NCBI GenBank assembly: GCA_963922205.1
Contig: CAWUHX010000045.1
Span: 1-64,000 of the forward strand
DNA: 64,000 nucleotides
Origin: Romanomermis culicivorax
Taxonomy: Eukaryota; Nematoda; Enoplea; Mermithida; Mermithidae
Reading direction: 5' to 3'
Each line of letters starts with the position of its first letter. Positions within the stretch are counted from its first letter, which is position 1. This document shows positions 1 to 64,000 of this stretch, piece by piece. The notes under the pieces are model-generated. The model saw only the letters and a program-made list of their open reading frames with translations. It searched no databases and was not told the origin of the DNA. Made by a program: the position numbers and the translations under genes.

Positions 1-1
1 T

Positions 2-28
2 AAGCAGTGGTATCAACGCAGAGTAACT
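2..28 (+). other. Residual library-amplification adapter
   Basis: The window starts with AAGCAGTGGTATCAACGCAG followed by AGTA, then ACT. This is the SMART/ultra-low-input PCR adapter with one extra A before the final CT. It is an artificial sequence and not genomic. It marks the end of an amplified molecule left untrimmed at the contig end, because the extra base probably defeated exact trimming. The identification rests on recall of the standard adapter and is very secure. Confidence 0.93.
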
Positions 29-35
29 AAAACGC

Positions 36-104
36 TCAAAATTTTTTTGTGCCATTCCAAATTTTTTGTGCCAAAAACCATGTTTTGGCACAAAAAAAAA
101 ACTG
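36..104. repeat. Palindromic, T-rich transposon end (candidate)
   Basis: An inverted repeat (about 62-76 against 82-97) is built on TTTTTTGTGCCAAAA, and the stretch ends at AAAAAAAAAACTG. Read on the minus strand it begins CAGTTTTTTTTTTGTGCC, which has the same design as the CACTG-T9-CCAC terminus of the hAT-like element at 160. It probably is the end of another hAT-like element truncated by the contig end. No target duplication can be tested because the other end is missing. Confidence 0.4.
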
Positions 105-269
105 CCCACGGCTGACAACACTGCAGCCCTGCGGATGTTCGTCGAACAAGTGGAACGGCCACTGTTTTTTTTTCCACATTTGCACTATAATGTGGAAAAA
201 AATCTGGAATGTGGAAAAAATTTTTGAGGTCTTTCCACCAGGGTTGGCAAAAACCCAGTTTTTGAAATC

Positions 270-356
270 TTCATTTTTGGGTTTTTGGGTTTTTGGGTGG
301 GTTTTTCTGGGTTTTTGGTGGGTTTTTCTGGGTTTTTGGTGGGTTTTTCTAGGGTT
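270..356 (+). repeat. Subterminal GGGTTTTT array, left arm
   Basis: About eight short units of GGGTTTTT, some extended to TGGGTTTTTCTGGGTTTTTG, sit just inside the left hAT terminus. They mirror the array at 1196-1286. Clustered subterminal repeats are the usual transposase-binding sites of hAT elements, which is the likely role here. Confidence 0.75.
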
Positions 357-640
357 TTTGTTCCAGTTTTGTACTAATGAATGATCATTTTACTTAAAAT
401 ATATATGAGAATGTTATTTTTAACGTATTAAGTGTATTAAATTGCTGAACAGTGTTCAAGACTGACTATACATTTGGTTGTAACATATTTACACGAGTCA
501 CGCGACTGCACATTGCACAACGATTTTATCGATTTGGCTCATTAAAACGATTGGCTGTTTATTGAATTTTTTATTGCATGATCTAAACACTAAAAATTGA
601 AATGTCACTTTAAAAAATTGAAAATTACGGAAATCAAATT

Positions 641-1164
641 TCACGCATCGGCTTCGCTCACTTCATCAGATTCACAGTCAGGGGAACTTTCTAGCAGCCC
701 AAAGTTTGTCTTAACGAATACCAGTTTGCGCACTGTTTCCATCGACAATTGATTTCGCAGCTTGGAATGTATGAAGCCAAAGGTAGAGAAGTTTCTTTCC
801 GAAGATGCAGTAGAGACAACGAGCGAAAAAACCTCAATTAATTTTTTATACATGTAATACATTGAAACAAATAACATGTTATCTATGTGTACCTTCAGAG
901 CGATTCGTTGCACCAGCGGCCAGTCAGCTCCATCTGTGAGCCAATACTCAAGGACAGACTTTTTCTTTTTGACGAGCATCTGGTCTGGTAGCGAAATGAG
1001 TTATTTTGTTTTTGTAATTTTGCCTCAATCATGTATTGCGTCAATTCTTGATACACAGCACTTTTTCGGTCAGCTAGTTCTGGATTTGCCACAGGGAAAT
1101 TAACGATGAAATCCTCAATCTCGTTCTGGATTTGCCACAGGGAAATTAACGATGAAATCCTCAA
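641..1164 (-). pseudogene. hAT transposase C-terminal remnant
   Basis: Two overlapping minus-strand frames (895-1164 and 641-979) encode successive parts of a hAT transposase. The second contains the dimerisation-domain core VVSTASSERNFSTFGFIHSK followed by LRNQLSMETVRKLVFVKTN, the characteristic hATC signature. The first frame carries the preceding segment (LADRKSAVYQELTQYMIEAK). A frameshift near 975 separates them, and the N-terminal zinc finger and catalytic region are absent. A 33-base stretch near 1128-1190 is duplicated in part. It is not expected to make an active enzyme; the intact terminal repeats show it was mobile. Confidence 0.88.
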
Positions 1165-1195
1165 ATTAACGATGAAATCCTCATTTTAAAAGAAT

Positions 1196-1286
1196 TAAGA
1201 AAAACCCAAAAACCCAAAAACCCAAATTTTGTCAAAAAAATGCACCCAGAAAAACCCAGAAAAACCCAAAAACCCAAAAACCCAGG
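1196..1286 (-). repeat. Subterminal GGGTTTTT array, right arm
   Basis: Units of AAAAACCC, with several AAAAACCCAGA variants, lie just inside the right hAT end in opposite orientation to the left array. A short unrelated spacer (TTTTGTCAAAAAAATGCAC) splits it in two. Confidence 0.75.
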
Positions 1287-1390
1287 TCTTGCCAACCCTG
1301 CTTTCCACAAATGTGGAAGAAAAATTTGGGGTTTTCATATTGAAAAGATGCATTTTGGTGCATTTTAGAAGGTCATAATCTCAAAATTTT

Positions 1391-1906
1391 CCGGCGCTTC
1401 GCGCCGGTAATAACTTTAATAATCATCATTATTCATTAAGTAGTTCAGGCGCGGCTTTTATCTTGTCTACCTTCATTTATCACTTAATCTATAATAGTTT
1501 TCATCATCTTAAACGTAGTATCTCATGTTTTAATTGGTTATCTTCAACATTTTATCATAATATTTAATGAAGATTCGCATTTTTTCCTTTTGAGAAAGAT
1601 GAATACACGTCAAGTCTCTATGATTTATGATGCGATTATTTCTTTGCTAACGTAAAATTAATTCAAAAGCTTCTTGGAAATATCTTTCGGAAATTTATAT
1701 TCTTCTTACTCATATATTTTCGACCAAGTTCATGAGAGTTTACAAATAAATTACAGATTTTTAAATTTTTCAAGTAAAATTCTAGAAATTACGACTCTTG
1801 AACACTAAATTGGAATCTAATTCTTGAAATAAATGTTCGGAAAAATGATTTTCCAGCATCCTAGAATGTCAATATACCCAAAAAATTTTCCGGCGCTTCG
1901 CGCCGG
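1391..1906. repeat. Dispersed CCGGCGCTTCGCGCCGG hairpin, copies 1-2
   Basis: The perfect 7-bp-stem, TTC-loop hairpin CCGGCGCTTCGCGCCGG occurs at 1391-1407 and again at 1890-1906. Each is preceded by an AAAATTTT box. The first copy lies in a stretch (about 1340-1660) clearly similar to the interior of the MITE at 54495-55465, so the hairpin travels as part of one or more MITE families. Five further copies lie between 52.5 and 56.3 kb. Confidence 0.85.
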
Positions 1907-2180
1907 AAAGTACCATCTTTTTTGGGCTTTCACTTGTCATCAGAGAGGACTTGACCATTGATTTCTTGTGTAATTCAAGTCAATTATGCTCTTGGATAGT
2001 TTGCTACAAAACTTGTTCAACAACGCTTGTAGATTAGGCTTTTAAGTCGAACATTTCAATTTTTCTCCAATTTTAATGAATTAAATTCTCTAAAAACACC
2101 CGAAGGCTTGAAAAAGCTCAAAAACAGTGCAATAAAGCGTCTGTGAGCATTTTTAAGCCATAAAACGGATTTTAAGACGA
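1700..2180 (+). repeat. Dispersed ~480-bp repeat, forward copy
   Basis: This stretch is similar along its length, in opposite orientation, to 58050-58515: both carry the block around TTTGGGCTTTCACTTGTCAT and the block around GAAGGCTTGAAAAAGCTCAA. The last part also matches about 60990-61140. It forms the right half of the hAT-like element 160-2264, which indicates that these scattered copies are fragments of the same MITE family. Confidence 0.7.
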
Positions 2181-2504
2181 AAAAAAATTTTTTCCACATG
2201 TGGAAAAAAAATTTGACCCCTTTCCACATTTGTGGAAAAAAGTTCGTGGAAAAAAAAAACAGTGGGAACGGCGCATCGGGCATCACGTAACGAAAAATCG
2301 ATACAAGCCATTTACTGTAGTTATATTTATGGATTCGCAAGTACATATCAAATTCACATATTGAGCGAGTGATATCTACGTTCACTATACCAAAAAGTAT
2401 CTTGACTTTTAACGTCGTACGTGCAGTCTCAATCATTGACAGGCGTAAATCATAGTCTTTTGGAACGGTCTCACTCCTAGCGGAATTCATAAGAAGAATG
2501 AAAT

Positions 2505-2630
2505 TCAAAAGAGTGAAACCCGAAATGACCATTCTCAAAAGAGCGAGTCTCAGATGAACAAATAATCAAAAGAACGATTCTCAAAAGAGCAAATACTAAA
2601 AAGGGCGGACCTCAAAAGAGCGAAATATGT
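2505..2630 (+). repeat. Imperfect direct repeat of TCAAAAGAGCGA
   Basis: Five variants of the 12-mer TCAAAAGAGCGA occur at irregular 14-32 base spacing near 2507, 2534, 2566, 2580 and 2613. They straddle the Met proposed for the interrupted exon on the minus strand. They could be binding sites or simply decayed simple repeat. Confidence 0.5.
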
Positions 2631-2639
2631 TTAAATTAT

Positions 2640-2990
2640 TGTGTCATGTTGTATAATAAACAAAAAATTCGATAAAATTTTTATACCAAGATTGAAACTG
2701 TTTGCTTTGTAATTTTTTATTAAAAGTTGGGAATGATTATTTTCAAATTGTTGTTCATATACAGAGACAACATCAGTTCCAGAAATTCGATCGTTTGTTG
2801 TCATTCATTAGACGATGACTTGGTTCCTTAAAATTTTCTTTTATCTCTCTTTTTCTTCTGCTTATATCAACTTGCTTTTCCCTTTGTTGGTTTGTCGCAT
2901 GATCTGTGTTTCTTATCCTGAAATTTCAACAAATAGAAAGTCACAATCGTCACATTAGGCTCTTATCCCGATGAACATATAGTTTTTATA
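2640..2990. other. AT-rich spacer
   Basis: I see no open frame of note, terminal repeat or duplicated block between the short-repeat cluster and the start of the 629-bp duplicated flank at 2991. Confidence 0.5.
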
Positions 2991-3619
2991 GAGAAAGAAT
3001 AAAAGAAGGAAGAGGTAGATGAAAAGAAGAAAAATGAATGAGAAAAGAAATGAGATGAAAAGAAACACAGAGAGAAGAAAAGGAAAAGAATTCAACAAAT
3101 AGAAGATTAAATAAGTGTAAGGAAAATGAAAAACACAACAAAATTTTCGAAAAATAAAAAAAAACTCTTGCGAAAGTGGGGATATACAACTAGCTCAGCC
3201 GAAATTTTTTGAGATGTATTCCCATGAGGACATTATTTTCAAGTATGATGGATGGACATGAGAAATGAATACACATCATAATGAATTCAAATGACAAACT
3301 ATGATCAGTGCGATAAGAAAGTATCAAAAACTGATTTATGATGATATTCAGGCAAATTGATACTGACATTATATTCAGGCAAATTGATACTGATACTGAC
3401 ATACACAACACTATCCCTAACATTATTTGGTCAGTGAGTTTTCTGACATGAACAGCAAACCAAGTCCAAAATACTTGCACGGTTAAAATGTTGTATAGCA
3501 CCTGTTAGAAGAAGAAATCTATGGAACGATCAAACACAGGAGATTGACAATTTATCCACAGAACGCCCCTTAGTCATTAAAGGTTTTCGGATGCCAAAAT
3601 TCGGAATGTTCTAGCTTAT
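2991..3619 (+). repeat. 629-bp flank duplication, left copy
   Basis: This segment abuts the first base of the left LTR of Ret-A and recurs at 12921-13548, immediately after the last base of the right LTR. The two copies differ at only about four places: an A-run length, GTGGGGATATAC against GTGGAGATAC, and two substitutions. A 27-base tandem repeat around GGCAAATTGATACTGA is included. The usual 4-6 bp target duplication is not visible at the LTR edges; this long duplication takes its place. Confidence 0.92.
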
Positions 3620-4514
3620 TGTAACGACCAGATTTGGTGTGTAGCACTTTACTTGGACCAATCGGTCGATACGGCGGGGCAAATACGGGACGGGGGCGCG
3701 GGCGAACGGTTACAATAAACAACGGTTAATCGACGGTCGCTTGAACGTCGACAAATAAAACGGGGGCGGCGCGGTTGCTTGCAAATAACAAAATACACGA
3801 CACGGTTTAATTGCTTTCGAAGACGGTTGCTTGCAAATGCGGGCGCGGGGTCAAAATAAAAACGATACAAGAACAAGAATCAGAATGATCAAAATCACGC
3901 TTTGCTTCTTCTTTTATATGGCGATTTTGGCCACTCCCTGGACGCTGCGGGAGGTCGAGCTTCTGTCCATCTTCTTCCGCCAATCGTCGTTTCCGGCTAC
4001 GCTTTTTATGCTTTCTTAATTACGCCTCTCTAATGCTTTTCTGGTACCGTATGCTTTCTGTGCTTCACTTGCTTTCTACGGTGGGCTTGGCCACACCTCT
4101 GTGCTTCTGTGCATGCTTCCTGTATCGGTTTCTCTGTATACACATGTTTTGTGGGGCCGCCGCTACCGTTACAATCGAGACTACTGTCTGGCGGGGCTTC
4201 TACGTATTTTACTGTGTGCAGGTGTTGTTTACGATTTTTACTGGGGATTACGGTAGCTGTGGAATGTGTAGTTTAGTGTGGGTTCTAGGGGAACAGCTGC
4301 CGTTTGTGCAAATTAATTAGGGCATCTTAATTGGGCTACCGGGGTGTGAACGGATCAAAATAAAGTACTTCACGTAATTTTGTAGGAATGCTTGGGTGTG
4401 AATCCCAGACATCCTTGAGACGATAAAATGTGAAAAATAAAATAATATCTAATAAATGTCTATTACATACAGTATGCTACATGTTTACAGTACTGCTTTA
4501 GCAGGTACGTTACA
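3620..4514 (-). repeat. Ret-A 3' LTR
   Basis: The 895-bp LTR starts TGTAACGACC and ends GGTACGTTACA on the plus strand, with TGTAAC/GTTACA terminal inverted repeats. In element orientation it is the downstream LTR. It contains a GC-rich block near 3660-3850 and an AT-rich block near 4380-4500. A 95-codon open frame on the antisense strand (4033-4320) is discussed among the rejected items. Confidence 0.95.
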
Positions 4515-4527
4515 TTTCCCTCCTTCC
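4515..4527 (-). promoter_or_regulatory. Ret-A polypurine tract
   Basis: Directly upstream of the 3' LTR in element orientation lies GGAAGGAGGGAAA, the purine run expected to prime plus-strand DNA synthesis. It overlaps the stretch just past the polyprotein stop. Confidence 0.8.
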
Positions 4528-4545
4528 GGAGTTGAACGTCCTCGT

Positions 4546-7500
4546 TCAAGGCTTTCGAGGTTGAGGAGGGGTGGAGGTAGATTCGATAGTTGCTTTCCGA
4601 GGGTAGAAAGGGGTTGTCTCGTTTACATGCACCGTAAATGTAATATTCTTATGGGGGTGTTTGAGTGTAACGTTGGGGTACATAAAATTTGTAACTGTAT
4701 AGGGCCCGTTTTGGCGAGGGAGGAATTTGGGAGTCAGCCCTTGTTTACACGAATGATTTTTGTAGAGAATAAGATCACCTGCCTTGTAATGTATGTTCTG
4801 AGCATGTTTGTTATACTGACGGGTATAGTGGGCTTGGGCTTTTTGCAAACTTTTCTGCACAGTTGAGAGTGATTCTGTGAAATGCGATTTTACACGGAGG
4901 GCGTAATCGTCTAAATCAACCATGTAGGACGTGGGGAAAAAATTTAAAGCTGCATCTGACGGCAGATTAGCTTGTCTACCGTGGAGTAATTCAAATGGGG
5001 GATATGATGTGCTATCATTTTTATGAATGTTGATCGAAAAAACGGCGTACGGGAGATAAGTATCCCAATCAGTGTGATTTGAATTGATGTACATGCGGAT
5101 ACGGGTGGCTAAGGTTTGGTTGCAACGCTCAACTTCCCCATTGGCAATGGGATGATATGGGGTAGTGTGAATTTTCTGAGTATTGCATAAACTGGTGATT
5201 CGTGAGAAGAGATCGGATACAAAATCGGTGCCACGATCACAATGGATGATTTTTGGGGACCCATGACGACAAACAATTTTGGTTACGAATAGCTTGGCAA
5301 TAGTGGCTGCAGTGATGTCAGGGGTCGGGAATGCCTCTACATACTTTGTGAAATAATCGATGAAAACGACAATGAATCGGTTGCCGTCTTCAGTGAGGGG
5401 TAACGGTCCCATGCAATCAACACCAACTCGATCAAATGGGCCAGTCGGCTGAATTGGTACCAAGTTTGCATGCACTTTGTGTCTAAGAGCTTTCTGTGTC
5501 TGGCATGGGTGGCAAGTTTTGCAGTAATGTTTGATATCACGGCTCATTTGGGGCCAAAAGTATTTCTGTCGGAGCAAGTGTAAAGTTTTCCGGGCTGCAA
5601 AATGACCTGTGAATTTGCTGTCATGATGTGAGGCGATGAGATGCTGGACTTGTGATTTGGGAATGTATAGTTTTGCTTGCTTGCCGACTATACGAAAGAG
5701 GATGTTTTGATGCACTGCGAATTTGATCAGAGTAAGGGGGTGCTTTTGGGCGATTTTTGCTAAAATGCTTTTCACAGTTGGATCAGTGCGTTGGAGTTCG
5801 GCGAAGTTTTTCTGTTGCTCTTCTTGTTCAGTTGCTTCGGCCTCAAGAACAGAATTGATGGTGGATATTTCGGGGGGGGGGGGGGTTTCTAATTGCTCAA
5901 TATCAAAGGATTGCTTTGCTGTCTGTGAGGGGAATCGAGAAACAGCATCTGCGTTGCGGTTAGCAGTGCCTTTCTTGGGTCGAATGTCGAGTTGAATACA
6001 AGAGAGGGCTAATCCCCAGCGGGCAATGCGAGGGGACGGGTTTTCCTTTTGTAAGACTGCCTGAACTGCTGTGTGGTCAGTGTGTACAATAACATGTTGC
6101 TGGAAAAGATAGGGGCAGAAATACTTGACAAATTCGACTACTGCAAGGGTTTCCAGTTCAGTGATTGGGTAGTTGCGTTCTGCGGGTTTCAATGTGCGGC
6201 TCCCAAAAGCAATGGGGCGATCCTGACCTTTACTATCTAGCTGGCTGAGAATGGCGCCGATTCCGAGTTTTGAGGCGTCAGTTTGCAGAATAAACGGTTT
6301 TGTGAAATCGGGATGCTGCAGTATTGGGGCATGAATGAGTAATTCTTTGAGCTTAGTGAATGCATTTTGCTGTTCGGGGCCCCAGGAAAATTCCGAATTC
6401 TTCTTGAGTAGCGATGTGAGTGGGCTAGAAACTTGAGAGCAATTTGGGATGAATCTGCGATAATACGAGGGTAGGCCAAGGAATGACTTAACCTCTTTTG
6501 AGCTTTTGGGTGTGGGTATGTCATAAATGGCCTGTACCTTATGGGGATCTGGTGAAATGCCTTGCTGGGAAATGACGTGGCCTAAGTATTGGACTTGGGG
6601 CTGGCAGAATTTGCATTTTTGTATGTTTAGCTTAAGGCCTGCTTGTGAGAATCGGGCAAGAATAGTGTCTAAACGTTCCAGCATTTGGGCATGGGAGTCT
6701 GCGAATACCAAAACATCGTCGAGATACACAAGGCATGTGTTCCATTGCAGACCCGAAAGAATAACATCCATTAACCTTTGGAATGTGGCTGGGGCATTGG
6801 TGAGTCCAAAGGGGAGGTAATTGAATTGATACTGGCCGGCTGAGCAATTAAAGGCCGTTTTTTCTCTGTCTGCTTGTGCTATGGGAATGGAATAGTATGC
6901 ATTGGATTGGTCAAGGGACGTGAAATATTTCATTCCACGGAGGGTGTCTAGAATTTCGTCTATGCGGGGCAGGGGGTATGTATCTTTTTTGGTTACTTTA
7001 TTGAGGCCTCTAAAATCAATGCATAAACGATGGCCTCCATCTTTTTTGGGAACTAAAACTGTGTTGGTACACCATGGGGAGTTGCTTTGGCTTATGACAC
7101 CTGCTGCTGCGAGTTGCTCAACTTCTGCTTGTATGATTTGCTTTTCTTTTGGGGACGTCCGATAAAGTTGTCTACGTACGGGTTGGGAGCCATTGGTGTC
7201 AATTGTATGTGAAACAAGGGTGGTTCTACCTACATCCATTTTGGGTTTAGCATATAATGTAGGGTACTTCGATAGGGCGCGTAGTAGTTGCATTTTCTCC
7301 GTTTCTGTGAGGTCACTGGAGGTTAAATTAACATTCTCTTTTAACCATGTGAATGTATCAAAACGGTTTGGCTGGTTTTGCGTTGAAGGGGTTAGATTAG
7401 CGGGAGCATTTTGTTTTGGGATGTAACAAGAGACTGTGCCAATGCATGTTCCAGGGTAAAGAATTTGAGCTGTTTCTTGTGTGTTTAGGACGGATATGCG

Positions 7501-10500
7501 TATGCGACTGTTTTGGTTTTCAGAGATACAAGCTGCGAAATGGACTTTGGGATTCTGTTTGGGTTTTGGGGTGAATTCAAGCTGTTTGACCTGTAAGTAC
7601 GATTTGGGCAAGGGGACAGTAAATTCGGTTACTGTACGGGGTGGTAATTCTAATTTCTCATCCAAATAAGTTCCACCATGAGTTGAAAGAGGGCTATATT
7701 CTAGGCCATCACAGGGTAGTATAACATTGCCAAATTTGACCTGTGATTTTTGATTGTTGATAGTGTATTCCGAAAATCGACTGAGAAAGTTTTTGCCTAG
7801 GAGGATGTCTGCGGTGCAATCTTTTTGGACATGGACCATGATTGTTTCCTGGATTGTTTGGGCTGTCACTGTGACAAAAGTGGTGCCTACAAAGTGAATC
7901 GGGAGATTATTTGCTGCTTTTGCTTGGACTAGCGGGGGTTTCATGTCTAACTTTAGGATTTGAGCGATTCGGGAATCAATGAGTGAGTAAACTGCACCAG
8001 TGTCAATCATGCCTTTTGTCATTAATTTGCCATTAAGTGTGATTGGAATATGAGGGGTATGTTTCTCAGGTACGTTTTGGGGTGGCTTATTTGATGCAGA
8101 TTGGTGAATTTGATTAATGAGTTCGATTGCAGGAGTTCGGGGGGTATCGATATCGACAAGGACGTATTTCTGCTGTGTTTGTGCCCCACGACGATTAGCT
8201 AATTCTAAGAGAGCATGGCCGAATGATGGGGGAATGGTCTCATGTAAATGTCTGTTGTTTGAAGGTATTTCGTATGCATGTTCGTTTGTGGCATGATGCT
8301 TTGGAGAGGGGAAATATTTTCGAAGAACGAGAAACAAATAAAAGATGCCTGCAAAAACTACAGTAATAACAGCTAGATTTATAATGATTTGCAGGGGTCC
8401 TTTGAGTAAATTGTTTAATCTGTCTGTGAGACTTTGGGTGGTACCGGTAATTACATGTTCTATGCCTTGACCGGCGCCAGAGAGTGTATTTCCAAGTGCT
8501 TGGCCAGTGCCTGAGATCATGTTGTAAACTGTATCGGAATTGAGAGACATTTGGGCGGTGTAATTGACGAGTTTTTTGACAATGTTTTGGAGTGTGTGAG
8601 TTTTGTAAATGTATTGTTTCAAAAAGAGTAGGTTGGTTGAAATAGTTGCAAGTTGATCATGAAAAATGGCGGGTGTATTAAAATGGAAAAGGGAGAAATT
8701 TTGGTTCCAGACGATTTCTAAAGGTAAATTTGTGACATGTGGGGATCCTGTTTCACTGACCCATGTATTATTCTGTTTGTAAAGGGCTACATGCATGTGA
8801 TGGCAGTCAACAGTTTGTGAAAAAGGGGTCAAATCGTTGCCTTCTGGGTTTGAAAACATGAGTTCGGTTCCTACGAGGATGGGCAAAAGTTTGTAGCATG
8901 TTTGGTTGATTTTGTGGTTGTAAAAGATTTTGGATGCGTTTACCTGCTTGCAGGGCCAGACTGTGAGGGCTTCTCCTGTGAATTCTGCTATGATGTCCGT
9001 TCGCTGTAGGAATGCACGTGCTCCAAGGGTTGCATCAAGACGTAAAATTTGCCATACGAGATCAAGGTGACGCTGTGCCTGTCTGCATAATTCACTCCAT
9101 ACGTTTTTGAAATTTTGAATTTCGAATTCCTGTATTTTGTCTGCTAGATAGTTTAGTTTTGCATTGATGGGTTCAAAATCATCAAAATCGTATAGTGTAG
9201 TATGAGTTTCATTGGTTTTTGGGGTTAAAAATGCATTACGATGTGGGGTGCTTTTGTCTAATTGTACGATAATGCCTTGTTCGGTTAGAATGCTGTCTTG
9301 GATTTCTGGGCAATTGGGGTTTGAAAAGAGTGTGTTTTTAACCGAAAATGCACCTTGTAGCTCTTCTATTATCATGTGGGTTGGCGTGAGTTTTATGGGA
9401 TGTGTATTTTTGTATTCGAAGGGGCATAAGTTTTCAAATGCTGTTTCATTCCAGATAATGGATCCGTCCACTGTTACACAATGACCTGATGTCAGTTTGC
9501 ATGACCCTAGGTCGCCTAATGTACCTGTCATAGATTTTCCATTCCAAGATGCTATTTGTCCTATTTCTATGATGACGTTAGTGACCGAGGTACAATGGTC
9601 TGTACAACACCATGTGTATTCTACGCTTAGGGAGTTATTTGTTGACCAAAATCCTGGTTGGGTTTCATATAATTTTTGACCATTGTGTTCTTTGTCTATA
9701 ACGATTGCCTTACAAACATGTGGGGTTAGATTTTGCATTTCGGTTTGGTCGAAGACAATACCTTTTGATCCAAAAAATCCTGTATTAGTACAAATTTTGC
9801 GTTTGCGAACACTGCATTTGTATGCGTCTGTAATGTGGGGCTTAGTGGAGGGGATATAGATTTTTCCGAATGTTTGTACGGGTTTGTCTACTGTGGAAGG
9901 GGGCATGCATGATACAAATTTTGGTATGCTGACTGAGTGACCGCTCAATGAAGTTCCACACATCTGAAATTGGGCGCTACACGATGTGGGGATTATTATA
10001 CATAAAAATATACAATACAATGGCCAATGTAGTGTTTTAGTGGAGGCGGCGGGGTACTGTGTTTTTTCGCTCTGCTCGATTTGGCGTGGCGGTTTTTGGT
10101 GTTGTCGTTTTGCGATTTTGAGCTGGGGGGGTGGCCGGTTTGAAATCTGAACGTTCTGTAAAACTTTAGAAGTTGAGTTATGGGATGGGGTTTGGACTTG
10201 CTTACTTATGAGGGTCGGTAGAAGTGTTTGGCGGGGGCGGAATTCGTAGGGTTCGGGGGTCAGGCCATGTAGAAGGGATAACAAGTTGCGGCCTGTTTTC
10301 GACGGGGTTTCGGGGGCGGTGGGCGGCGTAGTGTCTTGCTTTCGGGGGATCTTGTAGCCTACGGGGATGGTGGGCGGCGATTTTTCGGTTTTTGCGGCTT
10401 CAGGCGTGGGGGGTGGTGACATAGCCCACCAATCGGGTACGTCCAGATCAAGGACGTATTCGTCACTGCGGCGGTGGGTGTTGGGCATGATTGTTCCTAA

Positions 10501-10566
10501 AGTAGTCTGAGGGCCGTTAGTTATGGCGGGTAATTTTGAGTAAAATGCGGGGTCATCAATGTCCAT
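4546..10566 (-). CDS. Ret-A Env-PR-RT-RNaseH-IN polyprotein
   Basis: This 2006-residue frame encodes, in order: a proline-rich leader (1-175); a hydrophobic signal-like segment (about 179-197); a cysteine-rich ectodomain with many N-x-S/T sites, a CCTDHC motif near 320 and a Gly-rich stretch near 685-710; one transmembrane helix (about 724-747) and a polar tail; a protease with DTGA near 855; an RT with YLDD near 1281; RNase H (QTDAS near 1428); and an integrase with an HHCC finger (about 1647-1690) and D-D-E near 1717, 1777 and 1813. The chosen Met follows the ORF call, but the frame is open upstream through the zinc knuckles to about 10970. The glycoprotein is presumably released by signal peptidase or the viral protease, which would place the enzymes on the cytosolic side. 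The same glycoprotein family is present in Ret-B. I could not assign its fusion class. Confidence 0.93.
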   Translation of the reverse strand: MDIDDPAFYSKLPAITNGPQTTLGTIMPNTHRRSDEYVLDLDVPDWWAMSPPPTPEAAKTEKSPPTIPVGYKIPRKQDTTPPTAPETPSKTGRNLLSLLHGLTPEPYEFRPRQTLLPTLISKQVQTPSHNSTSKVLQNVQISNRPPPQLKIAKRQHQKPPRQIEQSEKTQYPAASTKTLHWPLYCIFLCIIIPTSCSAQFQMCGTSLSGHSVSIPKFVSCMPPSTVDKPVQTFGKIYIPSTKPHITDAYKCSVRKRKICTNTGFFGSKGIVFDQTEMQNLTPHVCKAIVIDKEHNGQKLYETQPGFWSTNNSLSVEYTWCCTDHCTSVTNVIIEIGQIASWNGKSMTGTLGDLGSCKLTSGHCVTVDGSIIWNETAFENLCPFEYKNTHPIKLTPTHMIIEELQGAFSVKNTLFSNPNCPEIQDSILTEQGIIVQLDKSTPHRNAFLTPKTNETHTTLYDFDDFEPINAKLNYLADKIQEFEIQNFKNVWSELCRQAQRHLDLVWQILRLDATLGARAFLQRTDIIAEFTGEALTVWPCKQVNASKIFYNHKINQTCYKLLPILVGTELMFSNPEGNDLTPFSQTVDCHHMHVALYKQNNTWVSETGSPHVTNLPLEIVWNQNFSLFHFNTPAIFHDQLATISTNLLFLKQYIYKTHTLQNIVKKLVNYTAQMSLNSDTVYNMISGTGQALGNTLSGAGQGIEHVITGTTQSLTDRLNNLLKGPLQIIINLAVITVVFAGIFYLFLVLRKYFPSPKHHATNEHAYEIPSNNRHLHETIPPSFGHALLELANRRGAQTQQKYVLVDIDTPRTPAIELINQIHQSASNKPPQNVPEKHTPHIPITLNGKLMTKGMIDTGAVYSLIDSRIAQILKLDMKPPLVQAKAANNLPIHFVGTTFVTVTAQTIQETIMVHVQKDCTADILLGKNFLSRFSEYTINNQKSQVKFGNVILPCDGLEYSPLSTHGGTYLDEKLELPPRTVTEFTVPLPKSYLQVKQLEFTPKPKQNPKVHFAACISENQNSRIRISVLNTQETAQILYPGTCIGTVSCYIPKQNAPANLTPSTQNQPNRFDTFTWLKENVNLTSSDLTETEKMQLLRALSKYPTLYAKPKMDVGRTTLVSHTIDTNGSQPVRRQLYRTSPKEKQIIQAEVEQLAAAGVISQSNSPWCTNTVLVPKKDGGHRLCIDFRGLNKVTKKDTYPLPRIDEILDTLRGMKYFTSLDQSNAYYSIPIAQADREKTAFNCSAGQYQFNYLPFGLTNAPATFQRLMDVILSGLQWNTCLVYLDDVLVFADSHAQMLERLDTILARFSQAGLKLNIQKCKFCQPQVQYLGHVISQQGISPDPHKVQAIYDIPTPKSSKEVKSFLGLPSYYRRFIPNCSQVSSPLTSLLKKNSEFSWGPEQQNAFTKLKELLIHAPILQHPDFTKPFILQTDASKLGIGAILSQLDSKGQDRPIAFGSRTLKPAERNYPITELETLAVVEFVKYFCPYLFQQHVIVHTDHTAVQAVLQKENPSPRIARWGLALSCIQLDIRPKKGTANRNADAVSRFPSQTAKQSFDIEQLETPPPPEISTINSVLEAEATEQEEQQKNFAELQRTDPTVKSILAKIAQKHPLTLIKFAVHQNILFRIVGKQAKLYIPKSQVQHLIASHHDSKFTGHFAARKTLHLLRQKYFWPQMSRDIKHYCKTCHPCQTQKALRHKVHANLVPIQPTGPFDRVGVDCMGPLPLTEDGNRFIVVFIDYFTKYVEAFPTPDITAATIAKLFVTKIVCRHGSPKIIHCDRGTDFVSDLFSRITSLCNTQKIHTTPYHPIANGEVERCNQTLATRIRMYINSNHTDWDTYLPYAVFSINIHKNDSTSYPPFELLHGRQANLPSDAALNFFPTSYMVDLDDYALRVKSHFTESLSTVQKSLQKAQAHYTRQYNKHAQNIHYKAGDLILYKNHSCKQGLTPKFLPRQNGPYTVTNFMYPNVTLKHPHKNITFTVHVNETTPFYPRKATIESTSTPPQPRKP

Positions 10567-10626
10567 GAGGGGTTGGGGTTGCCTGTACTCAATGCAATTT
10601 TGAATATTACGACTTTGCTGATTTGG

Positions 10627-10858
10627 ACAATATCTGCTTGTATGACCTCTTTGCTTGCATATAAAACATTGAAAATTTGAGTAGGGTTTTGAAATGCAGT
10701 TATCAGATCTATGTCCTGTTTGGGAGCAGTGGATGCATCTACTTTTACAATCACGCGTACTGTGATTATTACGGAAACAGATTTCACATGATTTTCGGGT
10801 ACCTACTGATTTACAATTGCGAGCTACGTGTCCGATTTGTCCACACTGGAAGCATGTA
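10627..10858 (-). CDS. Ret-A nucleocapsid: four CCHC zinc knuckles
   Basis: Four successive C-x2-C-x4-H-x4-C motifs are readable: CFQCGQIGHVARNC, CEICFRNNHSTRDC, CIHCSQTGHRSDNC and CFICKQRGHTSRYC. They are in the frame of the polyprotein, not of gag, although zinc knuckles normally form the C-terminus of Gag and bind genomic RNA. Most Ty3 elements have one or two; four is a large array. The frame change falls at a run of five C residues near 10958-10962, so either a -1 frameshift or a one-base indel links gag to this domain. Confidence 0.85.
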
Positions 10859-10930
10859 GGTTGCCTGGGGGTGGTATTGTTCCTGTAAGCATTATTCCTA
10901 CTGTAAGTGTTATTACTGAAATTGTTGTAG

Positions 10931-12088
10931 CTACTCTGTTGTGGGGGTTGAGGCTTTTTGTTTGATCTGCAACTGTAAATCTTTTACTTGTTGTTCTAAC
11001 TGATGCAAAAGGTCCTGTTGGTCTGTGTTTTTGGTTAGGGAAAAGATGGGTTCCGGTTTTGGGGGTATAAATGGAAGGGTGTTAGATTTCAACTCATTTC
11101 TAAGGATTTGCTGTTCAATGTAAGCTGCTTCATCTGACATTTCTTTTAGAGTCGCGAACCTTCTATACTTAATTGCTTCCCTGATTTCGTTTTGCATGCC
11201 TTCTACAAAGAGGGGTTTTATGATCATTTCTCGTGCGTCTGTGTTAAAGTTAGGATAGGCAAGGGTTGAGAGATGTTCTAGATCAAATAAGAATTCAGTC
11301 ACTGTTTCTGATCGCTTTTGTTTTCTTTCACGTAAGAATTGTTGATGTAGCTCATTATCTCTATTGTTTGGGAAAAATGCCTGTAATGCGACTTTATACT
11401 GCTCGTATGTGTGGGGAGGGTTTTCGGAATTTGCTAAACTTTTGAATTTTGCTAACGCGGCTCCTCCTAAATGAATTTCTAAACATGCCAACTTTAACTG
11501 TACGTCTGTATCTTTCATGCCTTGGAGTGCCATGAATTGTTCTAATCTTTTGTTCCATTCACCAAAATGTTGGGTCACGCCGCCCGTGAATACTGTAGGT
11601 TTCGCGTAGAAATTGTTTGCCATGTTATTACGAATGTTTGCTGTTCTTAGATCGTCTATTAGGGTAGGGTTTACTGTATTCTGATTCAATTGTGTGCGTA
11701 GGGTACGAAAATGTTCTGAAAATAAATCGTTTATCTGCTCTCTAACGATTTCTCCTAAATGATCTTGCGTTTGGTGGGTCATTCTTGGTTTACGTTGGGT
11801 TTTCTGCTTAAATGCTTCAATTTTTGCTTCACGCTGTATTCGTTTAAATGTATCGCTTAATGTCTCGTTGGAGGGGATTTCCAGTTTGCTTTCTATGAAT
11901 ACTGTCTTACTGTAGGAAATGATTACTACTGTATTATCTAATGCTTCTAAATGCCCGGATAAGAGTACACCTGATTGGGGGCTGGGAGTTCCACTGGTTA
12001 ACGTAACGGTACGGTCACCAAAATATGTAACGACCAGATTTGGTGTGTAGCACTTTACTTGGACCAATCGGTCGATACCGCGGGGCAA
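10931..12088 (-). CDS. Ret-A Gag (capsid)
   Basis: The 385-residue frame has a Ty3-type capsid core: FGEWNKRLEQFMALQGMKDT followed by QLKLACLEIHLGGAAL and a conserved C-terminal capsid helix region. It should form the particle shell in the cytoplasm. The C-terminus is a predicted coiled-coil (LLHQLEQQVKDLQLQIKQK). The first Met lies within the 5' LTR; a later Met near 11779 (MTHQTQDHLGEIV) is a more conventional start after the leader. The zinc knuckles are not in this frame but follow in the -1 frame. Confidence 0.88.
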   Translation of the reverse strand: MPRGIDRLVQVKCYTPNLVVTYFGDRTVTLTSGTPSPQSGVLLSGHLEALDNTVVIISYSKTVFIESKLEIPSNETLSDTFKRIQREAKIEAFKQKTQRKPRMTHQTQDHLGEIVREQINDLFSEHFRTLRTQLNQNTVNPTLIDDLRTANIRNNMANNFYAKPTVFTGGVTQHFGEWNKRLEQFMALQGMKDTDVQLKLACLEIHLGGAALAKFKSLANSENPPHTYEQYKVALQAFFPNNRDNELHQQFLRERKQKRSETVTEFLFDLEHLSTLAYPNFNTDAREMIIKPLFVEGMQNEIREAIKYRRFATLKEMSDEAAYIEQQILRNELKSNTLPFIPPKPEPIFSLTKNTDQQDLLHQLEQQVKDLQLQIKQKASTPTTE

Positions 12089-12920
12089 ATACGGGACGGG
12101 GGCGCGGGCGAACGGTTACAATAAACAACGGTTAATCGACGGTCGCTTGAACGTCGACAAATAAAACGGGGGCGGCGCGGTTGCTTGCAAATAACAAAAT
12201 ACACGACACGGTTTAATTGCTTTCGAAGACGGTTGCTTGCAAATGCGGGTGAGGGGTCAAAATAAAAACGATACAAGAACAAGAATCAGAATGATCAAAA
12301 TCACGCTTTGCTTCTTCTTTTATATGGCGATTTTGGCCACTCCCTGGACGCTGCGGGAGGTCGAGCTTCTGTCCATCTTCTTCCGCCAATCGTCGTTTCC
12401 GGCTACGCTTTTTATGCTTTCTTAATTACGCCTCTCCAATGCTTTTCTGGTACCGTATGCTTTCTGTGCTTCACTTGCTTTCTACGGTGGGCTTGGCCAC
12501 ACCTCTGTGCTTCTGTGCATGCTTCCTGTATCGGTTTCTCTGTATACACATGTTTTGTGGGGCCGCCGCTACCGTTACAATCGAGACTACTGTCTGGCGG
12601 GGCTTCTACGTATTTTACTGTGTGCAGGTGTTGTTTACGATTTTTACTGGGGATTACGGTAGCTGTGGAATGTGTAGTTTAGTGTGGGTTCTAGGGGAAC
12701 AGCTGCCGTTTGTGCAAATTAATTAGGGCATCTTAATTGGGCTACCGGGGTGTGAACGGATCAAAATAAAGTACTTCACGTAATTTTGTAGGAATGTTTG
12801 GGTGTGAATCCCAGACATCCTTGAGACGATAAAATGTGAAAAATAAAATAATATCTAATAAATGTCTATTACATACAGTATGCTAAATGTTTACAGTACT
12901 GCTTTAGCAGGTACGTTACA
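12026..12920 (-). repeat. Ret-A 5' LTR
   Basis: Same length and ends as the 3' LTR, with about six differences scattered along it (for example GATACCGCGG here against GATACGGCGG in the other). In element orientation it precedes gag. The bases just inside it read TATTTTGGTGACCGTACC; a TGGTGACCGTACC primer-binding site is possible but I cannot match it to a tRNA with confidence. Confidence 0.95.
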
Positions 12921-13548
12921 GAGAAAGAATAAAAGAAGGAAGAGGTAGATGAAAAGAAGAAAAATGAATGAGAAAAGAAATGAGATGAAAAGAAACACAG
13001 AGAGAAGAAAAGGAAAAGAATTCAACAAATAGAAGATTAAATAAGTGTAAGGAAAATGAAAAACACAACAAAATTTTCGAAAAATAAAAAAAAAACTCTT
13101 GCGAAAGTGGAGATACAACTAGCTCAGCCGAAATTTTTTGAGATGTATTCCCATGAGGACATTATTTTCAAGTATGATGGATGGACATGAAAAATGAATA
13201 CACATCATAATGAATTCAAATGACAAACTATGATCAGTGCGATAAGAAAGTATCAAAAACTGATTTATGATGATATTCAGGCAAATTGATACTGACATTA
13301 TATTCAGGCAAATTGATACTGATACTGACATACACAACACTATCCCTAACATTATTTGGTCTGTGAGTTTTCTGACATGAACAGCAAACCAAGTCCAAAA
13401 TACTTGCACGGTTAAAATGTTGTATAGCACCTGTTAGAAGAAGAAATCTATGGAACGATCAAACACAGGAGATTGACAATTTATCCACAGAACGCCCCTT
13501 AGTCATTAAAGGTTTTCGGATGCCAAAATTCGGAATGTTCTAGCTTAT
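12921..13548 (+). repeat. 629-bp flank duplication, right copy (628 bp)
   Basis: This is the second copy of 2991-3619 and starts at the first base after Ret-A. After 13548 the sequence continues into the LTR piece of Ret-C, so this copy is attached to the native right flank, while the left copy is attached to the native left flank. Confidence 0.92.
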
Positions 13549-13847
13549 CCTTCTAGGAGTTGAACCCGAATACTCGAACTATTTTGCAAATAGTTTGACT
13601 GAACCAAGAACACACGTGCGGTTTTCAATTTACCAAGTGTACAAAATGCAGCTTCACTCTCTCAAAAATAACACACACCTGAAAAAACACACAACCACTC
13701 AGACAACAACACTAAAACTTTCATAATTTCACCGGCTATCGTAGCCACGCCCCCTGTTGGTCTTGACATGATCTTTTCAATTTGAACTTGCCGATCTTTT
13801 CAAAAATTGACACGTTGTTTACAACTTCACCAAAACACTCCACAACA
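13549..13847 (-). repeat. Candidate 3' LTR of Ret-C
   Basis: On the minus strand the stretch begins TGTTGTGGAG directly after a polypurine run, as a 3' LTR should. Its first 77 bases (13769-13845 on the plus strand) are repeated in the same orientation at 43302-43378. The distal end is not defined, because no matching full-length partner is present. Confidence 0.5.
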
Positions 13848-13862
13848 CTCCTCCCCATTTCG
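13848..13862 (-). promoter_or_regulatory. Candidate polypurine tract of Ret-C
   Basis: The minus-strand run AAATGGGGAGGAG immediately precedes the TGTTGTGG LTR start. Confidence 0.55.
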
Positions 13863-13874
13863 ACGTAAATTGCA

Positions 13875-16800
13875 TCAAGCGATTTGGAGGTTTTGACAGA
13901 CGAGGTTGGCAATTTGACGATATTTGATCATAATTGAGCATATAGCTCGTATCCGCAACATTTTATTCTTTCGTGATTGGCGGTGCGACCTTTCTCTTTT
14001 CCTAGTGGCAAAACTATACAAACGAAATATCAAAAATAAGACCACAAATTTCAAAAGGCACAGAACCATGAGTAATAAAACACACCAGTATTTTTGAATC
14101 AAGAATTTTAAAGATTTTTAGAGATCAAAAATAATGAAAGATTCTAATAGAAGTAAGTGAACTAATGGAAATGTGTGTAGCATTGTAACTGCACTTATGC
14201 GTTTTTCCACCAATTTTCTTTTGGCAGAAACCCTCGGCCTTTCAGCAATACCTTAAAGGGCGTTTTGCTTGATTTCGCTATGCCTGGCATAGGCATCTGG
14301 AGCACTTGAATAGTCGTCAGTGCTCGTGGAGTGAGAGCTTGCTGTGCAGCACCTAGAGAAGTTCGTATTATGGTGGTTTGAGCTTGTATCGGACTTCGTA
14401 GCAATTATCAGTGCCAGTTTCATTTGAAACTTGGACAGTATAGCTGGTTGAGTGGGCATAGTCGAACTTTTCTTTTTTTCAATTCGGCTTGTCTATCCAT
14501 CTCCATTTGATATTCTCGATGGATTTCCGGTATTGTTTGTTTATTTTCGTCAGTCATGGAATAGTTGTGCACTTTTGTATCCTTCAAACATTGCAAGATG
14601 TTTTATACAGCCATCGAATATGAGTTATCAGTAGTTTTGTAATTGAACGCTTGATGAGCATGGAAAAGGAACAACGTGAGTTGTGTTATAACGATGGCAT
14701 TTTCAGCTCCATAATATTTAAAGTAGTCACACATCCAGCTAAGAAGAACTGCCGTGAGCTCTTCTGTGCAGTGCGGATCGCGTTGTAAATATCTGGGATG
14801 AAAATATCTTGCACAATTTGTCACGAAGCTGTGGTGGCTTGTTGCAAGATTGTCGGATCAAACTGCAAATGTGCTCAATTGAAATAATTGATGATAATCA
14901 TTTCGTCGGTCTTTCACGGAAGTATTTGGGCCGTGATAGGTGCAGTAGGTACGCTAGGATACCATTTTTCGGGTAGTGTTTGTGGACATCCAAATCGTCT
15001 ATGCGGAATTTTACATTCATGAATGAATCTCTTTTTTCGTGTTTCCTCATCGATCATTTCAGTTTGTTATGAAGTAGTCGGCTCGTCTAACATTTCCTCA
15101 GAGTCAGCCATTGGAGGCTGTTGACTCTCTTTTGCTTTGATGATATATTTTTTCAATTGATCCCATTTTAGAGCACTGACCCATTCAAGTTTCTTTTGAA
15201 TATCCCTAGAGTCCTTAGGATGTTCGCATTCGTATCCTGAAAAGTACCCCTTGTGGTGATACTTTCTTGGTCATTCATTCGATGCATATTCACCATATTG
15301 ATCCTTTTGACTATCATAATCTTCATTTTCTGGATGAGTAGTAGACCGGGAGGGTCGTTTGTGACAATATTGATGACTTTTATGTTCACATTTCGGTTCA
15401 ATTTCTTTTCTTTCTTTGCTTTTTCGTTCATCTCTCAGATCGTGACACTTTTTTGACGGCCGAACATAGTTCCAATCTTCTGGATGTGCTTCGAAATAAT
15501 CTTGAATTTTTCGCAATAGTTTATGGATCACATTTCATCTTCGAAACAATGAAAATTGATATGCCCCCGTATATCACAAATTGGTTCACCGTGTTCATCA
15601 CATAATTGGTCATCTTTTATTTCAAGCATTGAAGTCCTACTGTCAGTGCTGACAGGTGTAGCGACTTCCATTTCTTGCATTTTCGGTATGTAGTGCCTCA
15701 TCTGAATTATTTGTGGTGGTATCATTTGGGAGTTGCTTTCTTCTTCTTTCGAAACATCTTTCAATGATGTCATTTTTACAAGTGCAGTTTTCGCTCTATA
15801 TTCTTCTCCTTTATCCCAATCGATATGGTAGCTACTATACGATAGGTTTTTTGATAACAGAGTAGTCGAAGTCATTGTTTTTGTCATCGGCCTTTCTGTT
15901 GTAGTATCATTTTTCAGATAGGTTTTCGGTGTTGCTTTCAAGTTGTATTACATCCATTTCCCTCGGAATTTTGGTTTTTACGACATAAGATTCTAGTGGG
16001 ACATCTTTTATTAGGGATTCTACAGCCATTGCCATTTCACTATCGAATTTGAGTTCTGTTGTAGCCTGTTTTGGCGTTTTTGTAGGGCTTTCAGTTTTGC
16101 CTAGTAACATCGCTTCTGGGAAAGCGGGAAGGTTTGAACTCATCATCAAGATATTATTTGGCGGGAATTATTGCTTCAGATTTTCTCAGTCAGCAGCATT
16201 CAGTTTCCTCATTCCATCAGTTTGTTATCAAACATTCCATTGCGTTTTATCCAGTTTTGTTTGCATATCAAATCGATTTTGATGTCTTCGCTTTTCGCAA
16301 GCAGTTTCGGAATTTCATTTTGGATGATGGTATGCAGTTTCATTTCAGAATGCCACTGACATCTACGACTATCAGCATCATACCACGAACTGCATTCATC
16401 CACTCATTATGGTTTTGTGTTGCATATAACAGTGCTAAGACCAGCGTTTGGGATATGTGGTAATCTGATTTTATATCATATAACGGCCAATTTTTGGGAT
16501 AACCATAGGCTTCGAACGGATCAGTGATGAAAAGACTAAAATCAGTTAATTTGAGCTCATCCTTAGTGACCATGTTTTGGTCGATATCAGACAAAAACAG
16601 AATTGACATCAGAGTTCCAACTTTATGATGAATGCTCGGTATGTCGTTAGAGCATAAAGCTCTGTCTATGACTTTTGTGCAAAGACTGACGTTATTGTAC
16701 CATTCAGTTCTTTCGTTGTCAGCTATCGAAGACATGTTTTGCTTATTTCCTTTTATTGTTGGTAGTTTCAACAGATGCAGTTTTTGCCCCAATGCTTTAG

Positions 16801-18154
16801 TAGAGTGTTCTACGTTTAAATGGTTGTATAGGCAAAAACACATATTTGGTACGGCATAATTGTAGAAGATGATTCTCTTCAATGCCAAAATCTCATCTCT
16901 CATGATCACATGAAGTAGACTTTTCGATAGCATCGGGTCAATGACGCTGAACACACCCTTTTTGTCACCTTCAAATTGGATGCTCGCATTATGGTATAGA
17001 TTTTGAGCAGCAGTATGGATATATTTGGGCAGTAGGAAATCGTGAGGAAAAATTGGGATGTTGTAGTACACGCTATCAACAAATCCCTAGGGACAGTATG
17101 CTAGGAAGTAGTATAATCTGGACGTCAACCATAGGAGCTAGCACAGTAGTGTGCGTTTTTTGGGCATTGGGAGAATAGAAGTCTCAGCCGTGCATGTCTT
17201 TGAGACATTTCCAATCGTTGGATTGGTCAAAACCAATAACCAACATTTTTGGTGTGGACACAAATTTGTAGAACAGGTCCAGTCATCAGGCATAGCCGCG
17301 AGAGCATCAAACAGTATCCTATGACCAGTCGGGAATCCAAGTTGTACGAGCCTAGCCACGTGAGCCACATTCTGATTCTGTATGTCCGATTTTGTCTTTT
17401 TGTGAATATACAGTTGACTCGTTGAGATCTTTTTGACATCAAAACAGAGCAACACGTGACTTCAAAAATTCTGTTTCATATGAATTGCCAACGCGTTTTT
17501 GAGATGGCCACTTTCAATGTAAGTTGGCTCACCGAGGACGTTTAGCAGTGGGGCATATACCGTTTCAACCTATCATTCGAATTCGGAATTCTGAATCATT
17601 CGCTTGATATTGTATTCTAAAAATATCATTGAAATTCAGATTAAGTATAATTGATTTTAGTTTTGCATGGAAACGTCAATCTTTGGAGTGGCAGTGTGCA
17701 AATTTTCTGGAGAAGTTACCACAGCACGAATATTTATACCAATGGATTCATATAATCTTTCCACGGGAAGAGAAACCCAGAATTTCTAATTTTTTAGAAT
17801 TTTTTTGAGGGCAGTGCAGGACTTACCATCAGCATTGAAAAATTGGTCATCCTGGCCATGCTGTTTTCATTGATACATAATATAACAATCTTGATTGTTA
17901 AACTTTTTGAACATTGGCCGTGGATTGACCAATGATGAAACCAATGTCGACGCTTGTGACATGGTCACTTCGCTTTCGCCCGTCATGATTGATTTGAATT
18001 TTGATTTGATTAGTATTGGAATACTTTGACAATACGACCACTCGGCAAGTTGCAAAAGTTGAAGAATGAAAATAAGTTGCGAAAATCTTGCTATAAAGAA
18101 TGAAGGTGTAAACTGGAGAGTTATTATCCACAATATCACATTTTTCATGCACAT
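13875..18154 (-). pseudogene. Unidentified decayed coding region downstream of Ret-C integrase
   Basis: Minus-strand frames run in series: a hydrophobic, signal-like start at 18154 (MKNVILWIITLQFTPSFFIA), a cysteine-containing piece at 17138-17455, the longest piece of 243 codons at 16340-17071, charged pieces at 15271-16149, and a final 75-codon frame at 13875-14102 with one strong transmembrane helix followed by a very basic tail (RKRERSHRQSRKNK). Stops and shifts separate them. Position between integrase and 3' LTR, with a hydrophobic start and a membrane-anchor end, is what a 3' env would give, but the middle is not recognisable as any glycoprotein and is long for one. An inserted unrelated viral-like or host gene is an alternative. 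Confidence 0.35.
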
Positions 18155-18589
18155 ATCAGAAAGTGTAAAGTTCAGATAGGGTGGGACCAGAGCAAGATAA
18201 ATCTAGGGCGCGCACATTTCTTTGTCAGAATATTCATTTCTCAAGTCGTGCTGCTTCTCAGAGAAGGTCAATTTCTTATTCGATTGGTGGTGGCTATTCG
18301 CACCAGTTTGTGACAAATCAGCATGCATTCCATTCACTCAGTCCACACAGAATTATGCACTAGCGTGTTTAGCAGGTTTTTATGATACTAGCACTTTATG
18401 CTCATTGACGAATTTTATGATTAAAATATATATGATAGATTATCACAATTTCGTTAATAAATATAAAAATAAATATGTTAGTCGAATAGTTAGGAATATA
18501 TTTACAAATCTTTCAAATCGTTTTCTAGTTTCAGAGGGCCACTGTCTTCTGATTCTAAAATTGCCAATGTCGTATGAGGCATGTATGGC

Positions 18590-20340
18590 TTAACACTTTG
18601 AAAGTGAGACTTTCTGAGATTGTCCGGGACAATCTAGTCTATCAATTGTTATAACGTTTTTTGAAATTTGAGAGTTGGCGACCACCACAAAGGGTCTGAT
18701 GAGGTCTTTATCGATTTTCATGGATTTTTTGCTGTTGATTAGCAACACTAGATCGTTTAGATCGTATTTTTGCTCTTTCACTTTTCCATCAAAATATCCT
18801 ATATGTGATTCCGAAGCAGTTTTTAGGTTTTTTGTGACTTCACTATACAACGTTAGTTGTGCCTGAGTGAAGATATATTGGTAGGCATCATAGTTTAATG
18901 GTAGCATTAGGCCATTTGGTCAATCAAAGTTGATAGCAATTCTGGGTTCGAACCCTCGCAAAAGTCGAAACAGAGAAAAGTGAGTAGCTGTGTGAGGAAC
19001 AGTGTTATAGGCAAAAGTTGCGAAAGGGAGATATCATTCCCAATTGTCAGGATCATCGGCGGTGAACTTTTTTAGTTGCGAAATCAATGGTTGGTTGAAT
19101 CTTTCGACCATGCTGTTACATTGCGGGTGATACGTAGTGGTGTTGATTTTTCGGACTTTTAGAAGATTCACAATATCTTTCATCAAATTTGAGGTGAAAC
19201 CTGCACCTTCATCTGATAGCAGATGTTTCGGGCTTCCATGCACCAAAACTACATTATTTACAAAACTTTCGACGATGGTGGCTGATTTTTGATCTGGGAT
19301 CAAATGAGCGCTTACCCACTTTGTGAGGTAGTCTTGGAAGACAATGACATACAATCTTTTCTCACGGAGTGTAGATATGTTTACAATGTCGGTTGCGATG
19401 ATTTCAAACAGATATTTTGGTTGAATCGGCAAAAGCAGTCATGGTTTTGGCAACTGTGAAGTTGTTTGTTGATAGATTTTGCACGTTTTAATTTATTTTA
19501 TTATCGATTCTTCCATCTTCAGCCATCAAAAATGTTGACGGATCATCACAATAGTGCAAGTATGATCTTGATGACTTAATATTTTCGCACCCTCAAATTG
19601 AAACAAAACACTTTTGATTAACGTAGTTGGAACTACTATTACAGAAACTGTATTAGCTTGTTTTGAAGTTTGATACAGTATGTCGTTTTTGGTATGGGAG
19701 GGAGATGAAATTGTAGAGATTTGCTTCTGCTCAAGAATTTTCAAAAGTTTCATGATGTACGGATCTTTTTTCTGGGCTTCTCAAATTTCTTCTGACTTTC
19801 CTAACATTACGAAACGTTTTTCAGGTTGCTGGGAGTCCTTTTCGATCATAGGCAATTTATCCTGAGAAAGAAGTTTGTCGTTTTCTTCTTTTTTTCAAGT
19901 CATTGATCTTGTGACAGCCATGATGGTTTTCTTCTGTTTGCTGAACATCTGTCTGAAAATTTCTTTCACTGCTCCTTCATTTGACATCATTTTTGGTTTA
20001 GAACATGGTTTGTTTCATGACAGAAAGTCAGCGCAAGCATTTTCTTTTCCTTTCAGATATTCAACACGATAATCATAGTCTTCAAGTTTCACCGTGAAGT
20101 TTTGGAGTCACGAGTTTTGATGTTTTTCTTCTTTAATTTATTGCAAAGGTTTGTGGTCCATTCTGACTGTCACCTTTTGACCGTAGAAATCAGAATGCTT
20201 CTACGATTGCAAGACATTCACGCTCAGATGTACTGTAGCGAGTTTCTACATGGCAAAGAACTCTACTATTATAGGCGATGACCCATTGATCGTTTTCATT
20301 TTATTGGTACAGAATCGCACGGATAGCAGTTGTGCTAGCA
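18590..20340 (-). pseudogene. Ret-C RNase H and integrase, decayed
   Basis: RNase H remains begin near 20340 (IQTDASTTAIRAIL, then TRYSTSERECLAIVEAF). The integrase catalytic core is open at 19034-19432 ([44 protein letters not shown]), so all three acidic residues are visible. A post-integrase domain follows at 18590-18907. The region between them has many stops and frameshifts. Closest relative in the window is Ret-D (61175-63782), which shares ERECLA and DYFTKWV-type motifs. It derives from a Ty3-type element and is not functional. Confidence 0.82.
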
Positions 20341-21573
20341 TCAGTTTGTATGTTGAATTCCGATTTTTAACTCATGAATTGGAGTAGGCTGATCTCCAGG
20401 GAGACTGAAAACATTGTGATTTTTATTTATAACTTCAATAGCGATTTTTATATCTTCTTCATCAGTATTTGATTGTTTGGTCATTTTCTTGAGAGCGATT
20501 TGAAGTTTTTCTTCTTCCAATTTAGTTGACTGATCATTAACCAATGCAGCTGGTTCATGATCATCTTCATGATTGCTTAGCGACACAATAGTTATTTTAT
20601 GTTCTTTGAGCTTGAATTTAACCTCAGTGATGAGCTGGTTAGGTTGTAGGTGGATACTGTTTGCCTATTATTGAGGAATAATAGCCGACATTTGCCTTCC
20701 ATGATGTTAATTATCGCTAGTTCAATAGGATATTCACAGTTTTCTTTACCAAAGTTCACTGGCTGAAGTATGATGTTTTTGAAGTTATTGCTAGTGAAAA
20801 AGTATGACCTTTCCATTAACCCAAGTCTGGCAGTTCAGTTCTATGTAGCATGACGAGATGTTCAAAATTGGTAGCGATTTGTCAATTTTCACGATTTGCG
20901 TATGATTTTATCCGATGGAAGTATTAGAGAATACTTAATCGTAGGGCGCTTTTGCGATCAGTTTCAAAACTAGATTCAGTTCTTGCTGAAGGTCTCCAAT
21001 TTGGATGAAATTTTCCTGAAAGTTGATTATGGCTCGTATGCTAGGATGCACTAGAAAATCGGTTCTTAGGAGGCATTGCTCTTCAGTGGTAGGAAGTATC
21101 CAGCATTGTACTAGATGCGTTCAGAAAGATGAGTTGATTTTGAAGATTATTCATCCTAAGGCATCAACAATAGCACCATCAGCAAATTTTATCTGAGCCA
21201 ATGTTTCTAGCGAATCATAGTCAATCCCCAAAGAGCATTGCACTATGCATGAGGAAATGACTGAGCACTGGGCACCAGTATGGATTAGCGCTTGTGTTTT
21301 GGTTTTTCCAATTTCAGCATCGATGTGAAAAGCAAGCATAGGAGAGTAGAGGCTCAAAAGTTTGATATCTTTTTGGGAGCATTCTTCAATTCGACACACA
21401 CTAGATCTCGGGATCCATGGTTCAGTAGGTTTTTTGATTGTGAAATCGGTGATTCCTGGAGCAATAAAAAAGTTTTTAGCTTTCAACTTCTCAGTCAGTA
21501 CAAGCATATTAGCAGTGCTAGTCGTCAGTTTCATTGGAACAATCAGGATTGTAAAATCGATTATTTCAGTCAA
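20341..21573 (-). pseudogene. Ret-C protease and pre-RT linker; RT deleted
   Basis: The 21151-21573 frame carries a retropepsin-like site ALIHTGAQCSVISS, in which the catalytic Asp of the usual DTGA is His. Further pieces at 20592-20816 and 20341-20586 end in FSLPGDQPTPIHELK, the linker that in relatives lies right before RT. At about 20358 the sequence passes directly into RNase H, so the entire polymerase domain is missing. Confidence 0.75.
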
Positions 21574-21589
21574 AATTTTGGTTCTGATT

Positions 21590-22740
21590 TAGCATGTAAT
21601 TATGTGTATTTTGTTGAAAACAAGGCCGCCAATTATTATTATTTTGCGATTGCAGATTCAATTGTTGTTGTCTAGGCTGTACAGCCTGTGGTTTCAACTG
21701 ATGACATTCAGAACTATCATCTTTACACTGACCATGATAGGTACAGTATTTTGACGGTTGATCACCTGACTGATTTTGCTGAAAATTTCGATTCTGAGAG
21801 AAATCTCGAAAAGGAATGTTTTCTCTATTTCAGAATTTCAGACTCATTCCCCTATCGTATCATGATCTTCAATTTTCGAAATTACTGTTGTTTTGTGAAT
21901 TTTCTTGTATCCCAAATTTTTCCAAGATTTGTTTCAGGTTTTTCTTCTAGCTCGTTATTTATCCTCAAGTCAGATTTTCTTGAAATCTCCTGGTATTTTG
22001 CTTTCTGGGATCATCTCTATTTCAGGAATGTGAGTTATCTCTGAAACAATGTTTAGAATCATCTCTGAATCGTGACTGAGATGGTTGCTGTTCAGATGGA
22101 TTTTCCAGTTTGTTAACCAGTATAGGTTGTTCAACTCTAACGCTCATCTGTTTATTCACTCATTGAGTTTTCTGAACTTTCATGATGGTTATTGCTAAAT
22201 CGATGATCATTTCTAGAGTGCTCGCATCAATCGAGACTCTGTATATTTCCTGCATTTTCCAAAAAAAAGTTGTGATAACTTTTCTATGGCCAAACTGAGC
22301 ACTTCGGTCATAGTACAGTAGATGTACGTAGGTGCTGATCTGATTAAAAACAGCTGATGGATCTTCGGTTTCAAATGGAGCGATAGACTGTAGCTCACAT
22401 TTGAGTGTATCTTGATCACAATTCAGAGCAATTCATGCACATCAAAATCTGTTTCGTTTCTTCATAGGATCAGACATCTCTTATGATGTTCAGAGCACCA
22501 TCACAAGTCAAACAATGCAAAGTATGAAGTTTTACACACTTGGACAAATCAAGGCCAAAGTCATTTTTGAGGGCAATGAAGAATTTTAGATCTTGTTGAT
22601 TTTGGGTTGAATTATCAACTTTTGTGGCTCTTTTTACAGATAGTTTTAATTCTCATTTCCTCATCGGCGAAAGATCTATTCACCCGAGAAGGCAGAATAG
22701 ACAGAAAATGAATTTGCAGATTAGTCGAATTTCGCACAGA
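21590..22740 (-). pseudogene. Ret-C gag, decayed
   Basis: Minus-strand frames contain a zinc-knuckle-like YCTYHGQCKDDSSECHQLK near 21700-21760 and, further upstream, capsid-like sequence (KFFIALKNDFGLDLSKCVKL). Multiple stops are present. It directly adjoins the C-terminal end of the Ret-B integrase region with no LTR between them. Confidence 0.6.
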
Positions 22741-22743
22741 GTT

Positions 22744-24016
22744 TCAGCTGAAATTTTGGCTCGGAATGACTATATCATCATCTTCGTCATCGATTTCTCG
22801 AAAACTGATCTGGTTTTTCCAGGAGGGTGGAGAATTTTTCTCCTGATTAAAATCAGTGGGGTTGGAACTTAGATGCTCAGGGAGTACTGTAGGTTTCTGT
22901 TTCTTTTTTAATGAATTCATATGCATGAATTCTGATGGTGCCATTAGGTCTCCAGTTGGGCAGATAAGAGCATTGGGGTACTGTAGTTTCTCTATTGTGT
23001 ATGGTCCAGTCCATGGGAAAGTAACTTTGGGGAGTACCTAGGTTTCACGGTGAGATTAAATTTGAATACCTCATCTCCCTCGTTTATCTCAATTTCATGT
23101 AACTTTTTATCATATTGTGTTTTTTGTATGTTTTGTGCTTGTACGATATTTTCTTTTGCAGATTTCCAGGCTTCTGTAAGAAGCCTTTGAATGTTGGTGG
23201 CGTAATCCTGGAGCTTGATACGATATGGACTAGGAACAAACGTGAAGGCGGTGTCAATCGACAAATTTGGATGGCGGCCATAAAACAAGAAAAATGGTGA
23301 GTAGTATCTTGTAGATTGTTGTGAGGTGGTATTATAAGCAAAATAGGCATATGGTAGGTATAGATCCCAATCAGTGTGCCATGCATTAATGTACATAGAT
23401 AAACTTGTTGTTAAAGTTTTATTGAAACGTTCTACTAGACCATCAGTTTGTGGGTGGTAGGCAGTGGTATTAATTTTTCAAGTTCCACAAAGTTCAGAAA
23501 TTTTATGCATAAGTTCAGATAAGAAATTTGTGCCTCATTAAGATTAGAGACTAAGTGGTGCGCCAAAGCGAAGTACAATTTCTGTGGGAAAGGCATGAGC
23601 AGAGCTTTCTGCAGTGCCATTAGGGATAGCTACAGCTGTTGCGTATTTAGTTAGATATTCTGTAAAAACAATAATGTATTTATTTCCCGATCCACTCATG
23701 GGTAGAGGACCTAAAAGATCAACTGCTACTCGATCAAAGGGTCCCTGCACTGGTACAGGTACTAAAGAAGCTCTTGGTTTTTCCCAGCAGATTTTCTCTT
23801 TGTCCAGCTTATACATTTTTCGCAATGTTCTTTAACATCGTGATAAAGTGTACACCAATAATAATGTGTGCGTACTCTAGCCAAAGTTAGTAAAAAACCA
23901 AAATGTCCAGAAAAAACATCGTCATGGCAGGCTTCTAAAATTTCTTCACATAACTCGGGCGCTATAACGAGTTTTGGTTCGGGTGTTGTTCTCGTCTCCA
24001 ATGTAGTATAATACAC
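22744..24016 (-). pseudogene. Ret-B integrase
   Basis: The zinc-finger part (ACHDDVFSGHFG ... HCEKC) lies at 23800-23960, the catalytic Asp context FDRVAVDLLGPLP near 23720, the second acidic motif is damaged near 23540, and the Glu context HPQTDGLVERFNK lies near 23420-23455. The C-terminal part (22992-23396) includes YINAWHTDWDLYLPYAYFAY, close to the corresponding stretch of Ret-A. Two or more frameshifts break the gene. The last recognisable sequence is acidic (FREIDDEDDDIVI) and ends at about 22744. Confidence 0.85.
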
Positions 24017-24300
24017 ATTCTTTTACTAGAAATTTTTCTTTTGTGTTTAGAATTTATTGAATTTCTGCCAAGTCTGTGGGTAGATTATTGAGTAGAAATG
24101 CGATATTTAGAACAGAAAGGATCAGATTCTTGGAGTAGATGTATTCTATTTTGATTTTCTCTATTTTGATCAGTTGAGATCGCATTTTCATTTATCGCTG
24201 AGCATGTAGGAATATAACGAGAAAGAGCATAAGCGTTTTTATTTTTTTGGCCCGGCCTATGTTTAATAGTCAGTTCCTGAAAGTCTTGAAGAGCTAAACC

Positions 24301-25188
24301 TCAGCGTGCAATTCCACCTGAGGGGTTAAGTTTAGAAAAGACACTCTGAAGAGCAGAGTGATCCGTGTAAACTGTGATTTGTTGCTGATATAAATATTGT
24401 CCAAAATGTTTTACAGCCCATACGACTGCTAAGGCTTCCTGTTCAGTAACTGAATAATTTTTCTCAGATTTTGATAAGCTTCTGCTGCCAAATGCTATGG
24501 GTTGTTCCCCTTTATCAGTGATTTGTGAGAGAATGGCTCCCAATCCCATCAGTGTAAAGAATAAAAGGCTTGTGAAAATCAGGATGAATAAGTAAAGGTG
24601 AAGTAGTTAGAAGTTCTTTGAGTTTCTGAAATGATTGTTCACATTTTGTGTCCCAATTAAATTTTTGATTGAGTTTCAATAATTGGTGAAGTGGATTATC
24701 GATTTTCGCAAAATCTTGCATAAATCGTCTATAATAACTTGTGAGTCCTAAGAAACTATGTAACTGATCTACATTTTGTGGAGAGGGAAAACTTTGAACA
24801 GCCTTAACTTTGTTTTCGTCAGGTTTAATTCCTTGATCTGAAATTTCGTGTCCTAAGTATGAAATTTTTGTTTGTAGAAAGTGAAATTTTTCCAGGCGAA
24901 GCTTTAATCCAGCAGCATGGAGGTGGCGAAAATTTTCCTCGAGGAACCCCATGCTCGATCTAAGGTAGTGAAAAGAGTTGCGCCTTGAACGGCATCAAAA
25001 ATATCATCTATTCATGGTAGAGGATAACTATCTTTTTTGGTGACACCATTAAGTTTCCTATAATCTACACAAAACGTAAAACCTCCAGTTTTCTTTGGAA
25101 CTAAAACTACGGGACTTGTCCAGGGACTTTGGGGAGGTACGACCACTCCCTTTTGAAGCATTTTGTCAATTTCTTCATTGATTATTTC
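24301..25188 (-). pseudogene. Ret-B reverse transcriptase (palm deleted) and RNase H
   Basis: Fingers motifs are readable at 24960-25188 (VLVPKKTGGFTFCVDYRKLN) and break off after TLFTTLD near 24965. The sequence resumes at 24952 in the thumb region (LRLEKFHFLQTKISYLGHEI), so about 60 residues including the YxDD active site are absent. A connection and RNase H follow at 24301-24549 (EKNYSVTEQEALAVVWAVKH). Two in-frame TGA codons precede the deletion. It cannot be active. Confidence 0.85.
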
Positions 25189-26281
25189 TCATTGTTTATA
25201 GGGAACTCGATATGGAGCCTGGCGAATCAGCGTCGTGGGATCAACTTCGATGGAATGCCTGACCAGCGACATCCGGCCAACGTCATTATCATCATTGGTG
25301 AACAGTGCTGAATATTGAGTCAGCAAACTTTGAAATCGATATTGTTGGTTGTGGGTAAGATCCAATTTATTTAAATCAATCTCAGGATACTTAAAGTCTG
25401 CTAAGTTCGGAGTTAGTTGAGTCAGATTATTTGATGCAGTAGGCCTTAAATCAGATTCTAGTTGAGTATGACAGGCGGTAGGTGGTTCAGCAGGTGTCCA
25501 GGGTTGATGAAAAAATATTACTTTCCCGATTTTGGTTCCTGCATATAAGGTAACAGGTGATTCTCCAGTGTTTATGACACTGATTGGAATCAATCCCTCA
25601 TCAGGTGTCACTAAACAAGAGGTTACTTGTAAGTAAAATCTAGTCGTAAATTTTGGTAATGGTTCAAAAATTTGAGAGTCAAACTTTAAATAGGATGCTT
25701 CTAATCTTCCATTAATAATATTAAGTGAGCCAGGATGTAGATCTACAGTTTGATCTAGAGCTGGGACTCCTCTAGTCAAATCTGGTAAAAATATCTGAGG
25801 ATTTTTCAATGGTACTAAAAGTGAGCCAAATTCTACGCCAGCATTTTTCCATTGTATATCAGCCCTATTGAATCGTCATAGATAATCAGTACCTAATAGT
25901 AGATCATAAGTTGAGCCATCAACTATGTGTACTCGGAGAAATTCAGCAGAGGGAGCCCAAGCATGTTCTAAGGTTAAGGAAATCCTGATCCAACAAGATC
26001 CTACGACTTCTGTCAATTTAGTATTGAAAACTCGAAATCCTGGTATAGTGGCAGGTAAAATTTTGTAACCTCGCCTTTGAGCAAGTTCTAGGCCAATTAG
26101 AGAAATATCTGATCCACTATCAATCAGATTTACTATAGGCTGATTGTAATCTTCATTGAGCCAAATGTCAATAGTCGGACAGCAATCTTATTGCTCTGAT
26201 AAGTTGTGAGCTACTGTAGGAAGGTCTTCTGTATTTGTTTTTTCTTTCTTTCCTACTAGAGGTGAAAAAGCTTGAATCAGT
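25189..26281 (-). pseudogene. Ret-B protease and linker
   Basis: The retropepsin site reads NLIDSGSDISLIG near 26110-26150, and the flap-distal motif LLLGTDYL lies near 25880, followed by a TGA where relatives have a sense codon. The 25189-25809 frame (206 codons) is the linker up to RT and aligns with the Ret-A stretch around residues 950-1140. The upstream limit is the Merlin-like insertion. Confidence 0.82.
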
Positions 26282-26371
26282 AATTTTTGGGGCCAACTTA
26301 AAATTCCTACTTGTGCGTGAAAGAAGTGGTGTTTTTAAAAATACCATCAATGCATTTCAGATATAAATGGT

Positions 26372-26560
26372 ATTTCTGGTATTTTTTGGTGTTTTTGGTA
26401 TTTTATGGTGTTTTTGGCGTTTGTGGTATTTTATGGTGTTTTTGGTACTTTTTGGTATTTTATGGTATTTTATGGTGTTTTTGGTACTTTTTGGTATTTT
26501 ATGGTGTTTCTGGTACTTTTTGGTATTTTATGATATTTCTAGTAATGTTGCATATTTCAT
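26372..26560 (+). repeat. Merlin subterminal array, left
   Basis: About ten units of GGTATTTTATGGTGTTTTT with small variants (GGTACTTTTTGGTATTTTAT) follow the left terminus. They are in inverted orientation to the right array. Long open frames here (YFMVFLVF-type repeats) are products of the repeat, not genes. Confidence 0.85.
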
Positions 26561-26736
26561 TGGTATTTTGTCATTCGAATTTTTTGAGTAGTTTTATGGT
26601 AAAAAAATTTTTATAAAAAAACATACTTCAGAGGATGTACAAACCGTCATAATCTGTATACTTTCCATGGTAATGGAACAAGATTGTACAGAACATTACA
26701 ACATATAAACATATAGACATTTACTACAAAAATTGT

Positions 26737-27758
26737 TCAACTTTTCCACCAATCGGGCATGCTTTTGGCAAAGCTCAGCCAGGCTTCCCATATACTTCCT
26801 TCAGAGCTTTTGTGATTCTGACGAAAAGAAAATTCGTCTAGATGAGCAGATAAGCGTTCACAATTTTTAAGTCCATGCATGGATCCTATTCTTTGGCGTA
26901 TCAATCCCCACAAACCCTCAATAGTATTTGTATGTGCACCAGACTCTGCAACGAATTCCCGATTATGGAAGATGACATCATGTGTATAGCCTAAATCGTG
27001 AAGTTTCGTGTATGTTGCCAAGCCATCATGATAGATTTTTGTACTAGTTGGTATGTGTTTCTCGATCAAAGGCAATAAATTTTCCTTTGAAGCACTGTCG
27101 ATGAGGTACAAGACACATTTTCGACCTGATTTTTGAACTATACCGAACACTAGGTGTGTTTGCTTTGATGTACCTCGTTCGTTCTTTGCTTTTTTGCCCA
27201 TGAGGCTTTCATCCAATTCAACACTGACTTCTTCAGTACTGAGAAAACAAGCATCATCAAAAATGAGAGTATTCGAAATTAAAGCTTTTGACAAAGTGCA
27301 CGGAATTTCTCGTACCAAGTTAGTATAGTCTGATAGGATATTGTATCATTGCCAACCATTCTAACAGCAATATAAGCAGGAACATCGACTGCAAAAAAAC
27401 ACAGTAAGAGAATAATGTTTTCGATAGGCAGTTTGCTGCCTTGAAACACTGAACCATAGCGAATCGATTTTTGTGTGCAACATTGCGGACATTGCCATAC
27501 CTTTCCATCTGTCAGTTGTGACTTCTTTTGTAATTTCATAACACGAGGGCAACGCTCGCAATTGACCTCCTTTAGCAACAAATTGTTTTCAAATAAAAAC
27601 GCTAATGCCATGTCTTTGTCACTGCAAATTTTCATAATATCGAATAAATTCATTTCGTGATGAAATCTGATGAAGTAAATTTGTAGGTATATAAGCTTTA
27701 TTCTGGAAGCAAACATGAATGAATGATTCAAAATAAATAGAATGATTGCAAAATACAT
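26737..27758 (-). pseudogene. Merlin/IS1595-type DDE transposase, frameshifted
   Basis: The upstream frame (27279-27758, useful start MKICSDKDMALAF near 27638) has a zinc ribbon CERCPRVM ... WQCPQCCTQKS and the conserved ISXO2 segment ending TILTWYEKFRALCQ. The downstream frame (26737-27318, 193 codons) supplies the catalytic domain: first Asp in VELDESLMGKK, second Asp in YHDGLATY, Glu in HTNTIEGLWGLIR. The frames overlap but differ, with the switch near 27290 at a short A run, so one base is gained or lost there, or a tiny intron was missed. The protein would cut and join DNA at the terminal repeats. All three catalytic residues are kept, so the copy is recent or only just inactivated. Confidence 0.88.
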
Positions 27759-27866
27759 AAAGTATTGTATAAAAAATTGTTTCTATATAATTTTTAAAAG
27801 TCACAGACACTGCAAGCCGTGCAATGAAAAATATGCACGAAAAAAACGGTTGTTGCAAAACTTTAA
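27673..27866 (+). repeat. 194-bp direct repeat, copy 1
   Basis: This block overlaps the upstream end of the transposase gene and recurs with few changes at 28662-28859. It contains TATATAAG and the end TTGTTGCAAAACTTTAA. A promoter role for the leftward transposase is plausible. Confidence 0.8.
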
Positions 27867-27935
27867 CCCTTAATTGCATGCGGTCGCGACCGAGGTACAA
27901 TTTTAGCTGCTGTTCAGTGAATTCTGAATATATTT

Positions 27936-28145
27936 AAAAACGGTTTATTTTGCTGAAATCAGCGTTTTAAAATCTACAAAGTGATGTGTACAATTTCAGC
28001 TACAAAAAAATGGAAATATAGAAAACCAATAAATCTGATTCAAAAACGGTTTGTTTTGCTGAAATCAGCGTTTTAAAATCTACAAAGTGATCTGTACAAT
28101 TTCAGCTACAAAAAAATGGAAATATAAAAAACCAAGAAATCTGAA
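27936..28145 (+). repeat. Tandem duplication of a 106-bp unit
   Basis: Two head-to-tail copies, both starting AAAAACGGTTT and containing GCTGAAATCAGCG, lie at 27936-28041 and 28042-28145, with about five differences. Confidence 0.85.
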
Positions 28146-28661
28146 AAAATTTTATTAAAAAAATGAAAACATTGAAAAAAAATCACAAAATTTTGCGGAA
28201 AAAATTCTGAAAAAAACACATAAAAATAAAAATATTTTACGAAAATAGAAAAAAAGGAAAAAATTGTATAAAAATCAACAAAAACACAAGATCCAAAAAA
28301 AATAATTAAAATTTATACAAAAAAGCGAAAATATTTCAAAAACAAAAAAATTTACAAATTTACAAAGAAATATAAAAGAAATTGAAAAAATTTCAGAAAA
28401 AATAAACTGAAAAATTAAAGAAAGGAGAAGAATTAAAACAACTTGCAAGAAATGGCGAAAATATAAAAAAACAAAAAATAAAGAAATTCTACGAAAAAAG
28501 ATGAAAATATTAAAAAATATAAAAAAAATTAAAAAGGGTTTACAGAATATGAGAATGTTTGAAAAAACGAAGAAAAAATTCTACAAAACAAAGCGAAATA
28601 CAAAAAAATTGGAATATATGTTTTTTAAAAAAACATATTTTTTAAAAAAGAAAAAAATATA
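28146..28661. other. A-rich, coding-free centre of the Merlin-like element
   Basis: About 500 bases of A-runs broken by short motifs lie between the tandem unit and the second 194-bp repeat. No gene is visible. The stretch lies between divergent genes and may contain their promoters. Confidence 0.6.
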
Positions 28662-28859
28662 AAGTAAATTTGTAGGTATATAAGCTTTATTCTGGAAGCA
28701 AACATGAATGAATGAATGATTCAAAATAAATAGAATGACTGCGAAATACATAAAGTACTGTATAAAAAGTTGTTTCTACATAATTTTTTAAAAGTCACAG
28801 ACACAGCAAGCCGTGCAATAAAAAATCTGCACGAAAAAACGGTTGTTGCAAAACTTTAA
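28662..28859 (+). repeat. 194-bp direct repeat, copy 2
   Basis: Near-identical to 27673-27866, including an extra ATGA in the ATGAATGAATGATTC run. It marks the far side of the A-rich centre. Confidence 0.8.
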
Positions 28860-29923
28860 GAAGAAATGGATGAAGAACTTAAAAAAATCTTGTAAAATGA
28901 AAATTACCCGGAACTGTCTCGTAAGTGATTTACTCAATGTACTACAATGGAAGACGAATCTCTTTCCATAGTCCACACACTTACAACAAAATATAGAAAA
29001 ACTACTTTGTACTGTAATCGAGTCTCCCAATATTCCAAGCAAAAAAAGGCTGTAAAACGTTTCTTAATTTCTCTAAATAATATCTGAAAGGATGTAATAT
29101 TTCACACTTTTCTTATTTTCCATACAAGATAATAAAGCAACATTGAAATTTTAAGGTCACAGAACTAACCTTTGGAAATTTTTGATTATCACAGTGGATA
29201 GAGCATTTTGAACGCAACCATATATTAAAAAGTCAGATGCAACATCATAAGGTCAATGTTTATAAAGAGTGGATTTCGGACTAATTGTAGCTGCTGAGGA
29301 AAAAATAGAATATGAGGTACTAGAAAGAGGAACGGGCCAAGGTCAAGCAATCCATAGTATAGTACGCACAGCAAATGCATTGTACAAGTTCAAACAGTTG
29401 CTTTGAGTCATGTATAGTTGCTACCTATGTAGCTATAAACGTAGATACGTGCAGCAAAAAAAAGCAGCTGAGTCAAGCTTTCTAAATTGTCCTGTGTGTC
29501 CAGCCAAAAAAGCGATGATACACAACATGGAAAAATGTGAAAAAGACTATAGCAGGATAACATGAACCAAATTTTTGTCTGGACCAGCACCTTTGGGACA
29601 AAGTCAAAGCAGTCGAGTAGAGTATACAACATGTGGAATGCTGGAATGCTTATAGTGCTGGAGCACAATGTACAGCTGTGGTCAAGCTTTTCATGCTGAA
29701 AAAATGGACTAAGTTAGAGGTCAAATGTACAACGTTTGGAATGTCAAACTGCTAGAGCAAAATGTGCAGCTGTGGTCAAGCTTTTCGTGCAGAAAAAATC
29801 TTGGTTCAATCGACTGGATAACAACTGTCATGCAACAAACTGGCAGAAAAAAATCATTCTACATTCAGTGGTCCACATTTTTTTGTTTCACTTTAGTTTT
29901 GGATTCACACTTTATTCTGAATA
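28860..29923. other. Leader region of the second Merlin gene
   Basis: No convincing frame. Two similar blocks around CAGCTGTGGTCAAGCTTTTC occur at about 29672 and 29770, an imperfect internal duplication of roughly 100 bases. Confidence 0.45.
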
Positions 29924-32489
29924 ATGCCAAGATTAAGAGGAGATCGATTAGATCAGGAATTATGCACTGCTGCATATTTTAAAGCTTTTTCTGAATACAA
30001 AGTTGATTTTTGCCGTCTTTTTGACTCTGAAGAAGTAAGAGCCGAGGTGATGAAAACCATTTGAACAATTTCATGAAAGTACAATATTTAAGGTTGAACA
30101 GCTTCTTCTGAAAGAAGCGCAATTAAAAAATACCAAACCCGAATTAATTTTTACCCATTTACTGTCGGCGACTTCGATTCTTTTGAGTCCAGATACCCGT
30201 CTAAAAATTTTGGTAAGCTTGAAAATTTTGTTGCTCATGTTCTGTTCATGAATGCTATTTTCAAGGCTGATGATATGGAATATGATGTTATCCCGAATAT
30301 ATATTTATTATCAGTTTGTCGAAGTGGTGGAGGCAAGTCACAGGCTTACTCCAATTTTTTTGGAAATCCATTAAAAGAAATCGAACAAAGCAAAAGGCTG
30401 CCTCAACTAGTCTTTCAAGTATGACCACTTAATCACAGAATTTTTGGGTCTCTTGTTCATTATATTTGAGGTACATAAAGTACAAGAGGTGCTTTTGATT
30501 AGTACTTTCTGATATTGGTTTTATCTTCAATGGTTACCTGGGAGAAAAAGTAGAACACTGTCGAAACCATGAGGAATATTTAAATCAATACTCCATTGTC
30601 CATGCCTCTAGGGACCATCACCATTTTTGGCATTGAAAAACGAAAATCTTACTGTAGATTTTCGGTTTTGTTGACTTGATGAAAAAACGAAAATCGAACC
30701 ATTGTATAGTCTTTTATCATGTAACATAATTGCTGAACCCGTAAGTTTTATGCTTCATTTGGAGAAGTTTTCTTAGGTGACTGTTTTGAGTTAGGGCCAC
30801 TCTTGGTCAGAGAGGTCATTTGAGGTCAATTGTTAATAGATGCAGTGATTCCTGTTTATAAGCTTGAATGACTCTGACAATGGTAAAAAATGTTGATTCG
30901 CAAACAGTACTAGCATTTTAAAAGGGTCTATCAAAATACACTACAATACTGTCTTTTGGCTCATTGCATAATCAGAGAAATAGACATGAGAATAAACAAA
31001 TTAATAAACATAACAAACAAATCAGCAAAAAAAAACAAACGAATAAACAAATCAGCACCATAAAGATGCTGGGCATTGCAGGAAAAACCAAAACATGTAT
31101 AATAATTTTGAAAGTGGATAACAATGGCAACACAAGGAGTTGCACTTCACATGTAACTCTTGAAAACTGTAGTTATTTGCTACTGAACTTCGAGAATGGC
31201 TTCACATAGACAATTAGACCAAATCTCAAGGATTCATTCAATTCTGATACCTTTATGTATTGACAGGATTTCACTTCATCCAGCCTAATGAGAGCAATAA
31301 AAGATGCTGGTCAGTGTCTAATTTGGGCCAGTGATGAATTTGGTGCTGGTCTAACTCATGCTCTGAATCCCAAAGACAAGGAATGGCGCGGATTTCGGGC
31401 CATGTTGAACAGCTTTTATTCTGGAACTGGCATGAGTAAAGCTTATGCACAAAAAGCAGCAACAACATCTGATTCTGTATTTTTTTCGATTTGTGGAGCT
31501 ACACAACCTCAGCCATTCTGTTCGATTCTGGAAAAGCTCGTTTCCACTGACGATAGTTTGATTGATCGATTTCTTCAGCTTTCTATTCCTATAAAAATAT
31601 ACAAATTTCCCTCAGCTTTACAACGATCAGAATGGCCTTTCAAATTATTGTCCTATATATACAACACCACCAAACGGTAGAGCTAATAGGCTACCAATTA
31701 TCATCAGGTGCCTTGGAGGAGCTTCACACCTTTCGATTAGCTGAAAAAGAGCAAACTGATATGGTTGTTACTGATGCTGTAGAGGCATTGGCAGGATCTT
31801 CAGATGATATCAACGTTTCTTTTGATTTTGGCGACAGTAAGGACATTGACAATGGTCTTCGATTGGCAACATTATTAAATGTTCTTTCATCTGTATTTCA
31901 ATATATTCTTCGTGGCAATCCTGATCAAGAAATTCCTTGGCAAATTTCGTGTGAATGCTTTTTACTCGCATTTGAATTAATATCCATCATGAAAGGTCAA
32001 TTGAAACTTTATCGGAATATGATTTTCGAAGATCCTGATAAATTTTTGAAACGAAAACTAATTGGATCTGCAAATCAATCAGCAAATTCAAAATCACCCA
32101 ACATATGCAAAATGATCCTTAAGTTTCCTGGCCCAATTGTTACATCATCAATGTTGATCAGAAAAGCACGTGTTGATGCAACTAACTGTGTGACAATTAT
32201 GAAACATTTAGGCGAAATTAAAAAAGGCGATCACGCCTATATAGGTATTTACAAAGAGATACATGTTGGTGGAACACAAGCAACATCCTGTTTTTTCAAA
32301 GCATCACCTGAAAAGATATCTACTGACTACCTTGAAGAAAATGATGTGACTGTTGCTGAATACGCTGGAATTTTCCAAGAAAATATTGCCCATCAGCCGC
32401 CATCTGGATGTTCGTCTTTTGTCAGTGATTGGACAAAGTACTATGACGAAATTTTGCGTGTTTATGAATGCGAAAAAGAATCAATGTGA
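29924..32489 (+). CDS. DUF3987-like P-loop protein carried by the Merlin-like element (frameshifted)
   Basis: Successive plus-strand frames encode one protein. The N-terminal piece starts MPRLRGDRLDQELCTAAYF at 29924. A P-loop LLSVCRSGGGKSQAYSNFF lies at 30304-30360. The frame reaches a splice donor (TTTCAA|GTATGA at 30419) and resumes after ATTGACAG at 31268 with DFTSSSLMRAIKDAGQCLIW then ASDEFGAGL, a Walker-B-like DE. A third piece runs 31632-32489. This layout, with LLSATSILL before the P-loop and SICGATQPQP ... DRFLQLSIP after, resembles DUF3987, a family with a primase/helicase-like ATPase fold. Frameshifts near 30060, 30215 and 31670 suggest decay or missed small introns. The gene is divergent from the transposase. 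By analogy with ATPases that assist other transposases it could regulate targeting or replication, but this is inference. Confidence 0.6.
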
Positions 32490-32807
32490 AACCATTTGAA
32501 TTTTGTTCTCAGTTTGCAGTGAAAATTTACCGCAGATGTGAAATTAAATATCTTTTGTTTCTAAATCAGATGCTGTAATACAACATGATTAATCTGGGCA
32601 GTCACAACTCATAATGCGTAAATATGTATAACTTCAGCAGATAAGAATAATGTAAAATTTCCTGTACGTAATTGAAAGTGACAGGAAAAACCAGAAAATA
32701 TTAAAAATGAAAAACCACAAACTTAAAATGGAGAAACACAGAGAAAACAAAAACAAAAAATAAGCAGAAAGTAAAAAATTTCGAAAAATAACATAGAATA
32801 TAAAAAA

Positions 32808-33100
32808 ACACCAAAAATACCATAAAATACCAAAAATACCATAAAACACCAAAAATACCATAAAATACCATAAAACACCAAAAATACCATAAAATACCAA
32901 AAATACCATAAAATACCAAAAATACCATAAAATACCGAAAATACCATAAAATACCAAAAATACCATAAAATACCAAAAATACCATAAAATACCATAAAAT
33001 ACCGAAAATACCATAAAATACCATAAAATACCAAAAATACCATAAAATACCAAAAATACCATGAAATACCAAAAAAACCAGAAAATACCAAAACCATCAA
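32808..33100 (-). repeat. Merlin subterminal array, right
   Basis: About fifteen units of ACCAAAAATACCATAAAAT, the complement of the left array, end some 120 bases inside the right terminus. The array is longer and more regular than the left one. Confidence 0.88.
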
Positions 33101-33250
33101 ACATACTGATATGTATGATTTATATATGAGTATAAATAAATTATTCTTTGAGTTACACGAGGCTACTAACTGAGACACCCTGTTCCGTATGTTTTCTATG
33201 GTGCTATGCTTAACCATACAAGTAGGAATTTTAAGTTGGGCCAATTTTTG

Positions 33251-34169
33251 AAATGGTTGACTAGTAGAGGGTTGAAAATTGTCATTAGGGGGTTCAACAT
33301 CTTCTCCATCTTTAGGAAGGGCAGAGAAAAGCACGGCTGGTTCTGTTCTTGATTTGTGGTGTTTCGGTGGATTCCAATTACAACGTCCAAAACATTTTGT
33401 AATTAGTCTAGCACTAATGTAGCATTGAAAAAATATCCAGGCGATGAAGGCTATAAGAAAAATAAGGCGGCTCCTACTATCAGGATGTTTAGAAGAAGTT
33501 GACAAGGTCTGGCTATGAGATATTTTAACAAGTCTGAAAAATGTTGATTGCCTATAGTGCTAACATGTTTTTGGCAGCTTCTGTCATAAGTTTCTGGTTC
33601 CTGACAAGCATTATACACCACTGAGGGATCTAAGGAGAGGCTAGACGTATATTGTATTAAACGATCAAATGTTATTTCCATTAAGTTGAGGCCAGAAAAA
33701 TAACTTCTCATCAGTCTGAATCTATGTAAAATCCCAGTTTGTTGATCATGAAAATAATAAGGGGTATTAAAGGTTTATATTTTGTAAACTCCTTGCCAGG
33801 TGACATCGTAAGGTATAACAGTAACATGTACAGGGCCTGTGGATGTTCTCCAACCAATATCCCTATCAAAATAGATACCTACTACATGGTGATTACAATC
33901 AACTAAGGGGGAATATTCAACTACATCCCCTGATCTGGGTACCACAAAAAGCATAGTATTTTCAACTAAAATTGGAAGATAAGCATAACAAGTTCGACCA
34001 ATTTAGTGATCCCAATAAATGATTTTTGGATGGATGGGCAAGCATTCCCATACCATCAATATTTGACCAGAAAAAGAGGCAATAATATCATTCCTCATTA
34101 AGAGAGCCCTGGCCCCTAGTGTAGGGTCCAGTTTCATGAACTGCCAAATCATTTGTAGATGGCGTTCAG
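33251..34169 (-). pseudogene. Ret-B envelope-like domain, C-terminal part
   Basis: The segment near 34003-34194 (KLDPTLGARALLMRNDIIAS) aligns with the Ret-A glycoprotein around residues 508-530. Downstream, the 33451-33711 frame and a hydrophobic stretch near 33420-33480 (FFLIAFIAWIFFQCYI) correspond to the membrane anchor, followed by a polar tail. A stop near 34010 and frame changes show decay. It ends at the Merlin-like insertion. No cleavage or fusion motif can be identified with confidence. Confidence 0.75.
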
Positions 34170-34329
34170 GAAGAAGTGAACTTAGAGTTTGCATGGAACA
34201 GTTATTGTGAATGGTCGCTTTTTTTGTCTCTCTATAATTTCCTATCTTTATACGTGGGCGACTCTAGACAGCACGTAAAAAAAAATTTGGTTATTGCAAA
34301 CTCAACGTTATATTTTATATATATTATTA

Positions 34330-35140
34330 TGGAAGCCAACAACAATAAACGGAAAAACCCAAGCGACGCCAATAATAGTACTGAACAATCTGCCAACAAA
34401 ATTCCACGATTTGGAGAAACAATCAGCTCCATAGAAAGATCCGAAAGGTCAAGCAATTGCGCCCTCGGTTGGCAGAAAGAAGTCGACTTACGCCTTGAGA
34501 ACTTAGAATGGGCCCAAAAACGTACAGCAATTTGGATATTTAATTTCCCGAACGATATTTATGCTATGGATCGTCAAACACCATTATTAGAAAAGCGAAA
34601 AATGGCGATCAAATTTTTTAAAAATTGTGAAAAACTGCCTGAAGAATTCGTCCAAAATTTAGATATGCGGTAAGTTGAAATATATGATACTTACAAAGGG
34701 ATACCAACCCACCTTGAGATTCTTGTGGAACAAAGTAGTAGACAATTCAGCTTATGAAGAGACCTGACATTTGTGAGAAAAGATACAGACAGATAAAATA
34801 TTTGGAATTAACAGGGTCCTGACATCTGCAAAATATCTCTCACCTAAATGATATCCCTGATATAGTATATTTAAAAACACCCTTTTATTTTCGATACATC
34901 GCCTTCCAAGAAGATAAGGATAAAGCGGGAAAAGTCTGCAAAAAAGTCCGTATCGATTTTCGTTCAGTTTTTGACAAGCAAGTCGTTTTGAGTAACGTCA
35001 AAAATTTACATCAGTTCAATATGCAACGAAAACCTAGAAAATTTACGATTATCAAGGACGATTTGACGAAACAGCAGCTCAAAGATCAAAACCAACGTCG
35101 CGAAAATCAGAAAAACAAGAAAACAAATTCTAGTAATTAG
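34330..35140 (+). CDS. LINE ORF1 region (two frames)
   Basis: The first part (Met at 34330, to 34673) is basic and polar: MEANNNKRKNPSDANNSTEQ with a later charged helical stretch. It stops at a TAA that coincides with a splice-donor-like ATGCGGTAAGTT. A second open part, in another frame from about 34826 to the TAG at 35138, reads KAGKVCKKVRIDFRSVFDKQ and ends in a very basic KKTNSSN tail, suggesting an RNA-binding protein. Either a frameshift or an intron joins them; I found no acceptor in the right frame. ORF1 proteins normally package the LINE RNA. Confidence 0.5.
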
Positions 35141-35379
35141 GAAATTAATTGCATTTTTTTCGACTTTTTTTCTCAATCATTAAGAATAATTATAATTATG
35201 ATTTGTCGTTTGCTTTTTTCCCGCTAACTCGCCCTTGTTATATAGTTATATATATTTTTGCAATTATTGTTGTTGATTAAATTTCCCACTAAATATCACT
35301 GAAAATTAGAATGTAAAATCAAAGGTACCTGCTTTAGGGTGCCATTTTCTTTTCTTAACCTTTGTCTTCCTTTGCAGAA

Positions 35380-35470
35380 ATGCTTAGGATGTTGACCTCT
35401 GTTCCCACCAGCATAAGTATGCTGGTGTTGTATTGCCCTCATTGAGGGTGCTTTATTAAAAAAAAAACGA
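35380..35470 (+). repeat. Twin hairpins and A-tract between LINE ORFs
   Basis: CACCAGCATA|AG|TATGCTGGTG is a perfect 10-bp stem with a two-base gap. It is followed by CCCTC|ATT|GAGGG and a run of A residues. This looks like the 3' end of a retrotransposon transcript and lies in an unexpected place, before ORF2. Confidence 0.55.
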
Positions 35471-35559
35471 TAAGATTATCATAACACACACAACTTCAAA
35501 TAACAAACAATTAAAGAGGAAAGCACATTGCTTCTTAAGCCCACGTATAAGGAAATTCG

Positions 35560-38500
35560 ATGGCATATAACTTTTCTTTATTTTCAGTGAACACCAAAGG
35601 ACTAAACAACCAGATTAAAAGAAAAGAGATATTAACATACTTGAAAGAGGAGAGACATGATATAGTATTTCTTCAAGAAACCCACTTTACAAAATCTATA
35701 GAGCAACAGGTAAAACATCAATGGGGATGTGGGAATGATAAGGTTATTTTCTCAAATGGCCTTAGCAACTCTAGAGGTGTGACTATCCTAATTAACAATA
35801 CCTTCCCATGTGAAATAAGAAAGATAGAAACAGACCAAAATGGCAGATACATAATGATCCAGCTAAATATAAATGATGCACCCTTTGTACTAGTCAACAT
35901 ATATGCCCCTGTACTAGAAAAAGAACAAATACCCTTTTGGGATGAAGTATTTGGGAAACTCAAAGCTTTCAATAAAGATAACTTACCAGTTATACTTGGG
36001 GGAGATATGAATATCGCAATAGACCCTAAGCTAGATAAAAATACAGGTGCAACTAATCTAAAGAAGAAATCTGTAGCAAAATTTATGTACTATATAAAAC
36101 AATATGACTTGGTTGATACATTTAGATTCAGAAACCCAAATCAAAAACGGTATACTTGGACTGGCCAAAATGTGGAATGCAGACTAGACTACCTTTTTGT
36201 TTCTGAAACATTAGTAAATGAATGCCACCAGGCTGAAATAATAAGTGGCCTACCATCAGATCACAATGGAATAAATATAAAATTATATGGAAAACTATAC
36301 AAAAGAAGAGGACCAGGAAACTGGAGGTTTAATAACAAGCTAACATTAGATAATGAATACCTCATAATCCTGACCAAAACAATTAGCAGAGCTAAGATGG
36401 AAGGAAATACCCAAAAATTAAATTCTGCTATGCTCTGGGATTATGTAAAATATAAAATAAGACAAGAGACAATCCTTTACTCAAAGTCTCAGGCCAAAAA
36501 AACACGAAGCTATGAAAACGAGTTAAGGAAAAAACTGCAGAAGATAGAAGAAGATCTAGACAGTGTGGGACTAGTAGACAACATGACACATAAAGAGATT
36601 AAAAGTGAGTTAATCGCATTAGAAGAAGAGAAGGCCAAACATGCCATGGAAAGAACAAAAATACGATGGAACTTACTAGGAGAGAAACCAAACTCATACT
36701 TTCTAAATATGGAAAAACGAAATTACAACTACAAAACAATAAATAAACTAGTAGAAGGGAACACAGAAATGGATAACCCAAAAGATTTACTAAAATACAT
36801 AGAAAACTACTACGAGCAACTGTACAAGAGCAGAATTAGTGAAAGACATGTTAAAGACCAGTTTTTCCAAGACCTCAAAAACGTCAATTTTCCCAAATTT
36901 AATGAGAGACAAAAAAATCTTATGGAAGCAGAGTTCTCTGAAAAGGAACTAAAACAGAGCCTTGAGTCAATGAAAAATAATAAAAGTCCTGGAGATGATG
37001 GATTAACAGTAGAATTTTACAAAACTTACTGGGATCTCATTAGAGAACCCCTCACAGAAGCTTTCCATTACTCCCTTGAGTATGGGATGCTGTCAGACTC
37101 CCAGAGAAGAAGTGTTATTACCTTAATTCCAAAACCAGGGAAAAACACTGAGTACATATCAAACTGGAGACCAATATCATTACTGAATGTGGATTATAAA
37201 ATTTTAGCAAAGACAATAGCTACACGTTTAAAGAACAATATAGAGACAGTCATACATGAAGATCAGAGGGGCTTTGTCCCAAACAGATACATTGCAGAAG
37301 GTATACGATACCTTTTAGATATAACTGAACACTATGAAACACATGCAAATGAAGAATCAGGTTTTATAATCTCACTAGATATTGAGAAAGCTTTTGATTC
37401 TCTTGACAGAGATTTCATGAACCTCGCTCTCAAAGCTTTCAACATTGGCGATAAATACTGTTCATGGATATCAACCTTGTACAATAGAGCAGAAGCAGTA
37501 GTGATGAATGCAGGGTATAGTACCAAACGATTTCCACTAGAACGAGGTGTAAGACAAGGATGTCCCTTGTCACCATATATATTTATATGTGCTATGGAGT
37601 ATATGGCCATCAAATTAAGAAATTCACAAATATACGAAGGATTAACCATAAACAACATACAAAATAAAGTTAGTCTATATGCCGATGATACAGTACTTTT
37701 AGTTAAGAGTAAAGCTGACTTCGATAAAGCTATGCAAGAAATAAACACTTTTGGCAAAGCCTCTGGACTAAAGATAAATCTGAAAAAGACACAAGTTTTA
37801 GGACTAGGTCAAAATAAGGAAGTAAAAGGAAAATTTGGCTCAAGCGATATAGTAGATACTGTTAACATATTAGGAATATTCTATTCCCATGATAAAAAAG
37901 TCATGCATGAGAAGAACTTTGGTGAAAAACTTGAAAAATGTAAACATGAATGTGAGATATGGCGAAACAGGGGATTGACTTTGTATGGGAAAGTTACTAT
38001 TTGGAACTACATGATTATGTCAAAGCTTATATACAGTATGATAAATCTCTATGTAGATAAAATAACAATAAATACATTGAAATCCCTCCTACAAAGATTT
38101 ATGTGGAATGGGGGAAAGTCAAAGATAAAAAATGTTAATTTAATTCAGGATCATTCCAAAGGAGGTATTAAAGCACCAGATATAGATGCTATATTAGCGT
38201 CCCTGAAAAGCAAATGGATCCCAAGAATTCTGCACAATGGTAAGTGGTGTCTACTAGGAAAGAGAAACCTTGACAAAATAGGTGGATTTGAAAGTGTAAT
38301 AAACTCCAACTTTGACATCAAACAACTGGATACTGCTTTAAGTCCCTTTTATGTACAGATATTGAATACTATAAAACAAATACCGACCAATAACATTTGC
38401 AATGTGACAACTCCAATGCATGTACTGACCCAACAAATAAATAACAATAGATTTTTGAAAACAGCAGGCAAATCTCCCTTTTTTAGACAACTACATGAGT

Positions 38501-39306
38501 CTAAGTTCAACTACATCAACTCATGGCTTGATAATGAATGGAAATTTCTAAACTATGAGGAAATACAAAAACAAGGATGTCAATTATCTTGGTTTGACTA
38601 TATCAAAGTGATCAGGATGATACCCAAAACATGGAAGGAACATATCAAAACAACTGCTATACAAAAAGAAGAATATACATTGACAACTTCCACATTTGAA
38701 CCAAAAAAAGTGATACAAATTAAACAAGAAATAATTTCTGGAAAACAATCACCAGTTACAGGTGAAATAAGATGGAAAGACATCTTACAACTACCAGACA
38801 CTTTTGAATTTGAGAACACCTGGAAAATGCTACATAATTTGAAGATTGGGAACAAATTGAAACAATTCCAATATAAAATACTCCATAGAATTCTGGATAC
38901 CCCGTATTTGTTGGTAAAATACAAGATTAAAGAATCAGATGAATGCATATATTGTGATATTAATGCGCAAGATGACATTATGCATAGTCTATATGAATGT
39001 CAAGCAACAAAATTTATATGGGATGGACTACAGGTATTAATAAATAAGCAGATAGATAACAAACTTGTCCTTACACCAACTAGAATAATCATGGGAATAA
39101 TAGAACAATATAAAAGCAATATCAACCAAGCACTAAATATTGTAATAATAAATACCAAATTTCATATATTCAAAAACAGGAAACAGCAAAATAAGATCTA
39201 TATGTCTACCTGGCTTGCTACCCTGAAATGCCAGCTGAAGTATATGAAATACAGTGGTCTGCCAAAAGAAGTGCTAAACATTATAGATATGCTCGTAAAC
39301 AGTTAG
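35560..39306 (+). CDS. LINE ORF2: endonuclease-reverse transcriptase
   Basis: The intact 1248-residue frame begins with an AP-type endonuclease domain (about 1-235): NTKGLNNQIKRKEILTYLKE, LQETHF near 40, GGDMN near 147 and SDHNGI near 232. The RT domain (about 465-770) has NNKSPGDDGLTVEFYKTYW, LIPKPGK, NWRPISLLNVDYKI, RGFVPNR and the active site YADDTVLL at 707. A C-terminal cysteine motif CIYCDINAQDDIMHSLYEC lies near 1128. This order and the GLNNxxKR start are those of L1-like elements of the Tx1 branch. The enzyme nicks target DNA and copies the RNA in place. With no stop or shift, it may be active. Codon use is AT-rich like its surroundings. Confidence 0.95.
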   Translation: MAYNFSLFSVNTKGLNNQIKRKEILTYLKEERHDIVFLQETHFTKSIEQQVKHQWGCGNDKVIFSNGLSNSRGVTILINNTFPCEIRKIETDQNGRYIMIQLNINDAPFVLVNIYAPVLEKEQIPFWDEVFGKLKAFNKDNLPVILGGDMNIAIDPKLDKNTGATNLKKKSVAKFMYYIKQYDLVDTFRFRNPNQKRYTWTGQNVECRLDYLFVSETLVNECHQAEIISGLPSDHNGINIKLYGKLYKRRGPGNWRFNNKLTLDNEYLIILTKTISRAKMEGNTQKLNSAMLWDYVKYKIRQETILYSKSQAKKTRSYENELRKKLQKIEEDLDSVGLVDNMTHKEIKSELIALEEEKAKHAMERTKIRWNLLGEKPNSYFLNMEKRNYNYKTINKLVEGNTEMDNPKDLLKYIENYYEQLYKSRISERHVKDQFFQDLKNVNFPKFNERQKNLMEAEFSEKELKQSLESMKNNKSPGDDGLTVEFYKTYWDLIREPLTEAFHYSLEYGMLSDSQRRSVITLIPKPGKNTEYISNWRPISLLNVDYKILAKTIATRLKNNIETVIHEDQRGFVPNRYIAEGIRYLLDITEHYETHANEESGFIISLDIEKAFDSLDRDFMNLALKAFNIGDKYCSWISTLYNRAEAVVMNAGYSTKRFPLERGVRQGCPLSPYIFICAMEYMAIKLRNSQIYEGLTINNIQNKVSLYADDTVLLVKSKADFDKAMQEINTFGKASGLKINLKKTQVLGLGQNKEVKGKFGSSDIVDTVNILGIFYSHDKKVMHEKNFGEKLEKCKHECEIWRNRGLTLYGKVTIWNYMIMSKLIYSMINLYVDKITINTLKSLLQRFMWNGGKSKIKNVNLIQDHSKGGIKAPDIDAILASLKSKWIPRILHNGKWCLLGKRNLDKIGGFESVINSNFDIKQLDTALSPFYVQILNTIKQIPTNNICNVTTPMHVLTQQINNNRFLKTAGKSPFFRQLHESKFNYINSWLDNEWKFLNYEEIQKQGCQLSWFDYIKVIRMIPKTWKEHIKTTAIQKEEYTLTTSTFEPKKVIQIKQEIISGKQSPVTGEIRWKDILQLPDTFEFENTWKMLHNLKIGNKLKQFQYKILHRILDTPYLLVKYKIKESDECIYCDINAQDDIMHSLYECQATKFIWDGLQVLINKQIDNKLVLTPTRIIMGIIEQYKSNINQALNIVIINTKFHIFKNRKQQNKIYMSTWLATLKCQLKYMKYSGLPKEVLNIIDMLVNS

Positions 39307-39506
39307 ATAAACCTTCCCCTCCTTATTTAAAAAACACAGAAACTTATAGGTTGTATTTCTCTCTTTTCACAGTGTGAAAACCACGAGATGAATTCCTTTG
39401 TGTGTTCTTTTTTTGTGTGTGTTTAGGTTGTTTATTGTACATATTACTGTTTGTCTTATAATAAATAATAATCCCAAAAAAAAAAAAAAAAAAAGATGGC
39501 ATTCAG

Positions 39507-40447
39507 CAGAGTGACGGAGTTCTAACCGCACTGTTCTAAAAAGTTTGAGCTCTTGCTCTATTATTTTATCATATAGGTATTGAAGTTTTGAGTTGACAGG
39601 ATCTAAATTAATTTGGGAGGAAAGATTTCCAAGAACTGATTCACTTGTTGAGGGCCAAGTGATCAGGTCTGATTGCATGAAATTGAATAAGTGGGCCTTG
39701 TTCTGTTTTATGTAAGTCTCTCAGATTGCAGATTGAAACGTGTTCTTTAATCTTGAATGCCGCCTGTATGGCTTCAATTACAATATGATTTTGTAGTGAG
39801 TGTCCAAGATAGTCTCCAACAAGACTGTTCGGACAATAATCATCAAAAAGAGTTGAGTTTCAAAAAATTGTCCCTCCAATGTTAGTACATTGGCTGGCTG
39901 AAGGTGGGCAACCTCCAGTGTCTCCAAGATCACTAATAGTATCTTTTCGTCCAGTAGTAGCTATTGATCCTAATTCTAAGAGAAAGTTTACGGTAGAAAA
40001 ACAAACGTCTTTGCAACACCACTCATAATTTGCAGTAAGTGAGTGATTTGTTACCCAAACACCAGGTTTAATCAGTGTTAGAAGATCATTTTGATAATTC
40101 TTATCTTTCCATACTTGGTGACAAAGATCTGGTGTCACTGCTAACTGATCTGTAGAGTCTGATACTAACCCTCTTGATCCAAAGAATCCTAGGTTGGTGC
40201 AGATGGTTCGATTACTGATCATGCATCGAACGGCTTGTATTTGATTCAATTGACCACTTGGTGACCATACACTAACATTGATCATTCTTTTTTCAGAGAC
40301 CATCAAAGAAGGCAGTCGACATGGCGCTTGTTTTAGAATGACTAAGGCCTGTCCGCTGCCCAACATCCCACAATGATAATATGGTTCGGCGCCAACAGCT
40401 TTTACCAAGAAGGCCAACGAAAAGAAGAGGAAAAGGAAAACAACCAC
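39507..40447 (-). pseudogene. Ret-B envelope-like domain, N-terminal part
   Basis: From 40447 a strongly hydrophobic signal segment (VVFLFLFFSLAFLVKAVGA) leads into a cysteine-rich ectodomain. It shares with Ret-A the blocks ICTNLGFFGSRGLV and YEWCCKDVCFSTVNFLLELG and the spacing of cysteines. The 195-codon frame stops at 39860, and the domain continues through short frames to the LINE insertion. Conservation of this domain between the two elements, upstream of the protease in both, shows the gene order is shared. Confidence 0.85.
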
Positions 40448-41312
40448 TCAGGTAAGAATTCCAGAATTTTGTGTCATTTCCCTCAAATGTTCGAAAAATT
40501 GATTATGTCCCTTTGAGGAATAGTACCTATGAGATATAGAAAGTCTAACATGTTTTTTCCAATTCCTATTTCTTGTATGTAAACATGGAAAAATAAGAAA
40601 ATTTGTGAGATCTAATTTCATTTGAGTTCCCGTCGTTCATGTCAGTTCTCTTTGATTTTTAGAATTTTCTGAATGTAAATCAATCCAAGGCCAGTCTTGA
40701 GGAACAAGTCCTTGTTTATTTATACCCCATGTCTCTTGCATATTCAATGTTTTATCTCAGCTTTCTAAATCTGGATCCATTTCATAAGTAGCCCCTTTCC
40801 TCTCCATGGAGTTTTGATGGTCTGTGGTCCAACTTAATCCACCTTGGCAGGAATCTGAGTCAGTATCAAGGGTTAGATCACTGACCTCAGTGTAATTACC
40901 CATCAACGAATCAAAATGAAAATAGCTGCTTCTGCGCAAAGGTGGAGTGGTGGGCATCCCCTCACCACTCACTGACATGTAAAAACTGGTCAATTTATGG
41001 GGGCTTTTCAACAAAAGATCTATCTTGTGGACCATACAGACACCTGCGGGGGTCATTCCCAAGTCAGAATTTTCTTCATGAAGGGCATAGTCATCACAGT
41101 TCCAGGGATCATACTGGAATTCAGTGGGAGGACTAGCAGAATTGGTTGACCCTTCGACCCTGGCAGCAACTTGCTGACTATTGACTCTCTGCTGTATGGA
41201 TTGGGTCCTTCCAGGTTGCTGAGAGTTCGAAACACCACCTGAGCCAGGGGTTTGATCCCATGGTGATTCACCCCGCCACGTGTTACGGGTTAGATTCGAA
41301 GCTTGACCACTT
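40448..41312 (-). pseudogene. Ret-B gag-env linker
   Basis: Short minus-strand frames rich in Pro, Ser and Asp (for example the 40757-41062 piece with LTLDTDSDSCQGGLSW) occupy the position of the proline-rich leader of the Ret-A polyprotein. Sequence similarity is not evident. Confidence 0.45.
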
Positions 41313-42293
41313 CTATAGCTTACAGCATTCAGGCAGGCTGCATGGAAGTGCCCAATGCACCCACAGCGATAGCAGAGGTGCTTGACCTGAAAAATGGTTC
41401 CGGATATTTTGTTGGTTCAAATTTTGCATGCTTGGTCCGTTTCTCAAGTGTCTGCTTTGGGGAGGAGTAGATCTAAATCGAATATTCACGTAACCTTGGG
41501 GAGGTCTAAGGCGACTCCAAGGGATAATATTCCTAACCTGAGTACCTGTGGGTCTAAATGAGTTCAGGTTTGTCTCCAACCTGTTGGGTATCTGACTAGC
41601 CATGCTGACTGTGCTTAATCATCCTACTAGATGATCTAACTGATCTACAGTATTTGATAAAGTTTGTAAAGAAGGAGTAGATTGTCCGAGGCGATTTACA
41701 AAGTGATTTTTGATAATTATGTCATTCCCTCTGGCACCATCCCAATCAGGAAGTGCTCTTTTTGCTAAAGGTCGTATATCTCCAGCAAAAGATGACACAG
41801 TCTCAGTTGGCAGCTGAGACTGAGCAATCAGTTGCTCAGACTTAACAATTTGCCTATTATCAGGAAAATGACCTAAAAAGGCTGCAGACCATGCTTCCCA
41901 ATTTGGTAAAGCTGGGTGCCTATTTTCTAAAGTATAGAAAAATGTTAGAGCTGGTCCTCTCAGATATGCAGCATCAAGAAGTGCAGTTTTTCTAGCTAAT
42001 GATGTGGCTCCTGCTAAGACTGACATTCTTGAAAATCGTTTTTCTCATTCAGTCCAATTGATATCATTAGGATCTCCAGAGAAAGGTGTAAGATCTCCTA
42101 AATTCTGAGCGACAGGTCTTGTCTCATACATTCCTCCTACTCTCTGAACTGTTTTTCTCAGTAATTCCTGAACTTGATCTAGATCATGTGCCATTTTGTT
42201 TTCAGATAATAGATGAGATCGGCTATGGGTGGGACGATGTTGGTCAAAGTTGAAGCAGGTGTTGTCGACGATACAATCAAATTCGTGGATCAA
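41313..42293 (-). pseudogene. Ret-B gag with zinc knuckle
   Basis: The capsid frame 41619-42026 (LAGATSLARKTALLDAAYLR, then LIAQSQLPTETVSSFA) continues from an upstream frame 42045-42293, and a single in-frame TGA at 42045 separates them. Further down a zinc knuckle CYRCGCIGHFHAAC is readable at about 41340-41385 in another frame. Unlike Ret-A, only one knuckle is visible. Confidence 0.75.
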
Positions 42294-42433
42294 AGGTAAT
42301 TTATTTGGTTCTGTTATGGTTCAGATATTGATAGGAAAATCAGGCCAGAAATCTGTGGCTCAAGCTGATAATTATTTGATTTAGTTTTTGAAAAGAAATC
42401 CGAAAATTGCAGAAAGGGTCCAGCCCTACTGAG

Positions 42434-43378
42434 CCAATTGTAAAGGGTTAATATGGGGGTTGTTTATAGGTTTTGACTTGAGGCTTTTAAACGTTAGGAT
42501 AACTTGTGCAGATTGGCACTGTGTTTCAGATTATCTCTAAATGTGTTATGCAACCTTTTTTCTTTCAGTTCTGACTGGAAGAAAATCAACGAAAATGATA
42601 AGGACATCAGTAAGAAGAAAAATGTGAAAACAGGAAAGATGAAGGAGAATGACAAAAGGGAAATGGCAATGAAAGGAAAGGACGAATTACAATGACGATG
42701 CAATTATTACACGAGTGATGGAAATTGCTGATGGTGTTGGAGGATCAGCAGGTAAGCAAAGTAGTTCATAGTCTAGCTTAGTAGTCACTTCCCACCATAT
42801 ACTATATTTAAGAATAAGTAGAATAAGACGATAATATGTATAACATAGAAGTGAATATGCAAATTAGTAACAATATGTAAATTAGACGAGGATGCTCCCA
42901 CATGCTTGTGGAGCTTGACGAAAATGACCAAACTGAGCTAACAAAAAGTGAAGATGAGTGAATGGAACTGATTTCTCCACATTGAGTTGAGCTTTTTATA
43001 CTGAGCTGAGCAGGCATGTGAATTGATGAGTAATAGGTGACGTTTCCATGCTTCTTTGGTAAAGTGGGCGGTCCTAAATCTCCAATTCTTGGACTTGGGA
43101 CAAATTCTAAGAATCCTAAAGCTAATTCCAGGAAAAGGTTTTGCCAAGAAAGTTATAGTTCATAAGAATGTAGGTAAAAAGCGATGACACAGAAACCTAA
43201 GTAGAAAGGTGGCAAAAATTGAAACAACAATAAGAACACATAAAAAGTTACCGTAAGGAAGGGGACGAGTTACTACAGTAAGATTCTAAAACTTCACACA
43301 ATCTTTTCAATTTGAACTTGCCGATCTTTTTGCAAATTGACATGTTGTTTACAACTTCGCCAAAAACCTCCACAACAA
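42434..43378 (-). other. Candidate 5' LTR region of Ret-B
   Basis: Between a possible primer-binding site and 43378 there is no gene. The distal 77 bases (43302-43378) match the LTR start at 13769-13845 in the same orientation and read TGTTGTGGAG on the minus strand. The proximal end would be TTTACA near 42434. No matching full-length copy exists, so the limits are tentative. Confidence 0.35.
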
Positions 43379-43932
43379 AAGTTGTGCAAAGTTTTCATTT
43401 TTTGGATATCCTGTAAACCTTCATTTGTTCACTGAAATCACACTTTTCGCTCTTTTGGGGATTAGTTCTCTGAGTATTCACAGTTTCGAGAATCCCTCTT
43501 TTGCGTATTCTTTGGCTCCCACCAATTTCGCTTTTTAGGAGTGAGAGCATTGAAGGGTCATTTTCAAATGAGCTTCGGGAAGCAAAATAATGTACAAAAA
43601 TCGTTGTGATGCATCGTGGACTGAAATCTTTTTTCTCAGTTTATTCACCTACCTGCTACGAACTCGAGAAAAGTATGTATCAGTAGAGCATGTTTATTTT
43701 TTGCATGAACATTTCTCGCACCAAGACTCATTCGAAAAAGACCTTAGCGTAAGAATGGAGTTGGTGAAAACATACAGATAAAACGAAAATATATTAAGGC
43801 ATCAAATAAAGTGATAACGTAGTAAGTGAGTTGTGAAGCTTCGTTTCATTTATCATCTTTCATACCCACCTCTCAAACGAATATATTCGTTGAGCCTGAC
43901 TATACCGTATCTAAAATACGAAATGTTTCAGT
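43379..43932. other. Spacer with one small open frame
   Basis: A 63-codon plus-strand frame at 43590-43781 is charged and aromatic (EHVYFLHEHFSHQDSFEKDL) with AATAAA near 43805. I do not recognise it. Nothing else stands out. Confidence 0.3.
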
Positions 43933-44822
43933 TGTAACGTACCTGCTAACGCAGTACTGTAAATATATAGCATACTGTATGTGATAGACATTTATTAAAC
44001 ATTATTTCATTTTTCATAATTTATCGTCTCAAGGGTGTCTGGGATTCACACCCAAACATTCTCATAAATTCATGTGAAGCACTTTGTTTTGATCATCCCA
44101 CACCACATTGACCCAATTAAAGATGGACATAATTATTTCTACATTGGCACCTGGCCCTCATAATGCACATGAGAATATACATTCCATAAGTACAATAATT
44201 CCCCCAGACGCGTAAACAACACCTGCACACAGTAAAATAAGTAAAAGCCCGGCCAGACAGTAGTCTCAAGTGCAACGGTAGCGACGGTCCCACAAAACAT
44301 GTGTACACAGAGAAACAGATACAGGAAGCATGCACAGAAGCACAGAGGTGTGGCTAAGCCCACCGTAGGAAGCAAGCAAGACACGAAAAGCATGCCGTAC
44401 TAGAAAAGCGTTAAAGGGTGTGACTAAATGAGCATGAATAGTAAAGCAGGAAGCGACAATTGGCGGAAGAAGATGGACAGAAGCACGTCCTCCCGCGACG
44501 CCCAGGGAGTGGCCAAAAACGTCGTATTTAAAGAGAAGCAAAGCGTGATTTTATTATTGTTGTAATTCTCCATTTTTCGACCCCGCGCCCCATTTATTTG
44601 CAAGCGTTTTTATATTGTGAGCGAGCGACCTTTTTCGGAAGCAGTTAAGCCGTTGTTGTACTCGCGGCGTTCCCCGTTTGTTGTGTCGACGTCTCAAAGC
44701 AGCCGTCGATTATTATTATTCGCGTATTGCCCCCGTATTCCCATTCCCCCCGCTCCGTTGTAGCCGTTTCGACCGTCCGTAATTGGGTAAAGTAAAGTGC
44801 TTCACAAAATCTGGTCGTTACA
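43933..44822 (+). mobile_element. Solo LTR related to Ret-A
   Basis: The 890-bp stretch starts TGTAACGTACCTGC and ends CTGGTCGTTACA, matching the Ret-A LTR in the opposite orientation over its length but with many substitutions. CAGT flanks both sides (43929-43932 and 44823-44826). It is the scar of an older insertion whose internal part was lost by LTR-LTR recombination. Confidence 0.88.
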
Positions 44823-46082
44823 CAGTTCAGCAATTTGTTAGAAATCGATAGTACAACATGGCAAATAGCAAAACAGCTGTTTTAAAGTTACTCAAGTAGA
44901 GTCCAGGAGGTTAGAGCCAAAGCTGATTCAGATTTCAGCCCCAATTGTTCACTAAGCAAAACTCGTGAAGAGAATGAGTACATTGACGAAGTTGCTATTT
45001 GTGAAAACGATATACTTATGATTTTTCACCACAATTTGGTGATATCTTTTATCTAACTTTCTCTTTGAGAATTTTTCGAAAATTTCTCTCTCCCAGTTAT
45101 TATTAGCACACGTGCCAACATCAAGAAATTCCCTTTAGCACAGTTCTAGTTTCATTAGCACCGTGCTAAAAAAACCTTGTATCACCCTTCAAACTATTTT
45201 TGGTAGGATCATAAATTTGAGCAGCACCACTGAATAATTGTTCTGAGGGAATAATCATTGCTGGTACAGAAAAAATTTTTTTTGGCTATCAATGACAGGT
45301 TCGGCAGTGATGTTTAATTTAGGTGGTGAAATTCTTTTCATCTTCTTAATATATATTTCGGTTTCCTGTCAATCCTACAAATAAGTGTATATTAACGAGC
45401 AGACAATACAAAAAATACTTTGTCCGCTATTTTTATATCCTCTGGTTCAATTTGATATTCTTCATCCTCTCAGCTGTTGGCTATAAAATCATTAAATAAA
45501 TCAATTTCACGCTTATTATCAGTTTTTTGCTTTTTAGCTGGCGTTGAAATTCAGATCTGGCTTCACTCATTGAGATTACTAACTAAGGCTTCCACTGTTT
45601 CGACTATATCTGCCGTTGTTGCAGGTTTTTCAAAAAATTTGTATCTCTTGCACCTGGGATCAATAAAAGTAGCAATCGTAACTTCTCTATTAAAACTAAA
45701 GATTTATTCTCAAATTATATAATATTGTTTTCATTTCTTAATTACTCTTTAGTTTCGAGATTTCCAAATCTGACATCAATGTTCAACTGTAAAGCTTCAA
45801 CAAATGAACTGATTCCTCTACTGTCTGAATTTCTGGGCATATATATATATATATATATCAATAATTTGATACTGAAGAAATATAATTCATAGAACATAAT
45901 TTTAGAATAATTAAACATAATAATGCATAATTATTCATGAGCATATACACATATATATGCTATCATATACGATCCGGATCCGGTCGTATCGTAAGCAATT
46001 TTTTTGGGTCCGGATCAGATGAACCAAATTTTTTAGGATTCTGATCTGTTATGGTCAAGAAAGTCGATCCGGCCCATCCCTA
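44823..46082. mobile_element. hAT-like element, copy A (left end lost)
   Basis: The right end GGCCCATCCCTA is the inverse of the left end TAGGGATAGGCC of copy B at 49784, and both have subterminal GGATCCGG motifs. The interior 44860-45640 matches 50375-51085 in the same orientation. The left end is not found; the solo LTR lies at that side. An AT microsatellite occurs at 45840-45858. Confidence 0.6.
44880..45000 (+). pseudogene. Conserved small coding segment, copy A
   Basis: One plus-strand frame reads RVQEVRAKADSDFSPNCSLS and further to DEVAICEND. It parallels copy B (50400-50531). The flanking frame upstream is broken. Function unknown. Confidence 0.4.
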
Positions 46083-46756
46083 GTAAGAGGGACATTGGTC
46101 AGAATTTTTTCTCCCTATGTCAATTTTTTCTGCTCAAAAGTGCCGATAGACAATGTATTTATGCGTTATCTCAAGGTTTCTAGAATCATCAGTCATTAAA
46201 AAATTAAAAATGAGACAACAATGGAAATTTTCCAATTGCACGTTAAGACTAGCGAAAACAACATTAAGCAAACCATATCAAGAAGTCTATATCCCAAGAT
46301 TTGTAAAAACTCGACTAAGTGCATTGCTGCGAGCTCAAATAAAGATGTTTAAAGCGAGAATTATCGTTACGGCGCGAAACACCGGAAGCTTTCCGAACAA
46401 AGACGCTACTAAAATGATGAAAAAGTCACTCTAGAGATGCCTTTCATTTTTCTTGACATGAATTTTCAGCTGAAAAACAATGGCATTTATTCGTCAAAAA
46501 AGTGGATTCGGCCCATCAATATCAAAAATATACGCAATTAAATTCAAAAACGAAGATGGAAAAGACGAAAAACTGGTCTTCATCGAATTGGTTGACGCGT
46601 AGATGTTTACCTCGTCAACACATTTGAGGTAGAATAATGCGTTTGCATTACATATTAGTAAAATGAAGGCGTCCGAATTTTTCGACTAAAATGCGTTTAA
46701 ATAACCGATAAACCGGGCCTTGATGTCGGGACAAGCAGAAACACTCATAAGAATTT
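46083..46756. other. Spacer with unrecognised open frames
   Basis: A plus-strand frame at 46153-46434 (93 codons) is basic (CTLRLAKTTLSKPYQEVYIP) and a second short one starts near 46481 (MAFIRQKSGFGPSISKIYAI). Neither is recognised. The start of this stretch abuts the hAT-like terminus. Confidence 0.3.
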
Positions 46757-49052
46757 TCAAAACACAGTTATAAATTTAGTCCTACGATGTATTTTTTTGG
46801 CAATAGTATTCAGATATTCTGGTGAATTATTAGTTGCATCGCTTACTCCAAGTAATTGAAATCAATTTGAGAGCAATCGCCCAAATTGCCCAGAATAGAT
46901 GCGAAGCCTTAAATGCAGCGAGAATATGTTTATAAAATTATAAAATTTTCAGATAGAACCAATTACCATAAGCGATTCTTGAACCTGCTTGTTTAACTCA
47001 TCAATGTCGCGTTTCTTGGGCGGGGGAAGAAAGTTGAGCTCGTTGAATTCTGCCAGATATTCTCTAATCCACCACCTTCTAAATGTTTCATCCGGGTAGA
47101 GTGAGTAGTCAACGTCATCAGTACCTATGATATGACCAATAGAGCTGCAATTGGGAAATCAAAATCCAGACTGAAAGAAAATGAATAGGAACAGGAAGAG
47201 AAAAACGTATCAAAGTTCATCAACTGGCAACAAAATATATCATGCAAAATTTCGATTCACTCAATTTAGTTTATCAGGAATTATATCAAATGCTGTGCTG
47301 GCTGATTACCCGCAAACTCAGCAAAATGATTGGCTATATCGAAGGACTGAAAATTAGGGCCAGCGTATTCAAAATCTATAAAGTCGATTTCATTGTCTGA
47401 AAAAGGGTTGATGAAAAGCATGAAAATTTTCAAAAAGCGGAAAATCAGTTACTATTGTATATTATATTATTTAATAATAAATCGTTATGACAAAATACAA
47501 CTGGTGATTTGAGTCTTTCGAATGCTGCTTCTATAAAAACTACTTCTAGCTCTATATCGGCCTTGGAAACAAAGGTTCCCACAAATCTAGAAAGTTAAAA
47601 ATTACGAGAAAAGTTTCTTCATTTTTTTAAACGTAACAATACTTATTCTGACTCGACGGATCACCAAAGCGATCTTTCCAAGCTGCCAGGAATCGTCTGA
47701 TTAATCGAAAAAACACCGGTATGTGAAAATCCAGCATTTTATTCTCTATGTACTGAGAAATTTTGATCGAATGGAATTTGGCGAGTTTTCGAGCAACGAG
47801 CCTGAAATAAAAAAGAATCACATGATGGTGAACCGTGATAGCTTCTGTAAAAGACAGTGTGAATTATTTATCCTATTATTGATCATTCGTTTGATTATAA
47901 AAGTTTTAATTTTTCCAATCACCTAGAAATAGTAATATCTCGAACACCCTTGGTGTCGATTACTCGGCCAGGAACAAAGCCATAAGCAATACCGTTCTCG
48001 AACGTGCAATAAAGTGGAGGTGATAAGTCATTTCTAAAAGCTATATTCATGCAAAGTTGTTCGCATTTTCTACAAAATAAATAAAGATGAAACAAGGAAT
48101 TACGAAATTCCAGATCTGTACCGATCAATTATCAGTTCGGTTTTGGCTCCATATATACTGAATACTATTCTATCTTTCTTAGGATCATCGTTGTTGGCCC
48201 AGAAGCTGATGACTCTATTCGTCAAACCATTATTGAAACACTAGAAAGGATAGCAGCCTGTATATATGACAGAAAGTTTTCATCGCTGTCAAAATTTTCT
48301 TCTGAAAGACCAGGATTAGACTTACTTGACATACGCAGCCAGCAATATTGTGTTAGGTTGCTCAGGGGTACTGTAGGATTTTCGAGTAACTGAGCTGGTG
48401 ATCAACTTACTTCTTGTGTAGATAACCCCGGTGGAGCATAAAGATACACCTAAGGGTAGTGGTAAACCACTGTATCGAAGAGCCGGAATACCCTTCTGAC
48501 CAGAAAAATCGTCATATACCCTTGGACTTCTTTGAAGAAAATTTTTTGATTACCTTTCTTGTATTATATTTGATAATAATGCTTAATGAGCTATCTCTCT
48601 ATTTGTTTGTCTGCTCACTGACCCCTCACCCCCGATTAAAAGTCAAAGGATTCCCCTGGAGAATTCTTGCCATGCATGTCTGCGGTGGAGCGAGCAAAAA
48701 CAGGAAACGGCACGAGAATTTCCAATTTTTCTGGAAATTGGTCAAATCTAAAACTTAATCTTCTAGATTGGAGTTACTTATTGCAATTTTTTAACTTTTT
48801 ATCAAAAACTGAACGAAAGTATCTTTCTAATATTTGTGCAAGGCGAGGGGTCATATATTATTAATATATGACAAAATGACATTGTAACTAAACATGTGAT
48901 TGGCTGTACGCATTTACTTCAAATCTGACGTTGTTCACGTCCCAGTTTGGACGAATTTTTTCAATGATTTTGAAGGCATTGACCGGGGGTGAATTCGACC
49001 GAGGTTCACTAATATAAATATTATAGTGTGGAACTTCATTGAGAGCGGTCAT
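46757..49052 (-). CDS. Choline/ethanolamine kinase, nine exons
   Basis: Spliced minus-strand exons (49052-48918, 48240-48122, 48069-47923, 47801-47643, 47586-47453, 47396-47310, 47124-46967, 46907-46847, about 46818-46757) have GT..AG borders and matching phases. The protein phosphorylates choline or ethanolamine with ATP, the first step of the CDP pathway of phospholipid synthesis, in the cytosol. Motifs: KIIEKIRPNWDVNNVRF and FNNGLTNR near the N-terminus, PPLYCTFENGIAYGFVPGR, the Brenner-type VVFCHNDLLLNNII, NEIDFIDFEYAGPNFQSFDI, and SHLFWAIWAI near the end. The first intron is 677 bases, others 28-185. A Met at 49133 is an alternative start but adds a hydrophobic stretch probably belonging to leader or intron. 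In exon 8 the family's C-terminal IDF-Y motif is one base out of frame, and the last intron would be only 28 bases, so the terminus is uncertain. Choline and ethanolamine kinases cannot be separated by eye. Confidence 0.9.
48241..48917 (-). other. First intron of the kinase gene
   Basis: The 677-base intron runs from GTAAAT to CTTTCTAG. A 99-codon plus-strand frame inside (48459-48758) has no recognisable domain and is probably chance. Confidence 0.7.
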
Positions 49053-49139
49053 CCGGTCTACATAAAAATATCCAGTTATAGAAAAAACATCAGTAAATAA
49101 CGTTATGCAAAGAATGTGGAAGAACGTCATCAACTAGTT

Positions 49140-49783
49140 GGATAACCAAAATAAGTCGGAATCCTATATTTTAGAAGCTCTGAAACTAGGCAAATGATTA
49201 GATGTTAGTCACACAATAAAAAAGAAAACGATATATGAAGTTGACGAATCGAAGTTCTACTCATAATCCGGTCTTAGACAATAAGAACGTTTCAACTGTG
49301 TTCAACCCTGACAACGGCGACATATTTTAAAAATTGAAAGACGGTGATGTCTCAAGTGGGACCCAAACCGGTAGTTGGGGGGCCCTCCATCGCAAAAGTT
49401 TGACCGTATGAAAAATTAACGAAGAGTCCGACACTATTTTTCGAGACGACGGCACTACACTCACACCAAATAGGCCAAGACCCGATGAAAATCAGTTTTA
49501 GGTCGAAATGGACTTCTCATGAGTAAAATTTGTCAAAAAATGCCACTTTTTTTTCTAAAATAAGCTTAACGTTCCGCGTCTAAACTGTAAATCATTGGTT
49601 ATGAACGTATTTTTCCGGTTTTCGTACGGAAAAACACATTCTTCAGCGCTCGCTGATCCCCTCCCAAAGATTTAGGACACTTGGCTACCCACACCTCCTA
49701 AAGATGGCTTTTGAAGCCGTAACAGACTAGTTTGGTGCTTTCACAGGTATGTTAGGAATGATAACTGTTTTTTCCGTAATGGG
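49140..49783. other. Upstream region of the kinase gene
   Basis: No gene recognised. It should hold the kinase promoter and any leader exon. It ends at the left terminus of the hAT-like copy B. Confidence 0.4.
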
Positions 49784-50336
49784 TAGGGATAGGCCCGGTA
49801 TCCGGATCCGCTGAACCGAATTTTTTTGGATCCGGATCCACTTCTAACAATGATTAAGATCCGCTCATAATCGGATCCTTATTCATTCCAATTTTCAGTA
49901 AGTTTCACAAAAATTTTACGCCAACGGTAGCTAAATTATGCTTGACAAACATAAATTTTTCTAGAGTAATCACCCTGGGTTAGCACACGTCAGAACAGTT
50001 ATCATTGTTGACAAATGATACTTTGTTGATCTCTAATTAATGTGTGAGTTTGTCAATTCTAGTTTTGCCATGAAACCATGCTTGGTGTTGGTGCTTCCAA
50101 AAGGAATAAGACTCTCATCTGATTCTAATTAAATTAGCTCATTTTTACATTATGAACTTAGTTAGTTGGCCGACAAGTAAATATTCAGTAGTTAGTTTGA
50201 CAGTAATACTTTTAAGAATCACTAAATTTGCGTTGTTTGGAAAAAACTTAACATGTTTTCATTGTGTCCGGAACTGCATTTCAATTTCAATATAGGTTCT
50301 TGATTTTTCAGAAAACTTTTATACAATTATATTTGC

Positions 50337-50531
50337 TTGCTACTCACTATTACTGATTTGCATAAACTTCACCATATGTCAAAACAGCTGTTTTCAAATT
50401 ACTCAAGTAGTGTCCAGGAGGTTAGAGCCAAATCTGACTCAGATTCCAGCATCAATCGTTCACTAAGCAAAAGTCATGAGGAGAATTGGGATATGGACGG
50501 AGTTGCTATTTGTGATAACAACGACCTTTGA
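50337..50531 (+). CDS. Conserved small coding segment, copy B
   Basis: The 64-codon frame ends in VQEVRAKSDSDSSINRSLSK and MDGVAICDNNDL. The same frame is open in copy A with mostly conservative changes and no indels, hinting at former constraint. It is likely the last exon of a transposon gene. Unknown family. Confidence 0.45.
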   Translation: MLLTITDLHKLHHMSKQLFSNYSSSVQEVRAKSDSDSSINRSLSKSHEENWDMDGVAICDNNDL

Positions 50532-50880
50532 TTTTTCACCACAATTTGGTGATATATTTTATCTAACTTTCTCCTCGAGAATTTTTCAAAAATTCCTCTC
50601 TTTCAGTCATTAGCACATGTTCTAACATCGAAAAATTTCCATTAGCACGGCTTTAGTTTCATCAGCACCCTGCTAAAAAACACGGGTACCACCCTTCTAA
50701 CGATTTCTGGTAGGATCATAAATTTGACCAGGACCCCTGAATAATTGTTGAGCGAAGATAATCGCTGTTAATGCAGACAAAAGTTTTCCGGCTGTCAATG
50801 ACAAGTTCGGCAGCGATGTTTAATTTAGGTGGTGCAATTCTTTTTATCTTCTTGATTTATATTCCGATTTCCTGTCAATC

Positions 50881-51084
50881 CTACAAATTAGTATGAGACA
50901 ATACAAAAAATACTTTGTTCATTATATTTATATCCTCTGGTTCAATTTGATCTTCCCCATCCTCACTGCTGCTGGCTATAAAGTCATCATCAATTTCACG
51001 CTCATTTTCAGTCTTTTGCTTTTTAGCTGGCGTTGAAATTATGATCTGACTCTGATCATTGAGATTACTAACTAAGGTTTTCAA
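50881..51084 (-). CDS. Acidic small coding segment on the opposite strand
   Basis: The 67-codon frame reads TLVSNLNDQSQIIISTPAKK followed by an acidic run DDDFIASSSEDGEDQIEPED. Copy A (about 45440-45600) encodes the same with stops. It resembles the start of a nuclear transposon protein but cannot be assigned. Confidence 0.4.
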   Translation of the reverse strand: MKTLVSNLNDQSQIIISTPAKKQKTENEREIDDDFIASSSEDGEDQIEPEDINIMNKVFFVLSHTNL

Positions 51085-51189
51085 TATGGCTCCAAAAAAT
51101 CACCACTCTCCGGAGATGAGAGAGGGAAGGGAAACGAAAAAGGAAAAAAGAGAGGGAAAGAAAAAAGGGAAGAATGAAGGAGACACAGC

Positions 51190-51780
51190 GAAATAGTGTC
51201 AGCCAGCCAATCAAAAAAGCAACCAACTAACCAATCAATTAAACCAACCCGGGAATTAACCAACCAATCAACTGGTTTGGGAAGCAACCAACCAATTCGA
51301 GAAACAATAAAACCAACTGGTCAAGAAAACGACTAATCTGGGAATCACCCAACTGGTCTGGAGCAACCAACCAACCAACTGATCTATGAAGCCAACAATC
51401 AATCTGAGGATTAAACAGCCAACTGGAATGGAAAGCAACCAACCAACTGATCTAGGAAACAACCAATCAATTTGGGAAACAACCAACCAACTAACTGATC
51501 TGGGAATCAAACAACAAACTGATTAGGAAAACAACCAATAATTTGGGGAGTAACTTATAATTTGGGAGGTAACCAATTAATCTGGGCGTCAAACAAGTAG
51601 CTGATCTGGAAAGCAACCAACCAACCAATTGATCTGAGAAATAACCAACCAATTTAGGAAACAATCAACCAGCAAATCCGTGAACCAACTAACCAACCAA
51701 CTAATCTAGGAAACAACTAACCAATTTGGGAATCAACCAATCGACCAACTGATTTGTGAAGCAACCAACTAACCAGACTG
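51190..51780 (+). repeat. Degenerate AACCAACC minisatellite, block 1
   Basis: Units of about 15-22 bases built on AACCAACCAA-CTGATCTGGGAA repeat some 25 times with heavy variation. Open frames here (WLVASQ-type repeats on the minus strand) are by-products. Confidence 0.85.
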
Positions 51781-52135
51781 CCCCATAGGGAGCGGTATGA
51801 TTCGGTATTTATTACCCCTATCTAAGGTCTTAAAAATTGATCACTGGATGCCTTATTCTGAGACAAACTAGAGTGGACATTTAGCTACACAACCCCACCA
51901 AATTTTCAACTTTACCCCTAAACCTGAAAAATATTATCTTGGCTTGGGGCAGACAATCCCACGGGGAGGGGTATGAGGGGGGTATTACCCCTACCTAAAG
52001 TCCTTAAAATTGATCACTGGTTGCCTAACTTTGAGACAAAATGACGTGTTTAGTGGACATTTAGCTACACTACCTCCGAAAATTTCCAATTTTACCCTGC
52101 CTGAAAAATTTGACCTTGGGGACTTCTGCAACCAA
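51781..52135 (+). repeat. Direct duplication of a ~175-bp unit
   Basis: Two copies, each with ATTACCCCTA, TAAAATTGATCACTGG and GTGGACATTTAGCTACAC, follow one another. A third, inverted copy lies at about 59090-59240. Confidence 0.85.
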
Positions 52136-52145
52136 CCAATCTGGT

Positions 52146-52829
52146 ATAGAGATGGCACGAGTCCAGTTTTATGTAGTTTCCGAATCTGAATCCAGGAATT
52201 TAGTAAGTACCGAATCCGTATCCTACATTAATATTTATGTCAATTAAATTTGTAAAATCGGAAAAGCAACCAAAAATTTAGATTATTCGGCAGCAATATC
52301 TGTCACTTTTCCGAACTGATGGCGTTTCAATCATTCCCCAAAAAATGAGAAAAAAAATTATGTTTACAAAATGCAAAAATTTGTGAAGACCGCAGAAAAA
52401 TTTTGTGAATAAATTGAAAAAGTCTTCATTTTCTAAGATATACTAACGCGCAATATGAAAGACAAACTGATTAAATCATGAGGTGAGACATTCTGGGTGG
52501 TAACAACTACTGAATGCTAACTAGTAAGTAGAATAGACATGGTTATGGTCGCCCTCGAGCTGGATTATAGCAAGCAATGATGAAAATAATCATTACCGGC
52601 GCGAAGCGCCGAAAAATTTTCAGGTTTCGACCTTTTAGAATGCACTGGAACGCACCTTCCCGACATATTTCTCATACACTTGACATTTTCCAATGGATTC
52701 GGACTCGGCCTAAAATTTTGGGCAAGACTACCGAATCCAAATCCGGAAAATCAGTGAAGTCGAATCCGAATCCAGAAACAAAGATCGAATCCAGCCGAAT
52801 CCGAATCCGGGATTTGTCCCATTCCTAGT
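52146..52829. mobile_element. hAT-like MITE inside the minisatellite
   Basis: Left end TAGAGATGGCACGAGTCC and right-end complement TAGGAATGGGACAAATCC are inverted. GAATCCG motifs recur near both ends, as in copies A and B. AACCAACC repeats resume right after it, so it interrupts the array. A target duplication is not clear. It contains a CCGGCG hairpin at 52596-52611. Confidence 0.65.
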
Positions 52830-53300
52830 AGTCAACCAATTAACATTGGAAGTAACCAACCCATCTGAGAAACAATCAACCAGCCAAAAACAAATCTGGG
52901 AAGAATCGACCAATGTGGGAGTCAATCAACCAACCGCTCAATCAATTTACGAAACAACTGAACAGTCAATCTGGGAAACAGCCAACTAAACAATCAGGGA
53001 TTCAGCAACCGTGAACCGAAAAATTAAAAAAACAATCAACAAGGTTGGGATTCAAACTTCAAGCAGGCAACTAACCAATAAAATGATCTGGTGAATAACT
53101 TATAGATCTGGGAGTCGTTAAAGCAACGATCCAAACTAGGGAACTAATCTGGGTGGCAGTACACGAACGAAACATACCTCGGAAACTAAAAAATCCACCT
53201 AATCTTAGAGTCAATCAATTTGGGAATTCCTGAACCAACAAATGTGACATGAGCATCAACAAACCAGTAGTGATCAATGCGGAATTCGGGTTCTGAAACA
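52830..53300 (+). repeat. Degenerate AACCAACC minisatellite, block 2
   Basis: This continues block 1 beyond the MITE with more decayed units and increasing unrelated sequence toward 53300. Confidence 0.7.
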
Positions 53301-54494
53301 GAAGTAATAGAGAGAATTGATTTTTTTGTGCGCAGTTTACGTGTACAAAAATCGGCAAAATCAGCGTAAAAAAAATTTTATAACTCGGGTTGGGGGGCTA
53401 TGCCCCCCAAATGTTTCAAGGGTTAAAAAAGACAAAGGTGCTCCTTAGGTTTTTTTTCGATGAAAAGTCAAGTCAGAAATGCCAATTTTACAGTAAATTA
53501 AGTGAAAAAATGTGGCCCCCCGAAAAAAATTCCTGGCTAGGCTATAGGCCTGCCTGCATAACACAAAAGTACACAGTATTGAAGAATCCAGCTTCTGCTG
53601 TTTTAGGTTCTGACGTTATAAAATGCTGGAGAATTAATTTATCGATAACTTAACAAGATTAAAGAAACAAGGTTCAAATTTTGTGTTCAAAAACATGTCT
53701 TTATCATTTTATCATTAAAAACGGTACTTTTACTGTCTTTAGTTTGAAAAAATTCAATTTAAACTTGAAATTCCTGAAAATTTCTTTCCTTTTTCACGTA
53801 AAATCCCCAAACAATTTTTCCTTTTCCGGATTTTTCCCCCAAAAAGCACGATTTGGGCGAAAACAGTGGATAGATCAATGTAAAGAATCATAAAATAGAG
53901 TCCGGCCCTTCGCGCCGGAAAATTTTTCAGTGTTTCCTGATTTAAGGGCCTGGAGAAGCATTTTATAATTTTATGATCAGATAGTGCGACAAAAATCTTT
54001 GTCTCACAACAAAAAAACAGTGATAAAAAGCACAGAAGAATACATTCAGGAGGAAAAGAGAAATACGATCAGGATGGTTTTTTATGGCGTAAAAAATTTT
54101 TTACTGCTTTTCCGTCAAAACGGTGTTTTTTATGGCGTAAAAAAATTTTGAGATTTAAAATTGCAGAGGCGGATTTAAAAAAAAATACTGGCGCCTCGTG
54201 AAGATTCTGATTTAAATGAATGCTCATTAGTTTTGTATGGGACGAACATTTTTGGGTTCGTACATTTGTTGGGAATTTTTTCAAAATTACAACGATTTCC
54301 GGCATGTCCTGGTCGGACAACGCCTTTCCAGGCTCTAAAATCAGTAAAATACTGGAAAATTTTCCGGTATATTGCGCCGGATTGTACTTCATATGTAGTT
54401 TTCGGATTTGTTCATCTAAGCGAGCTTTGAAAATATACGTTTGCAGATTTTATTCAACGTTTTTTAGTTGCATTGCATAAGGTAATAGTATCGG
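53301..54494. other. Non-coding stretch with two hairpins
   Basis: A perfect hairpin TTGGGGGGC|TAT|GCCCCCCAA lies at 53390-53410, and a CCGGC..GCCGG hairpin with one mismatch at 53902-53918. A block GTTTTTTATGGCGTAAAAAA occurs twice near 54076-54150. No gene recognised. Confidence 0.6.
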
Positions 54495-55465
54495 CAGGGC
54501 CGTGCACAAGGGGGGCGGGGGGGGCGGCCGCCCCCCCCCCCCCCCCCCATTGAGGCAGTAACTCTAAACCGAAAAGATGCGCTTTGGTGGACTTTAAAAG
54601 GTCAAAATCTCAAAATTTTCCGGCGCTTCGCGCCGATCATGGGTACAATTATAACTATATTCTATCAGGCGCGGCCGTTAGCATATCTACTTCGACTTAC
54701 TAATTAATGCTCAACAGTTTCTATCAATCAAGTTAGCTCGTTTTATTTTCTAATCGATTACAGTCAATTATGTCGCCGAAAATAGAGATTTTTCATCAAG
54801 TTTTTCGATGTTTCCCTCGATGATTGGAATTTTTTAAACGTTTGCAATCTGAACTTTTGCGTTTATTGAAGATGGAAATTGAAGACATTACTCCAGAACG
54901 CGATTTCAAAACATTTGTTCACGAATTATCTGTTGGAGAGATTTATTTTTCAGCGTTTTAAAATACAAAAACCCGAAAATTTTTACGGCGCTCCGCGCCG
55001 GCATGGGAGGCAAATTACGCTTCATCAGTCTGATTTTAATTTATTTCCCAAGGTTATGAGGCTTCATTTTCCAGCGTTTTAGAAGGTGAAAATCCAAAAA
55101 TTTCTGTATAGTGAAATTCTATAGAACACCAATATATTCTTCATGAGCTCATTTTGACTAACATAACCAGAATTTTCTCAATTTTTTTCCTCATTTTTGC
55201 AGGTTTCTGACTACAAATACAACAAAATGCTTGAGTATGCTCCTAAAATGCATAAAAAAGCATCCGTAGCCACATTATAAGCGTTTTTAAAAATGTGGAA
55301 AATTTTTGGAAAAATTTTGGTTCCGGTTCTCATGTGGAAAAAATCTTCGAGGAGAAAAAACGGTGATGCACACAGTATATCCGCGTAAGATCAACATATA
55401 TCCGCGTAAGATCAGTGAAAAAATCTAGTCCGCACCCCCATGAAAAAATCCTGCGCACGGCCCTG
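54495..55465. mobile_element. hAT-like MITE with C-run palindrome
   Basis: The ends CAGGGCCGTGCACAAGG and (right complement) CAGGGCCGTGCGCAGG are inverted repeats. AGTATCGG (54487-54494) and AGTATCAG (55466-55473) form an 8-bp target duplication with one change. A G-run/C-run palindrome (GGGGGGCGGGGGGGGCGGCC then a long C-run) lies at 54511-54548. The interior carries two hairpins (54620-54635, 54986-55000) and is similar to 1340-1660. No coding capacity. Confidence 0.85.
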
Positions 55466-56236
55466 AGTATCAGTATCGGCTAAAACTTCTCTTTCACCAA
55501 TGTTTATGAACAAGTAGCAGGATCTTTATTTTAAAAAGCAAATTCATGTCTAACCGTACAAACAACATGAATTTGAAATTCTCTAGCATTCTGTATGAGA
55601 AGCTTTTAAGAGAAAGAAAGCTGCATTGTTCAGTATCACATCGTATGCTTGTCCGCTATGAAAAGCATGAATTTAAGTATGAAAGAATTTATTCTGGAAG
55701 AAGTTTTAAGTAAACCCGCGATTTTTTAGTGTATTAAAATTTTGTTCGTATACAATAATTTTTTGTCTAATTTTTGTATATGTACAAAGAGACTTGTACA
55801 AAAAGACTGTGGCTATCATTTGCAACAATCTAGCTCAGGCACGGACTTTATCGAGCTTTACTTTTGTTTTTTATTCAATTTTGTTTTCATTATGTAAAAT
55901 GTTTTGTCTGGTTCTGTCAGTAATCTCCGAAAATTTGTGTGCGAAATTCGAATTTCGAAAAATTCGAATTTAATGAAAATAAGAAACTTTCTCAATAATT
56001 TGAAAGTTTTTCCCACTTGTGTTGTATGAGCATAACTAGCAGGGTTTTTAGACCAATTAGGAGCCATGGCTCCTAAAAATTCCGATTGGCTCCTAAAATT
56101 TTAGCGGCACAAGCCAAATTGGCTTGTAAAAATTATAGCCCAATGATCCTTTTGATTAGTAGATTCCTGTACGGGGATGCATTTTTATGCATATTGAAAT
56201 GGAAAATACCAAAAATTTTCCGGCGCTTCACGCCGG
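54620..56236. repeat. Dispersed CCGGCGCTTCGCGCCGG hairpin, further copies
   Basis: Copies lie at 54620-54635 (right arm one base short), 54986-55000 (loop TCC) and 56220-56236 (one arm change, CTTCACG). Each follows an AAAATTTT or AAATTTTT box, as do the copies at 1391 and 1890. The inverted copy is at 52596-52611. Confidence 0.85.
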
Positions 56237-58049
56237 ATTTCAAATCATTTATGATTCTTAGTATCATTCTGTTGTGCGGTTAGAAAATGTCGGCCTAGTT
56301 TATGCTTATAGCTTTTAAAAATCAGCCTGGTATGGGAGAATGTTTGAACTTGTATTGCTTTTTCGCGTATTTGACAAAAATTAAGGTTTTTCTAAATTGT
56401 TTTTACAAAATCGTTTTGCAGTGCTTTAGAATTTTCGGTCATCATGAACATAACTTTTTGCATTTGGAAAATGATTGAAACATCATCGGCATGGGAAAAT
56501 GGCAGATTTTCTTGCTATCTGAAAAAGCCATCCAGATTCTTTGTTGCTTGCCTAATTTTTGAATTTTAGTTTGCCAGACTGAAAACACATTGAATTCACT
56601 GAAAAATTGGACACATTTCATGCAAGGAAAAGATATTTAAAAAACTCATTTTCCAACGCTATAGAATATCAAAACCTAAAATTTTCTACTGGTGCTAAGG
56701 GCCGGAAATAATTTTCAATATTCAAGTCGAAGTAAGATACCTATCGCGCTTATTTAAACTTCAAATCATTTGAAACTTTTTGATATGTTGAATGAAAAAT
56801 GGTGAAAAATGAATGAGACTTGTACAAAAAGTGAAAAATGGTGAAAATAAATGGTGAATGAATGGTGAAATGGTGAAAAGATCATGATCGATCATCGGTA
56901 AATTCAGAAGACTGTGCTGAAAAAATGAATTTTTGACATTTTAGAAGCCTAGAAATCACAAAAGTTCCGAACAAGTTACTCTAGTCAGTCTTTTGATTTT
57001 TTTCTCCAAAACTCTGGAACTTCAGTTTTAAAAGTCTGAAACTGACGCGAACTGAATGAAATACAAGGGATATAAATTTTAATCATTTTCTGATCATTTG
57101 GCGAATTTATCAGTTTTAGATTGAGCAACTTAAAATTTATATGTGCAACCAAATTTTTCCTCAAGATACAGATCAACCTGTCTTGTGCGAAAAAACCCTG
57201 ATTGGTTTGAATAAGGACTGACCTAATTTGTGAGCTTATTATTCTGTGTGTGATTACGAATGTATTCAAAATGATTGATCTGTTACGTGGGCCTCTACTG
57301 TGATTTTGAAGAGTGTTTTTGACTAAATTTGACGAAAAAAATGTTTTTTACTACCACATTTATTTACGAACTTTTTAGTTTTGGCTTGTCGAAATTCCTA
57401 TTGGCCTGTAAAATTTTGATTTTAGGAGCCAAATGGCCTGTCGAGAAAAAACCAAAAAAGCCCCTGAGAGTAGGAAGATTCCTTGTCCAGCAGTTCAGTC
57501 TTGGAGTTTTTGGGCGTTGTGCAACGGGAAGAAATATGCCATCGGTAAAAATTTTGGTACCCGAACTAATATGGAAATTATGACTCTCCAGATTGTTCAC
57601 TGAATTTGCTGTATTTGGCATTATCTAACCTAAAATTCATAATCTTATTTTCCCCCTCAATCCACACACTTTTCAATTTTTTTCCTCCATAATTTGCTAG
57701 CAGCGAAAGTTTAGAACTGAAGCGAATCGAATGGAATTCAAGAAAATTGATGTGGAATCGCTTTTCCAAAAAATAGCAAGTTGTCAATTTTAGAGAGAGC
57801 AACCAAAAATTTCTCTCAACCTGACCTGTGCAAAAAAGCTTCGATAACCGGGTATATCCTATTTTGGGTCGAAAACGACTCTTTTAAAATGGAAATCGGT
57901 CAAAAAGCGAAAATTATCCGGCTCTTTGGGCTGAAACAAAGTTCAGTTCCATTTTTAATGGGTTAGATGAATAAAGCATCTGTCAAGATTTTTAAGCGAC
58001 AAGACGATTTCGCGACAATGGTGAAAACACAGCTTCTTTTTTTCCCGCC
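55466..58049. other. Non-coding repeat-derived stretch
   Basis: It contains a candidate hAT-like start CAGGGTTTTTAGACCAATTA at 56040 with the inverted pair GGAGCCATGGCTCC, and GGAGCCAAATGGCCTGTCG with CCCCTG near 57430-57466 facing it. No matching target duplication was found. Blocks around GCAACCAAAATTTTTC...CTGTGCAAAAAA recur near 57150, 57790 and 60790. No gene recognised. Confidence 0.45.
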
Positions 58050-58515
58050 AGCCTTGTCAAAATTTTTTCCCCATTTTCCCGAAGTCGTTTTGTTCGCTTA
58101 AAAATATTTATAGACGCTTTATTTAAGTGTTTTTGAGCTTTTTCAAACCTTCTGGTGTTTTTAGAGCCGTTAATTCATTAAAATTGAGTAAAAATAAAAT
58201 TTTCGAGTTTGAAGTCTAATTTGCCAGCATTGTGGAACAAGTTTTCCAGCAAATTATCCAAGCGCATAATGACTTTGAATAACATCAGAAATCGACAGTT
58301 GAGTCCAATATGATGACAAGTGAGAGCCCAAAAAAGACGGTAATTTTTTGGGTATTGACATTCTGCGACGCTGGAAAATCAATTTTCAGATTATTTTTTG
58401 CAAGAATTAGATTCGAATTTTCTGTGCAAATGTCGTAATTTCTAGGAATTTATTATTTGAAAAATTTGAAAACCAGTAATTAATTCGTAAACTTTCATGA
58501 ACTTGGCGGAAAAGA
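58050..58515 (-). repeat. Dispersed ~480-bp repeat, inverted copy
   Basis: Inverse counterpart of 1700-2180, sharing the GATGACAAGTGAGAGCCCAA and GAGCTTTTTCAAACCTTCTG blocks. It lacks the CCGGCG hairpin, having GTAATTTTTTGGGTATTGAC where the hairpin would be. Confidence 0.7.
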
Positions 58516-59639
58516 TATGAGTAAGAGTAGAAATTTCTGAAAACTAGGGTAAAACACGTTACATTGGACGCTCGTTGACTTTTGATGGTCCAGCGACGTG
58601 AAAAAAAGGAGAACTAATAATTTTTTTAAGAGTATTAGACACAAAATCCCTCTATAAGATGGCAAAATTTTATACTACAACTACTTTTTCCCATGGAGTG
58701 TAAACCTTTTTTTAAAACCTAGTACATGTCCATTGCTTGGGCGGGCTCCTACCTAAGATTGGATAGTAAAAAAAATTTTTTTTAAAGTCGACAACGCTTT
58801 AGTGGCAATAAAGGCGACTTTTAGTAACACAATAACCATAACGAAAATCTATTGCAAAAAACGAGAGATCTTATAATGAAACAATAATGATGAAGCACGT
58901 AATCTCTGAAGTTTTTTATTTACTGTACAACGTATTTTGATCATCCATTCATTCATCCTTTTATTCATGCAAATATAAACTCAAGTGTCCATTATAGTGC
59001 AATATAATGAACATAAAAACACCAGATTTATCGAAATTTTCAGGTAAACAATTATTACACACGAGAGGTCGCCAAGGTAAGATTTTTCAGGTAAGGGTAA
59101 AGTTGAAATTTTGCGGGAGTAGTGTGGCTAAATGTCCACTAAACACTTCATTTAGCCTCAAAATTAGGCACCCAGCGATCAATTTTTAGGACATTAGATA
59201 GGGGTAATACCTCCCTTATACCCCTCCCTATTGGATTGTCTGTTACAGACTAACGTATTTTTTGAACTTTAATTACGCATTTTTCGAACGACTCCGTTCA
59301 TTTTCGTCGGACTACAAGTCTTATAAGCTCTTTTAACACCAGATGCAAGAACAATGACTTAGAAATGTTCTTAACTCCTCAAAAATGCGAAAAAATTGTC
59401 CAATGTTAGGTGGGCAGTGTCCAATGTTTGGTGAAACAATCTGAGATGAAAAAACCGATATTTAAAGTATATTTTCAGTTAAATCCATGTAGATAATCCG
59501 ATAAAGCAAATAAAATAACTCCAAAAAAGTGGCTGAAATGACCATATAACATTAGATAAGTAAAGTTCTCTCCGTCCAAATTTCGATATTTCTCGGGCCG
59601 AGACGCAAAAACGACGATTATTTAAAAAAATTGAATTAA
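58516..59639. other. Non-coding stretch with an inverted 150-bp repeat
   Basis: Bases 59090-59240 are the inverted third copy of the 51781-52135 unit (GTGTGGCTAAATGTCCACTA, TAGGGGTAATACCTCCCTTA). No gene seen elsewhere in the stretch. Confidence 0.6.
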
Positions 59640-60640
59640 TAATTTAAACACAGCATATTCTTATGAAAGGACATATTATTAACCTAAATGTCCAAACATA
59701 TTTACTTGAAGAACAATATTCATTAAGATACAACGCTTTGGAAAAACAGTGGGCTAAATTAAAGAACTTGGGCGCCGCCCCTTACAGTTGATGTAAAAAT
59801 TAAAGATTTAGGTGTTTTAATATGTAATATTTTAATTTATTTATTATTATTTAATATTTTGATATGTAATAATAACCTTAAGTTTTCTGATCATATTTCA
59901 GGAATGATTAAAAAAGCTTATTATGTTATCGCCTTACTTTTTGAGATTTTCAAGTCTGGATGTGCTGATCTGATTCTTAAGGCTTATAAAGTATATTTCG
60001 ACCTATTTTAGAATATGCCAGCTGCGTTTGGTCACCTCATCTTTTAAAGGACATGAAGAACGTCGAAAAAGTACAGAAATATTTCACAAAGAAACTTTTG
60101 CATTTTCCCAAGGATATGAACTATGATGATAGACTTCAATTTTTAAATCTTGAACCATTAGAATACCGCCGAATTTTATTTGATTTATGCCATGTGTACA
60201 AAATTATTCATGGCTTCATAGATATGCCAACTAAAACATTATTTTCTTTCTCAAATGTTATCAAACCAAGATATCCTCACGAATAAAAACTTTCTATTTC
60301 AAAATGTAAAACAGATATTCGTAAAAATTTTTTTACGCTTCGGGTTATACAAATTTGGAACAAGCTTCCTCAGTCTGTTATCACGTCATCTAATGTAACA
60401 TCTTTCATGCATCGTCTGAAAAATGTAGACAAACAAACTTCACTGGGTAATTAATTAGGCGTCTGTGTCAGCGCGTTTTTTTCCGCCTTCAGTCGCCTGT
60501 ATAGTCGATTATTACACTTCATTAATCCGCATTACATTTTTTTCTCTATTAACTGTTTTTTGCTAACCGTTTTTTTTGTATTCTTTTTACAATCGACTAT
60601 CGAATAAAATATTACTATTATTATTATTAATATATTAATC
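59640..60640 (+). pseudogene. 5'-truncated CR1/jockey-like LINE
   Basis: The C-terminal part of a LINE reverse transcriptase is readable: LKFSDHISGMIKKAYYVIA near 59880, then the 60053-60286 frame (VQKYFTKKLLHFPKDMNYDD, RLQFLNLEPLEYRRILFDL), then WNKLPQSVITSSNVTSF near 60360. Two frameshifts and a short internal duplication near 59820-59870 break it. It ends in an (ATT)n run near 60610-60640, typical of CR1/L2 tails. Confidence 0.8.
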
Positions 60641-61174
60641 TTTTCATTTTCTCTCCAAAACTCAGAAAATTGGGTTTTAAATGTCTGAAACTGACGTGGA
60701 CCGAATGAAATACAAGAAAACTAGTTTTCAATGGTTTCCGATAAATTTAAGCAAATTTATCTATTTCAGACAGAGTGGGCAACTAAAAATTCATCTGTGC
60801 AACTAAAATTTTTCACCAAGTTGCACATATTGCAACCTGGCCTGTGCAAAAAAACACTGCTTCTGGCTCATAGCTTTTCAGCCAAAGTTATGAAAGGTTA
60901 CGAACGAGTCAAGTATTTTGAAATTTTTCGAATGATAAATTTCTAGAAATTACGATTTATGAACACAAAATTTAAATCTAATTTTTAAGACATGATCAGA
61001 ATGCTTTAAAAAGCTCAAAAACACTTGAGTAAATAAAGTGTTTATGAGCATTTTCAAGCAAAAAAACGAGGATTTCAAGACGAAAAAATTTTTTTCCAAA
61101 TGTGGAAAAAAATTGACCTCTTTCCACACATCGTTTTTTTCCCTCAAATGGGGTCTTTTGAGGAAAAAAATTTC
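60641..61174 (+). repeat. MITE-derived block abutting Ret-D
   Basis: The part 60990-61140 matches 2090-2240 (AAAAGCTCAAAAACA, TTTCAAGACGAAAAAATTTT, TTTCCAAATGTGGAAAAA). It ends near AAATAGTG, close to the CAGTG terminus of the element at 160-2264, and Ret-D coding sequence begins at once, suggesting that a MITE copy truncates or interrupts Ret-D. Confidence 0.6.
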
Positions 61175-62270
61175 GAAATAGTGGGCAAAAAAGATGGCAC
61201 CTGGAGACCAGTAGTCGACTATAGAGGAATCAACCAAGTGACAAAAGATGATAAGTTCCCTATACCACGAGTCGATGACTATTTAGATGCGTTGGGAGGC
61301 ACAAGATACTTCTCGACTTTGGATTTAAAGTCGGGATATTGGCAGGTGCCGATGCACCCGGATTCGAAAGAAAAGACAGCGTTTATATGCCAAGATGGAC
61401 TTTTCCAATTCAAAGTAATGCCATTCTGACTTAAGAATGCTCCCACAGAATTTCAGCATCTCATGGAGCGAATTCTGTATCCATACGTATGGAGAATATG
61501 CTTAGTATATATCGACGATGTAATAATTTTTTCCAAAACCATCGAGGAGCATTTGGAAAATCTGGAAACCATATTTCAATGTTTGGCAAATGCAAATTTG
61601 ACATTGAAACCTGACAAATGTTCCTTTATGCCAGCCAGAGTAAAATTTTTAGACCACATATTGGACAAAAACGGCATGTCAGTTGACCCACAAAAAATAG
61701 AGGCAGTTAAAAATTTCGAAGTGCCTAAATGTATCAAGCAGCTGCAGAAGTTCTTGGGATAAGTACAATGGTCAAAGCGTTTCATACATAATTTAGCCTT
61801 CATCGCCAAAACCTCTATTTGAAGCTCTTGTAAAGAAAAACAGAAAGGAGAAATTTGAACTCTCGCAAGAACAGTTAATGGCTTTTGAAAGTGTAAAAAA
61901 TGCCTGAATGACAGCACCTTTCCTTGGATATCCAGTATTCGACGGATCAGCAAGATTCGTCATTCAAACTGACGCTTCGGGGACGGCAGTAGGTGCGATT
62001 TTGTACTAGGAAACACAAAATGATCGCTGGACAATAGCTCATTCGAGTAGAGTTTTGAACGACCCGGAAACAAGATACTCAACAATGGAAAGGGAATGTC
62101 TAGCGGTTGTCTACGGGTTCAAGCAATATCGACATTATGTTATGGGGTTTAGGGTCACAGTTAGAACAGACCATAAACCACTAATGTGGCTGTCCGCAGA
62201 AAAACAGCAGAACCAAAGATTGTTGAAATAGGCGTTATATCTGGGACAATTCAATTATACACTTGAACAT
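61175..62270 (+). pseudogene. Ret-D reverse transcriptase and RNase H
   Basis: The RT is nearly complete from VGKKDGTWRPVVDYRGINQV through STLDLKSGYWQVP and the active site LVYIDDVIIFS near 61500-61530 to the thumb (KFLDHILDKNGMSVDPQKIE). RNase H follows (FVIQTDASGTAVGAI, TRYSTMERECLAVVYGF, TDHKPLMWLS). A TGA at 61427 stands where relatives have Gly, a frameshift lies near 61760-61920, and TAG stops occur near 62009 and 62229. It is Ty3-type and related to Ret-C, which has lost this RT. Confidence 0.88.
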
Positions 62271-63782
62271 GTGGCTGGAGGCGAGAACGCTTTTGTGGAC
62301 TTTCTATCAAGATCAGATGAGAAAGATAAACCAAGAAGCCGAAATCGAGAAGGTAACGAAGAAAAAGTGGACGAAAAAGCGAAGATGGAAGCCGAATGCA
62401 TGGCAGTAACGCAAGCCATGACAAAGCAAATGCTTGAACCCGAGACTCAAGAAACATTCATTGATCCCCCACCACCGATGCAAAAGGAAATAGATCAAAT
62501 ACCGGAGGAAGCAAAAAGAGAATCCGAACTATTTTCCCTGGACCTGGTAAGAAAGCGACAACGAATGGATTCAAAATTAGCAGATATTTTCAAGAATATT
62601 GCGGAAAATAGCTCAAGAAAGTACTTCAACAGTTTTCATCTGGAAAATGATATATCATATCGAGAAAATATCCATGGAAAAAATCAGCTGGTGATCCCTA
62701 CAAAACTTAGATACCTGGTTTTGCACCAATATTATGGTAACACATTAATGGGACACCAAGGTATAGATCGAATCATTGCCGCAATCGGAAGTAAATTTTG
62801 GTGGTCAAATATGGAGGACGACATTATCAAATGGATAAAATCCTGCGTTGTATGCCAACTGTGCCACCCGATATCAAACCCAGTTCAACCATTGAACCCT
62901 ATACCCATATGCTACCCACGGGAAATAGTAGCTACAGATGTGGTCAGCATTTCACCTCTACAGGAAAAAAGACCCTATGTAATCCTATTTATGGATTATT
63001 TTACTAAGTGGGTCGCAGCCAAATGTATACCAGACCAAAAGGCCGAAACAATAGTGAAAGCATTCATGGAAAAAGTTATCTACACTCACGGAACACCGAA
63101 ACATCTGCTGAGTGATCAGGGCTCAGCATATATGTCTCAATTAATGACAGACATTTGCGACCTTCTAAACATCAAGAAAATGAACACAACACCATACCAC
63201 CCCCATGCAATGGTATGGTGGAAAGATTTAACCAAACCTTAATCGAACAAATAAGGAGGGTGGCAATAACCGATCCAGATGATTGGCCTCATTATCTGGA
63301 GCAAATTTTATTTGCTTATCGGGTTACGCCCCATAAAACCACAAAAAAATTCGCCACACAGCCTGTTGTACGGCCATGGGGCAAGATTTCAATTCAACAA
63401 CGAAATTGCGTGGCCCATAATTATGCAGAACAACTATGATACATATAAGTACATGTTGACGGAACATCTCCACAACACATACAAATCGATAAATGAAAAT
63501 CACAAAAAATCGGTGGCTGAATGAAAATTACAGTATGATAAGAAGGCTCATGAGAAAACATTCCAAGTTGGTGAACTTGTGCTCTACCAAAAAGGAATCA
63601 TAAAAGGGAAGGCCGACACAACAAATGACGGACCTTATGAGGTAATAGAGACACAAAATTTGGATAAAAATGTCATCAAAATACGCTGTGCTGGGAAACT
63701 AGATTCGTGTGTACAGATAGTTTCCATTAATAGCGTAATGCCTTTTGTTACGCGGACACCTGAATTTTACTGTAGCTCATAA
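62271..63782 (+). pseudogene. Ret-D integrase
   Basis: After the RNase H end (AGGENAFVDFLSRSDE) and a charged linker, the HHCC finger (HQYYGNTLMGHQG ... CVVCQLC) and catalytic motifs VATDVVSI and LLSDQGSAYMS are open to 63242. The Glu motif GMVERFNQTLIEQIRR is in another frame (63155-63439), a one-base shift near 63208. The chromodomain-less C-terminal domain (QVGELVLYQKGIIKG, NDGPYEVIE) lies at 63540-63780, after another stop near 63522. It ends with TAA at 63780. The 3' LTR is beyond or just within the window end. Confidence 0.88.
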
Positions 63783-64000
63783 TTCATTTTTATCGTTGTA
63801 TTTTTGTGTTTTGTTCAAATTTTGTTTTACTTTGTGTTCCTTTTTACCAATGTCTTATGTATTATATTTTTCCCCTTTTTTTCTTGCAATTTTTTAATCG
63901 TACTAACTTATTTTTGGTAATTTTTATGGTAGTTTTAGGCGCAGATCAAAAGATAAGCCCAATTTTCAGAACTTATTGTAAAAACAATGTCTTTTCACAT
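63783..64000. other. Downstream region of Ret-D
   Basis: T-rich sequence without a recognisable gene. An LTR may begin here, but the window ends before it can be tested. Confidence 0.35.

What the first reader, a model, noticed from the sequence alone, without database searches (positions are those of the whole stretch)
4546..10566. Envelope-like glycoprotein encoded between nucleocapsid and protease in one frame
Seen: one 2006-codon frame has a signal-like segment, a glycosylation-rich cysteine-containing ectodomain, a transmembrane helix, then DTGA protease, YLDD RT, RNase H and DDE integrase. Known: env follows pol in retroviruses and errantiviruses and is normally a separate or spliced gene. 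Inferred: this is a distinct retroelement lineage in which the glycoprotein is made as part of the pol precursor, so the enzymes would be tethered to a membrane until cleaved. Ret-B at 22.7-42.4 kb shows the same order, so it is inherited.
Basis: partly seen in the sequence, partly recalled or inferred. Interest (0 to 1): 0.88.

Follow-up and report, generated by a model that had tools for sequence, protein, structure and literature searches.

The report
Retroelement with envelope inside its polyprotein
A virus-like jumping element carries its membrane-fusion (envelope) protein in the middle of one long protein, between its capsid part and its copying enzymes, instead of as a separate gene at the end, and many diverged copies keep this order.

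Summary
The 2006-codon frame (4546-10566, minus strand) encodes a class III fusion glycoprotein (Pfam Monjiviricetes_fusion, E 9e-19; profile and fold matches to herpesvirus gB) between a four-knuckle nucleocapsid and Ty3-type protease-RT-RNase H-integrase, inside 895-bp LTRs 99.3% identical. It is not a local accident. The host genome (359 Mb) holds at least 104 near-identical RT copies and five further lineages (env 34-64% identical between lineages). Env lies directly before protease in 16 of 16 short-frame copies examined. In 14 of 20 hand-picked copies capsid, nucleocapsid and env share one unbroken frame, so the family's plan appears to be a single Gag-Env-Pol polyprotein; in this copy the capsid part is in another frame. 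Four proteins from other sources show the same env-protease fusion; one starts in gag. Env is under purifying selection about as strong as pol. I infer a polyprotein that passes the membrane twice, with Pol as the fusogen's cytoplasmic tail; RNA processing was not testable. Class III envelopes in Ty3/gypsy elements are known; my searches found no paper on this order, but the main survey (Chary and Hayashi 2025) was not available to read.

The parts
12026..12920 (-). 5' LTR, TGTAACG...CGTTACA
   Evidence: 895 bp, 99.3% identical to 3620-4514
12001..12020 (-). primer-binding-site-like stretch just after the 5' LTR (primer tRNA not identified)
   Evidence: read
10931..12088 (-). gag capsid part, in a different frame from env-pol in this copy
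   Evidence: Retrotrans_gag 1.1e-5, Ty3_capsid 3.7e-4
10627..10854 (-). nucleocapsid, four CCHC zinc knuckles, in the env-pol frame
   Evidence: translation of 10567-10983; knuckles in the same frame as env in other copies
10030..10566 (-). hydrophilic leader between nucleocapsid and signal segment
   Evidence: the 1.5-kb stretch before env is the least conserved part between lineages
9973..10029 (-). signal-peptide-like hydrophobic segment
   Evidence: a hydrophobic segment at the matching place lies in the open frame of 19 of 20 related loci
8413..9972 (-). class III fusion glycoprotein ectodomain
   Evidence: PF24664 E 9e-19; 8 of 8 members of A3; gB chains in PDB
8311..8412 (-). transmembrane helix
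   Evidence: mean hydropathy up to 2.57 at residues 719-752
7777..8049 (-). retropepsin, DTGA
   Evidence: gag-asp_proteas 1.2e-8
6571..6957 (-). reverse transcriptase, YLDD part
   Evidence: RVT_1 2.3e-32; Ty3 polyprotein 4.2e-73
6001..6384 (-). RNase H
   Evidence: RT_RNaseH_2 4e-38, RT_RNaseH 1.7e-36
5149..5664 (-). integrase H2C2 and rve core
   Evidence: 2.4e-21 and 3.4e-9
4515..4527 (-). polypurine tract
   Evidence: GGAAGGAGGGAAA directly before the 3' LTR
3620..4514 (-). 3' LTR
41060..42302 (-). Ret-B gag and nucleocapsid (decayed)
   Evidence: 47-55% to the gag of L044
33454..40282 (-). Ret-B env, split by a LINE (35560-39306, +)
   Evidence: 55-78% to env of L018/L025 in pieces; LINE
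23019..26127 (-). Ret-B protease, RT, integrase pieces

Best explanation
A Ty3/gypsy-type LTR retroelement lineage that makes Gag, Env and Pol as one polyprotein: capsid, nucleocapsid, internal signal sequence, class III fusogen ectodomain, transmembrane helix, protease-RT-RNase H-integrase. SHOWN: the order and shared frame, their conservation over six lineages in this genome and in proteins from elsewhere, class III identity, purifying selection on env. INFERRED: the internal signal sends the chain into the ER; signal peptidase frees the ectodomain's N-terminus; the TM helix returns the chain to the cytosol, so Pol starts life as the cytoplasmic tail of the fusogen, and Gag stays cytosolic, anchored by the signal segment until cut. 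Particles would gather at membranes with Gag, Env and Pol delivered together, and the element's protease would free the enzymes. This is the layout of flavivirus/HCV core-E1 polyproteins (recalled), used by a retroelement.
For: One frame: 2145 open codons here. 71 of 104 RT copies lie in frames of 2400 aa or more (env inside those frames was not checked copy by copy). 14 of 20 hand-picked upstream stretches run unbroken from the frame's first Met through CCHC into env, and in 5 of the other 6 the pieces share the frame. 17 of 20 loci have no stop from the signal segment to the protease, and 19 of 20 keep both hydrophobic segments in one open stretch. Elsewhere: P0013 is gag (weak match), CCHC, signal, Env, TM, protease in one 1500-aa protein; P0006 and P0015 carry Env, protease and the start of RT. 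Selection: env dN/dS 0.07-0.42 in 13 of 14 close pairs (the other had no synonymous change), PR-RT 0.06-0.38 in 10 of 10 (pairs share sequences). Env and PR-RT diverge together: 64/63% and 61/64% in two cross-lineage pairs. No NPGP (2A) motif in 25 sequences; no strict splice donor-acceptor pair in the six stretches scanned.
Against: No RNA, protein or particle data. The splice scan is crude. P0014 begins with its own Met and signal peptide, so in some lineages Env-Pol may be a separate frame. In the window copy capsid and env-pol are in different frames, and the only upstream stretch taken from the L013 lineage is broken by stops. The 20 upstream stretches were not a random sample. Equal amounts of Gag, Env and Pol are unusual for a particle that needs excess Gag (recalled).
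Confidence: 0.65

Rival explanations
1. The frame is one on the DNA but not in the message: splicing removes env to make Gag-Pol, or joins a leader to env, so the full fusion is a minor product.
For: Errantivirus env is made from a spliced RNA (recalled). Donor-like sites exist before env in three of six stretches scanned (L013, L015, L025).
Against: No strict donor before env in the window, L012 or L018, and no strict acceptor in the TM-to-protease linker of any of the six. An intron would not need every codon between TM and protease to stay open, yet 17 of 20 loci are open there.
Confidence: 0.22
2. Gag is made alone and Env-Pol starts separately (internal start or frame change), so the precursor is Env-Pol, with its own signal peptide.
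For: P0014 starts Met-signal-Env-TM, then a protease-like region. In the window copy gag and env-pol are in different frames.
Against: 14 of 20 hand-picked copies are unbroken from gag into env. P0013 from another source is one protein from gag to protease.
Confidence: 0.25
3. Env is a passenger or decaying insert of no use to the element.
For: Some copies have stops in env (L004, L006, L026).
Against: Env dN/dS like that of pol; 13 Cys invariant in eight rows 36-56% identical to the window; env DNA present in 16 of 16 short-frame copies, in one only its last 177 bases.
Confidence: 0.03
4. A chance insertion or assembly error at this one locus.
For: The long duplicated flank is odd.
Against: 40 of 40 scored env DNA matches at 97-100% across the genome; independent lineages and other sources.
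Confidence: 0.005

Closest known systems
Errantivirus and other envelope-carrying Ty3/gypsy elements (EMBO Rep. 2026, PMC13172572, passages read; Chary and Hayashi 2025 not held)
   Same: Ty3/gypsy pol, LTRs, a viral glycoprotein; [quoted passage not shown]
   Different: In the passages read GAG, POL and ENV are separate, tandem ORFs; here env lies before protease in the same frame
Anakin (BEL/Pao with chuvirus glycoprotein, PMC7642597; passages and two sections read)
   Same: class III glycoprotein of a negative-strand RNA virus type captured by an LTR retroelement
   Different: BEL/Pao pol; the place of the glycoprotein is not stated in the text I read; here the RT is Ty3-like
Herpesvirus gB and Mononegavirales/Jingchuvirales glycoproteins
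   Same: class III fold by profile and low-confidence model
   Different: there a separate gene (recalled), here in the middle of a polyprotein
Flavivirus/HCV-type polyproteins (recalled)
   Same: capsid, internal signal, membrane glycoprotein, then enzymes in one chain
   Different: unrelated proteins and replication

Membership tests
Ty3/gypsy (Metaviridae) LTR retrotransposon | pol order PR-RT-RH-IN with Ty3-like RT | tested here: met
   Ty3 polyprotein is the best solved relative of the RT piece, 4.2e-73
Ty3/gypsy (Metaviridae) LTR retrotransposon | TG...CA LTRs, PPT, PBS | tested here: met
   primer tRNA not identified
Ty3/gypsy (Metaviridae) LTR retrotransposon | 4-6 bp target site duplication | tested here: inconclusive
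   this copy is flanked by a 634-bp duplication instead; other copies not examined
Errantivirus | env gene downstream of pol | tested here: not met
   pol stop at 4546 abuts PPT and 3' LTR; env upstream of PR
Errantivirus | baculovirus-F-type envelope | tested here: not met
   class III instead
Anakin (BEL/Pao) | BEL/Pao pol | tested here: not met
   Ty3-like RT; no BEL/Pao-specific Pfam family among the matches (their names recalled)
Troyka | CG...CG termini and 3-bp TSD (PMC12440569, abstract and part 1 of 5 read) | tested here: not met
   termini TG...CA
Class III viral fusion protein | sequence and fold match to gB / Monjiviricetes fusion family | tested here: met
   PF24664 in 8 of 8; gB profile hit 2.5e-5; the 50 rows shown of 524 Foldseek matches are all gB, from a low-confidence model
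Class III viral fusion protein | membrane fusion activity | not testable with these tools
   no experiment

The most novel reading that the evidence does not exclude
An old, widespread lineage of retroelements that makes all its proteins as a single Gag-Env-Pol chain threaded twice through the membrane, and packages its enzymes as the cytoplasmic tail of the fusion protein. That would be a third way to get Pol into particles, beside the Gag-Pol fusion and the separate Pol of foamy viruses.
Probability: 0.5. Interest if true: 0.88.

Novelty: new variant of a known kind. Interest (0 to 1): 0.78.

Why it matters
In the retroviruses and env-carrying retrotransposons I know of (recalled), env is a separate gene after pol, which lets it be made in its own amount. 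A lineage that has a class III fusogen fused between Gag and Pol, and kept it fused while env fell to 34-64% identity between lineages, breaks that rule and offers a new answer to how Pol is packaged. Because the env sits inside a gag-pol frame, surveys that expect a third ORF could miss it: one survey of Jingchuvirales glycoprotein relics saw Gypsy fragments beside them in insects but reported no clear capture by Gypsy (PMC10084718, three of five parts read).

Tried and rejected
Structure: a first model with 2 sequences was useless (pLDDT 31); the second with 5 reached only 53, so fold matches rest on local similarity (TM about 0.26) and support the profile result but do not stand alone. Viral contigs: no match to the env. 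Solved structures by single sequence: none; the profile was needed. Chuvirus origin: not claimed; the nearest predicted folds are glycoproteins of several negative-strand virus groups, chu-like ones lower in the list, with gB and entomopoxvirus proteins among them. Ribosome skipping (2A) between parts: no motif. Programmed frameshift between gag and env-pol: considered because this copy's frames differ, dropped because 14 of 20 other copies are in one frame. Anakin's layout could not be settled from the text. Host species not identified. How many pol copies of the wider group lack env was not measured: the wider searches of the genome did not complete.
Full report
WHAT IS THERE. On the minus strand at 3620-12920 lies an LTR retroelement. 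Its LTRs (895 bp, TGTAACG...CGTTACA) differ at 6 positions; a polypurine tract and a PBS-like stretch sit where expected. The reported frame (4546-10566) is open from 10983, 2145 codons in all, against a longest open run of 223 codons in 200 shuffles. Searched in pieces, it holds a class III viral fusion glycoprotein (PF24664, E 9e-19), retropepsin, RT, two RNase H models and H2C2/rve integrase. The part before the ATG is a nucleocapsid with four CCHC knuckles. The pol stop abuts the polypurine tract and 3' LTR, so no gene follows pol here.

THE GLYCOPROTEIN. A profile of eight env pieces from six lineages (A3) matches herpesvirus gB chains in the PDB (best E 2.5e-5; the six best rows are gB, one of them listed as ORF8), over the central part only. 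Each of the eight matches PF24664, and six match the gB family. A model from five sequences has low confidence (mean pLDDT 53), yet all 50 PDB rows shown (of 524 matches) are herpesvirus gB (best E 6e-12, TM about 0.26), and the best viral rows are mostly glycoproteins of nyami-, orino-, xinmo-, rhabdo- and chu-like viruses (group names partly recalled). 13 cysteines are invariant over the eight rows. The ectodomain is bounded by a signal-like segment and a TM helix.

NOT A LOCAL ACCIDENT. The window lies in a 359-Mb assembly of 595 contigs. An env DNA piece has 40 of 40 scored matches at 97-100% (1002 candidates, so a lower bound). The RT piece has 104 of 104 scored matches at 98-100% (8319 candidates); 71 of 104 lie in open frames of 2400 aa or more. 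I took 16 of the 17 RT matches whose frame is under 1600 aa, as the likeliest to lack env: in 16 of 16 env DNA ends where protease DNA begins, 14 with full env, one cut by the end of the fetched stretch, one with the last 177 bases only.

DEEP CONSERVATION. Searching with P0006, a protein from another source, gave 41 scored places (of 8247 candidates): all 41 have an env match and, 0.1-0.4 kb downstream, a protease match. The query begins with env, so this shows linkage among env-bearing places and does not count pol copies without env. Among the 20 places made into loci the env falls into five lineages; with the window there are six, and P0006 forms a seventh cluster (34-64% identity between clusters). 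No stop lies between signal segment and protease in 17 of 20. I picked 20 upstream stretches by hand, 4 of the window's family and 16 from the places, many of them for their long frames: 14 are unbroken from the frame's first Met through CCHC into env; in 5 of the other 6 the broken pieces share the frame. The unbroken ones include the window's family and the L009, L015, L017 and L019 lineages; the single L013-lineage stretch is broken. Of three of these stretches given to Pfam, two match gag families and all three a zinc knuckle. So the family plan appears to be one Gag-Env-Pol frame. In the window copy the capsid part sits in another frame from nucleocapsid-env-pol.

OUTSIDE THIS GENOME. Three protein searches of 5.8 billion sequences found four relatives with env and protease in one chain: P0006 and P0015 (Env, protease, start of RT), P0014 (signal peptide, Env, TM, then a region that aligns through the protease and holds a DSGS motif, without a Pfam protease match) and P0013 (gag, CCHC, signal, Env, TM, protease; the gag match is weak, 0.0017). 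Their best-scoring blocks are 26-40% identical to the lineages here. The other hits of these searches list no PF24664 among their domains.

SELECTION AND HISTORY. In 14 close pairs env dN/dS is 0.07-0.42 in 13, and undefined in one without synonymous change; PR-RT is 0.06-0.38 in 10 pairs. The stretch before env is looser (0.33-0.87). Some pairs are so close that few changes stand behind a ratio, pairs share sequences, and of the seven other window-family loci three with stops (L004, L006, L008) were left out. Two cross-lineage pairs show env and PR-RT diverging together (63.8/62.8% and 60.9/63.5%); there synonymous change is saturated. Identity of window RT to the lineages falls in step with env. 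A small RT tree groups the ten env-bearing rows (95/93) apart from six rows in which no env was seen, several with long branches.

RET-B. It keeps gag, env, protease, RT, integrase in that order, decayed and split by a LINE. It is nearest to the L017/L019/L058 group (RT 72-85% to L058, env 55-78% to L018 and L025), so it supports inheritance across lineages, not within one family. The LTR at 43933-44822 is 76-82% identical to the first element's LTR and is probably a solo LTR.

HOW IT LIKELY WORKS. Shown: order, frame, conservation, class III identity, selection. Inferred: an internal signal puts the ectodomain in the ER, the TM helix brings the chain back, and Pol begins as the fusogen's cytoplasmic tail; signal peptidase and the element's protease separate the parts. 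No 2A motif separates them, and no strict splice pair was found in six stretches, but that scan is crude. P0014's own signal peptide at its start suggests that some lineages make Env-Pol apart from Gag.

WHAT IS KNOWN. Dezordi 2023 (PMC10084718, three of five parts read) found Gypsy pieces next to Jingchuvirales glycoprotein relics but no clear capture by Gypsy. Dezordi 2020 (PMC7642597, passages and two sections) describes Anakin, a BEL/Pao element, and puts the env of Roo, Tas and Cer-7 after pol. The 2026 EMBO Reports paper (PMC13172572, passages) says gypsy and BEL elements both have type III glycoproteins and calls env-carrying gypsy elements ancient. Chary and Hayashi 2025 (eLife) is not held and was not read. 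A text search for gag-env-pol and four related phrases found no paper; broader ones showed none on this order in the titles and abstract starts listed, which for searches were a part of the papers found. Class III env in Ty3/gypsy is therefore known; the fused internal position looks new, with that reservation.

CHECK.

Noticed in passing
window 2986-3619 and 12916-13548: A 634-bp stretch flanks the element on both sides as a direct repeat (98.9%) meeting the LTR ends exactly. Of the matches listed in the genome only these two are 99-100% alike, others 68-86%: a very long target duplication.
   Followed up: partly
L053, L055, L057, L058 (downstream of pol): Four copies of two related env groups carry an extra ORF of 460-642 aa after pol, 28-36% alike between lineages. 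Pfam DNA_pol_A_exo1 (3'-5' exonuclease): 2.5e-4 in L058 (under the cut-off), 0.17 in L055, none in L053; DEDDy-like motifs by eye. DEDDy exonuclease ORFs are known in rotifer retroelements (PMC5408684, passages).
   Followed up: partly
L009-L014: Two of the six lineages lack the D-T/S-G protease motif found in the others; L012, the one read, has DCG at the active site.
   Followed up: no
P0015: Recorded as a Desulfobacteraceae MAG protein but carries the env-protease-RT fusion; probably a misplaced eukaryote contig (inference).
   Followed up: no
P0014: Starts with its own Met and signal peptide followed by Env, TM and a DSGS protease-like motif: a possible separate Env-Pol frame.
   Followed up: partly
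window 61268-63644 (+) and 20399-18734 (-): Other Ty3-type pol pieces with no env match nearby in the window.
   Followed up: no
window 35560-39306 (+): A LINE with a 1248-aa open frame (endonuclease, RT) inside Ret-B's env.
   Followed up: no
window 26737-27758 (-): IS1595-like DDE transposase domain (2.3e-21) and a weak HTH_48: a DNA transposon inside Ret-B.
   Followed up: no
window 32698-33118 and 26357-26601: Tandem array with a period near 9.6 bases and an inverted relative 6 kb away.
   Followed up: no
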